Part shown: one piece after another, positions 1 through 64,000 of the stretch | How positions within the stretch are numbered: the stretch's first letter is position 1 | Layout: each line of letters starts with the position of its first letter | Assembly (NCBI RefSeq): GCF_001429285.1 | Contig: NZ_LMJJ01000043.1 | Coordinates: 439 to 64,438 of the forward strand | Direction of reading: 5' to 3' | DNA from: Ensifer sp. Root278 | GTDB taxonomy: Bacteria > Pseudomonadota > Alphaproteobacteria > Rhizobiales > Rhizobiaceae | Length of the DNA stretch: 64,000 bases | Translations under genes and position numbers: made by a program | The notes under the pieces: model-generated | What the model was told of the DNA's origin: nothing | The model's database searches: none | The model's input: the letters and a program-made list of their open reading frames with translations, nothing else

Positions 1-185
1 CTTGCCCGTCATTAGTTCCAAGCACGCGGCCCGAATCCGGCTGCGAGAAGGCCGCCGGCTCCTGTCGACGGTGAAGAGAACGTCGCCCTTGCGAACCACG
101 GCATTGTCGGCGACCGCAACGCGATCGACGAGCCCGGTGACGTCGGGCGCAAGCGAAACGATGATGCAGCGGAACTATCGCGCTC
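1..185 (-). pseudogene. Remnant of an HlyD/EmrA-type membrane fusion protein
   Basis: Reading the minus strand downward from about 185 gives PDVTGLVDRVAV followed by NAVVRKGDVLFTVD, the biotinyl-lipoyl-like motif of HlyD/EmrA/AaeA membrane fusion proteins. A TAG stop lies just upstream of it in the same frame, and after FTVD the likeness continues only in another frame (RQEPAAFSQPDSGRVL). The piece is therefore a truncated, frameshifted fragment that runs off the window edge. Family likeness is by motif only. Confidence 0.45.
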
Positions 186-492
186 GCCAGCTATTGTTGC
201 GCGAAAGGAGCGCACCGATGACAGACATCCGAAACGCCACATTCTACGTGTTGGAACAGGACTCACGGCGAGCGGCCGCGCGGTTCACGTCCTTTACACC
301 GAGGATGCAACCCAGATTCAGCTCACCCGCTTTGCCGCGGCTGGCATCAGAACGAGCCTTACTCCGCAAGGGTAGGGTGGATTGGCCGCGCAGGGCGCGA
401 ACCTCGGATCACAAAAACCACGGAATAATAACGGCGAGGTTCGTGTCTAAGTTACAAGCGGCGAAAAATGCATTCCGTTCGGAGGACATCCG
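186..492. other. Intergenic stretch with no convincing gene
   Basis: An ATG at 217 has a good Shine-Dalgarno (AAGGAGC) and starts MTDIRNATFYVLEQDS, which faintly recalls the N-terminus of DNA polymerase III chi (HolC), but the frame soon turns into low-complexity arginine-rich sequence. It may be a decayed gene. Nothing else is supported before the Shine-Dalgarno of the next gene. Confidence 0.3.
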
Positions 493-1830
493 ATGAATAC
501 CGGGATCCCGCGACTCTCGATCATTGTCTCCATCATAGGTGTCCTCGCCACCGGTTGTGTCGCCGTTTCGGATCAGAAGACGGGGGCAATTGCCTCCAAC
601 GGCGGCTATGGGCCGAACCCGACGCTGCCAAAGCCGCGACCGACGCTTATCCCCACGATCCGGATCGCCGAAGCGAAAGGTTGGCGGGACGGCACGGCGC
701 CGACGCCCGCAAAAGGCTTAAGGGTCAATGCCTTCGCCACAGGTCTCGACCACCCCCGTTGGCTGCACGTCCTGCCCAATGGCGATGTGCTGGTTGCTGA
801 AAGTAACGCGCCGGAAAAGAAGGGCGGCGGCTTCAGCCTCCGCAAGCTGGTCATGGGCGCCGCAATGAAGCGTGCCGGCGCGGCAACCAAAAGCGCCAAT
901 CGGATCACGCTCCTGCGCGACACCGATGGAGATGGCGCCGCCGACATGCGCCGGAGGTTTCTGGAGGGACTGAATTCGCCCTTCGGCATGACTCTTTCGA
1001 ACGGCACGATCTACGTCGCCAACACCGATGCCCTCGTCGCCTTCCCCTACAGGAGCGGCCGCACCCGTATAACTGCTCCGGCGCAAAAGATTGTCGATCT
1101 GCCGGCGGGCGATCTCAACCACCATTGGACCAAGGACGTCACCGCCAGCCCTGACGGGCGCAAACTGTACGTTACAGTCGGCTCGAACAGCAATGTCGGG
1201 GAAAACGGCATGGCAGCGGAGGCGAACCGGGCCGCTGTTCTCGAGATCGACCGCGCAAGCCGCCGCACGCGCGTCTTCGCCTCGGGCCTGCGCAACCCGA
1301 ACGGCCTCTCCTGGAATCCGCAGAGCGGCGAACTCTGGGTCGCCGTCAACGAACGGGATGAGATCGGTAACGATCTCGTCCCCGACTACATGACCTCCGT
1401 CCGCGATGGAGGCTTCTACGGCTGGCCCTACAGCTATTTCGGCGGGAACGTCGACGCCCGCGTCAAGCCACAGCGTCCCGATCTCGTCGCCAAGGCTATC
1501 AAGCCGGACTATGCGCTGGGCTCGCACACCGCCTCGCTGGGTCTTACGTTCTCAAAGGGCGCTTCAATCGGCCCACTCTATCGCAACGGAGCTTTCGTTG
1601 GTCAGCACGGCTCCTGGAACCGGAGCGTCTACAGCGGCTACAAGGTTGTCTTCGTGCCTTTCCGAAATGGCAAACCCAGTGGCCGGCCACAGGATATTCT
1701 CACGGGCTTTATCGGCCCCGACAACAAGGCAATGGGTCGTCCGGTCGGCGTAGCGATCGACAAAAGCGGCGCATTGCTTGTGGCAGATGACGTCGGCAAC
1801 GTCATTTGGCGCGTAAGCCGACGCAATTGA
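493..1830 (+). CDS. Sorbosone dehydrogenase family lipoprotein (PQQ-type beta-propeller)
   Basis: 445 residues. The N-terminus is a lipoprotein signal with lipobox LATGC (Cys about residue 22), so the protein is probably anchored in the periplasm. The body carries repeated propeller blades: [59 protein letters not shown] and a final [19 protein letters not shown]. This is the soluble glucose/L-sorbosone dehydrogenase family, which usually oxidises sugars or aldoses with PQQ. The substrate cannot be read from sequence. The start is fixed by CGGAGGA seven bases upstream. It stands alone, with no PQQ biosynthesis gene in the window. Confidence 0.88.
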
Positions 1831-2155
1831 GAACCGAGCGCAGGTATAGAACTCATTTTGGCGAAGGGGAGGGGCGTGAGTTCGTCTCCGAAAGCCGACA
1901 AAGCGCCTGACGGCGAGCCTAAGCGCAGTATCAGCACAGCCTCAGCTTGTTGCTCAGAATAGGCGCCTTTCGAGAATGACTGCATGTCTCGCGACCCATC
2001 GGCGACGCATACTGTCCGATCCCACGACGCGGTAGATCAACCGCCAAGGCTTGTGCGATAGCCCATATTCTATCGTGGCCAACCGCATCGAAAGGAATAA
2101 CGACGCCAGCAGGCGTGTCATACGCTTCGACAACAAAAAAGATGGAGTTATTGCA
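1831..2155. other. Intergenic region, nothing recognised
   Basis: About 325 bases between the sugar-dehydrogenase-like gene and a small secreted protein. No frame shows family-like sequence. A GGAG at 2142-2146 serves as ribosome binding site for the next gene. Confidence 0.4.
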
Positions 2156-2431
2156 ATGAGGATCGTTACCTTGATTACCGCCTCGGCGGCCTTGCTGATC
2201 TCCTCCGGTGCGATCGCCCAAGCGGACGACCATCTATTCCAAGCGCAACAGAACGGATTGGCGGCTGGCGGCACAGCATCTTCCAACACACACGCTTTCA
2301 CGACAAACAGTGCAGGCCATAGTGGTACCTTGGCGCCCGGTCAGGGCAGTCCCTTCACCGGCCATGACACCCAGACGCCCGCTACTGATACCGATGCCGC
2401 CAACCAGCACGCCAACGTGAAAGTCCGCTAA
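2156..2431 (+). CDS. Small secreted protein of unknown function
   Basis: 91 residues from the ATG at 2156, which has GGAG about ten bases upstream. An in-frame start at 2051 would add a poorly conserved-looking extension, so I prefer the later one. The first 20-22 residues (MRIVTLITASAALLISSGAIAQA) form a clear Sec signal peptide. The mature part is Thr/Gly/Asn/His-rich, without cysteines or a recognisable domain. Periplasmic or secreted location is inferred from the signal only. Confidence 0.7.
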   Translation: MRIVTLITASAALLISSGAIAQADDHLFQAQQNGLAAGGTASSNTHAFTTNSAGHSGTLAPGQGSPFTGHDTQTPATDTDAANQHANVKVR

Positions 2432-2815
2432 GGCTGAAGGAATGGCAAGGGCTCCGCGTCTCCCTGCTCTTCGACGGCCCCGTTACATAGGCGATCGAGG
2501 CAGCGGCGCCGGCTCCGAATCTGAGGCGAGGCCGGCTGGCTGGCGGAAGGCGAGGAGGTAACGCTCTTGCTGGCTGGCTTGGCGTGGTCGTACTGGCCTG
2601 ACGGCATTCCTTGATCTGAAGCCGGGCGAAACGTTGCGAGTGTCACCGGAGCGGCAGCATGCGGGCGACAATGGAGTGGAGCACACAGCACAGCACGCCC
2701 GCCAAAATCAGGGCTATGCGATGTAAGCTTCGTGATGGCTTCACTAGAACATTGCGATGCCTGCGCGCCCTCGAAGTGGTAGGATAAAGTTGGCCATTGG
2801 AGTGTGGGCGGGAAA
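2432..2815. other. Intergenic region, nothing recognised
   Basis: About 380 bases with no supported gene on either strand. The minus strand carries one open frame rich in Ser/Pro/Arg that looks like a GC-driven shadow. The promoter of the downstream cyclase must lie here, but no clear -35/-10 pair was found. Confidence 0.35.
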
Positions 2816-5002
2816 ATGGAGAGGCGGCTCACCGCAATACTCTCTGCTGATGTTGTCGGCTATAGCCGCCTGATGGGAGAGGACGAGGTTGGCACCCTAG
2901 AGCGGCTGAAGGCCTGCCGCCGGGAGTTGGTTGATCCCGCCATAGCCGACTTCCATGGCCGCATCATCAAGCTCATGGGCGATGGTGCGCTCGTTGAATT
3001 CGCGAGCGTTGTGGACGCGGTTCAATGTGCCGCCGTGATCCAGCGGAGAATGGCCGGCCGCTGCGAGGCTGTTACCGCGGCACAGCGAATTCAGTTCCGT
3101 ATTGGCATCAATCTCGGTGACGTCATCGTCGAAGGCGATGACATCTACGGCGACGGCGTGAACATAGCCGCGCGACTGCAAAGTGTGGCCCAGCCTGGCG
3201 GGATATGTATATCCGGAACCGCGTTCGATCACGCCGTGCACAAGGCCAATGTCGGCTTTTCGGCCCTCGGTGAGCAGCACCTGAAAAATATAGCCGACCC
3301 GGTCCGTGTCTATCGCGTTCTGCTCGACCCATCCGAGGGGGGAAAGGTCTTGACGGTCGGCCGCAGGCACGGCCGTCGGGCTATTATCTTGGTAGTGGGC
3401 CTCGCCGCGATGCTGATCGGAACCTTGGCGATCGTCTTCGCATGGCAATGGTCGTTTGCCCCGCAGCATACATCGGTTGCGGTGCTGCCATTCGCCAATC
3501 TGAGCGGCGACCCGGCCGAGGATTATTTCACCGATGGCATCACCGACGATCTGATTACCGATCTCGCAAGTCTATCGGACGTGGAGGTCACCGCCCGGAA
3601 TTCGGTGTTCGCTTACAAAGGCAAAGCCGAAGCTGCGGCGGACATCGGACGCAAACTCGGCGTGCATTTTGTCGTCGAGGGCAGCGTTCGTCGAACGGGG
3701 GATCAAATCCGCATCAATGCCCAACTGATCGATATCGCAAGCGGCGACCATGTTTGGGCCAAGAGGTTCGACCGCGACGAAGCGGAGGTATTCGTGCTGC
3801 AAGACGAGATGAGCAGGCAGATCGCTAAGGCACTCGGGTTAGAGTTGACCCGGTCGCAGACCGAACGGATTGCCCGACCGCCGACCGCGAACCTTGAAGC
3901 ATATGACAATTATCTGCGGGCCGAGCAGGCGACGAGGACCGGACGCCCTTCCGAGTTGCTGGAGGCCCTAGCCCTGTTTGACAAGGCGGAGGCGCTCGAC
4001 CCCGGTTTTGCTGAGGCCTTCGCGGCCGACGCGCGCACCACCGCTTACGTCTGGCGAAACGCATTTGACGACGTTCTCCAGAGCGCATTGGCGCGAAAAA
4101 GGGCCTACGACAAGGCAAGCCGTGCCTTGGCGCTCGACCCCGCCCTTTCATCGCCGTACGCGGTCCTTGCCGTCATTCAGGTCGTGGAGCGACGCTATGA
4201 AGAGGCCATCGCCTCAGCACGGCAGGCGATAGCCCTCGGGTCCGCCGATGCCGAAGCGCAGATGGCCGTCGCATACGTTCAACTGTTCTCCGGAAACCTT
4301 GCCGAAGCCGCTGCGGCCGTCGAGACGGCGCTCAAGCTCGATCCGAACCTGTCGGCCATCGACCGGTATACCGCTGGGCTGATTTTCTATCTACAACGCG
4401 ACTACGTGAAGGCCATCGAAAATTTTGCGCTTGCGCGCGATGGTTCGCCCGGAAACGGCTATTTCGTTACCCCTCTCGCTATGGCCTACGTCCAGGTCGC
4501 CCGGCTTGAGGATGCCCGTGCGGCTGTCGCCGAAGGAATCCGGCTGCTCGGCGGTAGCAAATCTGCGGAGTCCCTGGCGGGCTGGCGGATGAGTCATGCC
4601 CACTTTCGAAACGAGCAGGACTTGGCGTTTATCCTCGATGCCCTGCGCGAGGCCGGTATGCCGGAGTGGCCATTCGGATTCCAAGGCGACGCGCACGACC
4701 GGTTGAACAGTGACGAAATAGCGAGCACGGTCATGGGGAAACTTCTGCGGGGTAAGATCGGCCCCTCCGGAAGCCCGGCACTCCTGCAGGTTAACCGCGA
4801 TGGCAAGGCGGCATTCCGCTCAGCAACGCAGATGATGACCGAAACGGTTTTCGTCAAGGGGGACTTGCTCTGTGAGCAGAGTGAAAACGCATTTGGTCAA
4901 GCCGATTGCGGCCCGGTCTACAAACGTGCAAGTTCGCCCGATGAAGGCGGCTATGCTTACGTGAACTCGAGCAAGGTCTTCTACTTCTCGCCAGTCAAAT
5001 AG
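2816..5002 (+). CDS. Class III adenylate/guanylate cyclase with TolB-like domain and TPRs
   Basis: 728 residues from ATG 2816 (MERRLTAILSADVVGYSRLM is the usual family start; a GTG four codons upstream is possible). The cyclase homology domain occupies about residues 1-165, with metal Asp in LSADVVGYS and LMGDGALVEF and the Asn/Arg pair in GVNIAARLQ. One membrane span follows at about 187-208. A TolB-like/FlgO-like domain (VAVLPFANLSGDPAEDYF) covers about 219-340, and the rest is TPR-like helices. This architecture is common in rhizobia; it makes cAMP or cGMP at the inner membrane with a periplasmic sensing part. The true product and signal are unknown. It is monocistronic. Confidence 0.9.
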   Translation: MERRLTAILSADVVGYSRLMGEDEVGTLERLKACRRELVDPAIADFHGRIIKLMGDGALVEFASVVDAVQCAAVIQRRMAGRCEAVTAAQRIQFRIGINLGDVIVEGDDIYGDGVNIAARLQSVAQPGGICISGTAFDHAVHKANVGFSALGEQHLKNIADPVRVYRVLLDPSEGGKVLTVGRRHGRRAIILVVGLAAMLIGTLAIVFAWQWSFAPQHTSVAVLPFANLSGDPAEDYFTDGITDDLITDLASLSDVEVTARNSVFAYKGKAEAAADIGRKLGVHFVVEGSVRRTGDQIRINAQLIDIASGDHVWAKRFDRDEAEVFVLQDEMSRQIAKALGLELTRSQTERIARPPTANLEAYDNYLRAEQATRTGRPSELLEALALFDKAEALDPGFAEAFAADARTTAYVWRNAFDDVLQSALARKRAYDKASRALALDPALSSPYAVLAVIQVVERRYEEAIASARQAIALGSADAEAQMAVAYVQLFSGNLAEAAAAVETALKLDPNLSAIDRYTAGLIFYLQRDYVKAIENFALARDGSPGNGYFVTPLAMAYVQVARLEDARAAVAEGIRLLGGSKSAESLAGWRMSHAHFRNEQDLAFILDALREAGMPEWPFGFQGDAHDRLNSDEIASTVMGKLLRGKIGPSGSPALLQVNRDGKAAFRSATQMMTETVFVKGDLLCEQSENAFGQADCGPVYKRASSPDEGGYAYVNSSKVFYFSPVK

Positions 5003-5022
5003 ATACGCGCATCCGTGGCGGT

Positions 5023-5535
5023 TCAGTGATATTGATCCAGCTTGAGGTCGGCCGCGATCTTCGGCCAATTGTCATCGGCTTTGGCCACTGCTTCCACCGC
5101 GTGGGTCGCAAACCAGTTCGCACCGCCCTGATCGTAGGTCAAGTAAAGCTTGCCGTCGATAATCTTGAACGCTTCTGGATCGATGTTTACCGTGACTGAC
5201 CCGAATGCGACCTCGCCCGCGCAGTAGCCGCCATACTGCGGCGCATACTTCATCGGCTCGCTGATAAACATTTCGCGGTGTTTGGCATTGGCGAAATGCC
5301 AGGGCGTCCCCAGCCATTCGTAGGAGAATTTTTCGGAACCTTTCATTGCCTTGCCGCGGGTGAAGTAGGCGACCGGGTCGTATCCCATGATCGCTACGCC
5401 GCCGAAGTAGCCTGTGTTCACCGAGTCATCGGCGAAAGCTGATGGTCCACCAACATTGGCTGCGATCGCAAGGATAACCATCGCCACAGATCCGCGAAGC
5501 CCCCGAGTCGGAGCGCGTTTGCTCATCGCATGCAT
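5023..5535 (-). CDS. YHS domain-containing periplasmic protein
   Basis: 170 residues, with a signal peptide of about 35 residues ending SAFADD. The YHS core is visible as GGVAIMGYDPVAYFTRGKAM, then YEWLGTPWHFANAKHREMF and YAPQYGGYCAGEVAFG, the form found in secreted YHS proteins often tied to metal or heavy-metal stress. AGGAGGG four bases before ATG fixes the start. It is the second gene of a two-gene unit, 13 bases downstream of the ankyrin gene. Metal binding through the Cys/His/Tyr residues is inferred from the family. Confidence 0.85.
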   Translation of the reverse strand: MHAMSKRAPTRGLRGSVAMVILAIAANVGGPSAFADDSVNTGYFGGVAIMGYDPVAYFTRGKAMKGSEKFSYEWLGTPWHFANAKHREMFISEPMKYAPQYGGYCAGEVAFGSVTVNIDPEAFKIIDGKLYLTYDQGGANWFATHAVEAVAKADDNWPKIAADLKLDQYH

Positions 5536-5548
5536 CGTTCCCTCCTGC

Positions 5549-6142
5549 TCAATCGTGGATTCCCAAACACTTCATGTAATCGTCGTCGCCCAAAACGCTG
5601 GCCGGAGGACAGGTCGCGCCATGCCGCTTCAACAGCCGGACAATGTCGGTATTGCCTTTCCAAAACGCCCGTGTGATGGGCGTGTAGCCGTGAACCTCCA
5701 CACGGCCGACATCGGCTCCCCTGGCGAGAAGAAACGTAGCGAGAGCGACGTGGTTTTCCTCCCCGGCAACCATCAGCGGCGTCACACCCGCCTTATTGGC
5801 CGCATCGTCGAGCGTCGCGCCGTGGGCGAGCAGTAGTTTGGTGATCGGCAGGCTGCCAGAAAAGGCCGCGGCATGAAGCGGGGTAAAGCCGCCAGAGTTT
5901 CGCGCCATAACGTCGGCACCTTTATGTATCAGCAACTCGGCGATTGCGAGCTGGTCGGCCAAAGCAGCGTTTATCAGAGGCGTTGCTTGATCGTGCGCCC
6001 GGCTGTTGACATCGGCGCCCGAGGCCAGAGCCTTCTCGACAGCGGCGGAATCTCGGGCTGTTACGGCATCGAACACGGAATTCCCCGCGGCGGCGATTGT
6101 CGCCGTGAAGATCAGCGTTTCCAATGCCAATAACCCGCGCAT
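5549..6142 (-). CDS. Secreted ankyrin repeat protein
   Basis: 197 residues with an N-terminal signal peptide (MRGLLALETLIFTATIAAAG). At least four ankyrin repeats follow, e.g. GADVNSRAHDQATPLINAAL, GGFTPLHAAAFSGSLPITKL and AGVTPLMVAGEENHVALATF. The C-terminus has two cysteines (ATCPP, YMKCLG). Ankyrin repeats bind proteins; periplasmic ones in bacteria sometimes accompany redox enzymes. It precedes and is probably co-transcribed with the YHS-domain gene, so the two may act together, but the target is unknown. Confidence 0.85.
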   Translation of the reverse strand: MRGLLALETLIFTATIAAAGNSVFDAVTARDSAAVEKALASGADVNSRAHDQATPLINAALADQLAIAELLIHKGADVMARNSGGFTPLHAAAFSGSLPITKLLLAHGATLDDAANKAGVTPLMVAGEENHVALATFLLARGADVGRVEVHGYTPITRAFWKGNTDIVRLLKRHGATCPPASVLGDDDYMKCLGIHD

Positions 6143-6550
6143 GGCTGGCCTTTCTAGGTTTCTAAAATAGCATGGACCCTGTTTTTTGGGTAGGCGGCGA
6201 CGCGCCTAGTCTCGTGTAAGCCCCTCCTTGTGGGCGATCACAATCATAAGGAGAGTAGTAGGTTTCAAAGCGGGCACGCGGGTCTTTGTCAAACACTGTG
6301 CGGCATAGCACCGGCCCTGACTGCACAGCGTATCTAACGCGGATTGTGCCGCGGTGAGGTCCACCAAAGGGGTGCTTGGTGTCAAACGCGTGAATCTGTC
6401 CGGCCGGCATTGCCTCAGGCAAAATGGTGCGCTGGCTTTAACTGCGTGGGGGAGGGCGATGCCGGGGCACAGTCGATTGGGGCCCCGACCAGCTGCGCGC
6501 GAGAGCCTCGTCAGCACGTCGCGTGTCGTCGCCTTGCCCGAAGCGAGATC
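6143..6550. other. Intergenic stretch without supported gene
   Basis: About 400 bases upstream of the LysR remnant. Open frames exist on both strands but none resembles a known family. The region may be the debris of the same insertion or deletion events that left the regulator fragment. Confidence 0.3.
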
Positions 6551-6790
6551 GGCGTGGAGGATCTGAAGGGCGAGAAGATCATCTCGTTCTCACGGCAGAA
6601 CCTCTCTGACACTGAGCGATATTTCACTAAAAAGTTCGAGGAGCACGATCTGTCGAAGAGTTTCGCCTATACTGCGACGACACCTTCTCGCTGGTGTCGT
6701 TGGTCTCCGCAGGTCTTGGCATCGATCTGCCCAACAGCAAGTTCGAGCCCATGGAGGTGAGGGGCATCGACTTCCCTGGCCTTCCCGCGG
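6551..6790 (+). pseudogene. Fragment of a LysR-type regulator (substrate-binding domain)
   Basis: The plus strand reads VEDLKGEKIISFSRQNLSDTE then RYFTKKFEEHDLSKSFAYT, typical of the effector-binding domain of LysR regulators. After AYT one base is missing: the family-like continuation CDDTFSLVSLVSAGLGI appears only in the next frame, followed by LPNSKFEPMEVRGIDFP after an apparent internal deletion. No helix-turn-helix part is present. This is a dead fragment; whether it once regulated the neighbouring azoreductase is a guess. Confidence 0.6.
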
Positions 6791-6866
6791 CGCGGCGTGC
6801 CGGGTAGTCGGCCCCGGTCCCCGGCTGATGGCTTGGCTCTCCTAATTCTCTTGGCAGACGGCACTT

Positions 6867-7529
6867 TTAAGCGATTAAGGCCCGCGCGGACGGACTCTCC
6901 AACATGCTTTTGCTATCTTCTAGCTCGGCAACCTTTGCCGCTGCCTCCTTCAGCGACGACTTTCTCTGCTCGGAACTTACGTTGACCCCATCTGCAGTGA
7001 TAACCTCAGGACTGGCGATTCCGATGAAAGTCAGCACGCTCTTCAGATAGCTCAGCGTGTGCTCCAATTTCTCTGCTGGTGAACCCGGTCCGTAGAAGCC
7101 GCCGCGCGCCAACGCTATGATGACGCGCTTGTTGAACACCAAGCCTTCGGGTCCCTTTTCGGTGTACCGAAACGTCTTGCCCGGGACGGCGATTCGATCA
7201 ATCCACGCTTTCAGTTGGCTGGGCACGCTGAAATTATACTGGGCTACGCCGAGAACGACGGTGTCGGCTGCCAGGAACTCTTCCAGAACAGCTTGGCCAA
7301 GCGCAAGGTCGGCCTGAAGCGCGGCATCATGGCTCGCTTCCAAGCCTCCCCTGACCACGGCTACGTAGTTGCCTGAGAGGTGTGGGATCGGCTGGGCTGC
7401 AAGGTCGCGATACACCACGTCAAAGCCAGGATTGAGATCCTTAAGGCGTGTGACCACAGCCGCCGAAAGCGCTCGGCTGACGGAGTTTCCGCCGAGAATG
7501 CTGGAATCGAGATGCAGGAGGGATGGCAT
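6867..7529 (-). CDS. azoR: FMN-dependent NADH-azoreductase
   Basis: 220 residues, close to the 200-210 usual for AzoR/AcpD flavodoxin-like reductases. Visible motifs are LLHLDSSILGGNSVSRALS (FMN phosphate-binding loop), QYNFSVPSQLKAWIDRI (the MYNF-type flavin-contact segment) and ALARGGFYGPGSP. The enzyme reduces quinones and azo bonds with NAD(P)H in the cytoplasm and often protects against electrophiles. The start has GAGG seven bases upstream. It is divergent from a TetR gene, with two operator-like palindromes between them, so TetR control is likely. Confidence 0.92.
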   Translation of the reverse strand: MPSLLHLDSSILGGNSVSRALSAAVVTRLKDLNPGFDVVYRDLAAQPIPHLSGNYVAVVRGGLEASHDAALQADLALGQAVLEEFLAADTVVLGVAQYNFSVPSQLKAWIDRIAVPGKTFRYTEKGPEGLVFNKRVIIALARGGFYGPGSPAEKLEHTLSYLKSVLTFIGIASPEVITADGVNVSSEQRKSSLKEAAAKVAELEDSKSMLESPSARALIA

Positions 7530-7605
7530 CGATGAACCTCACACACGGAATTGAGCGGGGATGGGGCTGAGCAAGATGGAAGTCTCGATCAACAGAAATG
7601 ATTAT

Positions 7606-7639
7606 AAAGTCATTTCGACGATATAGTCAATATGAAAGT
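7606..7639. promoter_or_regulatory. Operator-like half-palindromes upstream of azoR
   Basis: AAAGTCATTTCGACGAT (7606-7622) and ATAGTCAATATGAAAGT (7623-7639) each match the perfect palindrome at 7793-7809 at 12 of 17 positions and are adjacent in the azoR leader. They are probable binding sites for the divergent TetR regulator. Confidence 0.45.
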
Positions 7640-7792
7640 TCACTGATCATCTGGAAATTAGAAATGGGTCACGCCAGCTTTCGATCGCCTCTGTCGCGAT
7701 TTTGCGGTTGCCCTTTCAGGATGGCTTGGCCTGCTGCATCCGTCGATCGGGCGCGGCGCCGGGAAGCGAAAGCTCCAATACAATTGAACGCA

Positions 7793-7809
7793 ATAGTCAA
7801 AACGACTAT
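7793..7809. promoter_or_regulatory. Perfect palindromic operator before TetR gene
   Basis: ATAGTC-AAAAC-GACTAT is a perfect 6-bp inverted repeat with a 5-bp spacer, 43 bases before the TetR start. Position and form fit an autoregulatory TetR operator shared with azoR. Confidence 0.55.
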
Positions 7810-7851
7810 ATGCTCATAGCGAGCCACGGGATTTGCGGAGCAGGTTGACGA

Positions 7852-8460
7852 ATGGCAAAGATAAATATGGAGCGCCGGGCGAAGATCGGGCGCGAAAGGC
7901 GGGCCAGGACGCACGCGCAAATCGTCGAAGCGGGGACGATGTTGCTCGCGCAAGGGCCCGCCAAGGCCCTCACAGTGGAAGCTGTTGCAGAGGCAGCGGG
8001 CCTCGCCAAGGGCACCTTCTACTATCACTTCCAGAATATCGAGGAGTTGGTTTCTGAGGTAACCGGGCAACTCGGCCGGAGTTTCGACGACGTGCTGTCG
8101 CCTGATCGGTTCGAGATGAGCGACCCTATCGCCCGTATTTCTTTCGCCTTCACGCAATCACTGGAAAAAGCGATTTCAGACACTGGCTGGGCGCGGTTGG
8201 TCGTTCAGAGCGCGCAAACCCGCGGCGAGTTCGCCCGCAGTGTTCGCGACAATCTCAAAACCGAGATTGCTGAGGCGATTGCCCAAGGGCATATGACAGT
8301 GAGGGACCCGGAACTGGCTGTCGACATCCTCGTTGGAATTTGGCTGCAGGTGACCCGTGGCATTCTCCAACGAGTCGCCCCCCCTGAATTGTCCAGCCAG
8401 GCCCTGGAAGCGGCACTTCGGGCCATCGGGAGCGCCCGACCCAAGAGCCCGAGTCCTTGA
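7852..8460 (+). CDS. TetR/AcrR family transcriptional regulator
   Basis: 202 residues. The N-terminal helix-turn-helix (about 15-60) reads QIVEAGTMLLAQGPAKALTV then AVAEAAGLAKGTFYYHFQN, the TetR signature. The C-terminal ligand domain is helical and gives no ligand clue. It is divergent from azoR, and a perfect palindrome lies just upstream, so it likely represses azoR and itself. It resembles the regulator at 8574-9239 in its first 40 residues (IGRE-RRART-AQ-V), suggesting an old duplication. Confidence 0.9.
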   Translation: MAKINMERRAKIGRERRARTHAQIVEAGTMLLAQGPAKALTVEAVAEAAGLAKGTFYYHFQNIEELVSEVTGQLGRSFDDVLSPDRFEMSDPIARISFAFTQSLEKAISDTGWARLVVQSAQTRGEFARSVRDNLKTEIAEAIAQGHMTVRDPELAVDILVGIWLQVTRGILQRVAPPELSSQALEAALRAIGSARPKSPSP

Positions 8461-8573
8461 TGGGTTCTGGCGAAGCTTCCGTGTCGGCATTATAGAGCAT
8501 GTACCATGCCCCCGGGGTGTGCCGCTCGCAAAGCAGTCCGAAATCGCGAAGCTTGCTCCGCCCCGCATGTTCG

Positions 8574-9239
8574 CTACTTGGTCGCGCTTCGCGAGGAATT
8601 GTCCGACATGGGAGTTGCCGGTAAGCGCATAAGGACAGACTTGGCCTCCTGGGCATTGAGGCCGATCGCGCGCAGAATCGCGCTGATGGCAGCGTCACGG
8701 TCGATCGAGGACAACCTTCCTTCGCCGAGCGCGCGTAAGATCTGGAGCATGATTCCGACGACAATCTCCAGTTTCAGCTCTGCAGACACCCCGTCGTCCG
8801 GCAATGCCTTCGAGAACTGCTGTAGGTCTTCGAAGAGGCGGCGGCGGGCAATCTCGCCGCCCTTCGGCGCCGCTGCCGCCAGTCTTGCGACAACGCTGGC
8901 CCATAGAGGGTCTTTGAGAGCCTTGTCGATGAATGAGTAGCACCCGAAGGCAATCTTTAGAGCAGGGTCGGTGAGGGAGCCTCGGCCCGGCTGCAGCAGT
9001 TCGTCGAAGGACCGCACCAGCTCCTCCGCGACCGCTGCGGTCACTGCCTCCAGGCTGTCGAAATGAACGTAGAAGGTTCCCTTGGCGACGCCGGCCTCCT
9101 TGACCACGTCATCCACTGTGACAGATTCCACCGCCTGCCTAGCAAACAGCGAATTGGCGGCAGCAACAAGCTGCGCTCGAGTTCTCGCGCGCTTTTCACG
9201 CCCGATTTCGGCGCGTCGGATCGGATCGATTTTGGCCAC
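8574..9239 (-). CDS. TetR/AcrR family transcriptional regulator
   Basis: 221 residues from GTG at 9239, chosen because VAKIDPIRRAEIGREKRART lines up with the start of the neighbouring TetR; an ATG at 9278 would add an unlikely 13 residues and overlap a palindrome. The TetR signature is ESVTVDDVVKEAGVAKGTFY. It converges on the TetR at 7852 and diverges from the small membrane operon at 9616. Palindromes at 9273-9285 and 9519-9534 lie in the shared intergenic region, so regulation of that operon is plausible. Confidence 0.88.
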   Translation of the reverse strand: MAKIDPIRRAEIGREKRARTRAQLVAAANSLFARQAVESVTVDDVVKEAGVAKGTFYVHFDSLEAVTAAVAEELVRSFDELLQPGRGSLTDPALKIAFGCYSFIDKALKDPLWASVVARLAAAAPKGGEIARRRLFEDLQQFSKALPDDGVSAELKLEIVVGIMLQILRALGEGRLSSIDRDAAISAILRAIGLNAQEAKSVLMRLPATPMSDNSSRSATK

Positions 9240-9272
9240 GTACAGACAACCTGAAAACTTTTCATGCAAATA

Positions 9273-9285
9273 GGTCATATTGACC
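9273..9285. promoter_or_regulatory. Palindrome upstream of TetR gene
   Basis: GGTCA-TAT-TGACC is a perfect 13-bp palindrome 34 bases before the GTG start of the minus-strand TetR gene; it is a candidate autoregulatory operator. Confidence 0.45.
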
Positions 9286-9615
9286 AGAATGTCCAGTTAT
9301 CAGCCCTAACCAGATGCGACGACCTTTCTAAGTCGCGGAGGGGCAGCACCGGCTAGTTCTGTTCGATCGTGCCGCTGCAGCCGTCGTAAAGCTACCGGCA
9401 AACCCAGTGCGCAAGAAGTACTATCATCGCGCCCCCGTATTCCCGGCGCTAGGCTCGGCGAGGAGAGAACTCCTGCATCGTACAAAAGCGTAATTCTCAT
9501 ATTGACGTGAAGGTCGAATTGACATATTAGTCAAGTCGAAGGTCAAATTTGATCATGCGTAGGCCTTCTCATCGTCAAACCCTTACAACCTCGAACCTTT
9601 CGAGCGGAGGCTTTC
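9286..9615. other. TetR / membrane-operon intergenic region
   Basis: About 330 bases without a gene. It carries the 9519-9534 inverted repeat and further TTGAC/GTCAA half-sites between 9500 and 9550, then a strong Shine-Dalgarno (GGAGG) for the gene at 9616. No other coding signal was seen. Confidence 0.4.
9519..9534. promoter_or_regulatory. Inverted repeat with TAGTCAA half-site
   Basis: TTGAC-ATATTA-GTCAA lies about 80 bases before the small membrane operon. It shares the AGTCA half-site seen at the other TetR-linked palindromes of this window. Confidence 0.4.
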
Positions 9616-9816
9616 ATGCGCCCGTCGTCCGGTCAGTTTCTTTGTGTCTGTGTTGCTAGCCTTTATCTCTCTGGCAGTTGCGAAGTCCTCGGACTCGCAG
9701 TCGCGACCATGCTGACGCTGGTCTCCTATATCGCCGTCAACCAATTTCGGGAGACGGACGAGCCGGCGATAGATCCGCGTGCACTCGCGGCGCCTGCTGC
9801 CGTACGGCTGCACTGA
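9616..9816 (+). CDS. Small membrane protein, unknown
   Basis: 66 residues, ATG preceded by GGAGG at the ideal distance. One hydrophobic span covers about residues 18-42 (ending TLVSYIAVNQF), followed by a short polar tail. It ends 12 bases before the PycTM-like gene, so the two are probably co-translated. No family was recognised; an accessory or leader role is possible. The ORF is short, but Shine-Dalgarno and spacing support it. Confidence 0.55.
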   Translation: MRPSSGQFLCVCVASLYLSGSCEVLGLAVATMLTLVSYIAVNQFRETDEPAIDPRALAAPAAVRLH

Positions 9817-9828
9817 GGCGGAACAGCC

Positions 9829-10422
9829 ATGCCGGAGACCCCAGCCTCGCTCCTTGAGCGCTCTCTTCGATCGGATACCCCGATGTACGTCTCGCCGAGT
9901 GAGAACAAGCAGGATTATGTAGACAGGATGCTCCTTGCCGCGTTGCAGGAAACGCAAGTGACGGCGCGCTCCTATGACACCAAGGCGCAGATCGTTGGCG
10001 CCGGCTACATCCTGGCACTCAATCTGGTGCTGCATTTCGGCGATCTCCTGCCGACGCGTGCACCGCTTGGCCCGCTGTTCTTCGCCGTGGTCTGGGGCGT
10101 TGTCATCCTGCCGATCCTGCAGTTCGGGCAAGTGCTCTATCCGAGCCGAACCCGCGCAGAAAAGGACCTGCTCGGGAAAACGTCCGCTGCTTCCGATCAG
10201 CGCGTCTACTATGTCGAACCCGACACATTTGCCGATCTCAAAGACTTCGTCCGAGAGGCGCTGAGATCCGACTGGACCTCGGTGCTCGGCGCCGAGCTGC
10301 TCAAGACGTCTCGCGTCAGGATCATCAAACAGGTGCGCTTCCGGCGGGGCCTTATGATGGCCGTCGTGTCTTTCATCGTGCTCGGAGGCGAGCAGTTTAT
10401 TCGAAGTCTCGCCATCCCCTGA
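9829..10422 (+). CDS. Pycsar TM-effector-like membrane protein (DUF5706-like)
   Basis: 197 residues. Helix-rich N-terminus (1-50), then YDTKAQIVGAGYILALNLVL (TM1, about 48-72) and a second span around 80-104, a cytoplasmic stretch of about 70 residues and a C-terminal span (about 176-194). The DTKA motif at the entry to a TM hairpin and the third span near the end match Pycsar membrane effectors (PycTM), which open the inner membrane on sensing cCMP/cUMP. No pyrimidine cyclase gene is adjacent; the nearest cyclase is at 2816. Shine-Dalgarno GAGGCGG. The family call is by pattern only. Confidence 0.5.
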   Translation: MPETPASLLERSLRSDTPMYVSPSENKQDYVDRMLLAALQETQVTARSYDTKAQIVGAGYILALNLVLHFGDLLPTRAPLGPLFFAVVWGVVILPILQFGQVLYPSRTRAEKDLLGKTSAASDQRVYYVEPDTFADLKDFVREALRSDWTSVLGAELLKTSRVRIIKQVRFRRGLMMAVVSFIVLGGEQFIRSLAIP

Positions 10423-10538
10423 TAAGGAACATTCGGTAGGCGGGGACGATCCGGCCCGGTTCGAGTTCCACACCGGAAAAGATAGGAGATTCTATGCGAC
10501 TTTAGAGGTGCACAGAGATCGGCAAGATCCACCTGGGG

Positions 10539-11168
10539 CTATGAACGCGGTAACAGTCCGTTTAGGGCCAGGTCGAAATGCGCCTCGATGAAGGCAGGCC
10601 CATCAATCGGCTTTCGATCCGCAAACATCAGGCGCCACACGGCAACGTGAAGGATCGAACTGGCGACGACGTCGGGAAACTTTGACGCGGCCCCCTCGCG
10701 GAATTCTCCCGATGCCACGCCTTCATCGACGAGCGTACGGACGGCAGCGATCAACGGAGCGATGAACTCGTCATGGTGTCGGTCCACAATGTCGGGGAAG
10801 CGCGTCCCCTCGGACAATGACAAGCGCAGGAGTTCTCTTGTTTTCCGGTCGTCGGCGATCTTTTCGTATGCCAGGAGCAGAAGGGCCCGTAGCTGGTCCG
10901 CCGTCGAACCTTCGAGTGTGCCGACAGACGCCAGCAGGTCCGCGAACGGGGTCGACATATGGCGGAACATTTCCTCGAAGAGAACGTCCTTCGTCGGAAA
11001 ATAGAGATAGACGGTGCCCTTCGTCACCCCGAGGCGGGCAGCAACGTCTTCCACCCGCGTCGCCGCGTATCCCTTGACGGTAAATTCTTCGAACGCGGCC
11101 TCGAGGATCTCCTGAGGGCGCCTGGCTTTTTGTTCCGCCCGAGAGGTCTTCTTTTCGGTCTTTGTCAT
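10539..11168 (-). CDS. TetR/AcrR regulator of the RND efflux operon
   Basis: 209 residues from ATG 11168 (MTKTEKKTSRAEQKARRPQE), which has GGAAG upstream; a longer frame to 11222 is less likely. The DNA-binding signature is VEDVAARLGVTKGTVYLYFP, and the C-terminal domain (FADLLASVG to ALNGLLPRS) matches the TetR_C family found with AcrR-type repressors of pumps. It is divergent from the efflux operon, with a perfect 18-bp palindrome in between, so it very likely represses that operon and itself. Confidence 0.9.
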   Translation of the reverse strand: MTKTEKKTSRAEQKARRPQEILEAAFEEFTVKGYAATRVEDVAARLGVTKGTVYLYFPTKDVLFEEMFRHMSTPFADLLASVGTLEGSTADQLRALLLLAYEKIADDRKTRELLRLSLSEGTRFPDIVDRHHDEFIAPLIAAVRTLVDEGVASGEFREGAASKFPDVVASSILHVAVWRLMFADRKPIDGPAFIEAHFDLALNGLLPRS

Positions 11169-11303
11169 CACACTTCCATTTCCTGCTGGATTGGACCGGT
11201 TGTTCGGGTCGCCTGGTTGCAAGCAATCCTAGCAGGTTAGCCCGGGTACAGACGGTTCGCCGCTTTGGCAACTGTGATCATCCCGGCGCCTTGCTCAACT
11301 AAT

Positions 11304-11321
11304 TGACTAACTCGTTAGTCA
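11304..11321. promoter_or_regulatory. Perfect 18-bp operator of the RND operon
   Basis: TGACTAAC-TC-GTTAGTCA is a perfect 8-bp inverted repeat. It overlaps a TTGACT hexamer (11303-11308) that can serve as -35 for the efflux operon, with a weak -10 around 11324-11331. Binding here would block the promoter. Confidence 0.7.
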
Positions 11322-11371
11322 GTGATACTAGCGCACCACCCTTTTGATTGCAAACCGCTGTGGAGAAAAAC

Positions 11372-12436
11372 ATGAAGCCCTTTCGTTTGATTGGAATTGG
11401 TCTCGCCTGCGCCTATCTCGCCGCTTGCGAAGACAAAGCCGAAGTGGCCGCGCCACCACAGCAGGTTCGGGCGGTTCGCGCGTCTGCGGCCGAGTATCAA
11501 CCGGCCGCAGAGATTACCGGCGAAGTCAAGGCACGGATCCAATCCGATCTGTCCTTCCGCGTCAGCGGCAGGGTTATCGAGCGTCTCGTCGACGTTGGAT
11601 CGCATGTGGACGCCGGCGACGTCCTCGCTCGTCTCAACGATACCGAACAACGGGCCGATGTGGAGGTAGCCCGCGCTGGGCTCGAATCGGCACAGGCGAT
11701 CGTCAAGCAAAAGGCCCTGACGTTCGAACGGTATGACGCGCTATTGCGCTCACGCTCGATTGCTCAGGCGACCTTCGATCAGGCTGACAAGGAACTGCGA
11801 ACGGCACGAGCGTCACTGGATGCTGCGGAAGCGGCGTTGGCAACGGCGAAGGACGCATTGTCGCATACCGAGTTGAAGGCCGGCTCGGGAGGGATCATCA
11901 CCGCGCGCGAGATCGAAGTCGGCCAGGTGGTTTCCGCGGCGCAGCCTGCCTTCACTCTCGCCCATGACGGCCCCCGCGACGCCGTTTTCGACGTCTTCGA
12001 GGCTTTCTTTCTCGAAGGACGGCCATTGGCGCAGGTCGGTGTCGCACCGGTCGGGGATCGCGCGCTCGAAACTCAAGCGACCGTCAGGGAGATCGCTCCT
12101 TTCATCGACACGAGAACCGGAACGATCCGCATCAAGGTGGCGCTTGCGGAAGATGCGCAATGGCCGCTTGGCACGCCGGTTGTCGGTGAATTCCGTTCGC
12201 CGTCACGCAAGGGGATTGTCCTGCCCGCCGGCGCGATCGCCTCCGCGATGGGCGAGCCCGCCGTGTGGCGCATCAACCCCGTGAAGAACTCCGTCTCGCT
12301 GCAAAAGATCGCAGTCGCTAAGTACCGGCAAAGCGATCTGATCGTGGAGGGCGGGATCGCTCCGCAAGACCTGATCGTCACAGAGGGCGGAAAGTTCCTC
12401 AAGCAAGGCCAAGTGGTGGCCTGGGAGGGCAAGTAA
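11372..12436 (+). CDS. RND efflux periplasmic adaptor lipoprotein (first of two)
   Basis: 354 residues from ATG 11372 (GGAG upstream). The signal ends in lipobox LAAC, so it is lipid-anchored to the inner membrane. Membrane-fusion features in order are the barrel-sandwich start SFRVSGRVIERLVDVGSHVD, an alpha-hairpin (about 105-165), the lipoyl second half and a beta-barrel (VFDVFEAFFLEGRPLAQVG). It links the pump to an outer-membrane channel. Two bases separate it from the next adaptor, forming one operon with the pump under TetR control. Confidence 0.92.
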   Translation: MKPFRLIGIGLACAYLAACEDKAEVAAPPQQVRAVRASAAEYQPAAEITGEVKARIQSDLSFRVSGRVIERLVDVGSHVDAGDVLARLNDTEQRADVEVARAGLESAQAIVKQKALTFERYDALLRSRSIAQATFDQADKELRTARASLDAAEAALATAKDALSHTELKAGSGGIITAREIEVGQVVSAAQPAFTLAHDGPRDAVFDVFEAFFLEGRPLAQVGVAPVGDRALETQATVREIAPFIDTRTGTIRIKVALAEDAQWPLGTPVVGEFRSPSRKGIVLPAGAIASAMGEPAVWRINPVKNSVSLQKIAVAKYRQSDLIVEGGIAPQDLIVTEGGKFLKQGQVVAWEGK

Positions 12437-12437
12437 G

Positions 12438-13535
12438 ATGGTTGCTTATCGTCCCCAAGTCTCGTTTTCACTCCTGGCAGCGCTGGCGATTCTTGCCGGC
12501 TGTAGTCAGGATGCCGGCGCAGGTGAGACCGCCAGGCCGCGGCCGGTCAAGTCCGTTGCGGTGAGTGCAGCGCACGTGCAGCTAGTGCGCCTCCCCGGGA
12601 TCGTCCAGGCCAGGGTTGAGACCGATCTTGCATTCCGAACCTTGGGACGCGTCGTGTCGCGCAAGGTAAATGTTGGCGACCTCGTGCGTGCCGGCGATGT
12701 CGTGGCTGAAATCGATCCGTTTGCTCTTCAGCTTGCGGTCCGCAGCGCCGAAGCCGATCTGCGCAACGCTGAAGCGCAGTTCGAGAATGCCTTGTTGACG
12801 CAGGACCGCAAGCGGAGGCTTGCCTCGACGAGCGCCGCGAGCACCGCGGATCTGGACCTCGCCGATCAGGCGCTGAAATCGGCCTGGGCGGGCGTCGGCA
12901 AGGCAAATGCCAGCCTGGAGAAGGTACGCGAGCAGCTTGGCTATGCTGTGTTGAAGGCCGAGTTCGATGGTGTTGTGACTGCGACCTGGGTCGAAGTCGG
13001 ACAGACGGTAACTGCCGGGCAGCCTGTCCTGAAGCTTGCGCGTCTTGATCAGCGCGACGTAGTCGTCGACGTTCCCGAAACGTATCTACGATCGTTGCGT
13101 CTGGGGGACCGAGCGGACATTGCCCTCCAACTCGATGACGCGCTGCAGACCTCCGGCGTCCTGCGCGAAATTGGCCCGCAGGCGGATGCCGGTACTCGTA
13201 CTCATCGGCTGAAAATCGCCATCGATGAGGCGCCGGAGGTCTTCCGGCTGGGATCGGTAGTGACCGCGGCACCAGCCGGCGTTCGGCAAGGGGCGGCGAT
13301 CGACGTACCGGCAACGGCCGTCGTCAAGAAGGACGGCGCCGACCGTGTCTGGGTGGTTGACCCGGAGACACACACCGTCTCGCTCAAAGCCGTGCGGCTC
13401 GACGGCTCCTCCACGGACATCCGTTCTGTCCAAGTCCTCTCCGGGCTCAAGGATGGCGAAGAGATCGTCGTCGCCGGCGTGAATGAACTTGCCGAGGGGC
13501 AGAGTGTGAGAACTGAACAGGATAATCGCCCGTGA
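12438..13535 (+). CDS. RND efflux periplasmic adaptor lipoprotein (second)
   Basis: 365 residues, GGGAGG nine bases before ATG. The lipobox LAGC is followed by the same adaptor fold as its neighbour: FRTLGRVVSRKVNVGDLVRA, a coiled hairpin, and VVVDVPETYLRSLRLGDRA. It is a diverged paralogue of the preceding gene; pumps served by two different adaptors are known for Mdt/Sme-like rhizobial systems. The stop overlaps the pump start (GTGA), showing translational coupling. Confidence 0.92.
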   Translation: MVAYRPQVSFSLLAALAILAGCSQDAGAGETARPRPVKSVAVSAAHVQLVRLPGIVQARVETDLAFRTLGRVVSRKVNVGDLVRAGDVVAEIDPFALQLAVRSAEADLRNAEAQFENALLTQDRKRRLASTSAASTADLDLADQALKSAWAGVGKANASLEKVREQLGYAVLKAEFDGVVTATWVEVGQTVTAGQPVLKLARLDQRDVVVDVPETYLRSLRLGDRADIALQLDDALQTSGVLREIGPQADAGTRTHRLKIAIDEAPEVFRLGSVVTAAPAGVRQGAAIDVPATAVVKKDGADRVWVVDPETHTVSLKAVRLDGSSTDIRSVQVLSGLKDGEEIVVAGVNELAEGQSVRTEQDNRP

Positions 13536-16500
13536 ACAAATTCAATCTTTCAGACTGGGCGCTCGAGCACCGCTCGCTCGTCTGGTATTTCATGATCATC
13601 TTCGCAGTGGCGGGAGCGTTTGCCTATCTAAGCCTTGGCCGTGAAGAGGATCCATCCTTCACGATCAAGACGATGGTGATCCAGGCCCAATGGCCCGGCG
13701 CCTCTGCCCAGGAAGTGACGCAGCAGGTTACCGACCGCATCGAAAAGAAGCTGCAGGAACTCAACAATCTCGAACACACCCGCAGTATCACAACCGCCGG
13801 CCAGACGATCGTCTTCGTCGATCTGTTGCCGGATACGAATGCGCAGGATGTAAAGCCCACCTGGTCGCGGGTGCGCAACCTGATCGACGACATCAAACAC
13901 GAGTTCCCTCAGGGCGTCATCGGTCCGTTGTTCGATGACCAGTTCGGCGATGTCTACGGCAATATATTTGCCTTAACCAGCGACGGGCTAAGTCACCGGG
14001 AACTGCGGGACTTCGCGGAAGATGCCCGTACCCAGATCCTCAAGATTGCGGACGTCGGCAAGGTCGACATCGTCGGCGCGCAGGACGAGGTCATCTATCT
14101 TGAGTTCTCCACCCGCAAGATCGCGGCCCTCGGCCTTAACCGCGCCGACATTATTTCCACGCTGCAGGCGCAGAACGCCGTCACCCAGTCGGGTTTCATT
14201 CAGACGGGACCAGAACGCGTCGCATTGCGGGTCGGAGGACGCTTTATCTCCGAAGACACCTTGCGTGGGATCAACCTACGGGTAAACGACCGATTCTTCC
14301 CGCTGACAGACGTTGCCAACATCACGCGTGGCTATGTCGACCCGCCGACCTCGCTCTTCCGATTCAAGGGAAAACCGGCCATCGGGCTCGCAATTGGCAT
14401 GAAGACCGGCGGTAACCTGCTTGCCTTTGGCGAAGCGCTCGAAAAGACGATGGCCGGGATCGTTCAGGATCTTCCCGTCGGCGTCTCGGTCGAACAGGTA
14501 TCCGACCAACCGAAAGTCGTTCACGAGGCCGTGGGAGGCTTCACGAAGGCCCTGTTCGAGGCGGTGGCCATCGTGCTCGCGATCAGTTTTATCAGTCTCG
14601 GTTTCCGGGCAGGCCTGGTCGTGGCGATCGCGATCCCGTTGGTTCTCGCTATCACCTTTATGGTGATGCTCTATTCGGGCATTTCACTGCAGCGAATCTC
14701 GCTCGGTGCGCTCATTATCGCACTCGGTCTTCTCGTCGACGACGCAATGATCGCGGTCGAAATGATGGTGGCACGGCTGGAAATGGGTGACAGTCTCAGG
14801 AAGGCCGCCACCTACGTCTACACGTCCACGGCCTTTCCGATGCTGACCGGCACGCTCGTGACCGTCGCGGGCTTCATCCCGGTCGCCTTCAACAAGAGCA
14901 GCGCCGGCGAATTCACTTTCACCCTCTTCGTCGTGATCGCCGTATCGCTCGTCGTCTCCTGGATCGTTGCCGTCCTGTTCACGCCTCTCATCGGCGTTAC
15001 CTTGCTGCCGAAGACTATGAAGAAGCATGCTGAACACAAGGGCCGGTTCGCGAGGGCATTCTCGAGCATGCTGCAGTTCTGCTTGCGCTGGCGCTGGATG
15101 ACGATCCTCGCGACCGTTCTCCTCTTCGCAGGTTCGCTCGCGGGGCTGACATTGGTGCCGCAGCAGTTCTTCCCAAGCTCTGACAGGCCGGAACTGATCG
15201 TTGACTGGAACCTGCCGCAGAACAGCTCGATTGCCGAAACGAGCCGTCAAATGGCTCAGTTCGAGCGCGAGATGCTGGCCGGAAACCCTGCGGTCGATCA
15301 CTGGTCGACATATGTCGGAAGGGGCGCGCCGCGCTTCATCCTTTCCTTCGACGTGCAGCCGGCAGACGTTTCCTTCGGTCAGACCGTTATCGTCGCCAAG
15401 GAGCTCGACGCCCGCGACAAGCTGAAGCAAGAAGCGGAAGCTTACCTCCAGAAGACCTTTCCCGGCACTGACGCCTATGTGAAGCTGCTGGAAATCGGAC
15501 CGCCGGTCGGCAAGCCGATTCAGTACCGCGTGTCCGGCGAAGACCTCCAGACGGTGCGCGACCTGGCACAGAAACTGGGGTCTGTCATCGGTGCCCATCC
15601 TTCCCTCAAGAATCTCGCCTTCAACTGGAATGAACCGGCACGTGTCGTAAAGATCGACGTGCTGCAGGACAAGGCGCGGCAGCTCGGTGTCTCGTCCCAA
15701 GACATCGCGATGGCGCTCAACACCGTCGTACAAGGTGACGCCGCAACGCAGGTCCGGGACGACATCTATCTGGTCAATGTCGTCGGTCGTGCCTCGGAAA
15801 AGGAGCGCGGCTCGATCGACACGCTGCTCGACCTGCAACTGCAGAGCAGCAGCGGTCAGTCGGTTCCGCTCTCATCGGTCGCAACGTTCCGTTACGAGCT
15901 CGAACAGCCGACGATCTGGCGGCGCGACAGGGTCCCGACCATCACGATCAAGGCCGGGATCAGTGGTACGACGCAGCCGGCGACCATCGTGAAGGCGCTC
16001 GCCGACAAGGTTGCGGCGTTCGAAAAGACGCTGCCGGTTGGCTATTCCGTTGCAGTCGGCGGCGCGGTCGAAGAAAGCGCCAAGTCGCAGGGGCCAATCG
16101 CCACGGTGGCGCCGGCCATGCTCCTTATCATGGCGACCCTGCTGATGATCCAGCTCCAGAGCTTCCACAGGCTCTTCCTGGTCTTCTCGGTTGCCCCTTT
16201 GGCGCTGATTGGTGTCGTCGCGGCGCTGTTCATGAGCAATGCCCCGCTCGGCTTCGTCGCTCTTCTGGGGGTGCTCGCACTCGTTGGCATTCTCATCCGC
16301 AACTCGGTGATCCTGATCGTGGAGATCGAGGAATTGCGAGCCGCGGGAAAGTCGCCCTGGACGGCGGTGGTGGAGGCGACCGAACACCGAATGCGACCAA
16401 TTATGCTGACGGCCGCAGCCGCGACCCTGGCGCTGATCCCGATCTCGCACGAGATATTCTGGGGACCCATGGCCTATGCAATGATGGGCGGTATCGTCGT

Positions 16501-16582
16501 GGGCACGGCACTAACGCTCCTCTTCCTGCCGGCGCTCTATGTCGCCTGGTTCCGGATACCGCGTGAGATCGAGGAGGGCTGA
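13532..16582 (+). CDS. RND efflux pump inner-membrane permease (AcrB-like)
   Basis: 1016 residues starting at GTG 13532. Twelve membrane spans, with one following the N-terminus and the central group (about 335-540) containing GLLVDDAMIAVEMMVARLE, the conserved Asp pair of the proton relay. The second group ends with the MLTAAAATLALIP segment. Sequence character is that of the short HAE1-like efflux RND group, proton-driven and exporting drugs or metabolites from the periplasm. No outer-membrane factor is encoded beside it, so a TolC-like protein elsewhere must complete the channel. Confidence 0.94.
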   Translation: MNKFNLSDWALEHRSLVWYFMIIFAVAGAFAYLSLGREEDPSFTIKTMVIQAQWPGASAQEVTQQVTDRIEKKLQELNNLEHTRSITTAGQTIVFVDLLPDTNAQDVKPTWSRVRNLIDDIKHEFPQGVIGPLFDDQFGDVYGNIFALTSDGLSHRELRDFAEDARTQILKIADVGKVDIVGAQDEVIYLEFSTRKIAALGLNRADIISTLQAQNAVTQSGFIQTGPERVALRVGGRFISEDTLRGINLRVNDRFFPLTDVANITRGYVDPPTSLFRFKGKPAIGLAIGMKTGGNLLAFGEALEKTMAGIVQDLPVGVSVEQVSDQPKVVHEAVGGFTKALFEAVAIVLAISFISLGFRAGLVVAIAIPLVLAITFMVMLYSGISLQRISLGALIIALGLLVDDAMIAVEMMVARLEMGDSLRKAATYVYTSTAFPMLTGTLVTVAGFIPVAFNKSSAGEFTFTLFVVIAVSLVVSWIVAVLFTPLIGVTLLPKTMKKHAEHKGRFARAFSSMLQFCLRWRWMTILATVLLFAGSLAGLTLVPQQFFPSSDRPELIVDWNLPQNSSIAETSRQMAQFEREMLAGNPAVDHWSTYVGRGAPRFILSFDVQPADVSFGQTVIVAKELDARDKLKQEAEAYLQKTFPGTDAYVKLLEIGPPVGKPIQYRVSGEDLQTVRDLAQKLGSVIGAHPSLKNLAFNWNEPARVVKIDVLQDKARQLGVSSQDIAMALNTVVQGDAATQVRDDIYLVNVVGRASEKERGSIDTLLDLQLQSSSGQSVPLSSVATFRYELEQPTIWRRDRVPTITIKAGISGTTQPATIVKALADKVAAFEKTLPVGYSVAVGGAVEESAKSQGPIATVAPAMLLIMATLLMIQLQSFHRLFLVFSVAPLALIGVVAALFMSNAPLGFVALLGVLALVGILIRNSVILIVEIEELRAAGKSPWTAVVEATEHRMRPIMLTAAAATLALIPISHEIFWGPMAYAMMGGIVVGTALTLLFLPALYVAWFRIPREIEEG

Positions 16583-16583
16583 C

Positions 16584-17882
16584 ATGACCGGTTCAACGCC
16601 TCCCGACCGCCCGCGCAGCATTTGCGCTTTGCAATGGATCGGCCGCAAGCGGCCGATCCTCACGACACATCGAACAAAGCCTCGACAGGTGCTCCCCGCG
16701 CTAGTGATAGTGTCCGTCGTCATAACCGGCTGCGCGACCCGGGTGGAGAACGTCCTTCAGCCTCATCAGGTGGCAGCCAACGACGCCAGCCGGGTGAGCA
16801 TGCTGGTGGCAACGACGCGAAGGCCATCCGACGATCCCGGCCGCCTCTATTCGGGCGAGCGTGGAACGGCGATCTCGCTGAATAACCTCACCGTCTCCAT
16901 TCCTCCGGATCGAAACCGCAAGATCGGCGAGGTGCAGTGGCCCTCACGCGTTCCGCCGAATCCGGAAAAGGAGTTTGCAGTCCTTGAAGTCGGCAAGGTT
17001 GCGACGGAAGGGCAGGCTCTCGCATGGTTTCGCAAGAATCGGAACGCCAAGCGGCAGGTGCTCATCTTTGTTCATGGCTTTAACAACACTTATGCCGACG
17101 CCGTCTTTCGCTTCGCCCAGATCGTACACGACTCGGGCACCGATGCGGCACCTATACTCTTCGCCTGGCCATCGCGGGCTCGCGTTTTCGACTACCTCTA
17201 TGACAAGGAGAGTGCCAACTACTCGCGGCGAGCCTTGGAGGACCTGATCCTTCAGGCCACCCGAAGCCCCGATGTCGACGAAGTGACGATTCTCGCGCAT
17301 TCGATGGGGACCTGGCTCGCGGCGGAGGCACTGCGCGGTGTTGCCATGCGCGAAAAATCGATCCCGGCCAAAATCAAGAATGTCATCCTTGCATCGCCGG
17401 ACATCGACATCGATGTGTTTCGCCGGCAGTTTATCGAAATGGGACCAAAGCGGCCGCATTTTGCGATTCTGACATCCACACGTGACAAGGCGCTCGAGGT
17501 TTCGGGCTTTCTGTCGGGCGGAGTTGACCGCGTCGGAGGATCCGATCTCAGACCCTATGCCGCTGCGCTCGAGGAGTTGGGCGTGTCAGTCATCGACACA
17601 AGCGCCATTGCGTCAAACGACCCGCTTGGCCACAATGCCTTTGCTGACAGTCCCGAGATCGTGCGTCTGCTCGGCCGGCGTCTGGCCGGCCAATCGATTT
17701 CGGGCGGCGAGGAGACGTTCGCGGATCGCGTGGGAGTAGCCGCCGCCAATTTCGCCGGGTCGGCAGCCCGCGTGGCCGTTGCGGCTCCGGTATCGGTCAT
17801 CAGCGGCGATGCGCGCGAAGTCTTGAAACGCGAACTTTCTTCCTCGAGCGGGCAGATCGTGGATGGAAGGATCGCGTATTGA
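16584..17882 (+). CDS. Alpha/beta hydrolase lipoprotein (DUF900 family)
   Basis: 432 residues from ATG 16584, one base after the pump stop, with GAGGAGGGC upstream. A lipobox-like ITGCAT ends the signal (Cys about residue 50). The hydrolase core shows VLIFVHGFNNTYADAVFRFA (oxyanion region) and the nucleophile elbow TILAHSMGTWLAAEAL. DUF900 members are esterase-like proteins of unknown substrate. Being translationally linked to the efflux pump, it may act on the exported compound or the envelope, but that is inference. Confidence 0.85.
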   Translation: MTGSTPPDRPRSICALQWIGRKRPILTTHRTKPRQVLPALVIVSVVITGCATRVENVLQPHQVAANDASRVSMLVATTRRPSDDPGRLYSGERGTAISLNNLTVSIPPDRNRKIGEVQWPSRVPPNPEKEFAVLEVGKVATEGQALAWFRKNRNAKRQVLIFVHGFNNTYADAVFRFAQIVHDSGTDAAPILFAWPSRARVFDYLYDKESANYSRRALEDLILQATRSPDVDEVTILAHSMGTWLAAEALRGVAMREKSIPAKIKNVILASPDIDIDVFRRQFIEMGPKRPHFAILTSTRDKALEVSGFLSGGVDRVGGSDLRPYAAALEELGVSVIDTSAIASNDPLGHNAFADSPEIVRLLGRRLAGQSISGGEETFADRVGVAAANFAGSAARVAVAAPVSVISGDAREVLKRELSSSSGQIVDGRIAY

Positions 17883-17884
17883 CG

Positions 17885-17910
17885 ACAGGTCTGCCTGGCA
17901 GACCTGTTTT
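17885..17910 (+). terminator. Rho-independent terminator of the RND operon
   Basis: ACAGGTCTGC-CTG-GCAGACCTGT forms a perfect 10-bp stem and is followed by TTT, directly after the last gene of the operon. Confidence 0.75.
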
Positions 17911-18055
17911 CTGCCTAGCTGCCTCCATTCATGTTTGGCGCCCCTTAGCGCGCACCGTCGAGATCATCCAGTCGATCTGCGGCATAGAAGCCTGCAGAAA
18001 CTCGCTCCCAGCAGAAGGTGACGTCGATCTGCGACGCCGTTTCCGGCGGCGAGGA

Positions 18056-19120
18056 TCAAAACGAATACCCCACTTTGACGGCGGCGCTGACGAGATCGTT
18101 GTCCGTAAAATTTCCGAATGAACCCGACGCATCACCGAACTGGTGGTAGCTGATAGCGGTGGTTATTTTCATCCCGTCCTTCGTATAGATCGCCCCAAGC
18201 GTGGCGCCCCACAAACCGTCGGTTGCGTCGAGCGGCCCTTCAGCCGATACGTCGGTCGAGGGTTCATATGTCAGAGTTGTGAAACCCGACCATTGTTCAC
18301 TGAACATCTGTGCCACGCCGAGCGTGTAGGTCGTCGTGTCGTTGAAGTGGACGAGTGATCCCAAAGGGTAGCCCGGCGGATTGATCGTGTGTTCGCTCCA
18401 ATCGGCCCAGCGAACTGTCGCGAAGAGCAACGTGGAAAGGCTGATCGGCGCCTGGAGATGGACGTTGACCGATTGCGGGGTCTCGACATCCGTGGTCCCT
18501 TGATAGGCACCGGACGTGTCGAAATCGTAGTCGATCGCGGAATTGTACGTGACTGCGATCCGGACATGGCTTTCCGGGATTTCAAAGGCCGCCCCAACCA
18601 CGTAGCCCGCCGCCCAGGTGTCGTCAAAGGTGACGTTGCCAATACCGGCGGGCACGCCGCCTGCGAAAACTGAGATATCGGTGTCGCCACCCATACGTTG
18701 CAGTCTGGGTCCGCCGAAGACGCTGAAACGATCCGTGAGCTTGTAACGCAGCAAACCTGTGACTGCGATCGACTCGACTTTTCCCGACAGGCCGGACAGC
18801 GGCCCGCTATCGTACTCGACTCTGCGCCCATACGGATTGTCTACGATGACCGCTCCTGAGAATTGTTCGTTGATATCGGCCTTGAAGGCGCCATTGTAGA
18901 ATGGGACCGAGGGCGCCGTATCGCCGGAAGCAAACGGGGGCCCGACGGCAATGATTTGTCCCCCCACGTTCGGACTGCCAAAGCCGATCCCGAATTCGAC
19001 GTAGCGTCCCGTCTCGAAAAGGGCTTCATTCGGCTGCCCCAGGAGATCGAAGCCTCCTCCCATCGCCGGTGTGACCAAAAGACAGCTGAACAATCCGGTC
19101 GACAAATTAATAGCTTTCAT
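18056..19120 (-). CDS. FadL/OmpP1-type outer-membrane channel
   Basis: 354 residues from ATG 19120, with GGAGGGAG eight bases upstream; the frame continues upstream but without a start signal. Signal peptide of about 22 residues (ending TPAMGGG), then a beta-rich protein ending in aromatic VGYSF, as outer-membrane barrels do. Repeats such as ITTAISYHQFGDA support the FadL/TodX family, which takes up fatty acids or aromatic hydrocarbons. It is the last gene of the minus-strand catabolic operon, about 200 bases beyond the FAH gene, so uptake of the pathway substrate is the likely role. Confidence 0.85.
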   Translation of the reverse strand: MKAINLSTGLFSCLLVTPAMGGGFDLLGQPNEALFETGRYVEFGIGFGSPNVGGQIIAVGPPFASGDTAPSVPFYNGAFKADINEQFSGAVIVDNPYGRRVEYDSGPLSGLSGKVESIAVTGLLRYKLTDRFSVFGGPRLQRMGGDTDISVFAGGVPAGIGNVTFDDTWAAGYVVGAAFEIPESHVRIAVTYNSAIDYDFDTSGAYQGTTDVETPQSVNVHLQAPISLSTLLFATVRWADWSEHTINPPGYPLGSLVHFNDTTTYTLGVAQMFSEQWSGFTTLTYEPSTDVSAEGPLDATDGLWGATLGAIYTKDGMKITTAISYHQFGDASGSFGNFTDNDLVSAAVKVGYSF

Positions 19121-19323
19121 GCGGGTCTCCCTCCTCCGAGACGTGTCGCTTTTCCGCAAAGCCAAGGAAATGCGCATTGCTCTCTTTGCCTGCAGCCCTG
19201 CGTGTTGCCGGCTGCTCCAGGTCAAGGGGCTAGACCAGAAGGTGACACCCGAGCCCTTCACACCTCCGCCGATTAGACTGTGGTGCGGGCGGCCACGGCG
19301 TGCGCGTCCTGGTCTCGCCGAGA

Positions 19324-20280
19324 TCACGCGTCCACGATTGCGAGCAATTGCCCGCCAAAATCGACCGCGCTGTCATCGGTGCGCATTTCGGCACGCATTA
19401 TGTCGCCCGGTGCGAGGTAACGTGCGTGCGCGGTCGCCTCCTGGATGATCGCTTCCTTCCGCTCCGAATCCTTGAAGAGCTTGGTCGTCAGGATTTGGGC
19501 GAGGGGGGCGCTCGCTTGCAGGATCACGCCGCCCGGCGTCCCGGTCAGGACCAGATCGCCCGCAGCCAGGTCCATTAGAGACGCAATGTCGTTGAGGCAG
19601 GTTTCCGGGCGAAAGACGAAGTCCCGGGAATGGGCCGACTGCCGCAGTTCGTCGTTCAGCCAGAGACGGATCTCAATCCTGTCGAGCAGATCCGCCACCT
19701 CGTCCGCTTCGGGAATGACCAGCCACGGACCACAAGGGCAGAAGGTCCGGGCGCTTTTGCCGCGGAACCACTGCAAGAAGGCTTCACCGAACATGACGTC
19801 GCGGGCTGATATGTCGTTGCACAAGACGAGTCCGCCGATGAAATCGCCGAGGGTCTCTCGGGTGACGTGGTCGCCCGCAGTTAGTGGTCGCTTCAGGACA
19901 AGCCCAAGTTCCACTTCGTAGTCGAGCATCTGACATCCTGTCGGCCGGATGACGGGATCGAACGCTCCGGATAGCGAGGAGGCGGCCTTCATGAAGAGCA
20001 GGTTCTTCTGGCGTGACGCATGCCCCGATTGATCCGCGTGATCTGCATAATTCAGACCCTGGCAAACGATCTGCGCCGGCGCTGTGACGGGGCTCAGAAT
20101 GGTTGCCGAGTTGATCGGGAAACGTTCAGCGCCTGCCCGCGCCTTGAGCTCAGTGGGAGGAAGGCGCAGGATGTCGGCAGTCGAGACGAAGGTGCCTTCG
20201 AGGGGTGCGATCTCTTCTCCATCCAAAATTCCCCACAAGGGTTCTCCACCGATCGCAAATCGGGTCACTTTAACAACCAT
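19324..20280 (-). CDS. Fumarylacetoacetate hydrolase family protein
   Basis: 318 residues from ATG 20280 (AAGGAAA upstream). The FAH fold is marked by NYADHADQSGHASRQKNLLF, the metal-binding DYEVELGLVLKR, DFIGGLVLCNDISARDV and DLVLTGTPGGVI. These enzymes hydrolyse or decarboxylate the keto-acids made by ring cleavage of catechols (for example C-C bond hydrolysis or oxalocrotonate chemistry). Sitting beside two VOC proteins and an acyl-CoA synthetase, it probably processes a ring-cleavage product. The exact substrate is unknown. Confidence 0.92.
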   Translation of the reverse strand: MVVKVTRFAIGGEPLWGILDGEEIAPLEGTFVSTADILRLPPTELKARAGAERFPINSATILSPVTAPAQIVCQGLNYADHADQSGHASRQKNLLFMKAASSLSGAFDPVIRPTGCQMLDYEVELGLVLKRPLTAGDHVTRETLGDFIGGLVLCNDISARDVMFGEAFLQWFRGKSARTFCPCGPWLVIPEADEVADLLDRIEIRLWLNDELRQSAHSRDFVFRPETCLNDIASLMDLAAGDLVLTGTPGGVILQASAPLAQILTTKLFKDSERKEAIIQEATAHARYLAPGDIMRAEMRTDDSAVDFGGQLLAIVDA

Positions 20281-20358
20281 TTCATTTCCTTTTTTGAGGG
20301 GGCCGCTTGGAAAGCGGCTCGAATCTCCGCTCACAGCACTTTGAAGGTCGGCGCGGCG

Positions 20359-21036
20359 TTAGGCGCGGTCCTTGCCCTTGAGCTCCCCGTATCGCTCGCG
20401 ATAGTTCTCGATCGTGTCCATTGCCCCGCAGAATTCGACATTGTGCCAGTCGGGGTCGTAGAGATAGCAGGCCACGTTTCCGCCGGTCTCGCCGTCGCCC
20501 AAAGGCGGTTCGCTGTTGTGGCGGACTGGACCGTAGTTCAACTGGAATCCGTCGGCCTGCTGTTGCTTGGCAAAGGCCAGGACATCCTCCAGTTGGTTTC
20601 CTTTCACCTCGAGCGCGAAATGGAAGAAGCTCATGCCCGAAGGTACGGTAATCCTGCCTGAAGGATCGTATTCCTCGACGAGCACGAGGCATTCCTCGTG
20701 GTCAGTTGCACTCATGTAGCAGCAGCGAATGCGCCACCCTTCCTTGAACGGATGCGGCTCCAGCTCGCAGGTGCGGCTATGGATCATGCCGGCAACTTTC
20801 TCGTACCAGGCCCGGCTTCGCGCGATGTCGCGCACATAGATGGAGAGCTGTCCGATATGAGAAACGAGCGAAGGCTTGAAGACGCCGTAGTCCTCAGTCT
20901 TGTTGGAGAACCGCCGCTTCGTCAGCGTCGGCCACAACAGCACCATTTCGCGAAACCATTTCCGCTTCAGGAGGCCTGCGAAGCGTAGCTTGAATGGGGG
21001 CAGGACGTTCGGGGGAACGAATGCGGTATTGCTCAT
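20359..21036 (-). CDS. VOC family protein with extradiol-type metal triad (1)
   Basis: 225 residues. An N-terminal extension of about 55 residues precedes a glyoxalase/dioxygenase domain starting HIGQLSIYVRDIARSRAWYE. The three metal-ligand positions are present: His in that segment, His in MSFFHFALEVKG and Glu in DWHNVEFCG, so an iron-dependent ring-cleaving dioxygenase is plausible. It overlaps the preceding VOC gene by 4 bases (ATGA), and GAGGAG precedes its start. It is longer than single-domain VOC proteins (about 140) but shorter than classic two-domain extradiol enzymes (about 300). Confidence 0.85.
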   Translation of the reverse strand: MSNTAFVPPNVLPPFKLRFAGLLKRKWFREMVLLWPTLTKRRFSNKTEDYGVFKPSLVSHIGQLSIYVRDIARSRAWYEKVAGMIHSRTCELEPHPFKEGWRIRCCYMSATDHEECLVLVEEYDPSGRITVPSGMSFFHFALEVKGNQLEDVLAFAKQQQADGFQLNYGPVRHNSEPPLGDGETGGNVACYLYDPDWHNVEFCGAMDTIENYRERYGELKGKDRA

Positions 21037-21467
21037 CTGCTGGGCTCCTCAATGATCTCGATCCAGTGCCTGTCTGGGTCCTGGAGGCAAAAAGCACGCG
21101 ATACAGGGCGCGCGGAGGCGAGCATGCGCCCCTCGCGGATCGGTAAGTCCATGTCTCGTGCGCGGCGTCTGATCTCGTCGAATGCCTCTGCGTCCTTCAC
21201 GGCTAGCGTGAAGTGGAGCATGGAATTGTTGTCCATCTTCAGCTTGTGATGCTTCACCAGGCAGATGTCGTGATGGTGGAAGCCGAATGAGAAGAAATGC
21301 ATTTCCTGCTGCGACAAACGCATCGCGGCGCTGCTGTCGGGATGGTTGAGAGCGGAGAACTGCAGGTCGAAGACCTTGATATAGAAAGCCTTTGAGCGTT
21401 CCAGGTCGGTAACGTAGAAGACGTGGTGTTGAAGGTGGGTGACGAGGATTCGAGTTGGAGCGTTCAT
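21033..21467 (-). CDS. VOC family protein with extradiol-type metal triad (2)
   Basis: 144 residues from ATG 21467 (CAGGAAACC upstream). One glyoxalase/bleomycin-resistance/dioxygenase domain: LQHHVFYVTDLERSKAFY (His), MLHFTLAVKDAEAFDEI (His) and PDRHWIEIIE (Glu) give a complete 2-His-1-carboxylate set. Alone it would be half of a dioxygenase-type barrel, so it may dimerise or pair with the neighbouring VOC protein. Its start may be coupled to the tiny ORF at 21464-21544 by an ATGA overlap. Confidence 0.85.
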   Translation of the reverse strand: MNAPTRILVTHLQHHVFYVTDLERSKAFYIKVFDLQFSALNHPDSSAAMRLSQQEMHFFSFGFHHHDICLVKHHKLKMDNNSMLHFTLAVKDAEAFDEIRRRARDMDLPIREGRMLASARPVSRAFCLQDPDRHWIEIIEEPSR

Positions 21468-21544
21468 GACTGGTTTCCTGACTGCTGGTTTGCCCATGAG
21501 AGTGCTGGCGCCCCGATCTCGGAAAGGGCAAAATTGATCGCCAT
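21464..21544 (-). CDS. Tiny ORF between acyl-CoA synthetase and VOC gene
   Basis: 26 codons beginning MAINFALSEIGAP, with AAGGAAGCC before ATG and a TGA that overlaps the start of the VOC gene. The upstream sequence repeats that of the VOC start (GGAA-CCAGTC-ATG), so it may be a duplicated or truncated gene start rather than a working peptide. Confidence 0.3.
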   Translation of the reverse strand: MAINFALSEIGAPALSWANQQSGNQS

Positions 21545-21573
21545 GACTGGCTTCCTTTTCTTCTCGCGAGTGT

Positions 21574-23499
21574 TCAGAGGAATTGCGCCTTAAAGGCGTA
21601 GTGGCCCAGTTTTTCGCGCAATAGGCGTGGATCGCCCTCTGCTGTAATTCTTGCAAGCAGCCCGAGCCGGGCGTCTTGAATGACCGAAAGCGATTCGAGC
21701 TTCACGCCGGACGACGCCGCCTCCTGAAGGACGACATCCTCGATCTCCAGCATCGACAACGCTGGCTTGAAGAGCTTGCCGACGGGTGTGACGGGGAGCG
21801 TGGGCAGAATCCGGACGGATTTGGGGTGCGCAGCGCGCTCGGGAATACGGCCGACGGCATGGGCAAGCAGATCCGCCTCCGTTGCGGTCGTCCCGGGCTT
21901 CAATTGGACGTAGAGCACCGGCAGTTCTCCCGCGCGCTCATCGGGTCTTCCCACCGCTGCGGCAAGCTGTACCGCCGGGTGATCTTGCACGGCATTTTCG
22001 ATCAGCTTCGGATCGATGTTATGCCCGCCCCGGATAATGAGCTCCTTCTTGCGACCGGTCAGCCAGAAGTAGCCGTCAGTGTCCTGGCGGGCGAGATCGC
22101 CGGTGTTCAGCCAGCGCTCGCCGTCAATCTCAAGCCAGAGGCCCTTGTTGTGTTCGGCATTGATGTAACCGGCAAAGACATTCGGCCCGCGGATCGCGAG
22201 CACGCCGACCTCGTCCGTCCCGGCGAACCCGGTGAAGCCCGAATCGTCGAGTCTGACCACTGCCATTTGCTGGTAGGGGAGGCGTAGGCCGATCGAACCG
22301 ACACGCCGCTCGCCTTCCGGCGGGTTGACGCTGGAAACACAGGCGCCTTCCGTCAGGCCGTAGGCCTCCAGAATGCGGATTCCAATCGTCTCTTCGAAAG
22401 TGCGGAACAGTTCCACGGGCATCGGAGCCGCGCCGCAAAAACCGTAGCCGACGCTCGAAATGTCGCGGCCGCCGACCGGCACCTGCATCAGTGCCGAGTA
22501 TACAGTCGGAACGCCCGAGAAGGCCACGACACGATAGTGTTCGACGATCTCCCAAAAGGACGGAATAACTCCCTCTCCGCGATAGCCGTGCGGCGTGCCC
22601 ATGACGACATGCCCGCCTTGCGACCACGGGATGAGGCCTGTCACCAACTGTCCATTGACGTGGAAGAGCGGCAGGCCGCAGAAGATCGCCTTGCCCGGTG
22701 CGAACACACTCCCGATAAAGGCTTGGGTGGACCAGGCGTCGAACACCTCCGACAAATGGGTGCGCGCGGCGATCTTGGGCAGTCCGGTTGTGCCGCCCGT
22801 GCAGAAGTATGAAGAGATATCTCCGGGATTGGGCATCTCGAAGGTCAACCCGTCGCCGCGTTCCCCGGCAATTTCCTGACGCAGGCTGAGAACGGGGATA
22901 GAAAGGCCGCCGACATCCCGAGCCTGTGAGCGTACCTCCGTGGCTTCCTCGGTGGTGCCGCGGAAATACGGTTCAAAACTGACGGTCAGAATTCCCTGCA
23001 AATCCGGTACATTCGCCGCGGCCTTGATCGCCTTCTGCCAGATGTCTGTTCCCGGAAAGGGGGCCAGTGTGACGAGCCATTTTGCTTTCCCGGCAATGAG
23101 GAGCTCGCAGATCTGTCCCGATTCAAGCAGCGGATTGATCGCGAAGGTGATGCCCGCCGCCTCGCCACCCCAGATCACGAAATGCGCTTCGGGCAGATTG
23201 GGCAGCACGAAGGCCACGACGTCGTCGCGACCGATGCCCAGCCGCCGCAGGGCATTGGCTGTCCTCGTGATGTCAGCGAGGAGCTCGGCGTGCGTCCAGA
23301 CGACGGGATCACGGAAGTTTTCAGAGCGCAGAAAGAAGGACAGGGCAAGCTGATCCGGCGCGACAGCGGCGCCGTGCGCAAGCATCTCATAGGTGCTTGC
23401 CGGGAGGTTACGCTCCGGCAAAGGGATTTGCTCGAATGCCTCAACATCGGGCAATGTGGCAATGGGGCGACTGACGCCGCCATGGGTTTTTGCGAGCAT
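21574..23499 (-). CDS. AMP-dependent acyl-CoA synthetase
   Basis: 641 residues from ATG 23499, preceded by GGGAGGAAG. Adenylate-forming signature: SSYFCTGGTTGLPKIAART (P-loop motif), ILEAYGLTEGACVSSVNPPE, LNTGDLARQDTDGYFWLTGR and KKELIIRGGHNIDP, with the catalytic Lys in TPVGKLFKPAL. Length and the long linker fit the acyl-CoA synthetases of about 630 residues often found in degradation clusters. It activates a carboxylic acid to its CoA thioester in the cytoplasm. In this operon the acid may be an aromatic acid or a ring-cleavage fragment. Confidence 0.92.
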   Translation of the reverse strand: MLAKTHGGVSRPIATLPDVEAFEQIPLPERNLPASTYEMLAHGAAVAPDQLALSFFLRSENFRDPVVWTHAELLADITRTANALRRLGIGRDDVVAFVLPNLPEAHFVIWGGEAAGITFAINPLLESGQICELLIAGKAKWLVTLAPFPGTDIWQKAIKAAANVPDLQGILTVSFEPYFRGTTEEATEVRSQARDVGGLSIPVLSLRQEIAGERGDGLTFEMPNPGDISSYFCTGGTTGLPKIAARTHLSEVFDAWSTQAFIGSVFAPGKAIFCGLPLFHVNGQLVTGLIPWSQGGHVVMGTPHGYRGEGVIPSFWEIVEHYRVVAFSGVPTVYSALMQVPVGGRDISSVGYGFCGAAPMPVELFRTFEETIGIRILEAYGLTEGACVSSVNPPEGERRVGSIGLRLPYQQMAVVRLDDSGFTGFAGTDEVGVLAIRGPNVFAGYINAEHNKGLWLEIDGERWLNTGDLARQDTDGYFWLTGRKKELIIRGGHNIDPKLIENAVQDHPAVQLAAAVGRPDERAGELPVLYVQLKPGTTATEADLLAHAVGRIPERAAHPKSVRILPTLPVTPVGKLFKPALSMLEIEDVVLQEAASSGVKLESLSVIQDARLGLLARITAEGDPRLLREKLGHYAFKAQFL

Positions 23500-23531
23500 A
23501 GTGATCTTCCTCCCTGTAGGTCTGCGCCGGC

Positions 23532-23699
23532 TCACTTGGACACCGGCGGCAACTCCCAATTAGCGATGCGACGAGCTTCCTCCGGCTCGATCTCAAGTGC
23601 CTGGAGCACGAACTCCGCAGCGTCGGAGCCGCCATCCGCCCAGGTCCTATGGCCCTGCAGCACCAATGGCACTGCAGCGAGACTGGTGCCGGCAATCAT
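23532..23699 (-). CDS. Small protein within the catabolic operon
   Basis: 55 residues from ATG 23699 with AAGG seven bases upstream, starting 8 bases after the TetR stop and ending 32 bases before the acyl-CoA synthetase. Composition is balanced (EFVLQALEIEPEEARRIANW near the C-terminus), with no cysteine or clear membrane span. No family was recognised. Tight spacing in the operon is the main argument that it is real. Confidence 0.5.
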   Translation of the reverse strand: MIAGTSLAAVPLVLQGHRTWADGGSDAAEFVLQALEIEPEEARRIANWELPPVSK

Positions 23700-23707
23700 C
23701 GCCAGCC

Positions 23708-24349
23708 TTAAGAAGGACCCTTCCGGAGGGCCGCAACACTGAAGGAAATCAGGACTTCGGGCGTGATGAGCGGGTGCCTGAGATTGAAATTCTTTATCGC
23801 TTTGGGCTCCCAGAGTGCCGCAGTTGACGCGCAAAGGCATTCAGCGGCCCGAACACTGTCCTGTTGTCGAAATTCCTGTGCATCAACACCCTGTTCGACA
23901 AGTTCAGCGACGATGCCCTTAACGCGTTGTGCGTGTGCCTCGAAAGCGGGCCAGCGCTCATCATCGGCGATCGTGAGCAGCTCGAATATTTTGTCCTCAT
24001 CCCGCATGAGAGCAAGGGCCCCTCCATGCAGCCCCAGAATGAACTCTCGGAGCGTTTCGGCACTCGTAAGGGTTCCGGAGCCGAGTTGGATGACGGGAAA
24101 ATTGTCTTCGAGCACCCGCGTAACAAGCCTGTCATATATCGCCACTTTGGAAGAGAAAAAACGATAGACGTTTGCTGGCGACATCTTGAGGTAGCTGGCG
24201 ATGTCGCACACGTTCGTTTTCCTGGAACCATAGAGAGCGCACAATTTCTCTGCCGCGCTTAGAATACGGGCAACATTCGTTTCCCGGTTCTCCTGCCGGC
24301 TTGTTCGCCGGTGGGGCATGCCCGAGCGGCAGTTATCACTCTCAAGCAT
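23708..24349 (-). CDS. TetR/AcrR regulator of the catabolic operon
   Basis: 213 residues. Signature ILSAAEKLCALYGSRKTNVC then DIASYLKMSPANVYRFFSSK. The ATG lies inside the end of the Fe-S subunit gene (ATGCTTGA, 8-base overlap), so the regulator is translated within the operon. The best operator candidate is the perfect palindrome TGACTAATTAGTCA upstream of the first gene, about 4 kb away. It probably acts as an inducer-released repressor of the whole unit; the ligand is likely the pathway substrate or its CoA ester. Confidence 0.88.
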   Translation of the reverse strand: MLESDNCRSGMPHRRTSRQENRETNVARILSAAEKLCALYGSRKTNVCDIASYLKMSPANVYRFFSSKVAIYDRLVTRVLEDNFPVIQLGSGTLTSAETLREFILGLHGGALALMRDEDKIFELLTIADDERWPAFEAHAQRVKGIVAELVEQGVDAQEFRQQDSVRAAECLCASTAALWEPKAIKNFNLRHPLITPEVLISFSVAALRKGPS

Positions 24350-25217
24350 CGGCGCCCCCCCGCGAATCTGCGGCGCCGGGACGGGCCAACCTCAGTTCGC
24401 CCAGATAGACGCTCTCGGACAGGACGCAGTCGCGCCAGACGCTGCCATGGGCATGGGACACTTCGACACGATATGTGCTTCCGTCACCCCGCAAACCGTC
24501 GAAGCCAAAATCGCCGAAGCTGTTCGTCGTGGCTCTCGCGAGACACTTGCCTGCCTGGGATAGGGTTACCTCCGCCCCTTCGAGACATTCCACCGCCCCG
24601 GCGATGTCGGCGCTGACGCTGCCGCCTATGAAGCATGTCTCCCACCGTTCCAGACCCCGGTACCAGATGCGGGGTTTGGTTCCGAGCTCGGGCTTTTGCA
24701 CCTTGAGCCCCTCGGTGGCCGCCTTTAGCTCCATAGCGGCGTCATCTAGTTTCACCGCCTCGAAGACGTCCGTCGGACAACTCTGCTGGCAGCGAGGCCG
24801 CTGCCAGCCCTGATCGAGCAGGTGGGCATCAAAGATCCAGGTCTGCGGCACCTGCTGCTCCTCGTTCCAGACGATTGCCCGGTACGGGCACGAGCCGAGA
24901 ATGTCCTTGCGGCCCTTAGCCTTCTCTGGATCAATGATAACGATACCGTCGTCGCGTTTGCGGATGGCGTCGCCCGCATATCGCATGCAGGGCGCGTCAT
25001 CGCAGTGGTTGCACATCACTGGCAAATAGGTGGTCTCCACCATCGGCGCACTGCCCTGTACGCGGCGCAGGATGCGGATCGGACTCTCTCCCACTGCAGC
25101 AGCCGGCGCCGCGTAGCCCGGAAAGTCGTTGCCGACATGTTCGTCCCGGTCCGCGATCACGCAATTGTGGCAGTTCTCGCAGCGGCCGACGTTGATGATC
25201 AGATTCCATTTGCTCAA
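24342..25217 (-). CDS. Transhydroxylase-like Fe-S small subunit
   Basis: 291 residues. The N-terminal two thirds is a ferredoxin-type electron-transfer subunit with Cys groups CENCHNC, CNHCDDAPC, CPYRAI and CQQSCPTDVFE, enough for about three [4Fe-4S] clusters. The last about 90 residues (GAVECLEGAEVTLSQAG onward) form a beta-rich, carboxypeptidase-regulatory/CnaB-like domain. A small subunit with such a C-terminal barrel is the known plan of pyrogallol-phloroglucinol transhydroxylase. It overlaps the large-subunit gene by 4 bases (ATGA). No Tat signal is visible, so the complex is probably cytoplasmic. Confidence 0.82.
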   Translation of the reverse strand: MSKWNLIINVGRCENCHNCVIADRDEHVGNDFPGYAAPAAAVGESPIRILRRVQGSAPMVETTYLPVMCNHCDDAPCMRYAGDAIRKRDDGIVIIDPEKAKGRKDILGSCPYRAIVWNEEQQVPQTWIFDAHLLDQGWQRPRCQQSCPTDVFEAVKLDDAAMELKAATEGLKVQKPELGTKPRIWYRGLERWETCFIGGSVSADIAGAVECLEGAEVTLSQAGKCLARATTNSFGDFGFDGLRGDGSTYRVEVSHAHGSVWRDCVLSESVYLGELRLARPGAADSRGGADA

Positions 25218-28200
25218 GACTTCCTCCTACGCCGCGCAGCCATCTTGAAGGCGTCCGCGTTCTGCCACTTCTCGATTTGCACAAGGCAGGAATTGGGAGC
25301 CATGCTGCTGGTTCCGCGGGTCTGCGACCGGTCCGGGGTAAGGATGTTCAAGCAGCCGCCGACCTCTACGGTCTCTCCTTCAACTTCGATAAGCTGGAAC
25401 TCGGCGCTGGCCTCATAGGACTTGACGACGCCCGGGGTCACCAGGGCCGAAATGTCGGCGGCGCAGATCACGGCTCCGCGATCGTTGAAGATTTTCACCA
25501 GGTCACGATGACCAATGCCGCGGGTGGCGGCATCGGCCGGGTTGATCCGCAGCAACCAGAAGCGATGGCCTGCAACCAAGGCACGATGGTCCTCCACCTG
25601 ATTAACCGCGCTGTTCTTGCCATCCATGCTGGTGTGGAAGCTGTAGCGGCTATGTGTGGCGATCATCTGCAGCGGATAGCGCTCCGTCAGCTCGGTGGTG
25701 CTCCGCCCTTCCCAGGAGGGAATGTAGTGATTGATCGGTGGCCGATCCGGATTGTCCGCCGTGTTCCGCTTGAGGATCTCGGGCACGAATTCGAGTTTGC
25801 CGCTCGGCGTTTGCAGGCCCATGCCGAACTCTTCGGCATACTGGGATGGCATCGGAAGTGGTTCCGGCAGATCCTTGCGCCTGCCCTCGGCGAACCAGCG
25901 CATGTCGACGGGCTGGCGCAGTTCCGGCTTTTCGGGCGGCACGACGTAGTAACCTTTGCGACAGAATTTCTTCCAGGAAATTTCGCCGGGCAGATCTGAC
26001 GAATCGAACACCCGCTTGACCCAGTCGAGTTCGCTGCAGCCTTCGCTGAAGACGGCGCCCAGGCCCAGCCGGGTCAGGATGGCTGTGAATATGTCGTAGT
26101 CGGACTTCGACTCGCCCAAGGGCTCGATGCACTTATGCTGGAGGGTGATGACGCGATGGTTGACCACGTTGACGCCGTGATGGGCGTAGCCTCCGGAATT
26201 CGCCCATTCGCCGATGTCCCAGCGCTCCAGCGAAGTGCAGGCCGGCAGGATGACATCGGCAAACTGGGCCTCGCCCTCCATCCAGATGGACTGGTTCACC
26301 ACAAACTCGATGCTCTCGTGCCGATAGGCGTCCACCCAGCGTCCCGATCGAGTTACGGTGCTGAGGGACGATCCGCCGTAGCGGTAGATCATGTGTATCG
26401 GCGAGTAGCCCGGCATAGGATAGCTGAAAGGCGCAAACTGGGCCTCTTGGGCCATGCCGTCCCAGAGATAGCCGGTGGCGTGACCGGTGATGATCGCGTC
26501 GGGCAGTTGCTGGCGCGGCACCATCTGCTTGACGGGATTCATCGTCAGGATGTGGGGCATGCGCTGATAATTGTTGACCGCATTGCCGGTCCACGCCAGG
26601 TCGCCGGAAATCCCTCCATCCGCATAGCCCGGAAAATAGAAATGCAGGTCGTGCGGGACCCCGATCTGGAGACCGCCGAAATTGACGCCCGGCTTGCCCC
26701 AGCCCTGCATGGCCATCATCATGATCATGCAGCGAGCCCACTGGGCTCCGGTCGCGCCGCGGCCTGCGCCGCCGAACCCCGTGCCGGTCATGCCAACAGC
26801 TAGATAGACCTTCCTGCCGCCCCACTTGCGGGCCAGGGCGCGCACGTCCCTGGCAGGTATGCCGGTCTCGGCCTCCTGCCATTCAGGAGTCTTCGGAACG
26901 CCATCGGTTTCGCCCAGCAGGTACGCCTTCCATTCGTCGAAGCCGGTGGTGCGGGTCGCGACGTATTCCTCGTCATAGAGGCGTTCCGTGACCCAAACAT
27001 ACATGATGGCCTGGGCCAGGGCCGCGTCGGTCTGCGGCCGGACGGGAAACCAGCGTCCGCCCAGCAACTGGGCTGTCGGATTGCAATGCGGGTCGATATG
27101 CACGAACTCAATGCCGAGTTCCTTGGCCCATAGACGACGTGTCGTGCCCTCAAACCCCGCATAGGCTCCATTGGTGCTTTCGGGATCGCAGGACCAGAAG
27201 ACGATCATCTCGGCTTCCTTCAGGCAATCCTCGACCCCGCCATAGCCCGCAGGCACGCCGACCCGCATTGAATTGCCGAAATGATGCATTGCGCCCCAGT
27301 ACCAGCCTTCCCAACTGTCCGGATTGGCCGCGACCCGGGTGAATCCGTTCAAGTTGGCGAAGCGCATCAGCGAGCTCAGGTAATAGCCCACATTGCCCCA
27401 CTGGTGGTGGGACGACATCGGGAACGTGATGGAACCGGGCCCGTGGACGCGCTTCTGCCGATTGATCTCCGTGGCAACGATGTCCAGCGCCTCATCCCAA
27501 CTGATCCGCACGTAGCCGGATTTGCCGCGGTTCTGGGGATTGCGTTCGCCATTGGGATCGAAATCCACCCGCTTCATCGGGTAGAGGATACGCTTGTCCG
27601 AATAGACGAGGGATTTCATCGTCAAGGCGTGCGGCGCTACCAGCGCCCGCCGAGGCGGACTGAATTTGCGGCCGCGAGCCTCGATCACCCAGGTGGCCGG
27701 GTCGGTATCGTCGAACTCGATCGGCGTAACCCGCAGAATGCGTCCATCCTTGACATAGACGAACAGGGGACCGCCGTTGGTGCAGGTGGTGAAGCGATGG
27801 CTGCCATCGGGCATGGGCATCCCCATGGCCACGCCGGCGGTCTCGCTCATGTTGAGAGTCTGCGTGAACCAGACAATCAGTTCATCGGGCCCGGTGGTCA
27901 CCACCTTAAAGTTCTTGGCCGCGTGGATGATCTCACCCTGATCGCGATTGGGTAGCAAGAGTTTCAAGGCGGTCGCCACGTCCTTGAAGGACATGACCAC
28001 TTCGCCCTCGGCCGCCGTGCCCGGACGGGAGCGGAATTTGCCGCCTCGGATTTCCACGATGCGGCCGATGCTGCCGTCCTGCAGGCCGATCCACGCGGTG
28101 ACGTCGTGCTGTTTCAGCCGCTCCGCAAATGCGGGAGCCCGGGACGCCGTGTGGTTGAGCACCTTCGGCAGGGCAAAGAGGATAGTTCGGAGAACCTGCC

Positions 28201-28228
28201 GGTTCACTCTGGATCTTATGGCTACCAT
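25214..28228 (-). CDS. Molybdopterin oxidoreductase, transhydroxylase-like large subunit with SCP2-like fusion
   Basis: 1004 residues from ATG 28228; upstream in-frame codons to 28348 lack a good start. About residues 1-130 look like a sterol-carrier-protein-2 domain (IGRIVEIRGGKFRSRPG, VVMSFKDVATALKLLLP). Then comes the DMSO-reductase-family fold, beginning FTTCTNGGPLFVYVKDGRIL, without the usual CxxC Fe-S motif, as in pyrogallol transhydroxylase. Mo-bis-MGD binding regions follow (VFWSCDPESTNG, NQSIWMEGEAQFADVILPAC). The expected reaction is hydroxyl transfer or hydroxylation on a polyphenol. It is the first main gene of the catabolic operon; its substrate is unproven. Confidence 0.85.
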   Translation of the reverse strand: MVAIRSRVNRQVLRTILFALPKVLNHTASRAPAFAERLKQHDVTAWIGLQDGSIGRIVEIRGGKFRSRPGTAAEGEVVMSFKDVATALKLLLPNRDQGEIIHAAKNFKVVTTGPDELIVWFTQTLNMSETAGVAMGMPMPDGSHRFTTCTNGGPLFVYVKDGRILRVTPIEFDDTDPATWVIEARGRKFSPPRRALVAPHALTMKSLVYSDKRILYPMKRVDFDPNGERNPQNRGKSGYVRISWDEALDIVATEINRQKRVHGPGSITFPMSSHHQWGNVGYYLSSLMRFANLNGFTRVAANPDSWEGWYWGAMHHFGNSMRVGVPAGYGGVEDCLKEAEMIVFWSCDPESTNGAYAGFEGTTRRLWAKELGIEFVHIDPHCNPTAQLLGGRWFPVRPQTDAALAQAIMYVWVTERLYDEEYVATRTTGFDEWKAYLLGETDGVPKTPEWQEAETGIPARDVRALARKWGGRKVYLAVGMTGTGFGGAGRGATGAQWARCMIMMMAMQGWGKPGVNFGGLQIGVPHDLHFYFPGYADGGISGDLAWTGNAVNNYQRMPHILTMNPVKQMVPRQQLPDAIITGHATGYLWDGMAQEAQFAPFSYPMPGYSPIHMIYRYGGSSLSTVTRSGRWVDAYRHESIEFVVNQSIWMEGEAQFADVILPACTSLERWDIGEWANSGGYAHHGVNVVNHRVITLQHKCIEPLGESKSDYDIFTAILTRLGLGAVFSEGCSELDWVKRVFDSSDLPGEISWKKFCRKGYYVVPPEKPELRQPVDMRWFAEGRRKDLPEPLPMPSQYAEEFGMGLQTPSGKLEFVPEILKRNTADNPDRPPINHYIPSWEGRSTTELTERYPLQMIATHSRYSFHTSMDGKNSAVNQVEDHRALVAGHRFWLLRINPADAATRGIGHRDLVKIFNDRGAVICAADISALVTPGVVKSYEASAEFQLIEVEGETVEVGGCLNILTPDRSQTRGTSSMAPNSCLVQIEKWQNADAFKMAARRRRKS

Positions 28229-28317
28229 ATCGATGCGGTCCGCCAGTCGAAATGTTCGGTTTCGACGGCATGGAAAAACGGCCTGATCGCGACATCGCGC
28301 GAGGCTTGCACGTCCAT
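28222..28317 (-). CDS. Short leader ORF coupled to the Mo-enzyme gene
   Basis: 31 codons starting MDVQASRDVAIRPFFHAVE, with the best Shine-Dalgarno of the operon (GGAGGAGAG) before its ATG. Its TAG stop overlaps the ATG of the large-subunit gene (ATGGTAG). It could be a leader peptide for translational coupling, or the original N-terminus now cut off by a frameshift. No family was recognised. Confidence 0.4.
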   Translation of the reverse strand: MDVQASRDVAIRPFFHAVETEHFDWRTASIW

Positions 28318-28353
28318 TGATCGCTCTCCTCCAACTCCCATTCCTCAATATTG

Positions 28354-28383
28354 ACTATAAAATCACAATGACTAATTAGTCAA
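28354..28383 (-). promoter_or_regulatory. Promoter with overlapping TetR-type operator
   Basis: On the minus strand, TTGACT (28383-28378) and TATAGT (28359-28354) are spaced 18 bases: a near-consensus housekeeping promoter for the catabolic operon. The perfect palindrome TGACTAATTAGTCA (28369-28382) covers the -35 and part of the spacer, a classic repressor position. Confidence 0.65.
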
Positions 28384-28808
28384 TTCCAAAATGAGGGTCG
28401 AGCGGCGGTGGAGGGATGAAGGCGTGAGCAGGCCAAAGATACGCCCGCGTCGCTACAGCCCGAGCCCAGCAATCGACGGTTCCAATTCATGGCATTGGAG
28501 GAGGGTCGGGGGATGCGCACAAAGTGCTGGAAGTTTGCCGCCGCATTGAAGGGCGGGTCGAGGAAACCCTCTACGAATCCGAGCGGCGCCCTGTGATCGT
28601 CCTGTGTTCCGCGGTGCGGTAAGGGGATTCCTGTTCTCGTTGTATGCCTCTAGGATCGCATAACGTATCGTCGGGAACCGCGTGGGCCAGACCCAAGCCC
28701 CCCGGGGACCCAGATAGCTCAAGTGCCTTCCGGTTCTGCCGACAAACCGCTGGAGCCCAGCGCGGGAAGGATCGCCCTGACGTTTCGAGGCCGTGACGCC
28801 GAGCTGAC
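28384..28808. other. Intergenic region with gene debris
   Basis: About 425 bases. Around 28500-28610 a plus-strand frame reads AHKVLEVCRRIEGRVEETLY, which looks like coding sequence but was not assigned and has no start. A copy of the TCGCATAA motif lies at 28654-28678. No intact gene. Confidence 0.35.
28654..28678. repeat. TCGCATAA motif, copy 1
   Basis: GATCGCATAACGTATCGTCGGG-AAC; matches the copy at 61973-61997 also in the preceding bases (TCTAG). See the finding on this repeat family. Confidence 0.5.
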
Positions 28809-28852
28809 GGGACCTAAGTCCCCATGGAGGAACATTTTGTCGGCCCTATGTT
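28809..28852 (+). promoter_or_regulatory. EcfG-like promoter with upstream hairpin (sRNA A)
   Basis: GGAAC at 28829-28833 and TT at 28851-28852, spacing 17; the EcfG/RpoE2 consensus is GGAAC-N18/19-TT, so one base short. Just upstream is the inverted repeat GGGAC-CTAA-GTCCC (28809-28822), which is also present before sRNA B. Confidence 0.5.
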
Positions 28853-28854
28853 GA

Positions 28855-29023
28855 GAATAGGTGCTCGGTCCCCGTGATCGAGACGCCTGTAGGGCCCACC
28901 TGCCATCAGTGTCCCCGCTAGAGGTGGGCCTACCGAGGTCCCTGATGCTCGCAATTCTCGACCGGCTAGCGAAAGCCGGGCGCTGTTCACCTCACCGGTA
29001 CCGCTTCGGCGGGGCGTTTTTTT
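28855..29023 (+). ncRNA. sRNA candidate A (paralogue of sRNA B)
   Basis: About 165 nt between the EcfG-like promoter and a GC-rich hairpin (CCGC-TTCG-GCGG) followed by seven T (29017-29023). It aligns along its whole length with 32063-32233. The block ATGCTCGCAATTCTCGACCG plus the stem-loop CCGGCT-AGCGAA-AGCCGG is identical in both. There is no open frame with a start and Shine-Dalgarno, so a structured regulatory RNA is the best reading. The 5' end is estimated. Confidence 0.55.
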
Positions 29024-29598
29024 ACCCAGCATGGATGAGCTGGGCGTTCGCCTATGTTCCTCATCCACTTGGGTTAGGGAAAGCTGCGTGGACCTCTTTC
29101 GTGCCGCGAGCGTTCCACAACCGTTCGCGCATATTTCAGAAGTTGTAGTTATTCGGAGCGCCGCTGGAATGTGTTCCCGCAAGTTGCAATAGAAGAGCCC
29201 CACCTCCGCCCGAACGTCGATGGAGCTCTACCTTGATCCGGAGGGATTTTGGATCATTGGCGAGCCTAACAACGCGCGTGTTCTCGGAATGGTTCCTTAA
29301 AAGAAATGGCCCCGTCGGGGTGACGAGGCCAGAGGCTACCTTCGGACTTCACTCCGGGGATTTGGTGAAGCCTGCCATGTGATCCCGAGCGGGGGTGTCG
29401 GGACCAAGACACGCGAGAAACGCGCATACGGCGGAAAGGTTCCTGCCGGCAGGGAGCGAGCCAAAAAGAATGGCCCCGAAAGGGCAAGCGTGTACCTGGC
29501 AGGCTCCGTGGACATAGGCTGCTCCTCGGAGCCCGGTCGATCATCCGGCGTCGTGGATCATCGGCAAAGCAAAGAACGGTCACCGATGCGAATGTTCC
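29024..29598. other. Intergenic region, nothing recognised
   Basis: About 575 bases. Two similar short GC-rich hairpin-like strings, AATGGCCCCGTCGGGG (near 29306) and AATGGCCCCGAAAGGG (near 29469), occur here. No coding frame is convincing. Confidence 0.35.
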
Positions 29599-30102
29599 CT
29601 ATGCGTCCGGCCGATACTGAGCAACGTCGGAGTGCTGCTCCTGCCACATGGCGCTCTCGAACAGCGCAGCCTCATCGCTCACCCCGTTGCGGAATTGCTC
29701 GATGATATTCCGGGCCAACATTTGAGCGCGCTTTCCGTAGCGTGGAATGCTGCACCAGATGCACACCCGATCGAATGTTCGTTGAAGCATATCAACATCG
29801 TCCGGACTTATCTGGACGGATGGCTCTCCTGCGATCTCCTGCATCGAGACTTCCGGATTACCGTGGATGAGCGCTTCAGCGTTCGCTGGCGCCACCGATC
29901 TTTTGTCGAAACCGGTCATGTATTTCAGGGCGCCGCTCTCTCGAATGCCTCTCTGGTAACAACTGAGAATGCGTCTTGCGATCACTTCTGCCGTCTCACA
30001 ATCTCGCGACAGCCCGCGTTCGCGCAGGATGTCTTGGAAGATCCGATCGATCTCGTTCATTTCGTGAGGGAGAAGCGCCATCGATCTAGGCAGGGAATGC
30101 AT
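29599..30102 (-). CDS. Hypothetical protein with internal duplication
   Basis: 167 residues from ATG 30102, preceded by an excellent Shine-Dalgarno (AAGGAGGTC). The protein seems built from two related segments of about 45 residues: RIFQDILRERGLSRDCETAE...ARRIL...GIRESGAL and RTFDRVCIWCSIPRYGKRAQ...ARNII...GVSDEAAL. No known domain was recognised, and it has no signal peptide or membrane span. It lies between stress-type elements, so a stress or signalling role is possible but unproven. Confidence 0.72.
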   Translation of the reverse strand: MHSLPRSMALLPHEMNEIDRIFQDILRERGLSRDCETAEVIARRILSCYQRGIRESGALKYMTGFDKRSVAPANAEALIHGNPEVSMQEIAGEPSVQISPDDVDMLQRTFDRVCIWCSIPRYGKRAQMLARNIIEQFRNGVSDEAALFESAMWQEQHSDVAQYRPDA

Positions 30103-30259
30103 GCGCGACCTCCTTTCCCAGGGGCGGCGCGAGGTTCCCTTCGCCGGAGCCCCGTAGTTTCGAAAATCGAGTGTGAAGAAAAAATAATATCGGCTAATCA
30201 ATCCGACAAGATAGCCAAAAAGGGTGATTGAGGCCGCTCATAACGGATCGGAGCGGTCG

Positions 30260-30574
30260 TTATTGTGGCGCGTCAGTTACTCGACGGCGGGGCTGCTCGA
30301 GTACGCGCGAGTGTCGCGTTTTCGGCCAAGTGGTATCCACAAACCTCCCGATCGACCGCAAATGGGCGTCAATCTCCAGTTTCTGTAGATTGCGGTTGCC
30401 GTACTTCTCTCCAATGCAGTTGAGCTCTTCGATCGCGACGTCCTGTTCGTCGTCATCGCCAATCACATACTTATCGTGCCTCACAGCGCTGGTGTCACAC
30501 CCAGCCTCGATCACGTCCGACGAATGCAGGAATTTCGCCCTCGCTCATCAGGCGCGTCAGAGGGCTTTGCTCAT
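30260..30574 (-). pseudogene. Frameshifted small gene
   Basis: A good Shine-Dalgarno (GGGAGG) and ATG at 30574 give only MSKAL before a stop. Restoring frame twice yields LTRLMSEGEIPAF, then DVIEAGCDTSAVRHDKYVIG and IGEKYGNRNLQKLEIDAHLR, which reads as one continuous protein of about 100 residues. Two indels therefore seem to have broken it. The family is not known. Confidence 0.4.
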
Positions 30575-30721
30575 GCTGGTTTCCTCCCGATGTGGGATCT
30601 GAAGTGAGGTAGGCCGAGGCGCCGAGTGGTCGCTGGGCGCAAAAGTGCTAGCAAGATTTCGGGGCATGGGCCACGTGTGGGATGGACCCTGGAGCGCGGA
30701 GTTGATTGGGACGGGGACTTG

Positions 30722-30982
30722 CTAGAATTTTGCCAGTTCAGCTCCTGTGGTCTGGTCCACAACGGCGGAGAAGTCAGCCAAGATAGCAAGAGAGCAGAGG
30801 TGCTCGTCAGCGATTTGGATCAACGCTATGGCGACGTCATCATCAGACCAGCCCGCTGCCGTACAATAATCGACGAACACCCCGAACGCCTCTCTGAGGG
30901 CTTCTTGGCATTCATCGCTGCTCTGTTCGTATTTGGTTCGGCGGGTTGGAGGGGCGATTATCGGTAGAGTTACGTTCTTCAT
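30722..30982 (-). CDS. Hypothetical protein
   Basis: 86 residues from ATG 30982 (GGGTGAAG upstream). It is acidic, helix-rich and soluble, including CQEALREAFGVFVDYCTAAG and DDDVAIALIQIADEHL. No family was recognised. Natural codon and amino-acid balance argues for a real gene. Confidence 0.6.
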   Translation of the reverse strand: MKNVTLPIIAPPTRRTKYEQSSDECQEALREAFGVFVDYCTAAGWSDDDVAIALIQIADEHLCSLAILADFSAVVDQTTGAELAKF

Positions 30983-31651
30983 TGCTTCACCCAAGCAGCC
31001 TCATTGATTTTCCAGTGGCCCACAGCGGCCCGGACGGGCGGGCGGCTCTGGAGCCGCTTAAGAGACCTTGGCGCTGAGGCGAAGACGCCCTGGTTGAATC
31101 AGAATATGCCGTAATCGAAATACGCGACAATTGACCTCAGACCATTGGCGGACCGGCTGGGACTTAGGTCGTTACAGCAAATGGGTGGTCACGGAGTAGC
31201 TCCTTAACTCGAAGTGGCTATCCGGAATCCAAAGGGATTAACTGCCATGGCCGCGAGGGGCGGGAACCTCTGCGTCAACCACTTGTTTCCGTGTCCTGCG
31301 AGCCCACCTTTGAACGCAAGATCGACCCAATCAACCTCGCTGCCAACGGCCTCGCACCGAACTGGACAGCAACAGTGTCGGCTACATCGGGCGTATCAGG
31401 AAGGAGACCGGCGGCAGGTCAGATCACGACCATGTGTTCTCGCCCCGAGGAACGTCACTTTCGCTCGATGGTTGGCCCGACGCCAAAGCGATTGACCACC
31501 TCAGGGCACGGTTGCAGCTCTTCGGATTTATTGCTGGTTGCTCACTGTACATTCCAGACTCAGCTCTTTGATGTTCCAGACTCGTGCTCTTAAGCTGCGG
31601 GGTCGGTAGATGGGGACGCCACCCCGCCCAAGAGCCTTGCCGGACCGGCTG
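30983..31651. other. Intergenic region, nothing firm
   Basis: About 670 bases. Near 31048 the string GCGGCTC-TG-GAGCCGC forms a stem, and GGGACTTAGGTC near 31160 resembles the element found upstream of both sRNA promoters, but no GGAAC follows it. No convincing gene. Confidence 0.35.
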
Positions 31652-31834
31652 CTATCGCGAAGTGGCCACGGAGAGCTTCGGAAGGACAGTGGCGATCGGA
31701 CGGCCGCCGTCGCTCAAAGCGCCCCCGACCAGCAGGTAAGCAGCGATTACCGCCATTGATAGAAGCATTACTCCGATTGGGAGGGCCGTCGTAAACTTCC
31801 TCTGTGGCGTTCCGTAAGTGTGTCGTTCGTACAT
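31652..31834 (-). CDS. Small membrane protein
   Basis: 60 residues from ATG 31834 with GAGG eight bases upstream. One hydrophobic span (FTTALPIGVMLLSMAVIAAY at about 14-35) sits between a basic N-terminus and a short tail. Single-span small proteins of this type are frequent in rhizobial stress regulons; the function is unknown. Confidence 0.55.
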   Translation of the reverse strand: MYERHTYGTPQRKFTTALPIGVMLLSMAVIAAYLLVGGALSDGGRPIATVLPKLSVATSR

Positions 31835-32016
31835 TCGCAAATCCTCAATCCTTCAATTGGGCAACGACATCAAAGCTGGTCCCTGCTGACTGCAAGGGGC
31901 GCTCCGGCGCCGTTGCCCGCCCAAGGCAGTTAAGGGCTGTGCTGCTTGGGCTAAGAAGAAAACTAACGCGACGGTAGGGTGCGACAACGAACCTAAGACC
32001 TTTGCGCTGGCCGTCT
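31835..32016. other. Intergenic leader
   Basis: About 180 bases between the small membrane protein and the hairpin/promoter of sRNA B. Nothing recognised. Confidence 0.3.
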
Positions 32017-32060
32017 GGGACTGAGGTCCCATGGCGGAACCTTTTCCGCCGCCCTAGGTT
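32017..32060 (+). promoter_or_regulatory. EcfG-like promoter with upstream hairpin (sRNA B)
   Basis: GGAAC at 32036-32040 and TT at 32059-32060, spacing 18, match the EcfG/RpoE2 consensus. The inverted repeat GGGAC-TGAG-GTCCC lies at 32017-32030, as before sRNA A. Confidence 0.55.
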
Positions 32061-32062
32061 TG

Positions 32063-32233
32063 GATATGTTCTCGATCTTCGACCCGATCGAGGCGCCTCT
32101 GGGCCCCGCCTGCCATTAGTGTCCCCGTTAGATGTGGGGCCCACCGAGGTCGTTAATGCTCGCAATTCTCGACCGGCTAGCGAAAGCCGGGCGCTGGTTC
32201 ACCTCAGGTCCCGCTTCATCGGGGCCTTTTTTT
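32063..32233 (+). ncRNA. sRNA candidate B (paralogue of sRNA A)
   Basis: About 165-170 nt ending in GGTCCCG-CTTCAT-CGGGGCC plus seven T (32227-32233), a clear intrinsic terminator. It is collinear with sRNA A, with the same promoter type, internal stem CCGGCT/AGCCGG and terminator position. Differences are spread as compensating or loop changes (for example in the terminator stem). The 5' end is estimated from the promoter. Confidence 0.58.
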
Positions 32234-32647
32234 ACCCAGAATGGATGAGTTGTGGGCTGATCTTGTAGTCGCACACAGCCCCGGGGAGCTTCCACCCCCG
32301 GAGGAGGCTCCCCCATCTTCCATTCGGGAAGGGACAGCCGACCGCCGCCCGAACCTACCTTGGCTGCAGCGGTCACACCCAAGCAGGCAGAAAGACTGGC
32401 GCCACCCGGTAGCGCCCTCACGCAACAACGAGTCAAGTAGCCACTCGTTGGCAATTCCTGCCCACCGCGAGACGTAGGGCAGCGTCCCGGTTGGTAGGTG
32501 CGGGCGGACCCTCCTCGCTCCACGCCAAGCTCCCGCAGGCGGGTACCACATTGAAGCTATCGCGCCTGTTCAAGTCACTAGGAACCGAGGGTTTACAGCT
32601 CCTTGAAGTCTGGTTCGTCGAGCAATCCGGACTGCGCCGATATCAAA
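32234..32647. other. Intergenic region upstream of the stress operon
   Basis: About 410 bases with no supported gene. An open plus frame from 32491 runs into the next gene, but its N-terminal part lacks protein-like character and the strong Shine-Dalgarno lies at 32708-32712. Confidence 0.4.
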
Positions 32648-32672
32648 GGAACAAGGATCAAATTCGCTGGTT
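32648..32672 (+). promoter_or_regulatory. EcfG-like promoter of the ndi operon
   Basis: GGAAC (32648-32652) and TT (32671-32672) are spaced 18, with GTT at the -10, 47 bases before the start of the nutrient-deprivation-induced gene. Fits EcfG/RpoE2 control. Confidence 0.6.
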
Positions 32673-32718
32673 TGAAGCTCAATGGATCGGGCTCGCGCCT
32701 GACCAAGAGGAGGCGCAA

Positions 32719-33288
32719 ATGATCGACGACCCAAAGGACCGCAGACCCCAGCAACAACAAAGTTTCTCACCGTCCGAGGAGCGCGGTCGATACCGGGAAG
32801 GTCTTGGAAATCGTTCTGCCGAGTGGCTGGATGAAAGCCAGGCTGATGAAAGCTCACCCGGTGATGATCAAGTCAATCAAGCGAAAAGAGCCGCAATGCG
32901 GGCCGTGGATGACGAAAAGAGCGCGCTGGCCCGCCAACTGCGCGGTTTAGCAAGCGCCGTGGAAAAGGTCGGATCCGAACTTCGCCAGTCGGAGCAACCG
33001 GCGCTTGGGCGCTACACACAGCAAATTGGGAATTCAATCGGACGGCTGGCGCGCGATTGTGAAAACCGAGAACTGGGCGAAATAGCGGCTATGGCAGAAG
33101 ATTTCGGGAGAAAGCAGCCTCTCGCCTTTCTCGGAATCGCAGCAATTGCTGGACTGGCGGCAAGCCGATTCCTGTCTGCCTCGGCCGAACGGTCCCACAT
33201 CACCCCGAATGTTGCCCAACCGAATTCCGCTGCGACACACCGCAAGGAAGGCGACTGGGACTTTGAAAAGGAATTGCGCGATGCTTGA
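32719..33288 (+). CDS. Nutrient-deprivation-induced protein-like
   Basis: 189 residues from ATG 32719, preceded by AGAGGAGG. The acidic, Gln/Ser-rich N-terminus is followed by helical amphipathic sequence (RQLRGLASAVEKVGSELRQS) and one hydrophobic span (PLAFLGIAAIAGLAASRFLS, about 136-155). It resembles rhizobial proteins named nutrient-deprivation-induced (ndi). It heads a three-gene operon: its stop overlaps the next ATG by 8 bases. Together with the promoter this points to an envelope stress role. Confidence 0.8.
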   Translation: MIDDPKDRRPQQQQSFSPSEERGRYREGLGNRSAEWLDESQADESSPGDDQVNQAKRAAMRAVDDEKSALARQLRGLASAVEKVGSELRQSEQPALGRYTQQIGNSIGRLARDCENRELGEIAAMAEDFGRKQPLAFLGIAAIAGLAASRFLSASAERSHITPNVAQPNSAATHRKEGDWDFEKELRDA

Positions 33289-33700
33289 CCCTCGTGATGA
33301 CCGCTCCTTATCCGACCTCATGACAGGATTGGTGACAGACATATCCGGGCTTTTCCGAAAGGAAATCGATCTCGCGAAGGCCGAGGCAGGCGAGAACCTA
33401 AATCGGGCTATCGGCAGCATCGAGACGTTTGTCGTTGGGCTTATCTTCGCAATAGCGGCCGTTGGTGTACTCTTGGGCGCGGTCGTGCAAGGGCTCGGCG
33501 CCTTCCTCATTGCGCAAGGAATGCAGGAGGCGAACGCTGATGCCCTATCAGCGGTCGTCGTCGGTCTCGTCGTGGGTCTTCTCGCATGGGTGATGATCTC
33601 GCGTAGCCTCGCCGGGCTCGGAAACCGCAGCGTGCGCTTCGACAAAACGACGGCGTCCCTCCACCGTGACCTCGAAGTGGCGAAGGAGACAGTACGATGA
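33281..33700 (+). CDS. Phage holin family membrane protein (DUF1469)
   Basis: 139 residues from ATG 33281 inside the end of the preceding gene (ATGCTTGA). The N-terminus DLMTGLVTDISGLFRKEIDL and two hydrophobic spans (about 50-72 and 87-110) are typical of DUF1469/YqjE-like proteins, annotated as a phage-holin superfamily but generally cellular stress proteins. It overlaps the DUF3618 gene by 4 bases. The YqjD/YqjE analogy suggests an inner-membrane structural or ribosome-tethering function; this is inference. Confidence 0.86.
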   Translation: MLDPRDDRSLSDLMTGLVTDISGLFRKEIDLAKAEAGENLNRAIGSIETFVVGLIFAIAAVGVLLGAVVQGLGAFLIAQGMQEANADALSAVVVGLVVGLLAWVMISRSLAGLGNRSVRFDKTTASLHRDLEVAKETVR

Positions 33701-34635
33701 CCGTGGACACGCATTCGTCTGCTCAGTTGCAGCGCGAGATCGAAGCCGATCGCCAAAGGATCGAAGAAAAGCTTCACGCTATCCAGGAACGGATGTCGCC
33801 TGGCGAACTGATGGATGAGTTTCTTGCCTATGCGAGGAGGAGCGGAGGAGCAGAATTTCTCAAGAATCTCGGCGGCGCGATGAAGTCGAACCCCATTCCG
33901 GTAGCCCTGACGGGCATCGGCCTTGCGTGGCTGCTGGCGGATCCTGCGTCCCGTGCACCTCAAGCTTCGGCCCCCGATAACGGTGTAGACAACTATCCAC
34001 TCGCTTTCGTGAACGGCAGTCTTCGGCGTGTTGGGCCGGTCGAGGCAAGTTTTGGCGAACGATACAGCCATTTCGAAGATCAGGGAGGCAGTCGCTTTCG
34101 CGCCCGAACCGATGCGGCCGGCCACAGGGCCGGTCATTTCGTGGATCCGAGTGGCGCCGTCTATCGCGGCTTCACCGACGCATCCGGATCACCGATCGAG
34201 GACATCCGTGATGAAACGGGAAGGTTGTTCGACGAAGCCTCCGGCTGGGGGTCGGCTACCTGGCGAGAGATGAAGAGCGCAGCAAGCGGCATTTCCGATA
34301 CGATTGCAGAAGCCGGCCGATCGGCGGCGGACAGTGCTCGCGGCGTCCGCCAGATTGCTCAGACTCAAGGAGCACAGCTGAACGCTGCCATCCTCAAGAA
34401 CTTTCGCGACCAGCCTCTCGTTGGCGGCGCGCTTGCGTTTGCGATCGGTGCAGCCATTGGAGCAGCGCTGCCTGCAACGGCGCTGGAGGATGTTACCGCC
34501 GGCGCGGCCTCGGACCGCGTGCGCGACCATCTCGCGGCTACGGCCGATGCCGCCGCAGAAGGAGCGATCGAAGGTGCCAAAGGAGCCTTGGACGAGACCC
34601 GCAGAACGACACCAGGCGAGACGCCTAATGGATGA
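33697..34635 (+). CDS. DUF3618 domain protein
   Basis: 312 residues. The N-terminal DUF3618 part (QLQREIEADRQRIEEKLHAI, then GELMDEFLAYAR) is followed by a hydrophobic stretch (NPIPVALTGIGLAWLLADPA). Then come a middle region of glycine/aspartate-rich sequence and a second membrane-like span (PLVGGALAFAIGAAIGAALP). DUF3618 proteins regularly accompany holin-family DUF1469 genes in alphaproteobacteria. It is the third gene of the stress operon with an ATGA overlap. Confidence 0.88.
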   Translation: MTVDTHSSAQLQREIEADRQRIEEKLHAIQERMSPGELMDEFLAYARRSGGAEFLKNLGGAMKSNPIPVALTGIGLAWLLADPASRAPQASAPDNGVDNYPLAFVNGSLRRVGPVEASFGERYSHFEDQGGSRFRARTDAAGHRAGHFVDPSGAVYRGFTDASGSPIEDIRDETGRLFDEASGWGSATWREMKSAASGISDTIAEAGRSAADSARGVRQIAQTQGAQLNAAILKNFRDQPLVGGALAFAIGAAIGAALPATALEDVTAGAASDRVRDHLAATADAAAEGAIEGAKGALDETRRTTPGETPNG

Positions 34636-34717
34636 CGCCCGACCGGGTCATCCGGCCGGCCCATTTCGATGATGACGAGATAGGTGCTGCTGCAAGCGGC
34701 CGCCGTGGTCAGGAGAC

Positions 34718-34906
34718 ATGACCGAAGCGACCATGGAAGCGAAGAAGCGCCGACATTCGAACCGGCAACGCTCAACTCGTACTGCTCACACTCCTGGGGC
34801 AACCGTCGCCGGAGTGCACAGGCGGCCCAAATATTCCTCAGATCCAAACGGGCCAGGATACCATTTTCGTAGCCATGGCGTTCTCATACCGTTCGATGAG
34901 CATTAG
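34718..34906 (+). CDS. Possible small basic protein
   Basis: 62 codons with AGGAG very close to ATG. Strongly basic (EAKKRRHSNRQRSTRTAH) with no hydrophobic part. Short and of unusual composition; it could be a spurious frame. Confidence 0.3.
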   Translation: MTEATMEAKKRRHSNRQRSTRTAHTPGATVAGVHRRPKYSSDPNGPGYHFRSHGVLIPFDEH

Positions 34907-34974
34907 AGAATAAACCCTATTTCCCGTGTCGTTGCTGCCCGTCGTAGATCGCCAACGACCACCGGAACAGCCGC

Positions 34975-35097
34975 ATGCGTATAGTCGTGATTGCAATTGT
35001 CGCCTCGATCATGAGCATACTTGTTTTCAAGTATGTCGAGGGCACGTTCGGTAATTCCGAGGTCGCAGCGACGGCAGAGCAACTTTCGGAAGATTAA
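34975..35097 (+). CDS. Single-span small membrane protein
   Basis: 40 residues, MRIVVIAIVASIMSILVFKY followed by a short acidic tail. One clear membrane helix. GGAAC eight bases before ATG may act as a weak Shine-Dalgarno. Function unknown. Confidence 0.5.
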   Translation: MRIVVIAIVASIMSILVFKYVEGTFGNSEVAATAEQLSED

Positions 35098-35227
35098 ACG
35101 CCCAACAAAAAGGCCGAAGCGATCGCTTGCGACGCGGACTTCGCCCTCGCCCAGTTTACCTGTTCATCTCCGGTTTTGGTTGCCGTGATACAATTCGCGA
35201 GTCGGATGCATCCAAGAGGAGCCAAGC

Positions 35228-35527
35228 ATGAGCCGAAATACCGTCCTTGGAATAATTCTTGCCGTGGTGGTCATCATCCTCGTCGTCCTTCTAATGCCAA
35301 AGAAGGAAACGACCCCGGAGACCGCAACACCGCCTGCGACCACGACTGAGCCGACGACATCTCAACCGTCGACGACCACGCCATCTACAACAGCACCGTC
35401 GACCGCTGAGCCGTCAACCACCCAACCGTCGACGACCACACCGTCCACTACGGAGCCGTCAACAACGACACCGTCGACTGCGCAGCCGTCTACGACGCAA
35501 CCTTCAACTACGACGCCTGCTCAGTAG
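35228..35527 (+). CDS. Membrane-anchored Thr/Ser/Pro repeat protein
   Basis: 99 residues, AGAGGAGCC before ATG. The N-terminal membrane helix (NTVLGIILAVVVIILVVLLM, 4-23) anchors a tail made of about fourteen short PSTT-type units (PSTTTP, PSTTEP, PSTAQP). The tail is extended and a candidate for envelope spacing or glycosylation. The number of units is likely to vary between strains by DNA slippage, since the repeat is also visible in the DNA. Confidence 0.75.
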   Translation: MSRNTVLGIILAVVVIILVVLLMPKKETTPETATPPATTTEPTTSQPSTTTPSTTAPSTAEPSTTQPSTTTPSTTEPSTTTPSTAQPSTTQPSTTTPAQ

Positions 35528-35540
35528 AGCTTTTACGTGT

Positions 35541-35578
35541 CGCGACCACCCCTAGACCGCGGTCCCTGGGTGGTCGCG
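35541..35578. terminator. Strong hairpin after the repeat protein gene
   Basis: CGCGACCACCC (35541-35551) pairs perfectly with GGGTGGTCGCG (35568-35578), an 11-bp stem with a 16-base loop. No T-run follows, so it may be a bidirectional or RNA-stabilising hairpin. Confidence 0.5.
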
Positions 35579-35592
35579 CTTACCCAGTCGGT

Positions 35593-35703
35593 ACTCTTCT
35601 GCTCATCGTTCGCAATGTTGAGGGCCTGTCGCGCGTGTTGTTCTTGAACTTGGAGTGCCGTCCAACCCGCAGAGATCTCGTCCATGCCGGCATCGACACG
35701 CAA
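35593..35703 (-). pseudogene. Flagellin C-terminal fragment
   Basis: The minus strand reads LRVDAGMDEISAGWTALQVQ then EQHARQALNIANDEQKS. This matches the C-terminal helix of flagellin (VDADMNEES..LQALQVQQQL..QALSIAN). The frame extends to 35766 and 35533 without further likeness. Only the last about 37 residues remain, with several substitutions, so this is an old gene scar far from any flagellar cluster. Confidence 0.6.
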
Positions 35704-35964
35704 GCGCGATCTCTTCCGCCGGCGCGCCGGCCTCGGCATCTTGCGAAACAGTTCGGCGTTGCTCACTTGACCATCTCGACTTCCAAGCCGTGGCAGGCCT
35801 TCATGAGCTTCTGTTTAATACGGAGTAGCGGGGTGACGACGCCCTTCGATGACGCGGCGGCGCCTCATGACGACATCAGAGGTTGCGCTTGCGGCCTCTC
35901 TGTTCCCAGCCTGTCGACGGGTGGGAGACGGAGCTTAATCATGCGGCCACCTCGATCGAATCTT
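35704..35964. other. Intergenic region, nothing recognised
   Basis: About 260 bases between the flagellin scar and the promoter of the proline-rich small protein. No supported gene. Confidence 0.3.
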
Positions 35965-35990
35965 GGAACAAACACAGTCCGGTATCGGTT
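35965..35990 (+). promoter_or_regulatory. EcfG-like promoter
   Basis: GGAAC (35965-35969), 19-base spacer, TT (35989-35990) within GGTT, 27 bases before the ATG of the proline-rich protein. Confidence 0.5.
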
Positions 35991-36016
35991 GACCTCCTAA
36001 ACAGGAGTCGAAAACG

Positions 36017-36181
36017 ATGCCGACTGAACCGATCCCGAGGCCCCCCGATCCCGAATTTCCAGGCATGCCGTCGGACGTGCCGCAGCCGCCCATCGAGGAA
36101 CCAGAGCCCGACGTCCTTCCGGACGAGGTTCCCAATCCGAACCCGGATGAGAATGACAAGCCACCGAAGCTGAAAGCGTGA
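36017..36181 (+). CDS. Proline-rich small acidic protein
   Basis: 54 residues, AGGAG eight bases before ATG. Composition is dominated by Pro, Glu and Asp (PPDPEFPGMPSDVPQPPIEE). It is likely disordered, with no cysteine or membrane span. Similar tiny proline-rich proteins recur in Rhizobiaceae, often near stress genes. An EcfG-like promoter lies just upstream. Confidence 0.72.
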   Translation: MPTEPIPRPPDPEFPGMPSDVPQPPIEEPEPDVLPDEVPNPNPDENDKPPKLKA

Positions 36182-36203
36182 ATCCAGCCAGCACAACCCT
36201 GAC

Positions 36204-36228
36204 GGAACGAAGGTTGCATCCCGCGGTT
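36204..36228 (+). promoter_or_regulatory. EcfG-like promoter
   Basis: GGAAC (36204-36208), 18-base spacer, TT (36227-36228) within CGGTT, 27 bases before the DUF982 gene. One of the best matches in the window. Confidence 0.6.
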
Positions 36229-36254
36229 AATTCAGTAAGGAAACGGAGGCGCCG

Positions 36255-36500
36255 ATGATCGAAACTTGGAACGAATGCGTGATCATCCAGCTTCCGGAAC
36301 TCGACGGAGTTCAAATGGTGTGGACTCCCGCCAGGGCAGCTATGCTGCTTAGCGAGAGTTGGCCTGTCGACTATGGCGTCGCCTATTTGGCCGCCCTGAA
36401 CAAATGCACGGACGCCATGCTTGGCACCTACCCGTGGGAGCAAGCGCGAGATGCGTTCGCGGCGGCCATTGCCGAGGCTAGGGTCACAAAGCTGCATTGA
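36255..36500 (+). CDS. DUF982 family protein
   Basis: 81 residues, CGGAGG before ATG. The DUF982 pattern is seen in VWTPARAAMLLSESWPVDYG and TYPWEQARDAFAAAIAEARV. This family of small soluble proteins is expanded in rhizobia, especially on plasmids, and has no known function. The upstream EcfG-like promoter suggests general-stress expression. Confidence 0.85.
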   Translation: MIETWNECVIIQLPELDGVQMVWTPARAAMLLSESWPVDYGVAYLAALNKCTDAMLGTYPWEQARDAFAAAIAEARVTKLH

Positions 36501-36541
36501 CTTCATGCGGCTTTCGCCGGGACCGGGGAACTTGCTCGCGA

Positions 36542-36727
36542 TTATGCTGCCGCCCCGCGCTTTTCGAGGGTTGCCAGAGACCGATTAAACCGGTCACGAA
36601 GGCGGGTGATCACCGCGAGCTTCTGCAGCTTCACGCCGTTATCGGCTTTGTTCATGCTGTTCTTGATGCGGAGGATCTGGGCTTCGAGCTCGGCAATTTC
36701 TTCGCGAAGGAGGTCTACCTCGCTCAT
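36542..36727 (-). CDS. Small coiled-coil protein
   Basis: 61 residues from ATG 36727 (GGAGGCAGC upstream), almost entirely helical: EVDLLREEIAELEAQILRIK then LQKLAVITRLRDRFNRSLAT. The heptad-like spacing of Leu/Ile suggests a coiled coil. No family was recognised. Confidence 0.65.
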   Translation of the reverse strand: MSEVDLLREEIAELEAQILRIKNSMNKADNGVKLQKLAVITRLRDRFNRSLATLEKRGAAA

Positions 36728-37025
36728 GCTGCCTCCATCATCCGTACAAGGCGAGTTGCGCCGGCGGAGCCTCGTGCGCAAGCCGAGTTGCAAGAGTGCG
36801 GATACAGCGCGAATTTCGTGTCAAGGGGCCCAAATGAGCAGTTGATGCGGAATTCTCCTTCAACACGCATCCCAAGTGCTTTGCAGGGCCTTCCGACTGC
36901 TGTCACCTCATCACCACTGAACAAATGAAGTGCCCCGCGCGGTGATGGGAGGGAAAGAGGTCGAGTGATAAAATGGTGGTCTCCCTTAGAGGTGTGTGGA
37001 CGCATTCTGGTGCGGGGGTACTTCA

Positions 37026-37329
37026 ATGATTGTACGAATTTTCCGTGTTCGCGTTCTGCCAGGCAGGCTGGCGGATTGGAAGAACAAGGTTGAGGGAATT
37101 TCGATACCGTGGCTCCGCCAGCAGGAAGGTCTCATCGCATTTTATCCCGGCAAGCCGATCGACCCACGGGATCGGGAATTCTGGATGATCTCGATTTGGA
37201 AAGATGTTGAGTCAATTAAGAAGGCTGCTGGACATGAATGGCAGTGCCGATTCTACTAGAGGACGAGGCGGACCTCGTTGAGACCGTCGAAATTCATCAC
37301 TTCGAAATCTTTGGAAACAAACACACCTG
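37026..37329 (+). pseudogene. Frameshifted antibiotic-biosynthesis-monooxygenase (ABM) protein
   Basis: The first 70 residues (MIVRIFRVRVLPGRLADWKN ... WMISIWKDVESIKKA) are a ferredoxin-like ABM domain and run to a stop at 37259. The natural C-terminus AVPILLEDEADLVETVEIHH then FEIFGN is found in the adjoining frame directly after GHEW, so one base (a G) appears lost near 37245. Intact it would be about 100 residues. It could also be a sequencing error. Confidence 0.6.
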
Positions 37330-37665
37330 AAGCTCTTAAAATCGAGCGGCTGAAGAAGCTTTGCCCCCGCTTGGGGTCGGCTCCGGTATTATCCCCTTAC
37401 CCTACGCTGAGAGCGACTCGGATGCTTCCGTTCTGGATAAAAAAAGCGGAACGTTCGAGAGGCGGCCCGCGCCGCTGCTTTACGGCTTCAACGGCGCGCG
37501 CACACCACCGAGGTCTAGATATTGTCGATCCGGTACTCGGGCAGGGCACCCAACTTCGGCCTGGGACCAAATAGTTAGATGCGAACCTTTGGGCTTGATG
37601 AGCTTACCGGTTCGCCGGTACTCGTCAGAGAGAAAGAGCGCCTGATGCAGTCGGCGAAAGGTCTG
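37330..37665. other. Intergenic region, nothing recognised
   Basis: About 335 bases; plus-strand frames exist but lack Shine-Dalgarno and family likeness. Confidence 0.35.
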
Positions 37666-37863
37666 TCAGTCATTGCTGCCTTGCGCCAGAAATTGTACGA
37701 GCGCCGAAACAAGGGCTTCTGCGCTGTAGTAATCCAAAGGGACTTCGATGTTCGCGCCCGTGAATGAGGTCAGTTCAAGTGTCCCAAGAAGCGGCTCCCG
37801 TGAGACAATACTGATTTCGAAACCCTGAAACTCCGCGGTTATTGTGGTCCGATCGTCTTCCAT
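37666..37863 (-). CDS. Hypothetical small protein
   Basis: 65 residues from ATG 37863, with GGAGGGGG upstream. Alternating beta-type sequence (TTITAEFQGFEISIVSREPL) and a C-terminal helix (AEALVSALVQFLAQ). Soluble, no signal. No known family. A longer start to 37923 is possible but has no ribosome site. Confidence 0.65.
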   Translation of the reverse strand: MEDDRTTITAEFQGFEISIVSREPLLGTLELTSFTGANIEVPLDYYSAEALVSALVQFLAQGSND

Positions 37864-38426
37864 CTCTATCCCCCTCCAGGCAAGTAGCTGGCAATAGAGC
37901 GCTGAAAGGTTGGCACATCTCACCGCACTCCCTTGTATATAAGCGATGCGTAATATAACTCACCTTCAAGGCCGACGAAAGCCGTCCCCCGGCCAGAAGA
38001 GCCGCGTCTCATTAAAGGCGGAGATTGCGGGTGCGATTGTGGGGTTGTTCCGGAACTCCCCCAATCAAGCTTCTATATAGGGGCCCCGCGGAAGCGAACG
38101 CCGCTCGCCCATGCGATATATTTTAGGGGAAATCTGGTTCCAGCATTCGCGCAAGGGGTAGGGGTGGCGGATGCTCGAAAGTCGGGCCATCAATCGACGA
38201 CAACCGACGAACCTTCGGGTCGCAAGAAACGTCTCTCCGAGTATGGACTCGTACTGTGCTGCAAATCCATCCTCGAACAATGAGAGTGCCGCCAGGCCCC
38301 CAGGGAGATGGCGTGCGGCCGACCGCATGCACCATAACGTTGGCGTCGCACGAACGAGTCCCTGCCTGGATCATGGGCTTGACGGTATTGTCCGTAAGGG
38401 CACCCTGACGTCTCCTAATCCAGACA
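37864..38426. other. Intergenic region, nothing firm
   Basis: About 560 bases. A minus frame at 38065-38328 contains the plausible segment LSLFEDGFAAQYESILGETF but has no start signal; it may be a remnant. No other feature. Confidence 0.3.
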
Positions 38427-38912
38427 CTAAAGCTTGTAGCCGATCTTTCGCAGCAGGTCTTTCCGCCACGTAATGTCCGCGTCGGTTTCGACACCCAGCG
38501 GTGAGGCGCCATCCACCACGCCGAGCACGCCGCGGCCCAGCTCCGTTTCAGCGACTATCACCTGCGTCGGGTTGGCCGTCGCGCAATAGATGCGGCAGAC
38601 CTCTGGCACCGCGCGCACCGCAGCCAGCACGTTGACGGGAAAGAATCCATCGCCCAGAAAGATCAGGAAAGTGTGGCCGGCGCCAATGGCCAATGCGTTG
38701 TCACGTGCGAGGGTGAGCATGGCTTCTTCATTACCCGACCAGCGCACCAGCCGCTTACCGGAGGCCTCGCAGAAGGCCAGCCCGAAGCGGATGCCAGGAA
38801 CCGCGCCCACCAGCGCCTCGTGGAGGTCTTCCACAGTCTTGATGAAATGCGACTGGCCAAAGATGAAGTTGGCGGCGTCCGGCTTGACGATGGGCACCAC
38901 GGTGAGTTCCAT
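38427..38912 (-). CDS. Adenosine-specific kinase (DUF355)
   Basis: 161 residues, AAGGAGCGC before ATG. The sequence follows the conserved archaeal/bacterial family throughout: NFIFGQSHFIKTVEDLHEAL, GIRFGLAFCEASGKRLVRWS and IYCATANPTQVIVAETELGR. The family founder was reported as adenosine-specific kinase on structural and ligand grounds. Length is that of the whole family. It is a single gene; the role in this organism is unknown. Confidence 0.9.
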   Translation of the reverse strand: MELTVVPIVKPDAANFIFGQSHFIKTVEDLHEALVGAVPGIRFGLAFCEASGKRLVRWSGNEEAMLTLARDNALAIGAGHTFLIFLGDGFFPVNVLAAVRAVPEVCRIYCATANPTQVIVAETELGRGVLGVVDGASPLGVETDADITWRKDLLRKIGYKL

Positions 38913-39492
38913 GGCTGCGCTCCTTCAAGGTGGGCAACGCAATGGTAGGTAGGACCACGGAAGGCGATTTCAAGCCGCCATATGCGACCGCTTTGGCCCC
39001 CCAGCGCTGTCACCTTCACTTCTTCGCGGATCGACCAACACAAGGGAGCCGAAGACCAAGCGTGAGGTCAGTTTTCAAATGCTGGGGATCGTCGTTTTAT
39101 GGGTGAATTCGGTATCCGATATCGGGAATATCCGACGGCTCCCTCCCCGCCAGACGGGGTCTGTTGGCCGCTTACTTGAAATCAGTGAATTTCCAGCGAT
39201 AGATGGCGCGTCTGTGAATTCGAACGCTCAGACGGAAGGCTCCAGATCATCCTCGTGGCGTTCTGGGCCCTTTTTCAATCTCAGATCGCATTGCTCACAA
39301 CGTGAGCTGCGACAACGCCAGTAGGGCCGCGCCAGTACGATGGCCGTTCTGTATCGCGCCAGAGAAGCGCTAACCCTTCCGGATTTCGCCGGCGCGCTCG
39401 TCGTAGCATGACTGAGCCTCTGCTCGTGGACGGCATTCGCGGCACTGCATCCGTCCGCAAGCCAAAGGTCCAGTAACCCGATGGTTGGGTCC
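38913..39492. other. Intergenic region, nothing firm
   Basis: About 580 bases. A minus frame (39228-39512) ends with CEQCDLRLKKGPERHEDDL, which has a natural look, but there is no start signal and the rest is arginine-rich. No supported gene. Confidence 0.3.
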
Positions 39493-39969
39493 TCAAACGT
39501 TAAGCCACGCAAGCAGTAAGAGAAGGACCAGCCCGGCGCTCACGACTCGGACCCAATGATTGTGAGTGATTTGGCTCAGTAGGCTAGGGGAACCAGGCTT
39601 ACCGTTGACATAGCTGGTGGTGACGTCTTTGCCGGCATAGGCAATGTCGTCATCGTCCCATCCATAGCCGGCTGACGTCATGGATGCCCACTTTCGCTGT
39701 CGCCTAAACTCCTCTATCCGCCACAAACTGCGTTCTTGCACCGCCTTGAGAGCTTCGTCCTTCACATTCGGCGTTTCGATGATCCTGACCGCCGTGAGCT
39801 CCGTGGCTTTCAGAACTTTCTGCTGCGCAAAGATGTTCCCGCCGGTGTGATAGGGATTGAGAAATTGCCTTTTGAGCTGCTTTTCACTCAGGTCCCCGAA
39901 CAGAAAAATCGGTTCGTCACCACTCTGAGCGGTCCAAACGACGACGTGGAAATAGTGCTGTTGCTCCAT
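39493..39969 (-). CDS. Tail-anchored protein of unknown function
   Basis: 158 residues. The soluble domain (1-135) includes PIFLFGDLSEKQLKRQFLNP, TAVRIIETPNVKDEALKAVQ and GKDVTTSYVNGKPGS; a C-terminal span (VRVVSAGLVLLLLLAWLNV) anchors it. The lsEkqL..F..PY and GkDVT...GpPG patterns recall an N-terminal module I associate with predicted TIR-like or membrane effectors of defence islands; this is a weak pattern recollection. No Shine-Dalgarno stronger than GGAG-like was seen upstream. Confidence 0.6.
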   Translation of the reverse strand: MEQQHYFHVVVWTAQSGDEPIFLFGDLSEKQLKRQFLNPYHTGGNIFAQQKVLKATELTAVRIIETPNVKDEALKAVQERSLWRIEEFRRQRKWASMTSAGYGWDDDDIAYAGKDVTTSYVNGKPGSPSLLSQITHNHWVRVVSAGLVLLLLLAWLNV

Positions 39970-40021
39970 CGTCTGCCTCTAGCGTTCGAGGGTGAAGCAA
40001 ACAGTGCGAAGGGAAGCAGTG

Positions 40022-40537
40022 TCAGATCGCCGAGAAAGTCACAGGCGAAGAGGCGGGCACCCAATTAACAAAGCGGGCACTGATATTGGTGAGCAATCTC
40101 ACCACTTTGTCTTCGATCGCCTGACAGTTGCTTTCGTATTGGGCGATCAGAGATTCGCCTGAGATCGTGTGTCCTTGGAGTTCATCCCGGGTGATCACCG
40201 CGATGCCACAAGCCTCTAACAGGGTACTCAGCGAAAGGAGCCTTAGCTTCGCAAGCTGTTGCCGATGCCTCGGCAGCCGCACCATAAGGCGTGTCCGTCC
40301 GATCTTCTCGAAATCCATCGTTTCCGCCTTCAGGCGACGCCTGAAAGCCAGTGTCCTCCACAATCCGATAGGTAGCAACATGAATATGACGCACAGGCTC
40401 TGCAGCGACGACATGTTTTTGCCCGAAGGCTCAACAGTCGCCTCGAGTAACCGGCGCTGTATCTGGCGATTGACCACATCTCTTTGGATATCGAGGAAAC
40501 CCCTGGCTCTCGCGGTTTCAGGCGGTGATGCTGGCAC
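40022..40537 (-). CDS. Hypothetical protein with one membrane span
   Basis: 171 residues from GTG 40537, overlapping the end of the next gene upstream by 20 bases. One hydrophobic segment (SLQSLCVIFMLLPIGLWRTL, about 44-63) splits a short N-terminus from a helical, basic C-terminal part (LAKLRLLSLSTLLEACGIAV). No family was recognised. A start at the internal ATG just before the span is possible. Confidence 0.5.
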   Translation of the reverse strand: MPASPPETARARGFLDIQRDVVNRQIQRRLLEATVEPSGKNMSSLQSLCVIFMLLPIGLWRTLAFRRRLKAETMDFEKIGRTRLMVRLPRHRQQLAKLRLLSLSTLLEACGIAVITRDELQGHTISGESLIAQYESNCQAIEDKVVRLLTNISARFVNWVPASSPVTFSAI

Positions 40538-41138
40538 ACCTGTCGCGCCGGTCGCGCATGACGAGAGTGGCGATAATAAAACCCTGGACTAAGAGCAGCG
40601 CGTAGCCTCCGAGTATGATCTCGCACGGCACCACAAAATTCAGTTGCGGCGCGGCGCCGAGGATGACCGGCACGCTCCAGGAGACAATCGAAATTACGCC
40701 GCATCCTATCAGAGCGGTCTTCGTGGCGGGTCTGATTTCCGAGAGGAGCGTGGAGCCGATTTGGCGGCGGATGAACGGTATCACGAAGCGATGGATAGCG
40801 AAGCCGTTGACAGTGAGGATGCTGACGATCGTCACCTTGGCCCAGATCTTCGGGTTGAGCAGCTTCTCGGGTTCGGTCACTTGATAGAGAAGGAGAAATC
40901 CCAGGCCCGAGGCCCAGAGCAGCAAGAGTCCGGCCGCGATAAACCGGCTGATCCATTCGACGTGTTCGACGAGTTCCGAGCTGACGATCATCCGACGGTA
41001 GCGTGACAACATCAGATCAAGAAACACCGCGCCGCCGAGCCCGAGAACCAATCCCGAGAAATGGACTAGCCGTAGCGTTGTACGGATGTATGAGGCCAGC
41101 TGCGGCGCTGACGACAAAGAAAGATCCAGAACACCCAT
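40518..41138 (-). CDS. Multi-pass membrane protein
   Basis: 206 residues, GGGGGAG before ATG. Five hydrophobic spans near 22-45, 63-86, 97-118, 143-165 and 171-197 (e.g. HFSGLVLGLGGAVFLDLML, FIAAGLLLLWASGLGFLLLY). His residues at the start of spans 1 and 3 give it a look of CopD/DUF2214-like integral membrane proteins, but that is not certain. Overlap with 40022-40537 suggests one transcription unit. Confidence 0.7.
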   Translation of the reverse strand: MGVLDLSLSSAPQLASYIRTTLRLVHFSGLVLGLGGAVFLDLMLSRYRRMIVSSELVEHVEWISRFIAAGLLLLWASGLGFLLLYQVTEPEKLLNPKIWAKVTIVSILTVNGFAIHRFVIPFIRRQIGSTLLSEIRPATKTALIGCGVISIVSWSVPVILGAAPQLNFVVPCEIILGGYALLLVQGFIIATLVMRDRRDRCASITA

Positions 41139-41848
41139 TTCCCAACTCCCCCAAGAAAACGCGCAAATGCATTCGCACCCCGAAACAGGGCACGTCCGAT
41201 GCTTCGGACTGTTGTGATTTGCTGCTCCGAAACGCGATCGGGACCCGGTCTCGGAGCGAGCCCGTTCTATGAAATGGTGAGTTCCATTGTCAAGTATGAT
41301 GCCGCGCTAATTCAGCAATTTGTAGATTGAAGGTGCGGCTAGCCGCCTTTGCTGCTTCGGGCTTGATGGCGGCTGATCCTGGCGATCGCCACCAGGATCA
41401 GGAAGCTCGCAATGCGGCTCGTGCTTCAGATTTTGACGAGTATTCCAGTGGTTTACACAAAGGCAGCACCGGATGCCAAACCAGCGAAGGAGGCGGCGTA
41501 AGGACTGCCTTGATGCCTTGTCTGTTCGAGCGCCCGATCAGGCCGCACACCTCCACGACGACCTGGTGCGATCGCGCCGGCTCCGACGGCAAGCTCGAGT
41601 CCACTGCAGCGAGTAGGCGAGGCGTCCGGTCCAGATCCCGATGACGGCCGGGCCGCCCGCAAGCAGAGCCAGGCCGACAAACGACAGCGGGCCCGTCGTA
41701 TGGCAGATAGCGCTTACAGCGCGGGTCCGCTGACGAGGCCATAGGCTACATCCCGACAGCCGAAGGCGCGGAGCAGTCTTACTGCAGGCCGATCGAGCCA
41801 GCCATGGTCGGAGCTTCACCCACCCGGTCTCCGGCAAAGCTAGGGCGG
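41139..41848. other. Gene-poor region, possible decayed membrane gene
   Basis: About 710 bases. On the minus strand several short hydrophobic pieces in different frames (GPLSFVGLALLAGGPAVIGI, FLILVAIARIS) could be the broken remains of a membrane protein downstream of the cyclase. No frame is intact and no family was recognised. Confidence 0.35.
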
Positions 41849-43234
41849 TCAGTCCAAGCCGATCCAGACAGAGCCGTCCTGTACGCGGCACGGGTAAACA
41901 ACCAGCTTGGCGCGGTTTTTCGAAATGTCGCCCGCGTATTCATAGCCAGGCGCGGTGCCATCCTGCTGCAACTGCGCCCACTGCCTGATTTCGCCTGTGA
42001 GCAGATCAAAACAGCTGTGATGCCATCGGCAAACCAGGCCAAGATCGCTGGTAATCGCACTTTCGGTGTGTGGGAGTTGCAGCCCTTTTGTCTGGGCTGG
42101 ACTGCGACGCTCGTATAAAGGCAGGTGAAGATGTGGGCAGGCGTTGTTGAAGGCACAATAGCCATCCGCTTCGCGAACGATGACGATGTCGTAGTCCTCG
42201 AAGTCGAGGATCCGTCTTTCGTGGAGCTGAAGGTCTTGTTCAGCAAGAGCGCAAACCCACCTTCTGCCGCCATGTCGGATGGTTTCGCGGGAGGGCTTGG
42301 CGTTGAGTTCGGCGTCGATTTCGGGCCTTAGCCTATCGACTTCGAATAGCGTCGTGCGCTCGCTCGTACCGCGAAGGCGCACCCTGACAAAGTCAGCGAT
42401 TTCAACTTTATCGGCAAGTGCGTTACGGAGCGGTTCGGATATCAGCAGCCGCGTACCGGCATCCTTGTTGGCGGCCTCGATCCGGCTCGCCACATTCACA
42501 ACGTCACCAACGGCGGTCAGTCGTCCATGTCCGGAAAAACCCAATGTCCCGATGACAGCCTCGCCGTAGTTGAGGCCGATGCGGATCTCGAAGTCGATGC
42601 CATACATCGAGGCAAAGAACGGCTTCAATCGATCCACGGTGCCGAGAGTCTGGAGGGCTGCATTGACGGCACGGAGCGGTGCGTCAGGTTGACCATCAAT
42701 GCCGAATATGGCCATGAGCCCGTCACCAATGAAACTGTCGATGAACCCGCCATTCTTCTCGATGATGTCGCCGACCTGGGCGAAGTAGCGATTGAGTAGA
42801 TACATCACGTCGTAGGCAGAGAGCTTCTCCGACAGCGCCGTGAAATCGACAATGTCGCTGAAGAACACCGCGACGTGCTTCGCTTCCCCAGAACGTGTCG
42901 CGGCTGTTGCGCCAAGTTGGTTGGTGATCATCAGGTCGGTTTCGTCCAACACCAGTCGCCGGATACGAAGGTCGCCTTGAGGTTTAAGCTGGCAAGCCAA
43001 CCGAACTTCGTCCGTCAAACTCAATCGGTCCGCCATCGAAGCCTCAGCGGCATTCCGATTTGGGCAGGCCTCCAAGCCAGAGAGGATCCAGACACGGCAG
43101 GTCGAGCATTTCGCCCGCCCGCCGCATGCATGCGCGAACGGCACGCCCGATCTCAAGGCCGCCTCCAGCAAGGTCTCGCTGGCGGTCACGTCGAAGTCCG
43201 TCTGATCAGGCAGGGCGGTTACTCTGGTCGTCAT
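41849..43234 (-). CDS. Redox-type class III cyclase: ferredoxin + cyclase + Rieske
   Basis: 461 residues, three domains. 1-105: plant-type [2Fe-2S] ferredoxin (HACGGRAKCSTCRVW and RLACQ). About 118-305: cyclase homology domain with metal Asp in VFFSDIVDFTAL and FIGDGLMAIF and the GDVVNVASRIEAAN segment. About 320-461: Rieske-type domain with CPHLHL and CRWHHSCF. Between the two Rieske pairs are 33 residues instead of the usual 15-17. The protein should make a cyclic nucleotide in response to redox state, O2, NO or metal. Cytoplasmic, no membrane span. GGAG precedes the ATG. Gene context gives no target. Confidence 0.88.
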   Translation of the reverse strand: MTTRVTALPDQTDFDVTASETLLEAALRSGVPFAHACGGRAKCSTCRVWILSGLEACPNRNAAEASMADRLSLTDEVRLACQLKPQGDLRIRRLVLDETDLMITNQLGATAATRSGEAKHVAVFFSDIVDFTALSEKLSAYDVMYLLNRYFAQVGDIIEKNGGFIDSFIGDGLMAIFGIDGQPDAPLRAVNAALQTLGTVDRLKPFFASMYGIDFEIRIGLNYGEAVIGTLGFSGHGRLTAVGDVVNVASRIEAANKDAGTRLLISEPLRNALADKVEIADFVRVRLRGTSERTTLFEVDRLRPEIDAELNAKPSRETIRHGGRRWVCALAEQDLQLHERRILDFEDYDIVIVREADGYCAFNNACPHLHLPLYERRSPAQTKGLQLPHTESAITSDLGLVCRWHHSCFDLLTGEIRQWAQLQQDGTAPGYEYAGDISKNRAKLVVYPCRVQDGSVWIGLD

Positions 43235-43779
43235 CTTCGACTCCGCGGGTTGGTCCCAATTCTAACACCAAGGGAGCAGGCGATCGAATCCTGTACGGGG
43301 CCGGGAGGCCGCAAAGTCCATCGGTGGTCTCGGAGGTGTCGGCTTAACGATTGGCGCTGATCGCGAAAGTATCGCAAGAGGGAAGTGCCCTGCACAAAGG
43401 CAGCGCCTCTTGCATTGTTCAATAGCGGAAGTGGCTTAAGCGACGCGACAAAACGCCATCGGTTCGATTCCGTTCACATCAGGATTTTTGTCAATGGTTC
43501 ATTCACGTGGCATCGAATTGTTCCTTCGTAAGCGGATCCACGGTCTGAGCCCATAGCATTTACCGGCCCGTCCCCGGACCTGTACAATCTCACATCCGGT
43601 CGCCGCTTGTTACGGCTGCACCACTAACCCGCTTTCGACGGGAACGGGCTCAGGAGAACGGGACCAATCTCAAGGTCGGCGGGTAAAGCCAAACGGAATC
43701 CCGGTCCGTCCACCTGGATCCGTCAGGGCTGATCAAGCCCTGAGGATTGGAATTTAGGTCTATTGGCTGGTTTGATGGC
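43235..43779. other. Region between cyclase and IS element
   Basis: About 545 bases without a gene. It contains a perfect stem CAGGGCT-GATCA-AGCCCTG (43724-43742), probably near the right-hand (3') end of the IS. A tRNA T-loop-like string at 43461-43471 is not part of a tRNA. Confidence 0.35.
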
Positions 43780-44947
43780 TTAAGCGCTTTTCATGATCGC
43801 GCCCTCGATGACGACGCCAGAGCTCACGTATTTCCAAAGTGCAACCAGCAACTTGCGAGCCAAAGCCACGATCATCGGCTGTTTGAGACGGCCGCTGTTG
43901 CGGGCAATGCGCTCCTTGAACCAGAGAGCGAGCGCCGAATTTGGTTGGTGACGCAGCCACAACCAGGCAAGCTCGACCATCGTCGCTCGCAAACGCGGAT
44001 TTCCTGCCTTCGAGACACCTTGCTCACGATTAACGTTGCCGCTTTGCCAAGGCGAGGGAGCTAGTCCCGCGTAGGCAGCGACTTGGCGCCGATTGTCGAA
44101 GTGTCTGAACAGACCTTCCGAGTAGAGGATCGTCGCGAACTCAGGACCTATTCCCCGGATTCCTAAGAGCGCGGCGGCTCTTGGCGGTGTCTCGGCTGTC
44201 TCGCGAGCGATCAAAGCATCCCGGTCTGCTTCCACAGCCTTGATCGGTGTAAGTAGCAATTCAAGGCGATCGAGTTCTCGGCAGATTTCGGCTTTCAGGT
44301 GCTTTGATAGCATCCGGCCATCGCCAGTACGAGCTTCCTCCAGTCGCTGACGGCGATCGCGACGCAATGGCTCGTACTCTCGTATTCCTTGCGTAAACAG
44401 CAGCCCCTTTATGCGATTGACGTGGAAAACACGCTCCGCAATCAGGGTTTTTCGCTCCCGTCCAAGCCTGCGGATGTCTTCCTCATCCGGGCGTAAGCAA
44501 CTTGACCATTGAACAAGCACGCGGCTCGCCGCGTTTCCAGGCCATCAAGGCGCGTATCAAGGTTTCGCCATCGATGCGGTCCGTCTTTGCGCGGCGATGA
44601 CGGCGCGGCATGGCAATGGATGCGGCTTCCACAATATGGCTCTCGATCCAGGTTTCCTTGCTGAGCACTCGCCCCAGCCAGAAGCCATCAAGCCCGGCTT
44701 CTTGGATCACGACCAGCGGGTAGAGCCTGTCCTTGCGCCGCTGGACTTTCTGGCGCAGGGAGGCAAAACATGAGAACAAGCCGGTGATGTCGCCTCCAGC
44801 AACAGCAAAACGAGACATCTTTTCGCTCCCCGGCGAAAGCGCCGTCACGAGCCATGTGGATTTGCGCAATTCCAACGAGACGAAAATTGCGCCAAGATCG
44901 ATGTGGGTAGCGGCCCGTGCTTGAGTTTGATCTGCTGTCATCGGCAT
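43780..44947 (-). mobile_element. IS110-family insertion sequence, transposase frameshifted
   Basis: Two overlapping minus-strand frames make one IS110 transposase of about 390 residues. N-part 44947-44483 (THIDLGAIFVSLELRKSTWL, VVIQEAGLDGFWLGRVL, KTDRIDGETLIRAL: DEDD/RuvC-like residues) ends early at ...VKLLTPG. C-part 44520-43780 carries the Transposase_20 region (LLGIRGIGPEFATILYSEGL, VAAYAGLAPSPWQSGNVNRE and catalytic-Ser context GVSKAGNPRLRA). An extra G in the run CCCGGATGAG (about 44493) breaks the frame; without it PDEEDIRRLGRERK follows smoothly. The copy is probably inactive. Exact IS ends were not found. Confidence 0.85.
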
Positions 44948-45148
44948 GGTTGGCCTCCAGAGAGTTTTCTAGCGACCTCACTCTGCCACGGTGCAGGCCG
45001 CTATCCACCCCTGATGGGATCTCAAGGCGAGGGAATCGTCGGTCGTGGGGCGTGCAGGTTTCAACTGGATGATAGGCAAGTGGGCAGCCGTTTCCTCCCC
45101 CCAAAGAGGCCTCAAGCGTAGCGAGGCCGAGGCGACTCCAACAACGTC
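44948..45148. other. Upstream non-coding end of the IS110 element
   Basis: About 200 bases between the transposase start and a (GT)11 tract (45149-45170). In IS110-group elements the non-coding end beside the transposase start encodes the bridge RNA, so this stretch is the natural place to look for one. No gene. Confidence 0.4.
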
Positions 45149-45170
45149 GTGTGTGTGTGTGTGTGTGTGT
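45149..45170. repeat. (GT)11 dinucleotide tract
   Basis: Eleven GT units in a row, unusual in this GC-rich DNA. It could vary in length by slippage and lies close to the probable IS end. Confidence 0.7.
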
Positions 45171-45176
45171 CCCCGT

Positions 45177-45202
45177 GGAACTTTTTGGCATCAGATCTGA
45201 TT
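45177..45202 (+). promoter_or_regulatory. EcfG-like promoter
   Basis: GGAAC (45177-45181), 19-base spacer, TT (45201-45202), 32 bases before the start of the copper-storage-like remnant and upstream of the RlpA gene. Confidence 0.4.
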
Positions 45203-45233
45203 TAACAGTTACTTTCACGGGAGGAGCGAATTA

Positions 45234-45401
45234 ATGGCGAGACCCCAAGTGCAGTGATGCATCGACGAGTGCCACAGCTGCTATTCCGTCTGTTTCTGGA
45301 CCCAGTGCACAGACTGCTGGCGCGTGGCCGACATGAGCGCTTATGTCGAGGCTTGCCGCAGCATGGAAGTCCGTCGCCAGCGTTGGACAGATGGTCATTG
45401 A
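45234..45401 (+). pseudogene. Remnant of a Cys-rich four-helix copper-binding protein, in-frame TGA
   Basis: A strong Shine-Dalgarno (GGGAGGAGC) and ATG 45234 lead to MARPQVQ, then TGA, then in the same frame CIDECHSCYSVCF and TQCTDCWRVADMSAYVEACR. The Cys pattern is that of DUF326/Csp-like four-helix copper-binding proteins (CIDECxxCYxVC at the N-terminus, VEACRxC near the C-terminus), with about half the protein missing in between. It ends inside the RlpA start (overlap 11 bases). Confidence 0.55.
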
Positions 45402-46467
45402 GGTAAATACGCCTGCGAAAGGTGTGCGATGGTTGGCGATTACGGTGATCTGCGCCTGCTGTGCTACCTGTACGACCACGCAAGCGCCCAACACGAACCG
45501 CAGCAAAGCATACATCTCCGAAAAGGTATACGGAGCGAAGGCTAACCCGTGGGTCGCCCACCGCAAGAATGTCGCCAAGGGCGGTGGCCGCTATGTGGTT
45601 GGCAAGCCCTATGTAGTGAAAGGCAAGAGCTATTTTCCGAAGGAGGACCCGAACTACGACAGGAAGGGGGTGGCTTCCTGGTACGGCTCAGCTTTTCGGG
45701 GGAGGCGGACCGCAAACGGCGAAGATTATGACCCGAAACACCTGTCCGCCGCACATCCGACCCTTCCCTTGCCCAGCTATGTGCGGGTGACCAATCTTGA
45801 AAACGGTTCTTCGCTCATCCTGCGCGTCAACGATCGCGGTCCTTATCGAAAGGGTCGCATCATCGACGTTTCCAGCAAAGCAGCAGACATGCTGGACCTG
45901 AAGCACCGTGGCACGGCATCCGTTCGGGTGCAGTATGTGGGGCGCGCCCGCTTGGGTGGGGACGACATGCCCTACCTCCTAGCCTCCTACATCAAGAAGA
46001 GTGACCGTTTCCCAGCCGACAATTCGGAGCCTCAAATCGCAACCGGCGTGATGGTGGCCTCGAATCAGTCGATTGGCGACCAGTTGCGAAGCGACAGTCA
46101 GTCTTTCTCTCCAACGCGGACGAACCTTGCCGGAAAAACGCCGGGCGCCTCCTACCAGATCGCGTCACACACATCCAACCAACTCGGGATGTTGCCTGAT
46201 TGGCTGTCCGAATACACACCATCGGTGTCACGAAGCGCCAAGATCGCACCACAGACTCACGAAATGCGCTTCCTGGCGACGCTTGGTGTCAAATATTGCT
46301 TGGACGAGGACGGCGATGACGGTCTGCGCGACATGTGTGGAGTTCAAGTTCCCCCTCTGGCGGCCGGCAGCGGCACCAAGCGTCTTGCCGGGGTAATCTT
46401 CATAAGGCGACGCCGCTCTTGCCAAAGCGGCTGCCGCTGGCGGGGCACAACATTAGGTCTTACCTAG
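45391..46467 (+). CDS. rlpA: RlpA-like lipoprotein (septal/peptidoglycan lytic transglycosylase family)
   Basis: 358 residues from ATG 45391; a GTG at 45424 is a shorter alternative. Signal with cysteines (VICACCATCTTTQ) fits a lipoprotein. The double-psi beta-barrel domain is clear: GVASWYGSAFRGRRTANGED, HPTLPLPSYVRVTNLENGSS and LRVNDRGPYRKGRIIDVSSK. RlpA cleaves glycan strands lacking stem peptides or is at least peptidoglycan-bound in the envelope. The C-terminal about 150 residues lack a SPOR domain; the last 30 are Arg/Cys-rich and may be out of the original frame. Confidence 0.85.
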   Translation: MVIEVNTPAKGVRWLAITVICACCATCTTTQAPNTNRSKAYISEKVYGAKANPWVAHRKNVAKGGGRYVVGKPYVVKGKSYFPKEDPNYDRKGVASWYGSAFRGRRTANGEDYDPKHLSAAHPTLPLPSYVRVTNLENGSSLILRVNDRGPYRKGRIIDVSSKAADMLDLKHRGTASVRVQYVGRARLGGDDMPYLLASYIKKSDRFPADNSEPQIATGVMVASNQSIGDQLRSDSQSFSPTRTNLAGKTPGASYQIASHTSNQLGMLPDWLSEYTPSVSRSAKIAPQTHEMRFLATLGVKYCLDEDGDDGLRDMCGVQVPPLAAGSGTKRLAGVIFIRRRRSCQSGCRWRGTTLGLT

Positions 46468-46550
46468 CGTCGTTGACGGTCGTCATCGCCCGGCGCGGCT
46501 CGATGAAAATCCCTCCATTGACCTCCGTGGCAAGCCCCGTTCATCGGATA

Positions 46551-46832
46551 CTATAGTCGGCTGAGCAACTCCGACTTCGTGGCCTCGAATTCCTGATCCG
46601 TGAGAATGCCTTTCGCATGAAGTGCCGCGAGGCGTTCGATCTTGTCGAAGATGTCCTCATCCGACCGAACCGCCTCCGGCGCTGGATGTGCCCCCTGTTG
46701 TGGCTCGGCGGATTCCGACGCGGACGATGCGAATATCGACGGCGCAGCCGTGGCGGCGGATGCTTCGGTAGTCGGCGTGTCTGCCGGTTCCTTGCCGCCC
46801 TGCCGTATCACATCCAGTTCCGAAATTTTCAC
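46551..46832 (-). CDS. SHOCT domain protein (C-terminal half of split gene?)
   Basis: 93 residues from GTG 46832. A low-complexity Ala/Ser/Pro linker is followed by the SHOCT motif IERLAALHAKGILTDQEFEA, usually the C-terminal end of larger proteins. Its start overlaps the stop of the upstream gene by 4 bases, and the two read as one protein if a single base is restored, so this is either a coupled pair or a frameshifted gene. Confidence 0.65.
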   Translation of the reverse strand: MKISELDVIRQGGKEPADTPTTEASAATAAPSIFASSASESAEPQQGAHPAPEAVRSDEDIFDKIERLAALHAKGILTDQEFEATKSELLSRL

Positions 46833-47392
46833 CCATACTGGGAGGTAAAGCTCAGCGACTGGTCGCCGCTTTGCTGTTGCGAGAACCCGCCAATGCGATG
46901 GTCCTTCGTGTCATAGACCATAACCCGGCCGCCGATATCGATCGCTAGCCGTCGGGTTGTCGGGAAAAAGGCATAGCGCAGGTCATTCTGCGCCCCGGTC
47001 GAGGCAGGATGCCCTAACTCCTCGGGCCACCAGTTCCCAGCAGACAGCGCGCCAGGCACGAACAGGCTGACGCCGCCGCCCTGACCTTGATATTGGGACT
47101 GGGACGGCGTCTGCGGGCCCGGTAAATCCATGCCGCGCACCAAGGCAGAAAGCTCGGAACAAACTCCGGCCACGTTCGCCTTCAGCGCATTGTTGAACAT
47201 GTCGCCGACCATGATCATCCCGCCCTCCGACCATTGCCCCATTCCACCTAGATCGGGATGGTTGAACTGGGCCTGTGTCGCCTGCCCGGCGATAATCGCC
47301 ATCAGAAGGTGCTCCACCGCGCCGAGGCTGACCCCGTACCGCTCTGCAATCCCTCCCAGGGTTCGTCGGCCCTCTTCACTGAGTTGTCTCAT
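46829..47392 (-). CDS. Conserved protein, N-terminal part of a SHOCT protein
   Basis: 187 residues from ATG 47392 (AAGGAAG upstream). Helical N-terminus (LSEEGRRTLGGIAERYGVSL) and a beta-rich second half (RYAFFPTTRRLAIDIGGRVM, HRIGGFSQQQSGDQSLSF). The second half resembles the region that precedes SHOCT in alphaproteobacterial proteins of about 280 residues. No signal peptide. The stop after SFTSQYG is followed at once by the SHOCT half in another frame. Confidence 0.7.
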   Translation of the reverse strand: MRQLSEEGRRTLGGIAERYGVSLGAVEHLLMAIIAGQATQAQFNHPDLGGMGQWSEGGMIMVGDMFNNALKANVAGVCSELSALVRGMDLPGPQTPSQSQYQGQGGGVSLFVPGALSAGNWWPEELGHPASTGAQNDLRYAFFPTTRRLAIDIGGRVMVYDTKDHRIGGFSQQQSGDQSLSFTSQYG

Positions 47393-47637
47393 CGCGATCG
47401 CTTCCTTACTCCTCTCCGCTGAGGTCGCCTGTCTGTTCCGTTTGAAGGTCTGCAAATCCGATTTTAGCCGTCGTGGTGAAATCCAGTACGCCGATAATAC
47501 CCGCGCGTTGCCCTGCCTTTCAATGCAGTCTAGGCGTTTCTCGATTTGAAATGGGCGAAGAGCTTCTCATAGCGTGTTGCGAATGTGCTTCGTCAAACTC
47601 GCTATCGCCCTATCGACCAGATAGTAATTCGTCACTC

Positions 47638-49170
47638 CTAGGCCTCGCCCCGCTCCATCGCCAGTTCTGCCTCGAGGCTCTCGGTGTCGCGGAAGATCGT
47701 GGCGACCGCCAGCACACGTCCGCCGCGCTTGAAGCGCAGGAGGCAGTCCTTGGCGGGAATGTCGCCCTCGACCTCGATCTCGTCCCATCCCTCGGCATGG
47801 CCGACATAGTTGATCGGAACGTTGTAATGCTGGCTCCAAAAGAACGGCACATCCGTGAACTTCTTCTGGCGTCCGAGCATGTTGAGTGCGGCCGCAGCGC
47901 CTTGCCGCTGCGCCACCACCCAGTGCTCCACTCTGATGTTCTCGCCGCTATGGGGATCGGGCCACCGGGCAATATCGCCCGCCGCATATATGCCCGGCAC
48001 GCTGGTCTCAAGATAGGCATCGACCAGGACGCCCCGATCGGTGGCGAGCCCGGCCGCTTCGGCGACACCGACCCGCGGCCGCACGCCGATGCCGGCAACG
48101 ACCATGTCTGCGGCCAAGATGCCGCCGCTGCTCAGCTGGATCTCCGTTGCGCCGATGCTCGCCGCGGTATCCCCAAGGTGGAAGATGACGCCATTCTCCT
48201 CATGCAGGGCGCGGATGAAATTGCCGATCTGCGGCCCCAGTATCCGTTCCATCGGCCGTTCCTCGGGCGCCACCACATGCACTTTGACACCGCGGCCTCG
48301 AAGGGCGGCGGCAACTTCGAGGCCGATGAAGCTGGCGCCCAGGACGACGGCGCCGCGTGCGGTGCCGGCTTGCGCGATGATCTTCCGACTGTCGGCAAGC
48401 GAGCGCAGCGTGTGGACATGAGGCTGGTCGGCGCCGGGTATGGTCAGGCGAACCGGTTCGGCGCCCATCGCCAGCAACAGTCTGTCGAAGGCGACCCGCG
48501 CCCCATCGGCGAGCAAGATTTCGCTGGCGCGGACATCTATGCCGGCAACCCTGGTTCCGAGGCGCAAGTCGATGCCGTTCTTGGCATAGAAGCCCTCCTT
48601 GCGCAGTGGGATCCAGTCCTCCGGCGCCTTTCCGGCAAGATAGTCCTTCGACAGGTTAGGGCGGTCGACGGGCAGCGCCTCGTCATCGCTGATCATGACG
48701 ATGGCGCCCTGAAATTGTTCGCGCCGCAGTCTTTCGGCGGCAGCAAAGCCGGCGGCGCCGCCACCGACGATGACGATCTTTTCTGGAGCCGCTCCGGCAT
48801 CGCCTTCGCGTGAGACCGGCGACTGCTTCTTGCGCTTCTCGCCGACGATTATTTTGTCGCCGTGCTGTTCAACCGACCAGCAGGCGAGCGGCGATAACGC
48901 TGGAGCACGCAGGGCCTCTCCGGTGCGCAGATCAAAGCAGGCGTGATGCCAAGGGCAGCGAACGGTGTCGTAGGCGACGAGGCCGTCGACCAGCGGCCCA
49001 CCGTAGTGCGAGCAGCTGGCGGCTATCGCGAAGATCTCGGATCCGCGGCGCACCAGAAGCACCGGCTCGCCATCGCGATGACCGACCACCTTTCCGCCAT
49101 CGGGGAGATCGGCGAGCGCAATGCCGAAGGCGAGGTCGGGTCCGCTCGGGTCTGAATGGTTACCGGCCAT
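47638..49170 (-). CDS. Rieske-FAD pyridine nucleotide-disulphide oxidoreductase (AIFL-like)
   Basis: 510 residues from ATG 49170, with GGAGGAGA upstream. 1-110: Rieske [2Fe-2S] domain (CSHYGGPL and CPWHHACF). About 128-420: FAD/NAD(P) oxidoreductase with IVIVGGGAAGFAAAERLR, VVLGASFIGLEVAAALRGRG and TSVPGIYAAGDIARWPDPHS; C-terminal reductase clamp after that. The domain order is that of ferredoxin reductase fused to Rieske, similar to AIF-like proteins and to reductases of ring-hydroxylating oxygenases. It passes electrons from NADH to an unknown partner. No oxygenase gene is adjacent. Confidence 0.9.
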   Translation of the reverse strand: MAGNHSDPSGPDLAFGIALADLPDGGKVVGHRDGEPVLLVRRGSEIFAIAASCSHYGGPLVDGLVAYDTVRCPWHHACFDLRTGEALRAPALSPLACWSVEQHGDKIIVGEKRKKQSPVSREGDAGAAPEKIVIVGGGAAGFAAAERLRREQFQGAIVMISDDEALPVDRPNLSKDYLAGKAPEDWIPLRKEGFYAKNGIDLRLGTRVAGIDVRASEILLADGARVAFDRLLLAMGAEPVRLTIPGADQPHVHTLRSLADSRKIIAQAGTARGAVVLGASFIGLEVAAALRGRGVKVHVVAPEERPMERILGPQIGNFIRALHEENGVIFHLGDTAASIGATEIQLSSGGILAADMVVAGIGVRPRVGVAEAAGLATDRGVLVDAYLETSVPGIYAAGDIARWPDPHSGENIRVEHWVVAQRQGAAAALNMLGRQKKFTDVPFFWSQHYNVPINYVGHAEGWDEIEVEGDIPAKDCLLRFKRGGRVLAVATIFRDTESLEAELAMERGEA

Positions 49171-49416
49171 CTTCTCCTCCGTCGAAGGGCAGCTGCCGGT
49201 GTCGCCCACTGCGACGCTGGGCTTGTCTACCCAACAGGCAACTCGTCTGGAATTGTCCGCCATTCTGGCTCCCAGGCAAGCGAATTTGACCTGCAGTTGC
49301 GCGCAATTTTCGCAATATGCCCCATAGGAGCAACCCGGGCACCGGCGCTGTGCCAATCGCGATTTTCCGAACCATTTTCGACTTCAAGCCGGCGGAGTTG
49401 GCCCCGCTCGCAGCTG
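49171..49416. other. Intergenic region, nothing recognised
   Basis: About 245 bases upstream of the reductase gene; holds its promoter presumably. No supported gene. Confidence 0.3.
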
Positions 49417-49596
49417 AACGAGGCGGCGTGTCTTGCGCAGCTGGAAAGGATCAGTGAGGCAAGTAGGGCGGTGAGCGAACTGCCCGACGACTTCGATGCC
49501 GCCTTATACGCCCGCATTACCGCCGAGATCTGCAGCTTGAAAGAGGACGCGGCTCTTTGGCTTGATGGTTATCGTAATGCCGGAGTTGCGGTCTGA
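49417..49596 (+). pseudogene. Probable C-terminal fragment of a TPR cyclase-type protein
   Basis: The plus frame LNEAACLAQLERISEASRAV ... SLKEDAALWLDGYRNAGVAV ending at 49596 resembles the last TPR and tail (..DG.RKAGVPE) of class III cyclase/TPR proteins such as the intact one at 2816-5002. Nothing upstream in frame supports an intact gene. Confidence 0.35.
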
Positions 49597-49671
49597 GGCT
49601 GCGGCAAACTATGCGACCGATGGTTCGAATCCGTTCGAGAGCGTCAAGTTTTGACTTCGCTCGGCTTTAAC

Positions 49672-50412
49672 TCATGCATCCGCTGATCTTACTTCAGCCT
49701 TTCGATTTCTCCGGCGCTGATGCCTAAGCGGCCGCTCGTGTTGTGGAGCAAGGTAGATTTCCAACAAACGCAACCCGAGGATCAGTGCCGAATTGATGAC
49801 CAAATATATGGCGGCTACCATGCAGAATACCTGGATGACAGCGAAGGTCTCGCTCATCAGATCCTTTGCTACACCGGTCAGTTCCATCACCGTGATGGTG
49901 CTGGCAAGCGACGTCGCCTTGAGCGTCACGACGATCTCGTTGCTGTAGGCCGCCAAAGCGCGTCTCACAGCTATCGGAGCGGTGACGAGAAAAAAGACCT
50001 TGATTGACGACAGTCCCAGCGCGCGGGCTGCCTCGATCGCGCCTTTGGGCACGGCGGCCAGACCGCCGCGCATCACCTCGGCCGTATACGCGCCCGAGCA
50101 AAGGCTCATGGCGATCACCGCACAGGCGAAAGGCTCCCTCAACAGGATCCAGGCTGGACTTTCGCGCAGCCATGCGAACTGGCTGAGGCCATAGTAAAGG
50201 ACGAAGATCTGAACCAGCAGCGGCGTGGAGCGGAACGCTAGAACATAGGCTGATGCGATAGCCCGAAGAGACCCATGACGCGAAGCACGCGCCCAAGTGG
50301 CAATACCCGCCAGGACGAAACCAAGTGGGAGGGTTGCTGCCGCCAGTGCCAATGTGACCCAGATTGCGCCAGCCAGCTCGCTAGCAACGTGTAGTGTCGT
50401 TTCGAAATCCAT
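49672..50412 (-). CDS. Polar amino-acid ABC transporter permease (HisM-like)
   Basis: 246 residues, five or so membrane spans. FRSTPLLVQIFVLYYGLSQF and the EAA-type loop AIEAARALGLSSIKVFFLVT mark the HisMQ family. Together with the neighbouring permease and binding protein it forms an importer of the PAAT family. The start is 2 bases after the preceding permease stop, so they are co-translated. An ATP-binding subunit is not encoded in this operon and must come from elsewhere. Confidence 0.92.
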   Translation of the reverse strand: MDFETTLHVASELAGAIWVTLALAAATLPLGFVLAGIATWARASRHGSLRAIASAYVLAFRSTPLLVQIFVLYYGLSQFAWLRESPAWILLREPFACAVIAMSLCSGAYTAEVMRGGLAAVPKGAIEAARALGLSSIKVFFLVTAPIAVRRALAAYSNEIVVTLKATSLASTITVMELTGVAKDLMSETFAVIQVFCMVAAIYLVINSALILGLRLLEIYLAPQHERPLRHQRRRNRKAEVRSADA

Positions 50413-50414
50413 GA

Positions 50415-51125
50415 TCAGCCCCAGCGCATTCTGTTCTCGACGGCGACGAACACCCGCGAGGATACCGCGACAAGCACGAAATAGATGACAGCCGCGGCGC
50501 CGTAAAAGACGAAGGGTTGTCCGGTCGTGCGCCCGGCGAGGCCGACGACCCGCATAAGCTCGGCCACAGAGATCACGGAAAGCAGTGTCGTTTCCTTGAT
50601 GGCCATGATCCAGACATTGCCCAGGCCCGGCAGGGCCTGCCGGAACATTTGCGGCATGATGACCAAATAGAGTCCCAGAAACGGACGAAGGCCGAGCGCG
50701 GCGAAAGCCTCGAACTGCCCGGCTGGAATTGTGCCGTGCGCGCCGCGGAACACTTCGGAGCTATAGGATGCCGAGACGAGCGTGACGGCCATCACGCCGA
50801 CCGAAAACGCGTCTATTTCGATGTAGCCGGTGTAACCGAAACCGCGCGCGACCCACATCAGCGCCCCGTTGGTTCCGAAAAAGAGAAGGAATATGACGAG
50901 CAAGGGCGGCACTCCTCGCATCACCGTCGTATAGAGATTGGCTGCGCCCGCGATCCAGCGATTGCTTCCGAGCTTCGCCAGTGCAATCGCAAACCCAAGG
51001 GCGACACCGAGAACGTAGCCGAGGCTCGCGCAGGTTACGGTGACGCCGAGCCCGAATAGGAGCGGCCTGGACCAGCCCTGATCGCCCCAGGCCAGCATTT
51101 GAAGAATGGACGCGTCCGCAGCCAT
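50415..51125 (-). CDS. Polar amino-acid ABC transporter permease (HisQ-like)
   Basis: 236 residues from ATG 51125 (GGGGA ten bases upstream). Membrane permease with VMRGVPPLLVIFLLFFGTNG and EAA loop QFEAFAALGLRPFLGLYLVI. It pairs with the HisM-like permease as the heterodimeric channel. Located 6 bases downstream of the solute-binding protein gene. Confidence 0.92.
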   Translation of the reverse strand: MAADASILQMLAWGDQGWSRPLLFGLGVTVTCASLGYVLGVALGFAIALAKLGSNRWIAGAANLYTTVMRGVPPLLVIFLLFFGTNGALMWVARGFGYTGYIEIDAFSVGVMAVTLVSASYSSEVFRGAHGTIPAGQFEAFAALGLRPFLGLYLVIMPQMFRQALPGLGNVWIMAIKETTLLSVISVAELMRVVGLAGRTTGQPFVFYGAAAVIYFVLVAVSSRVFVAVENRMRWG

Positions 51126-51131
51126 CAAAAA

Positions 51132-51962
51132 TCATTCCCCGCAGATTTTCGGGTCGGCCTTGGTCGAGATATCGAAACCAAACCATTGCTGCGAAATCCG
51201 TGTGATTTCGCCGTCTTTCTTCAGTTGGCAAAGGGCCACGTCCCATGCTTTGCGAAGCTCCTCGGTATCCTTGCGCATCAGTCCGCCGACACCGACGCCG
51301 AGATAGTCGAACTGCTCGAAATCAAGATTGGGCGACAGGATCTCGATCGTTTCGCCTTGTGACGAACCCGTGAGAGCTATCCACGGGGAACGCCCCGCAA
51401 GCGCGGCGTCAATCCTTCCAGCCAATAGGTCGAGATTGAGGCTGTCCTGATTGTCGTAGAGGCGGACGTTGACTTCGCCCTTCAGTTCATTGTCCATGAA
51501 CTTTTGACTTTGCGTGCCGGATTGGACGCCGACCGTCTTGCCTACCAGCGCATTCTTGAGCTCTGCCCAGGAGCTTTTCCCGTTCAGGCCGGAATTCTTG
51601 GCGGCCGCAAAATTGATCGGCAGGTTGCCGTAGCTCTGCGTGAAGGCAAGGCGTTTCTGCCGCTCTGGGGTGATCGATATCCCACCGACGAGGATGTCAT
51701 ATTTGCCCTGCTCAAGAGCGGGAATCTGTCCTTCCCAGGGTTGGGCGGTGAAGCGGCAGCTGCGCTGCATCCGCTGACACACGAGCCTTGCCAGTTCAAT
51801 ATCGAAACCGGTCAGCTCTCCCGCAGGCGTCATCGAGGTCCAGGGAAGATAGCCGCCATCCGTTCCGATGCGCACTTCAGGTAAGTCCTCAGCCAAGACT
51901 GGCGTCGCGCATAATGCTGCAAGCGTCAACGCTGCGACCAGTTCCGTCCATTTTGCATTCAT
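51132..51962 (-). CDS. Polar amino-acid ABC transporter substrate-binding protein
   Basis: 276 residues from ATG 51962, GAGGGGG upstream. Signal peptide ending TPVLAED. SBP_bac_3 fold: VRIGTDGGYLPWTSMTPAGE, LTGFDIELARLVCQRMQRSC, YDILVGGISITPERQKRLAF. This class usually binds lysine/arginine/ornithine, histidine or opines; the specificity cannot be read. It is encoded 34 bases downstream of the M20 peptidase gene, suggesting that an amino-acid conjugate is imported and then hydrolysed. Confidence 0.92.
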   Translation of the reverse strand: MNAKWTELVAALTLAALCATPVLAEDLPEVRIGTDGGYLPWTSMTPAGELTGFDIELARLVCQRMQRSCRFTAQPWEGQIPALEQGKYDILVGGISITPERQKRLAFTQSYGNLPINFAAAKNSGLNGKSSWAELKNALVGKTVGVQSGTQSQKFMDNELKGEVNVRLYDNQDSLNLDLLAGRIDAALAGRSPWIALTGSSQGETIEILSPNLDFEQFDYLGVGVGGLMRKDTEELRKAWDVALCQLKKDGEITRISQQWFGFDISTKADPKICGE

Positions 51963-51996
51963 GATTGTCCCCCTCTTTGTATTTGTGTTGGTAGGC

Positions 51997-53403
51997 TCAA
52001 AAGCGTTCGGGTCGGTCGTCCGTGCCGAGGTCCCAGAACAGGCCTGCCATGATTGCAAGACCCTCTGCGACAAGTGGCGCCAGCAGATGTTCGTCCGGCG
52101 CATGCTGACAGCATCCCGAATAGGAGTGCGGCACCCAGACCGTTGGAATTCCTAACAGATCTGCGAAGCAATCGTTCGGTAGAGAGCCTCCGGCATTCGG
52201 CAGAATTGTCGGTTCCACCGCCGTCGTCCTTTGAACGGACGCGGCCGCCCAGCGCATCAAGGGATGCTCGGGATCGAGGCGTGTGGCGCCCCATTCCAGT
52301 TCCGTTGCCTTTGGGACCACTGCGACATTGCCAAAGCCGTTTTCGTCGAGGTAGGCGCGAATTGTCTGCATGAAGCCCGCCGGATCGGTATCGACGGTGT
52401 AACGGATCTGCAGTCGTGCAGATGCGCGGGGCGGAATGGCATTGATCGGTAAAGCCGGCGTGCCTGCCGTCATCGCCAAAACTTCGAGCGCCGTCCAGCC
52501 GAAGACGCGTTGCGATGGCGTCAATCCCGGCTCGCCCCACCAGCCGTCAAGCTCCGGGCCGCCGCTCTCGGCTTGAAGCTCTATTCGACCGAGCGCGGCC
52601 ATGACGCCTTGAGGAACTTCAGTCGGAAGAATTCCTCGAACATTGATTTGACCGGTCGCCGACACCAGGCTGGAGATGGCGTTGGCGAGGATCACGGCCG
52701 GGTTGGCAAGCAGACCGCCCCAATTGCCGGAATGATGTGCGCCAGCCCTGAGATCGCAGATCAGATCGAAATCAACGGTTCCACGGGTGCCACCATCAAG
52801 TGTCGCGCGATCGCGGGCCAGGCGAGGTCCGTCCGATGAGATCAGCCAATCGGCCTTGAGCTTCGAACGATGTTCCGAACAAATCTGGTGAAGTCCGGCC
52901 GAACCGGTCTCCTCAGATGTTTCGATAAGCACCACGACGTTAAAGCCGAGGGATCCGCGCGTCGCCAGAACCGCTTCCAGAGCCAGCATCACGATTGTGT
53001 GTTGGCCCTTGTTGTCGGCGGTACCGCGACCGTAGAGGCGGTCGCCCTCGACACTCACTTCCCAGGGATCACGGCCATTCGACCATGCGCCTTCCATGCC
53101 AGCCACCACGTCCGCATGTCCGTAAACGAGCAGTGTCGGCAGATGTCCGGCTTCGTCGCGCCGCGCGATCAGCAGCGGGCCGCCTATGGGATCCGGGTTG
53201 TCCAGAATGTCGCCAGTAAAGCCGAGGCTTGCGAGATCCTGCCTGAACTCGTTTAAATAACGCACGCATTCCGGGCGCCGTGCGGGATTCTGGCTTTCCG
53301 TCGCGATTGCGACCCGGCGTGTCAGATCGGCCAGAAAGCGCCCGTTGGCCAGATAGGCGACGGCGGTGGCTATAGATTGATCCCTAGACATAATCCTGCT
53401 CAT
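51997..53403 (-). CDS. M20 family metallopeptidase (carboxypeptidase/dipeptidase-like)
   Basis: 468 residues. Metal ligands are visible: LVYGHADVV (His), LYGRGTADNKGQ (Asp), IETSEETGS (Glu pair) and a C-terminal His region (VPHSYSGCCQHAPDEH). The dimerisation domain lies at about 205-360. M20 enzymes with this length hydrolyse dipeptides or N-acyl amino acids in the cytoplasm. It is the first gene of the transport operon and divergent from the LysR gene with 36 bases between them. An ATG at 53391 is a possible alternative start. Confidence 0.9.
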   Translation of the reverse strand: MSRIMSRDQSIATAVAYLANGRFLADLTRRVAIATESQNPARRPECVRYLNEFRQDLASLGFTGDILDNPDPIGGPLLIARRDEAGHLPTLLVYGHADVVAGMEGAWSNGRDPWEVSVEGDRLYGRGTADNKGQHTIVMLALEAVLATRGSLGFNVVVLIETSEETGSAGLHQICSEHRSKLKADWLISSDGPRLARDRATLDGGTRGTVDFDLICDLRAGAHHSGNWGGLLANPAVILANAISSLVSATGQINVRGILPTEVPQGVMAALGRIELQAESGGPELDGWWGEPGLTPSQRVFGWTALEVLAMTAGTPALPINAIPPRASARLQIRYTVDTDPAGFMQTIRAYLDENGFGNVAVVPKATELEWGATRLDPEHPLMRWAAASVQRTTAVEPTILPNAGGSLPNDCFADLLGIPTVWVPHSYSGCCQHAPDEHLLAPLVAEGLAIMAGLFWDLGTDDRPERF

Positions 53404-53439
53404 TCATTGCGTTGACAGCACGATGTCACGGGGACGAAT

Positions 53440-54411
53440 ATGCAAGCAAACCAAAAGTTCTCTCGGTTACCCTTAGCTGGATTGAGTCTCGACATGGCCC
53501 GTCATTTGCCACCGCTGCCCGCACTGCGCGCTTTCGAAGCTGCGGCGCGCCACCTGAGCTTCGCCAGGGCGGCTGGTGAGCTGAGCGTGACCCCGGGCGC
53601 AGTCAGTCATCACATGAAACAGCTCGAAGAGTGGGTCGGTGGACCGCTGTTTGAACGGCGCGCCAATGGCGTGGGGTTGACGGAGACCGGCCGGGTCTTT
53701 GCAACGCGCCTCGGTGCGATCTTCGATCAACTCACCGCCGTCGGCGCTGCGGCGCGAGTGCCCGGTGGGCTCAGCACCGTCACCGTTCGTTGCCAGTTTT
53801 CACTCGCAACGAAGTGGCTTGCACCCCGCATTGGCAAGTTTCGCAAGGCTCATCCCGACATCTCCGTGGCTGTCATGGCTCTGCCGCACCGATGGAGCGC
53901 CAGGGAGCCGGATCCGGATCTTGCAATCTATCATGGCCGTGGAACGATTCCGGGCGTCCGACAGGATACGCTGATCAATGGCAGCCTGGTTGTCGTCGGT
54001 TCGCCCGACTTGGCGGCCACCCTCCCGCCTGCGTCGACACCTGCTGACTTGTTGTCCCGGCCCCTGATCAAGGTGGATTATGCCGAACCGGGCTGGCACG
54101 ATGAAGGGTGGGAAGCATGGTTTGCTGCAACTGGGTTTGGGCATCTCGAACTGCGGTCAACCTTGTCGTTCAATCTGGTGCACCTTGCGATCGATGCCTG
54201 TCTGTCGGGCGCCGGCTTCGCTCTGGTTCCAGATTTCCTGGTCGAGACCGAGCTTTGCACCGGGCGGCTGGTCGATGCCTTCGGGATATCGCTGCCGATT
54301 AGGCAGCCCTATGTCATCATGACACCCGACGCTAATCTTGCGCGACCAGAGGTTGCGATCCTAAGAAGCTGGCTCTTGGATCAAGGTATTGCGACGGCGA
54401 AACTGGGGTAA
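53440..54411 (+). CDS. LysR-type (GcvA-like) transcriptional regulator
   Basis: 323 residues. HTH segment FARAAGELSVTPGAVSHHMK then QLEEWVGGPLFERRANGVGL, and a C-terminal effector domain typical of the GcvA/AmpR subgroup (LATKWLAPRIGKFRKAHPDI). It is read away from the M20 peptidase/ABC operon, so it probably regulates it in response to an imported compound. An alternative start at 53494 would trim 18 residues; GGGGAC supports 53440. Confidence 0.9.
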   Translation: MQANQKFSRLPLAGLSLDMARHLPPLPALRAFEAAARHLSFARAAGELSVTPGAVSHHMKQLEEWVGGPLFERRANGVGLTETGRVFATRLGAIFDQLTAVGAAARVPGGLSTVTVRCQFSLATKWLAPRIGKFRKAHPDISVAVMALPHRWSAREPDPDLAIYHGRGTIPGVRQDTLINGSLVVVGSPDLAATLPPASTPADLLSRPLIKVDYAEPGWHDEGWEAWFAATGFGHLELRSTLSFNLVHLAIDACLSGAGFALVPDFLVETELCTGRLVDAFGISLPIRQPYVIMTPDANLARPEVAILRSWLLDQGIATAKLG

Positions 54412-54674
54412 CCGGTCCCGCACGGCTTTCAGTCCGAGTACTGTTTTCGCCGACCCCGTTCGAGCAAGAGACGCATGGCATTGGGCAGAACGCGCCATTC
54501 ACCGCGCTTGTGGCGGATGACAGCAACGGGTCAAAGGGAGCCGTTCTCCTCGATCCCCGTGCACGGCTTGCTGCGAGGTTGTTCACGTTCTGGGCTAAGA
54601 AGATCGCATAATTTATCGACGGGAAGGGACTGTCGTGATCCTTCGATCCCCTACGCACTCAGCGCGGAAGGCTT
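54412..54674. other. Intergenic region
   Basis: About 260 bases containing one copy of the TCGCATAA motif (54602-54626). No gene seen. Confidence 0.35.
54602..54626. repeat. TCGCATAA motif, copy 2
   Basis: GATCGCATAATTTATCGACG followed by GGAAG. Confidence 0.5.
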
Positions 54675-55478
54675 TCACGCCACCACAATCGGGACTTTGG
54701 TCGGCGAAGCCTTGACCCGGTTGTAGAGGTCGATGACGTCCTGATTGATCATGCGCACGCAACCGGAAGATGCTTGAGTGCCAATGGTCCACCATTCCGG
54801 TGAGCCGTGCACGCGATAGCCAGTGTCGTGGCCGTCCTTGTAGATATAGTGCGCGCGGGCGCCGAGCGGGTTGTCGAGCCCGCCTGGCTGACCGCCCGTC
54901 CATTTCACCAGTTCCGGCTTGCGCGCGATCATCTCTCTGGGCGGCGTCCAGGTGGGCCACTCCTTTGTGTACTGGATCTCCGCGCGGCCGTTCCATTCGA
55001 AGCCGGCCTTGCCGATGCCGACGCCGTAACGGATCGCTTCGCCGCCTTCCTGCACCCAATAGAGATGCCGCTCGTTGAGCCGCACCACGATCGTACCCGG
55101 CGCCTCGCCGGTCGGATCGATAACAATCTGACGCCGGAATTCCGGCCTGACCTTCTGGAATGGGATTTCCGGGATCACGAAACCATTGTCGACCAGCGAG
55201 GCATACATCGTGCTATTGTCGGTGATGTTGCTGTCGACGCTGATCGGTGGGATCGGGCGGATGGACCCGGTCGGCATGTGGTCAACGCCCACAGGCGGCA
55301 TACCACCAGACGGCTCGATTGGTCCCAGCGAAGGGAGTTCCAGCGTCTGCGAGCAGCCGGAAGCGCCAAGCAGGGTCATGACACCGAGGCCCGAAAGTAC
55401 GGCGCGGCGGGAGACGATGTACCCGGACTCCGGTATGGGAGCGTCAGAGGATAGCTTCTGATCTTGCGGCTTACGCAT
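54675..55478 (-). CDS. L,D-transpeptidase (YkuD/ErfK family)
   Basis: 267 residues. Twin-arginine-like/lipoprotein-type N-terminus (SRRAVLSGLGVMTLLGASGC, lipobox-like GASGC) puts it in the periplasm. The YkuD domain starts QIVIDPTGEAPGTIVVRLNE and carries the catalytic motif HGSPEWWTIGTQASSGCVRM (His ... Ser-x-Gly-Cys-x-Arg). It forms or edits 3-3 cross-links in peptidoglycan or attaches outer-membrane proteins. Rhizobial genomes carry many paralogues. Monocistronic here. Confidence 0.92.
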   Translation of the reverse strand: MRKPQDQKLSSDAPIPESGYIVSRRAVLSGLGVMTLLGASGCSQTLELPSLGPIEPSGGMPPVGVDHMPTGSIRPIPPISVDSNITDNSTMYASLVDNGFVIPEIPFQKVRPEFRRQIVIDPTGEAPGTIVVRLNERHLYWVQEGGEAIRYGVGIGKAGFEWNGRAEIQYTKEWPTWTPPREMIARKPELVKWTGGQPGGLDNPLGARAHYIYKDGHDTGYRVHGSPEWWTIGTQASSGCVRMINQDVIDLYNRVKASPTKVPIVVA

Positions 55479-55755
55479 GCACTTTTCACCCCAAACGAAC
55501 GGTCGGCATCATACCCACCGGATGGGCACATTTTCACAATTCATGGTTAAGAAGGCGTGAAACCGGCCGCCCGGCTGCTTGCCATTTGCAAGTGCAGGGT
55601 AATTCAAGCTCGAACTAAATATGGCTCTGGTTGCCAGCGATAGGCGAGATATCACTGGCAATTCCAATGTAGTGATAATTTTGAATGGCGTGTTTCTGAC
55701 GGCCCCGAATTCGTACGAGGGGATGCGACGTTTCACGTAGGAAGCTCGATGCTTC
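55479..55755. other. Intergenic region, nothing recognised
   Basis: About 275 bases, AT-richer than its neighbours; contains the promoter region of the L,D-transpeptidase gene. No supported gene. Confidence 0.3.
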
Positions 55756-55947
55756 CTATGGAAGTTCGATCTCGCCGGTCACCACGTGGTCGAGGTCGGT
55801 GCCTTCCGCCGTCAGCGTCATGCGGACCTTCAGCTTTTGGCCGCCGGTTTGCCCTTCGCGCACCGTCTCCTCGATCTTGCGCTGCGAGGTGATGCCGACT
55901 TCCTTCAGGAACTTGCGGATCGACATGTTAAAGGCGTCTTCGCTCAT
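55756..55947 (-). CDS. DUF6494 family small protein
   Basis: 63 residues, GGAG before ATG. FNMSIRKFLKEVGITSQRKI and LKVRMTLTAEGTDLDHVVTG match the small DUF6494 family seen across alphaproteobacteria. Soluble, function unknown. Confidence 0.82.
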   Translation of the reverse strand: MSEDAFNMSIRKFLKEVGITSQRKIEETVREGQTGGQKLKVRMTLTAEGTDLDHVVTGEIELP

Positions 55948-56824
55948 GGCAGAACTCCACTGTGTTCAGAAGGGATTGTAAGGGAAGGGGAGTGGTCAAG
56001 GAAGCAGGACGGTGAGGCGCGGTGTGCTACAAACAGACTGCGACCGAAGAAGAGGCGCCGAGGCCCTTTGAACTTAACCGACTCTGGGAGGAGGCGTGAA
56101 ACCGATCCACGTTATGCGCGGCGGGGGGAGCTCGAAAATCGCATAATGTTTCGTGCTGAACTTGAGTTTCGCGTTGCGCTCGGAGGAGCAATTCGACTTG
56201 CTCGGAAGTTTGGTGGGGGATGGTGTCCGGCTCCACACCCGGAAGGGCGACGATCGGTTCGTAGCGGCTATTTTGCGAGCAACCTTGTAGGTTTCGTCCG
56301 GCACGCCTGTCGGGACGTAGCCAGAGACGCCGCTGAGGGCTTTGACGACGGACGACCGTGATTGCTGCCCCTGCTTGCTCTCCACCCCGAGAATCCGGCA
56401 CCACTGTCACGCGGCGCCGTTACGCTCGTCTATCTCGGTAAGTTCTCTGTATGCACTGATGCGAGGAGATCCGGGCGTCCCGCGTCTCCCAGACATCACG
56501 GAGGCTGATACTCGTCCACCACTTCGGCGCGACCCTCGTTCGACGGATATGCATGCGAACCACGGGTCTTCGGTTCCGATCCCATCAAGGCAACGGATGC
56601 ACAGTTCAACTCCCAAGGTCGGTGTCTCTTTGGCCCAGAGCTCAGCTCAGAGCTGGTATCGTCCAGGAAGCGGAGCGGATGCTATCCACGAGAGTGCAGG
56701 TCTCCCTCACGACCGAACCGGTATCGGGAAGGCCGAAAGCGCCTCCTTGATGCGGCTGTAATACGCCTGTCACGCTGAGTTTCTATCGCAAGAAGGGTAA
56801 CCACCGCTCAAGAGAGGCTCTCCC
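55948..56824. other. Gene-poor region, possible decayed gene
   Basis: About 875 bases. On the minus strand, two frames between 56030 and 56385 look coding and may be one broken gene (VVKALSGVSGYVPTGVPDET, then YEPIVALPGVEPDTIPHQTS). The family was not recognised. A copy of the TCGCATAA motif is at 56137-56161. The leader of the phosphatase gene contains CTGTCAC at about 56767, a possible half Pho box. Confidence 0.35.
56137..56161. repeat. TCGCATAA motif, copy 3 (weaker)
   Basis: AATCGCATAATGTTTCGTGC followed by TGAAC; core conserved, right half diverged. Confidence 0.4.
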
Positions 56825-58579
56825 ATGCGTAAACTTCTCCTCGCCCTGGCATCGGCAACGATCCTTTCCGGCGCAGCACAGGCCGCGACTGTTTATCCCA
56901 TCGATCGCGCGACGATCCTCGTCGGTTCGCCGTTCGACTTCAAGGTAGAGTTCGATACTGTCGTGAAACCGGAAGACGTGAAGGTCACCGTCAACGGCCA
57001 GGACTACGAAACCGTTTTCGGCAAGAAGGCCGAATTCGTCGTCGAGGAAAAGGGCGCGGAAGACAAGGTACTCGGTTCCGCCCTCGTCCTGCGCGGCCTG
57101 ACGATCGGCACGGCCGGCGCCTACAAGGTTGAGGTTTCAGCCGGCAGCGAAACGCAGTCGGTGGGCTGGGATGTCTACGGCACCGCCGCCGAGCCGAAGG
57201 CGAAAAACGTCATCTTCCTGATCGCCGACGGCCTCTCCGTCGCCCACCGCACGGGCGCGCGCATCATGTCGAAGGGTATGACGGGCGGCAAGGCGAATGG
57301 CCGCCTCGCCATGGACGACATCCCGCCGGTCGCCTTCATCGGCACGTCCTCGACGCATTCGATCGCAACGGACAGCGCCAATACCATGTCGGCCTACATG
57401 ACCGGCCACAAGTCGCGCGTCAACGCGCTCGGCGTCTATGCCGACCGCACGCCGGCAAGCCTCGACGACCCGAAGATCGAGACGATTGCCGAGGCACTGC
57501 GCCGTACCACCAAAAAGTCCGTCGGTATCGTGACGACCGCCGAAGTTGAGGACGCCACGCCGGCAGCCGTCGTCTCGCACACCCGCAAGCGCGGCGACAA
57601 GGCGGAGATTGTCGGCATGCTGTTCGATGTCAAGCCGGACGTGCTTCTCGGCGGCGGCTCCGCCTATTTCCTCGGCAAGGACGTACCGGGCTCCAAGCGC
57701 AAGGACGACAAGGACTACATCGCGGAATTCAAGAACGCCGGCTACGCGCTCGCGACCGACAAGACGGAACTGGCCGCTGCCACCGGCTCCAACCAGGACA
57801 AGCTGCTTGGTCTCTTCCACACCGGCAACATGGACGTGACGCTCGACCGTGAATTCCTCAAGAAGGGCACCGTCGAGAAATTCCCGAACCAGCCCGGTCT
57901 TGTCGAGATGACCAAGGTCGCGCTCGACAAGCTCTCCAAGAACCCGGAAGGCTTCTTCCTGATGGTCGAAGCCGCTTCGGTCGACAAGATGAGCCATCCG
58001 CTCGACTGGGACCGCGCACTCGTCGAAACGATCGAGTTCGACAAGGCCGTGGGCGTGGCCCGCGAATTCGCTGCTGCCAATCCCGACACGATGATCGTCG
58101 TCACCGGTGACCACACCCACGGCGTCGCCATCATCGGCACCGTCGACGACGAGAAGCCGGGCGAGGACATGCGCGCGAAGGTCGGCACCTATGACGACGC
58201 CGGCTTCCCGAACTACGAGGACAAGGACGGCGACGGTTATCCGGATCGCATCGACGTCACGCGTCGTCTCTTCCTGGCCGCCAACAACGGTCCGGATCAC
58301 TACGAAACCTTCCGTCCGAAGCTGGATGGTCCGTTCGTTCCGGCCGTGCAAAACGAGGCGAAGGAATATGTCGCCAACGAAGCCTATAAGGACGTTCCCG
58401 GCGCCGTCTTCGTCCAGGGCAACATCCCGAAGGATGGCGACAGCGGCGTTCATGCTGTCGACGACGTCGTGCTTCAGGCGGCCGGTCCTGGTTCGGAAGG
58501 CTTCCGCGGTTACATGGAACAGAGCGACGTCTACCGCGTGCTTGCCGACGCCTTCGCCCTCGGCACCGCGAAGGACTAA
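56825..58579 (+). CDS. phoA: Alkaline phosphatase (PhoA superfamily)
   Basis: 584 residues, with a signal peptide MRKLLLALASATILSGAAQA. An N-terminal beta-rich domain of about 110 residues precedes the phosphatase fold: NVIFLIADGLSVAHRTGARI (metal Asp), IATDSANTMSAYMTGHKSRV (nucleophile Ser after Asp), SVDKMSHPLDWDRAL and VVTGDHTHG (metal His). An EF-hand-like loop DKDGDGYPDRID (about 465) suggests calcium. It is a periplasmic phosphomonoesterase, probably zinc-dependent. It is followed by a strong hairpin and a putative metal-related ABC system. Confidence 0.93.
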   Translation: MRKLLLALASATILSGAAQAATVYPIDRATILVGSPFDFKVEFDTVVKPEDVKVTVNGQDYETVFGKKAEFVVEEKGAEDKVLGSALVLRGLTIGTAGAYKVEVSAGSETQSVGWDVYGTAAEPKAKNVIFLIADGLSVAHRTGARIMSKGMTGGKANGRLAMDDIPPVAFIGTSSTHSIATDSANTMSAYMTGHKSRVNALGVYADRTPASLDDPKIETIAEALRRTTKKSVGIVTTAEVEDATPAAVVSHTRKRGDKAEIVGMLFDVKPDVLLGGGSAYFLGKDVPGSKRKDDKDYIAEFKNAGYALATDKTELAAATGSNQDKLLGLFHTGNMDVTLDREFLKKGTVEKFPNQPGLVEMTKVALDKLSKNPEGFFLMVEAASVDKMSHPLDWDRALVETIEFDKAVGVAREFAAANPDTMIVVTGDHTHGVAIIGTVDDEKPGEDMRAKVGTYDDAGFPNYEDKDGDGYPDRIDVTRRLFLAANNGPDHYETFRPKLDGPFVPAVQNEAKEYVANEAYKDVPGAVFVQGNIPKDGDSGVHAVDDVVLQAAGPGSEGFRGYMEQSDVYRVLADAFALGTAKD

Positions 58580-58598
58580 GGGCTTACATCCCTTTGAC

Positions 58599-58625
58599 GG
58601 ACAGGCGGTCCCGCGCCGCCTGTCC
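58599..58625 (+). terminator. Hairpin after alkaline phosphatase
   Basis: GGACAGGCGG-TCCCGCG-CCGCCTGTCC, perfect 10-bp stem, without a T-run; may attenuate or stabilise the transcript before the downstream three genes. Confidence 0.6.
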
Positions 58626-58658
58626 GCATGATTGCGAATGAAGAGGGAAAGCACGGCC

Positions 58659-59123
58659 ATGACCGAAGAAACCCGTAGGTTTTTCAACAGACGGCGGGTG
58701 CTCGGCGCGCTCGCGGCCCTGCCCATCCTGTCCCTCTCCCGCCCGGCGCTGGCGGCGGAGACGCTTGGCTTCGGCGAGCTCTACAAGAGCTTTGGCGTGC
58801 TGGGCCTCGAGTTTTCCGACAAGGTGAAGCGGCTGAATGGCCAGGACGTCACCGTAAAAGGCTTCATGGCGCCGCCTTTAAAGGCCGAAGCGAATTTCTT
58901 CGTGCTCACCGAAATTCCGATGTCGCTCTGCCCCTTCTGCTCTTCCGACGCGGACTGGCCGGACAATATCGTTGTCGTCTATCTCGCCCGCAAGCAGACC
59001 TTCGTGCAATTCAACGCACCGATCGAGGCGCAGGGCGTACTGGAATATGGTTCATGGATCGATCCGGAAACCGGATTCGTCAGCCAGCTTCGCCTGCGCG
59101 AAGCCGCATTCAATACGGTCTGA
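58659..59123 (+). CDS. DUF3299-like periplasmic protein
   Basis: 154 residues from ATG 58659 (GAGGGAAAG upstream; an ATG at 58638 is also possible). Tat-like signal FFNRRRVLGALAALPILSLS, then NGQDVTVKGFMAPPLKAEAN, FFVLTEIPMSLCPFCSSDAD and YGSWIDPETGFVSQLRL. The layout resembles DUF3299 proteins that accompany FtsX-type metal ABC systems (ZrgE in Vibrio). The Cys pair CPFC could bind metal. It is 2 bases from the ABC ATPase gene, so the three genes form an operon. Confidence 0.65.
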   Translation: MTEETRRFFNRRRVLGALAALPILSLSRPALAAETLGFGELYKSFGVLGLEFSDKVKRLNGQDVTVKGFMAPPLKAEANFFVLTEIPMSLCPFCSSDADWPDNIVVVYLARKQTFVQFNAPIEAQGVLEYGSWIDPETGFVSQLRLREAAFNTV

Positions 59124-59125
59124 CG

Positions 59126-59812
59126 ATGCTGGCGCTCGCTATTTCCGGCCTCACGATGCGGTTTCCCGGCCTCGACGCGCCGGTGCTCGCCATCGACCGG
59201 CTCCACATTCCGGCCGGTGGTCGGCTTGCAGTCACCGGCGCTTCGGGCTCCGGCAAAAGCACGCTGGTCAACGCCATCACGGGGCTTGAAATCGCAACCA
59301 GCGGTTCCGTTTCCTGGGGTGGGACGGACATCGCCCGCCTTTCGGCCGGACGCCGCGATGCCTTCCGCGCAGCGCATATCGGCCTCGTCATGCAGGATTT
59401 TCATCTTTTCCCCGGCCTTTCGGCCTTCGAGAATGTCGTGCTGCCGGTCCGGCTCTCCCGCCGCCTGACGCCGGTCGAGCGCGAGCGGGCGCTGCATCTT
59501 CTCGAAACCACCGGCATCGCTCGCCCGAACCAACCCATCGAGACCCTGTCGCGCGGCGAAATGCAGCGCATCGCGGTGGCACGGGCACTGTTGTCAAAAC
59601 CTGGCGTGATCGTCGCTGACGAGCCGACCGCCAGCCTCGACCGACGCACAGGCAACGAGGTGGCCGAGCTGATCGTCCGGCTCGCCCGCGAGCAGGGCGC
59701 CACACTCGTCGTCGTCACCCACGATCCGGCCCTGGTGGATAGGCTTGACCGTCGGATCGGCCTCGACGGCGGCCGCATCGTCGAAGACAGCGCGGAGGCG
59801 CGCGCTGCGTGA
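59126..59812 (+). CDS. ABC transporter ATP-binding protein (LolD/MacB type)
   Basis: 228 residues. Walker A GASGSGKST, Q-loop VMQDFHLFPGLSAFENVVL, signature LSRGEMQRIAVARALLSKPG, Walker B VIVADEPTASLD and H-loop VVVTHDP. Subfamily features fit ATPases that pair with FtsX-like permeases. Stop overlaps the permease start (GTGA). It energises the system made with the neighbouring permease and DUF3299-like protein. Confidence 0.94.
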   Translation: MLALAISGLTMRFPGLDAPVLAIDRLHIPAGGRLAVTGASGSGKSTLVNAITGLEIATSGSVSWGGTDIARLSAGRRDAFRAAHIGLVMQDFHLFPGLSAFENVVLPVRLSRRLTPVERERALHLLETTGIARPNQPIETLSRGEMQRIAVARALLSKPGVIVADEPTASLDRRTGNEVAELIVRLAREQGATLVVVTHDPALVDRLDRRIGLDGGRIVEDSAEARAA

Positions 59813-61107
59813 TCCGTTTCATCCTCGCCGATCTTCGCCGGTTCAAGGGTGGTGCGCTTGCCGTCATCGTGCTGATAGCGCTCTCCGTCGCGCTCAGCGT
59901 CACCGTTACCTTGCAGGAGCGCGCCGTCAGGCTCGGCAGCGCCCGGGCGGCGGAAAATTTCGATCTGCTGGTCGGCGCCGCCGGCAGCGAAACCCAGCTT
60001 ACCCTCTCGGCCGTCTTCCTCCAGCCCTCGCCGCTGCCGCTGATGTCCGGCAGCGTGCTGGCCAAACTCTCCGAGGACCCGCGCGTCGATTTCGCCGCCC
60101 CGGTTGGCTTCGGCGATTCCGCCGATGGTTATCCGGTGGTCGGCACAACCGTCCAACTCGTATCGGCTCTCTCGCCAACGCTCGCTGAGGGTGCGATCTT
60201 CGCTCGCCTCGGCGATGCGGTGATCGGCTCGGACGTGCCGAAGCGGTTGGGCGCACAGATCAAGCCGATGCATGGTGCAGCCGACGAAGGCGGTCATGCC
60301 CACACCGAGCTCGTCTACGAGGTCACCGGCCGCATGGCCCCGACCGGCACCGCCTGGGACCGGGCGATCCTCGTGCCGATCCGCGCTGTCTGGCAACTGC
60401 ACGGTATGGCTGGGGACGGCGGACACGCCCATGACCACGTGACCGAAGGTACCGCGGCGACCGATCATCATCATGCCGGCGAAGCATCCGAACGCTCGGC
60501 CGCAGACGAGCGCGACCGCGAAACGCATGTCGAGGGCGATGCGGCGCTCGACGAGCATTTCGATACCGATACGCCCCGCATTCCCGCCGTTCTCGTCAAG
60601 CCGAAGACGGTCGCCGATGCCTATCGCCTGCGCCAGGAGTATCGCGGTGAGACCACGCTCGCCGTCTTCCCCGCCGAAGTGCTGACCCGTCTCTACGCCA
60701 CGCTCGGTGATGTGCGCAGCCTGCTGCTGGCGATCGCCATCGGCACGCAAGTCATCGTCATCGCCGCCATCCTTCTGGTCACGATCATGCATGTCGGCGC
60801 CCGCCAGCGGCAGATCGGCGCTCTCAGGGCCTTCGGCGCGCCAGGACGCGCGGTCGTCGCCATCGTCTGGGGCGAACTCTTCCTGCTCTTCCTCGCCGGT
60901 TTCGGGCTCGGCATTCTCATCGGCTATGGCGCGGCGCAATTGATCTCGGCCACCGTCACCGCCACGACGGCCATCCGCATGCCCGTGGAGTTCGCCCGCG
61001 AGGATGTTTCGCTGGCCGCCTGGTTCGGGGTTCTGGCTGTGCTGGTATCGATCGTGCCGGCGCTCTCGGCCCTGCGTCTCAGCCCGGCAACGGCGCTGAG
61101 GGCCTGA
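59809..61107 (+). CDS. FtsX-type ABC permease with His-rich periplasmic loop
   Basis: 432 residues from GTG 59809. One N-terminal span (about 14-36), a large periplasmic domain (to about 300), then three C-terminal spans (TQVIVIAAILLVTIMHVGAR, GELFLLFLAGFGLGILIGYG, LAAWFGVLAVLVSIVPALSA). The domain holds a His/Asp-rich segment at about 204-245 (GDGGHAHDHV, DHHHAG), a likely metal-binding site. The combination with a DUF3299-like protein and a LolD-like ATPase resembles Zrg zinc systems of Vibrio. Direction of transport is unproven. Confidence 0.88.
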   Translation: MIRFILADLRRFKGGALAVIVLIALSVALSVTVTLQERAVRLGSARAAENFDLLVGAAGSETQLTLSAVFLQPSPLPLMSGSVLAKLSEDPRVDFAAPVGFGDSADGYPVVGTTVQLVSALSPTLAEGAIFARLGDAVIGSDVPKRLGAQIKPMHGAADEGGHAHTELVYEVTGRMAPTGTAWDRAILVPIRAVWQLHGMAGDGGHAHDHVTEGTAATDHHHAGEASERSAADERDRETHVEGDAALDEHFDTDTPRIPAVLVKPKTVADAYRLRQEYRGETTLAVFPAEVLTRLYATLGDVRSLLLAIAIGTQVIVIAAILLVTIMHVGARQRQIGALRAFGAPGRAVVAIVWGELFLLFLAGFGLGILIGYGAAQLISATVTATTAIRMPVEFAREDVSLAAWFGVLAVLVSIVPALSALRLSPATALRA

Positions 61108-61135
61108 CGCCGCCTCGTAATCATTGCCGCGTTCG

Positions 61136-61375
61136 AACTACCAGTGCTGCCGTTTGCCACCCTGAGCAGCGATGCGGCGCAGGGGTATTTCGCCGACGGC
61201 CTCGCGGAAGGCCTCATCACCGATTTTCCAAAGTTCAAGGCCTCCTGGTGATCGCCCGTCATTCGAGTTTTGCCTATCGCGCGCTGGATTTGCGCGATCG
61301 CCAACGTCCGCTATCTGGGGCTTTCCGCCGCAAGCCCAGAAACTGCGAAGTTGAAACCGTTGACTACGACAAGTC
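61136..61375 (+). pseudogene. Fragment of a cyclase TolB-like domain
   Basis: PVLPFATLSSDAAQGYFADG then LAEGLITDFPKF is the TolB-like/FlgO-like segment seen intact in the 2816-5002 cyclase. The continuation LLVIARHSSFAYRALDLRD follows in another frame, then the likeness ends. A short, frameshifted relic. Confidence 0.6.
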
Positions 61376-61446
61376 CGCACATTGGATGACTCGCGTTTTC
61401 CTCGCCTTGAGCGTTAACTGTGTTGTTCTGGCGGAGGAGACAAATC

Positions 61447-61773
61447 ATGGCCATTTATCTCACGCGCTTCAGCTACACGCCCGAAACGTGGGCGCGAATG
61501 ATCGAAAACCCCGAGGATCGCCGAGAGGCGGCGCGCACTTACATTGAATCCGTTGGCGGAAAGCTCCATGGGTTCTGGTACGCCTTTGGCGAGCATGATG
61601 GTTGGAATCTGTGGGAGGCGCCTGATAATATATCGATGGCGGCAGTCGCCCTTTCTATTGGCGCAGGAGGCGCGCTCAGTTCTATTGAGACCACTGTTCT
61701 GCTCAGCGTCGACGATACGATCGAAGCCTTGGAAAAGGCAAAGTCAATTCGGTATCGTCCACCGGCAGCGTAG
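61447..61773 (+). CDS. GYD domain protein
   Basis: 108 residues, GGAGGAGAC before ATG. TRFSYTPETWARMIENPEDR and GKLHGFWYAFGEHDGWNLWE are typical of GYD-domain proteins (small ferredoxin-like fold, ABM-like dimers). Members are widespread in rhizobia; function unknown, perhaps stress or small-molecule binding. Single gene. Confidence 0.88.
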   Translation: MAIYLTRFSYTPETWARMIENPEDRREAARTYIESVGGKLHGFWYAFGEHDGWNLWEAPDNISMAAVALSIGAGGALSSIETTVLLSVDDTIEALEKAKSIRYRPPAA

Positions 61774-62466
61774 GCGGCGACCCACTGCTTGCCATCATGT
61801 TGAGATGCGTGCTTCGTGCGTATCTCCGTCGCCGGCGCAAGCTGTCTTTGAATAACGCTGGAGGCAAGAAGAGTCGAGAATGGGTCGACAGTGGCCGCTG
61901 ATCGCAAATTATCCGATGTTCATGCACGAAGTTGACTCGTAGACGAGCGATGACCCCGTTATGTGCTTCTAGCATCGCATAATGTATCGACCGGAACTGG
62001 TCACCAATTGCCTGTCTGCGCCGGTCAGCCGATCGGGCGATAAAACCAAGCCAACAACAGGCTATAGCGGCCGGTAGATTTACTCGGCCCGTGGCTCGCG
62101 TTGGCAGAGATAATTTGCAGGGTTACCAGCCACTTGCCTTGCCAATCACGATGACCGCCCGGTGGCGAGGAAAGTAGTTGCAAGCGGGGTCGCCTCAGAT
62201 GCATCCGCGGGAGCGACGTCCAGGCCATGCGCCGCTCGGTTCATGGCGGTGGCGTCACTAAATGGGGTTGGATCATTCGGAACACCGAACGCGCAAGCTA
62301 TTCTCCATTCGGAAATCCGAACATTGCCCAACGGCTCGGCAAACCGCAACGTTTGACTTCAATGACTTAGCGGCACGGCTCGGGCCCGCTCGAATTGGCA
62401 CGCCTGTTGCTCTCTTCAGGTGACACTCGCTCGGCAGCGGGTGGATGGAGAGGAGTAAAACGCCCG
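61774..62466. other. Intergenic region
   Basis: About 690 bases. Holds a TCGCATAA motif (61973-61997). A minus frame at 62146-62349 (NVRISEWRIACAFGVPNDPT) looks partly protein-like but is unassigned. The Shine-Dalgarno of the aspartase is near 62450-62455. Confidence 0.35.
61973..61997. repeat. TCGCATAA motif, copy 4
   Basis: CATCGCATAATGTATCGACC followed by GGAAC; preceded by TTCTAG as in copy 1. Confidence 0.5.
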
Positions 62467-63885
62467 ATGACTGTTGCCTTGAGCCGTACAGAGCATGATC
62501 TGCTCGGGGACCGTGAGGTCCCCACGGACGCCTATTACGGCGTTCACACGCTGCGCGCCGTCGAAAACTTTGCGGTGACCGGCATCCCGATTTCACACTA
62601 TCCGGATCTGATCCGCGCGCTCGCGCAGATCAAGATGGCGGCGGCGCGGGCGAACATGGAGCTGGGACAGCTCGATGCCGAGAGGGCCGAGGCGATTGTT
62701 GCCGCCTGCCACGAAATCGAGGCCGGCGCGCTCAACGAACAGTTCGTGGTGGACGTGATCCAGGGAGGAGCCGGTACGTCCACCAACATGAATGCCAACG
62801 AGGTCATCGCCAATCGGGCGCTTGAGCTCCTGGGCCACGCCCGCGGCGACTACCGGCGCCTGCACCCGAACGAACATGTCAACCTCGGCCAGTCAACCAA
62901 TGACGTCTATCCGACGGCGCTGAAGCTTGCGACCTACAGCGGGATCTTCCGCCTGATCGATGCAATGGCCTATCTCCGCGCAGCCTTCGAACGCAAGGCA
63001 GACGAATTCCACGACATCCTCAAGATGGGGCGGACCCAACTGCAGGATGCAGTGCCGATGACGTTGGGGCAGGAGTTCTCCACCTACGCGGTGATGCTTG
63101 GCGAGGACGAGCAGCGGCTGCGCGAAGCCGCACTACTGATCCGCGAGATCAATCTCGGCGCGACTGCCATCGGCACGGGCATCACCGCCCATCCCGATTA
63201 TGCGGCTCTGGTTTGCCAGTTGCTCGCGGAGGATAGCGGCGTGCCCGTGATCACTGCGCCCAATCTCATCGAAGCCACACAGGATTGCGGTAGCTTCGTC
63301 CAGCTGTCGGGCGTCTTGAAGCGCGTGGCGGTCAAGCTTTCCAAAGTCTGCAACGATCTTCGCCTGCTTTCCAGCGGACCGCGGGCGGGCTTCGGGGAGA
63401 TCAACCTGCCGCCGCGCCAGGCTGGCTCCTCAATCATGCCCGGCAAGGTCAATCCGGTGATCCCTGAACTCGTCAACCAGATCGCCTACGAGGTGATCGG
63501 CAACGACCTGACGGTGACCTTTGCGGCCGAGGCGGGCCAATTGCAGCTCAACGCCTTCGAGCCGATCATCGCCCACAGCCTGTTCAAGAGCATCGGCCAC
63601 CTCAGCCGGGGATGCCTGATCCTCGCCGACAAGTGCGTCGACGGCATCACCGCGAACCGCGAGCGCCTGGAGGCGAGCGTGCTGGGTTCGATCGGCATCG
63701 TCACCGCGCTCAACCCCATCATCGGCTACGCCAATGCGACCGAAGTCGCGGCGGAGGCGCACCGAACCGGAAAGGGTGTCGCCGAACTCGTGGAGGCGCG
63801 CGGGCTGATGACCGCCGAAGCGCTCGCCGAAGTCCTGCGCCCCGAGGCGCTGACCCAGCCGCGCCCGATCACGGCGCGCAGCTGA
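62467..63885 (+). CDS. aspA: Aspartate ammonia-lyase
   Basis: 472 residues from ATG 62467 (GAGGAG upstream). The fumarase/aspartase superfamily is unmistakable: GAGTSTNMNANEVIANRALE, HVNLGQSTNDVYPTALKLAT and the signature loop GSSIMPGKVNP (about 320-330) with catalytic Ser. The N-terminus EHDLLGDREVPTDAYYGVHT is that of aspartases rather than fumarase C. It converts L-aspartate to fumarate and ammonia. The following gene starts a symporter, so the pair may take up and use aspartate. Confidence 0.93.
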   Translation: MTVALSRTEHDLLGDREVPTDAYYGVHTLRAVENFAVTGIPISHYPDLIRALAQIKMAAARANMELGQLDAERAEAIVAACHEIEAGALNEQFVVDVIQGGAGTSTNMNANEVIANRALELLGHARGDYRRLHPNEHVNLGQSTNDVYPTALKLATYSGIFRLIDAMAYLRAAFERKADEFHDILKMGRTQLQDAVPMTLGQEFSTYAVMLGEDEQRLREAALLIREINLGATAIGTGITAHPDYAALVCQLLAEDSGVPVITAPNLIEATQDCGSFVQLSGVLKRVAVKLSKVCNDLRLLSSGPRAGFGEINLPPRQAGSSIMPGKVNPVIPELVNQIAYEVIGNDLTVTFAAEAGQLQLNAFEPIIAHSLFKSIGHLSRGCLILADKCVDGITANRERLEASVLGSIGIVTALNPIIGYANATEVAAEAHRTGKGVAELVEARGLMTAEALAEVLRPEALTQPRPITARS

Positions 63886-63909
63886 ACCACCCATCTGTTG
63901 ACTGAAAAA

Positions 63910-63930
63910 CCGCCCGGATGGACCGGGCGG
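63910..63930 (+). terminator. Intercistronic hairpin
   Basis: CCGCCCGG-ATGGA-CCGGGCGG, a perfect 8-bp GC stem between aspA and the symporter gene, without a T-run; it may set the ratio of the two gene products. Confidence 0.55.
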
Positions 63931-63948
63931 GGGAGGAAGGAGATTATC

Positions 63949-64000
63949 ATGAAGATAAACAAGCAGACGACCTGGATCGTCATCGCAATGATCCTGGGGG
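63949..64000 (+). CDS. Start of a dicarboxylate/amino-acid:cation symporter (partial)
   Basis: Seventeen codons are visible (MKINKQTTWIVIAMILG) after a strong Shine-Dalgarno (GGAGGAAGGAG). The first membrane helix resembles GltP/DctA-type symporters, and such a gene after aspA is common. The rest lies outside the window. Confidence 0.5.
   Translation, partial: MKINKQTTWIVIAMILG

What the first reader, a model, noticed from the sequence alone, without database searches (positions are those of the whole stretch)
18056..28383. Operon for an aerobic-type polyphenol pathway built round a transhydroxylase-like molybdenum enzyme
One minus-strand unit combines a transhydroxylase-like Mo large subunit, Fe-S small subunit with C-terminal beta-domain, TetR, acyl-CoA synthetase, two VOC proteins with 2-His-1-Glu triads, FAH hydrolase and FadL channel. 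Classic pyrogallol transhydroxylase works in strict anaerobes; here it sits with ring-cleavage and FAH genes, which fit oxygen-using catabolism. I infer uptake (FadL), hydroxyl transfer or hydroxylation (Mo), extradiol cleavage (VOC), C-C hydrolysis (FAH) and CoA activation. I cannot say from memory whether this combination has been described.
Basis: partly seen in the sequence, partly recalled or inferred. Interest (0 to 1): 0.75.

Follow-up and report, generated by a model that had tools for sequence, protein, structure and literature searches.

The report
Lipid-binding molybdenum hydroxylase with ring-cleavage genes
A root-nodule-type bacterium carries a gene unit in which a molybdenum enzyme, related to one known from strict anaerobes but fused to a probable fat-binding domain and lacking the ligands for one iron-sulphur cluster, probably adds a hydroxyl group to greasy plant phenols before other enzymes of the unit open the ring.

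Summary
The unit is real: eight minus-strand genes behind one conserved promoter-operator. The large subunit (L) is a close relative of pyrogallol transhydroxylase (E 1e-278; Mo-ligand Ser and active-site His, Asp, Tyr kept).

Correction: VOCa has Gln, not His, at the first metal position in 120 of 120 sequences aligned. VOCb and VOCa adjoin each other in Rhizobiaceae and stand where Burkholderia has a two-domain extradiol-type dioxygenase. In two loci a FAD aromatic hydroxylase stands where the Mo genes would be; Pseudomonas loci have both.

Best reading: catabolism of hydrophobic resorcinol/phloroglucinol-type phenols by Mo hydroxylation, extradiol cleavage, FAH hydrolysis and CoA activation. 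Substrate unproven; all evidence is comparative. New variant of a known kind.

The parts
28351..28383 (-). promoter-operator: 33-bp dyad TTGACTA...TATAGTCAA overlapping a -35 (TTGACT) and -10 (TATAGT)
   Evidence: promoter-like match, alone not above chance; same site upstream of L in relatives; 8 distinct sequences, window included, with the exact 20-letter pattern
25214..28228 (-). L, Mo large subunit of transhydroxylase type, about 1004 aa (mechanical ORF to 28348)
27794..28228 (-). SCP2-like N-terminal domain of L (ORF residues 41-185)
   Evidence: predicted fold; weak PF02036 matches in 3 of 45 and 5 of 40 relatives, not in the window protein itself
24342..25217 (-). S, Fe-S small subunit with C-terminal beta-domain; ligands of one [4Fe-4S] cluster replaced
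23708..24349 (-). TetR regulator
21574..23499 (-). ACS, acyl-CoA synthetase (NF005714 subfamily)
21033..21467 (-). VOCb, one-module VOC protein, 144 aa, His/His/Glu ligand positions plus a His-His pair (read by eye)
20359..21036 (-). VOCa, one-module VOC protein, 225 aa, Gln/His/Glu
19324..20280 (-). FAH-family hydrolase
18056..19120 (-). FadL/TodX-type outer-membrane channel
   Evidence: start seen
7598..7630 (+). second, weaker copy of the operator (3 mismatches), upstream of the flavodoxin-like reductase gene 6867-7529; membership of the same regulon is inferred

Best explanation
The unit is a catabolic operon for hydrophobic resorcinol- or phloroglucinol-type phenols (most likely alkyl-chain phenolic lipids; flavonoid/stilbenoid rings are the next candidate). 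FadL brings the compound through the outer membrane; the SCP2 domain of L binds its greasy part; the bis-MGD Mo site of L adds a ring hydroxyl without O2 (oxygen from water or from a hydroxylated co-substrate), electrons if any leaving through the two remaining clusters of S. The new vicinal diol is opened by an extradiol-type dioxygenase formed by VOCb, with VOCa as partner; FAH hydrolyses the resulting 1,3-dicarbonyl C-C bond; ACS makes the released acid a CoA thioester for beta-oxidation. TetR represses from the dyad over the promoter. Shown (sequence or prediction): gene content, homologies, SCP2 fold, Cys replacement, conserved operator, gene association and exchange. Inferred: every catalytic step, the substrate class, repression.
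Against: No enzyme here was assayed. VOCa lacks a His ligand; VOCb has Cys where Tyr stands in two-domain extradiol enzymes (reading); the curated hits of the two-domain protein are below their cut-offs. Pseudomonas loci L023 and L057 hold both the Mo genes and a FAD hydroxylase, so the two may act at different steps. The lost cluster weakens an electron-export role of S. FadL is not found in L025, L100 and L106. Nothing shows an alkyl chain. In PGTL the net reaction is hydroxyl transfer, not hydroxylation (recalled).
Confidence: 0.5

Rival explanations
1. Flavonoid (isoflavone, flavanone) or stilbenoid A-ring degradation: L-S does the C8-type hydroxylation that IfcA/FdeE do with FAD, VOC proteins open the A ring, FAH and ACS process the fragments.
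For: Many close relatives belong to plant-associated genera (names; habit recalled). FAD hydroxylase plus glyoxalase-type ring cleavage is the published isoflavone route, and ifc genes occur in rhizobia (PMC11069340). The Agrobacterium version lies near a lignostilbene dioxygenase-like gene. A flavonoid A ring is a resorcinol or phloroglucinol.
Against: The ifc genes described in section 15 include cupins and an alpha/beta hydrolase; FAH and ACS are not mentioned there, though the full gene table (Fig. 2A) was not held. Relatives also occur in genera of marine and hydrocarbon habitats (names; habitats recalled). SCP2 and a fatty-acyl-type ligase suggest a chain.
Confidence: 0.2
2. L-S is a true transhydroxylase: it moves a hydroxyl between phenols with no net redox change, and the Fe-S subunit is structural or gates activation.
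For: Closest solved relative is PGTL, and the active-site His, Asp, Tyr and Ser are kept. S has lost ligands of one cluster in 70 of 77 relatives, as expected if long-range electron transfer is not needed.
Against: Arg153 and Trp354 of PGTL are Tyr and Phe here. Exchange with a FAD monooxygenase points to net hydroxylation.
Confidence: 0.25
3. The unit detoxifies quinones/hydroquinones rather than feeding growth: VOCa-VOCb open hydroquinones, reductases recycle quinones, efflux and TetR genes nearby complete the response.
For: VOCb-VOCa sit with an NADPH oxidoreductase and two MarR genes in Arthrobacter citreus; a VOCa paralogue sits with an FMN reductase in G777; a flavodoxin-like reductase gene in the window has an operator-like site; RND efflux genes lie next to the unit.
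Against: FAH and ACS are not needed for detoxification and are conserved with the unit.
Confidence: 0.15

Closest known systems
Pyrogallol-phloroglucinol transhydroxylase (PGTL/PGTS, PDB 4v4c)
   Same: Same two-subunit family, same Mo-ligand Ser and active-site His/Asp/Tyr, same C-terminal beta-domain of S
   Different: The PGTL match begins after the SCP2-like domain; PGTS has Cys at 23, 126 and 129 where window S has Asp, Trp, Asp; PGTL Arg153 and Trp354 are Tyr and Phe. No homologue of our ring-cleavage references near the 21 most distant relatives tested
Resorcinol hydroxylase RhLS of Azoarcus anaerobius (known from passages of PMC10100899)
   Same: Named there as the same RhL/PgtL family, Ser ligand, hydroxylation of a resorcinol ring
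Isoflavone (ifc) and naringenin (fde) A-ring pathways (PMC11069340 sections 15-19; PMC11303751 passages)
   Same: Logic of ring hydroxylation followed by glyoxalase-fold ring cleavage, in plant-associated bacteria
   Different: Hydroxylase there is a FAD monooxygenase; later steps described use cupins, not FAH plus ACS
Alkylsulfatases SdsA1/Pisa1 with C-terminal SCP2-like domain; UbiJ
   Same: SCP2 fold used to hold a hydrophobic substrate beside an enzyme (fold match; role recalled)
   Different: Different catalytic domains; here SCP2 is N-terminal on a Mo enzyme

Membership tests
Transhydroxylase (PgtL/RhL) family | PF21423 + PF00384 + PF01568 architecture | tested here: met
   all above cut-off; each matched in 45 of 45 members of A1
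Transhydroxylase (PgtL/RhL) family | Ser Mo ligand and active-site His, Asp, Tyr | tested here: met
   Ser345, His314, Asp344, Tyr575 align with PGTL residues; their roles are recalled
Transhydroxylase (PgtL/RhL) family | groups with PGTL apart from other Ser-ligand enzymes | tested here: met
   SH-aLRT 100 for 50 rows including PGTL against 9 outgroup rows (with two wrong outgroup frames replaced); PGTL and outgroup branches are long
Transhydroxylase (PgtL/RhL) family | small subunit with 12 Cys for three [4Fe-4S] clusters, as in PGTS | tested here: not met
   Cys23, 126, 129 replaced by Asp, Trp, Asp; assignment of Cys to clusters is inferred from the ferredoxin pattern. A trait of PGTS and its clade, not of the wider family (70 of 77 lack Cys126/129)
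Transhydroxylase (PgtL/RhL) family | hydroxyl transfer or ring hydroxylation activity | not testable with these tools
   needs assay
SCP2 superfamily | SCP2 fold | tested here: met
SCP2 superfamily | PF02036 sequence match | tested here: inconclusive
   none for the window domain; 5 of 40 relatives, best E 0.0023, while an unrelated family reached 0.0038 in one member
SCP2 superfamily | lipid binding | not testable with these tools
   needs binding assay
Type I extradiol dioxygenase (VOCb) | 2-His-1-Glu plus catalytic His | tested here: inconclusive
   ligand positions and the His-His pair kept in 11 of 11 close relatives aligned and in the distant L110 (by eye); Tyr position is Cys; fold not modelled
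Type I extradiol dioxygenase (VOCa) | 2-His-1-Glu | tested here: not met
   Gln at the first ligand position in 120 of 120 (the window protein and 119 of the 120 listed of 207 found); Arg in the distant L110 protein
ifc/fde flavonoid cluster | FAD A-ring hydroxylase gene in the cluster | tested here: not met
   no such gene among the eight genes; the rest of the genome was not searched for it
ifc/fde flavonoid cluster | cupin IfcD homologues | not tested
   IfcD sequence not available

The most novel reading that the evidence does not exclude
A branch of molybdenum hydroxylases spread over many proteobacteria carries its own lipid-carrier (SCP2) domain, has shed one Fe-S cluster, and supplies an O2-free ring hydroxylation to an otherwise O2-dependent ring-cleavage pathway for greasy plant phenols, with ring opening in rhizobia by a split, two-protein VOC dioxygenase; it is interchangeable in evolution with a FAD monooxygenase.
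Probability: 0.33. Interest if true: 0.78.

Novelty: new variant of a known kind. Interest (0 to 1): 0.62.

Why it matters
Ring hydroxylation in aerobes is textbook work of flavin or iron monooxygenases that spend O2 and NAD(P)H (general knowledge). A Mo enzyme doing that step without O2, beside an O2-using ring opener, would save reductant and let cells prepare the ring at low oxygen, as in nodules and roots. The SCP2 fusion gives a concrete, testable substrate class, and the single Cys/Trp-Asp change in S gives a natural experiment on what the Fe-S clusters of the transhydroxylase do (that this is open is recalled).

Tried and rejected
DMSO/TMAO-reductase function as named by source databases: rejected, L is far closer to PGTL (E 1e-278 against 2e-69 for the best DMSO reductase). 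Classic 2-His-1-Glu for both VOC proteins: rejected for VOCa. VOCb-VOCa fusion protein P0238: looked at, judged a frameshifted read and left out of the count. PDB sequence searches with the N-terminal domain gave nothing. The full-length L model (pLDDT 74.5, poor round the active site) was used no further.

Papers: searches (10 of 10 listed; 8 of 8; 20 of 407) listed nothing that I recognised as a bacterial alkylresorcinol or sorgoleone degradation cluster of this kind. Searches (7 of 7; 6 of 6; 8 of 8; 20 of 46; 20 of 222; 1 of 1) listed no paper recognisable as being on this operon or on an SCP2-Mo fusion. Only listings were seen, apart from the four papers named in the report, and the library lacks most subscription papers, so this is not proof of absence.

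Genome surveys: VOCa in 1 of 385 genomes of the class, 8 of 394 of the family, 1 of 397 of the order, own genome included each time. L at E<=1e-90 in 1 of 398 genomes of the phylum, own included (only few candidates per genome were scored), so the family is thinly spread.

Error found on checking: in the tree two of nine outgroup rows (own_L001, own_L002) were wrong reading frames. One search repeats it with the right frames: the 50-row group (100), the 8-row clade of PGTL (99) and the 15-row clade of the window (100) stand; only the deep branching order inside the family changed. The change count was made on the tree; the 8-row clade is the same in both.

Direction of the Cys change: one change fits either direction, so 'loss' is an inference from related Fe-S proteins.

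Dropped rows: the context count used 59 loci, those with an L ORF over 900 aa and at least 6 kb and 3 kb of flank, of the 80 kept of 582. L024, the one miss in 26, lacks S too and may be decayed. In the lowest band FAH alone was found in 2 of 21 and ACS alone in 1 of 21. The Cys count used 77 of 80 (L024, L033, L049 dropped); in it L043 and L076 also lack the first Cys motif, four loci have Ser at Cys16 and ten lack Cys145.
Full report
What is there. Eight minus-strand genes span 18056-28348: L (Mo large subunit), S (Fe-S small subunit), TetR, ACS (acyl-CoA synthetase), VOCb, VOCa, FAH and a FadL-type channel, identified with Pfam and NCBIfam. Several ORF starts are mechanical; likely starts, from inspection and the annotated homologues, are given under parts. 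A DUF900 hydrolase gene and an RND efflux gene lie on the other strand next to FadL. Nearest named kin of L are Ensifer sp. IC3342 and Rhizobium mongolense (92-93%), so the host is a member of Rhizobiaceae or close to it.

L and S belong to the pyrogallol transhydroxylase family. L matches 4v4c_A over residues 185-1030 at E 1.1e-278, the next PDB family being DMSO reductase at 2.3e-69; S matches 4v4c_B at 1.2e-66. PGTL His144, Asp174, Ser175 (Mo ligand) and Tyr404 align with His314, Asp344, Ser345, Tyr575; Arg153 and Trp354 stand against Tyr323 and Phe525 (residue roles recalled). A tree of 59 rows puts L and PGTL in one 50-row group apart from DmsA, TorA, BisC and six MopB proteins of the own genome (SH-aLRT 100). 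A first tree had two outgroup rows in wrong frames; the groups used here are the same in both. Outgroup and PGTL branches are long, so the root and the deep order are unsure.

The small subunit has lost a cluster's ligands. Against PGTS, window S keeps Cys13, 16, 19, 68, 71, 76, 109, 145, 149 (and 209) but has Asp, Trp, Asp at 23, 126, 129. In ferredoxin-type pairing, 126, 129, 145 and 23 would bind one cluster (inferred), so one cluster has lost three of four ligands. Among 77 relatives, Trp/Asp stands at 126/129 in 70 and Cys/Cys in 7; Cys23 is kept in 13. The seven Cys/Cys loci (L054, L063, L067, L070, L074, L075, L087: Desulfobacula, Desulfamplus, Desulfobacterales, Sporomusa and three other metagenome bins) are exactly the rows that group with PGTL (8 rows, SH-aLRT 99), and one change explains the pattern on 49 rows. 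That these are anaerobes is recalled from their names.

The genes around L. I scanned named genomes with an alignment of 45 sequences: 582 matched stretches encode a relative, the best 80 were kept. Of 59 with enough flank, a ring-cleavage gene plus FAH lies within 6.5 kb of L in 25 of 26 with 75% or more identity to L, 8 of 12 at 62-75%, and 0 of 21 below 62%; S is found beside L in 57 of 59. The search knew only relatives of our own reference proteins, so other ring-cleavage genes would be missed. In Burkholderia, Paraburkholderia and Pseudomonas the ring-cleavage gene is a two-domain protein with the extradiol residues (by eye; best curated hits HpaD, catechol 2,3-dioxygenase and biphenyl-diol dioxygenase, all below cut-off; best solved relative 3b59 at 1.3e-11). 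OmpW stands before L in Burkholderia-type loci. In Rhizobiaceae VOCb and VOCa take the place of the two-domain protein. Hydrogenophaga-, Pelomonas- and Pseudomaricurvus-type loci (L029, L037, L040) have the dioxygenase and FAH but no ACS.

VOCa and VOCb are a pair. VOCa is a small family (207 proteins at E<=1e-3); in the window protein plus 119 of the 120 listed, Gln63 and His139 are invariant and Glu201 stands in 119 of 120. VOCb keeps its His, His-His, His, Glu positions in 11 of 11 close relatives and in the distant Arthrobacter citreus protein. The two genes adjoin in 5 of 5 plasmid records with a match, including Agrobacterium larrymoorei and Arthrobacter citreus, in whose records no L was found. 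In Rhizobiaceae 8 of 394 genomes, own included, have VOCa; VOCb lies beside it in 8 of 8, and 7 of 8 have L. An exception is a second, more distant VOCa gene of G777 (54%), beside which no VOCb was found. In the same genome L-S and the FAH-VOCa-VOCb-ACS block lie on opposite strands yet together.

Exchange of the hydroxylase. A. larrymoorei (L109) and G590 (L102) carry ACS, FAH, an OYE reductase, VOCb and VOCa with a divergent FAD aromatic hydroxylase; the two hydroxylases are 60% identical and match the 3-(3-hydroxyphenyl)propionate hydroxylase subfamily NF004829 above its cut-off. G590 has no L at E<=1e-90, and the A. larrymoorei plasmid record has no L hit (its other replicons were not searched). 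Against a simple swap, Pseudomonas L023 and L057 have L and a relative of this FAD enzyme (52% and 45%, the second cut by the end of the locus, about 8-9 kb away) in one region, and weaker relatives (25-37%) lie in L039, L065 and L104. I read this as the Mo enzyme working in a ring-hydroxylation setting.

Regulation. A 33-bp dyad, TTGACTA....GTCATT.TGA...TATAGTCAA, covers a -35/-10 pair at 28351-28383. The promoter match alone is not above chance (2 found, 3.1 expected). The dyad stands upstream of L in relatives: 8 distinct sequences, window included, have the exact 20-letter core once repeats of one genome are set aside, while L024, L100 and L105 have looser versions; none was found in L102 and L109 within 5 mismatches. 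The pattern was drawn from these sequences, so its match in the window is by construction; a second window copy with 3 mismatches at 7598-7630, before a flavodoxin-like reductase gene and with a TetR gene on its other side, is not (0.00 matches expected). Binding by the operon's TetR is inferred; TetR is missing or only partly matched in L100, L105, L106 and L107.

Mechanism. I favour uptake by FadL, holding of the greasy substrate by SCP2, O2-free hydroxylation at Mo, extradiol-type cleavage by VOCb with VOCa, C-C hydrolysis by FAH, and CoA activation by ACS. If an alkyl chain sits next to the cleaved bond, FAH hydrolysis would release a fatty acid, which would explain the fatty-acyl-type ligase; this is inference. 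A published pathway with the same first two moves, but a FAD hydroxylase, degrades isoflavones in Variovorax, and its genes occur in rhizobia (PMC11069340, abstract and sections 15-19 read); naringenin C8 hydroxylation by FdeE is similar (PMC11303751, passages). PMC10100899 (passages) groups PgtL with resorcinol hydroxylase RhL, which hydroxylates resorcinol in anaerobic respiration; PMC7028382 (passages) sets gut catechol dehydroxylases apart from the transhydroxylase. I could not obtain RhL, so whether the SCP2 fusion is already present in it is unknown.

Verdict. The VOCa claim is corrected. The SCP2 fusion, the cluster change, the paired VOC proteins, the hydroxylase exchange and the operator were added here. 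Function remains comparative inference.

Noticed in passing
window 6867-8460: Flavodoxin-like (azoreductase/quinone reductase type) gene 6867-7529 and divergent TetR gene 7852-8460 with a copy of the operon's operator between them.
   Followed up: partly
window 11348-17882: RND efflux adaptor and pump genes and a DUF900 hydrolase adjoin the unit; efflux and alpha/beta hydrolase genes also stand beside it in Ensifer canadensis, and a DUF900 gene sits near a second VOCa gene in G777 (L101).
   Followed up: partly
L110 (Arthrobacter citreus plasmid) and L101 (G777): VOCa-type genes sit beside NADPH/FMN reductases and, in L110, MarR genes, suggesting a hydroquinone-quinone role outside the Mo operon.
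   Followed up: partly
L108 (G766) 11387-15870: The L gene is in two pieces: the N-terminal 153 residues and the last 850 are about 1.5 kb apart, as if interrupted near the end of the SCP2 domain.
   Followed up: no
L023 (Pseudomonas sp. BN417) 10001-22754: moaA, a SulP-like anion permease (below the family cut-off; molybdate carrier possible) and a FAD hydroxylase lie near the Mo genes.
   Followed up: no
L109 (Agrobacterium larrymoorei) 17338-24675: Lignostilbene dioxygenase-like, aldehyde dehydrogenase, two-domain extradiol-type VOC and a second hydroxylase gene next to the VOCa-VOCb cluster: looks like a stilbenoid pathway.
   Followed up: partly
L024 (Ensifer sp. IC3342): L matches only to residue 899 and no S, FAH, ACS or VOC gene is found nearby: probably a decayed copy.
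   Followed up: no
L049, L051, L053, L055, L059, L061, L066, L072, L078: Nine of 78 aligned L sequences (Xenophilus, Burkholderia, Paraburkholderia, Caballeronia, Trinickia) have Ile instead of the active-site Asp174; the five of them in the tree form one branch, and those with enough flank have no ring-cleavage gene of our kind nearby.
   Followed up: partly
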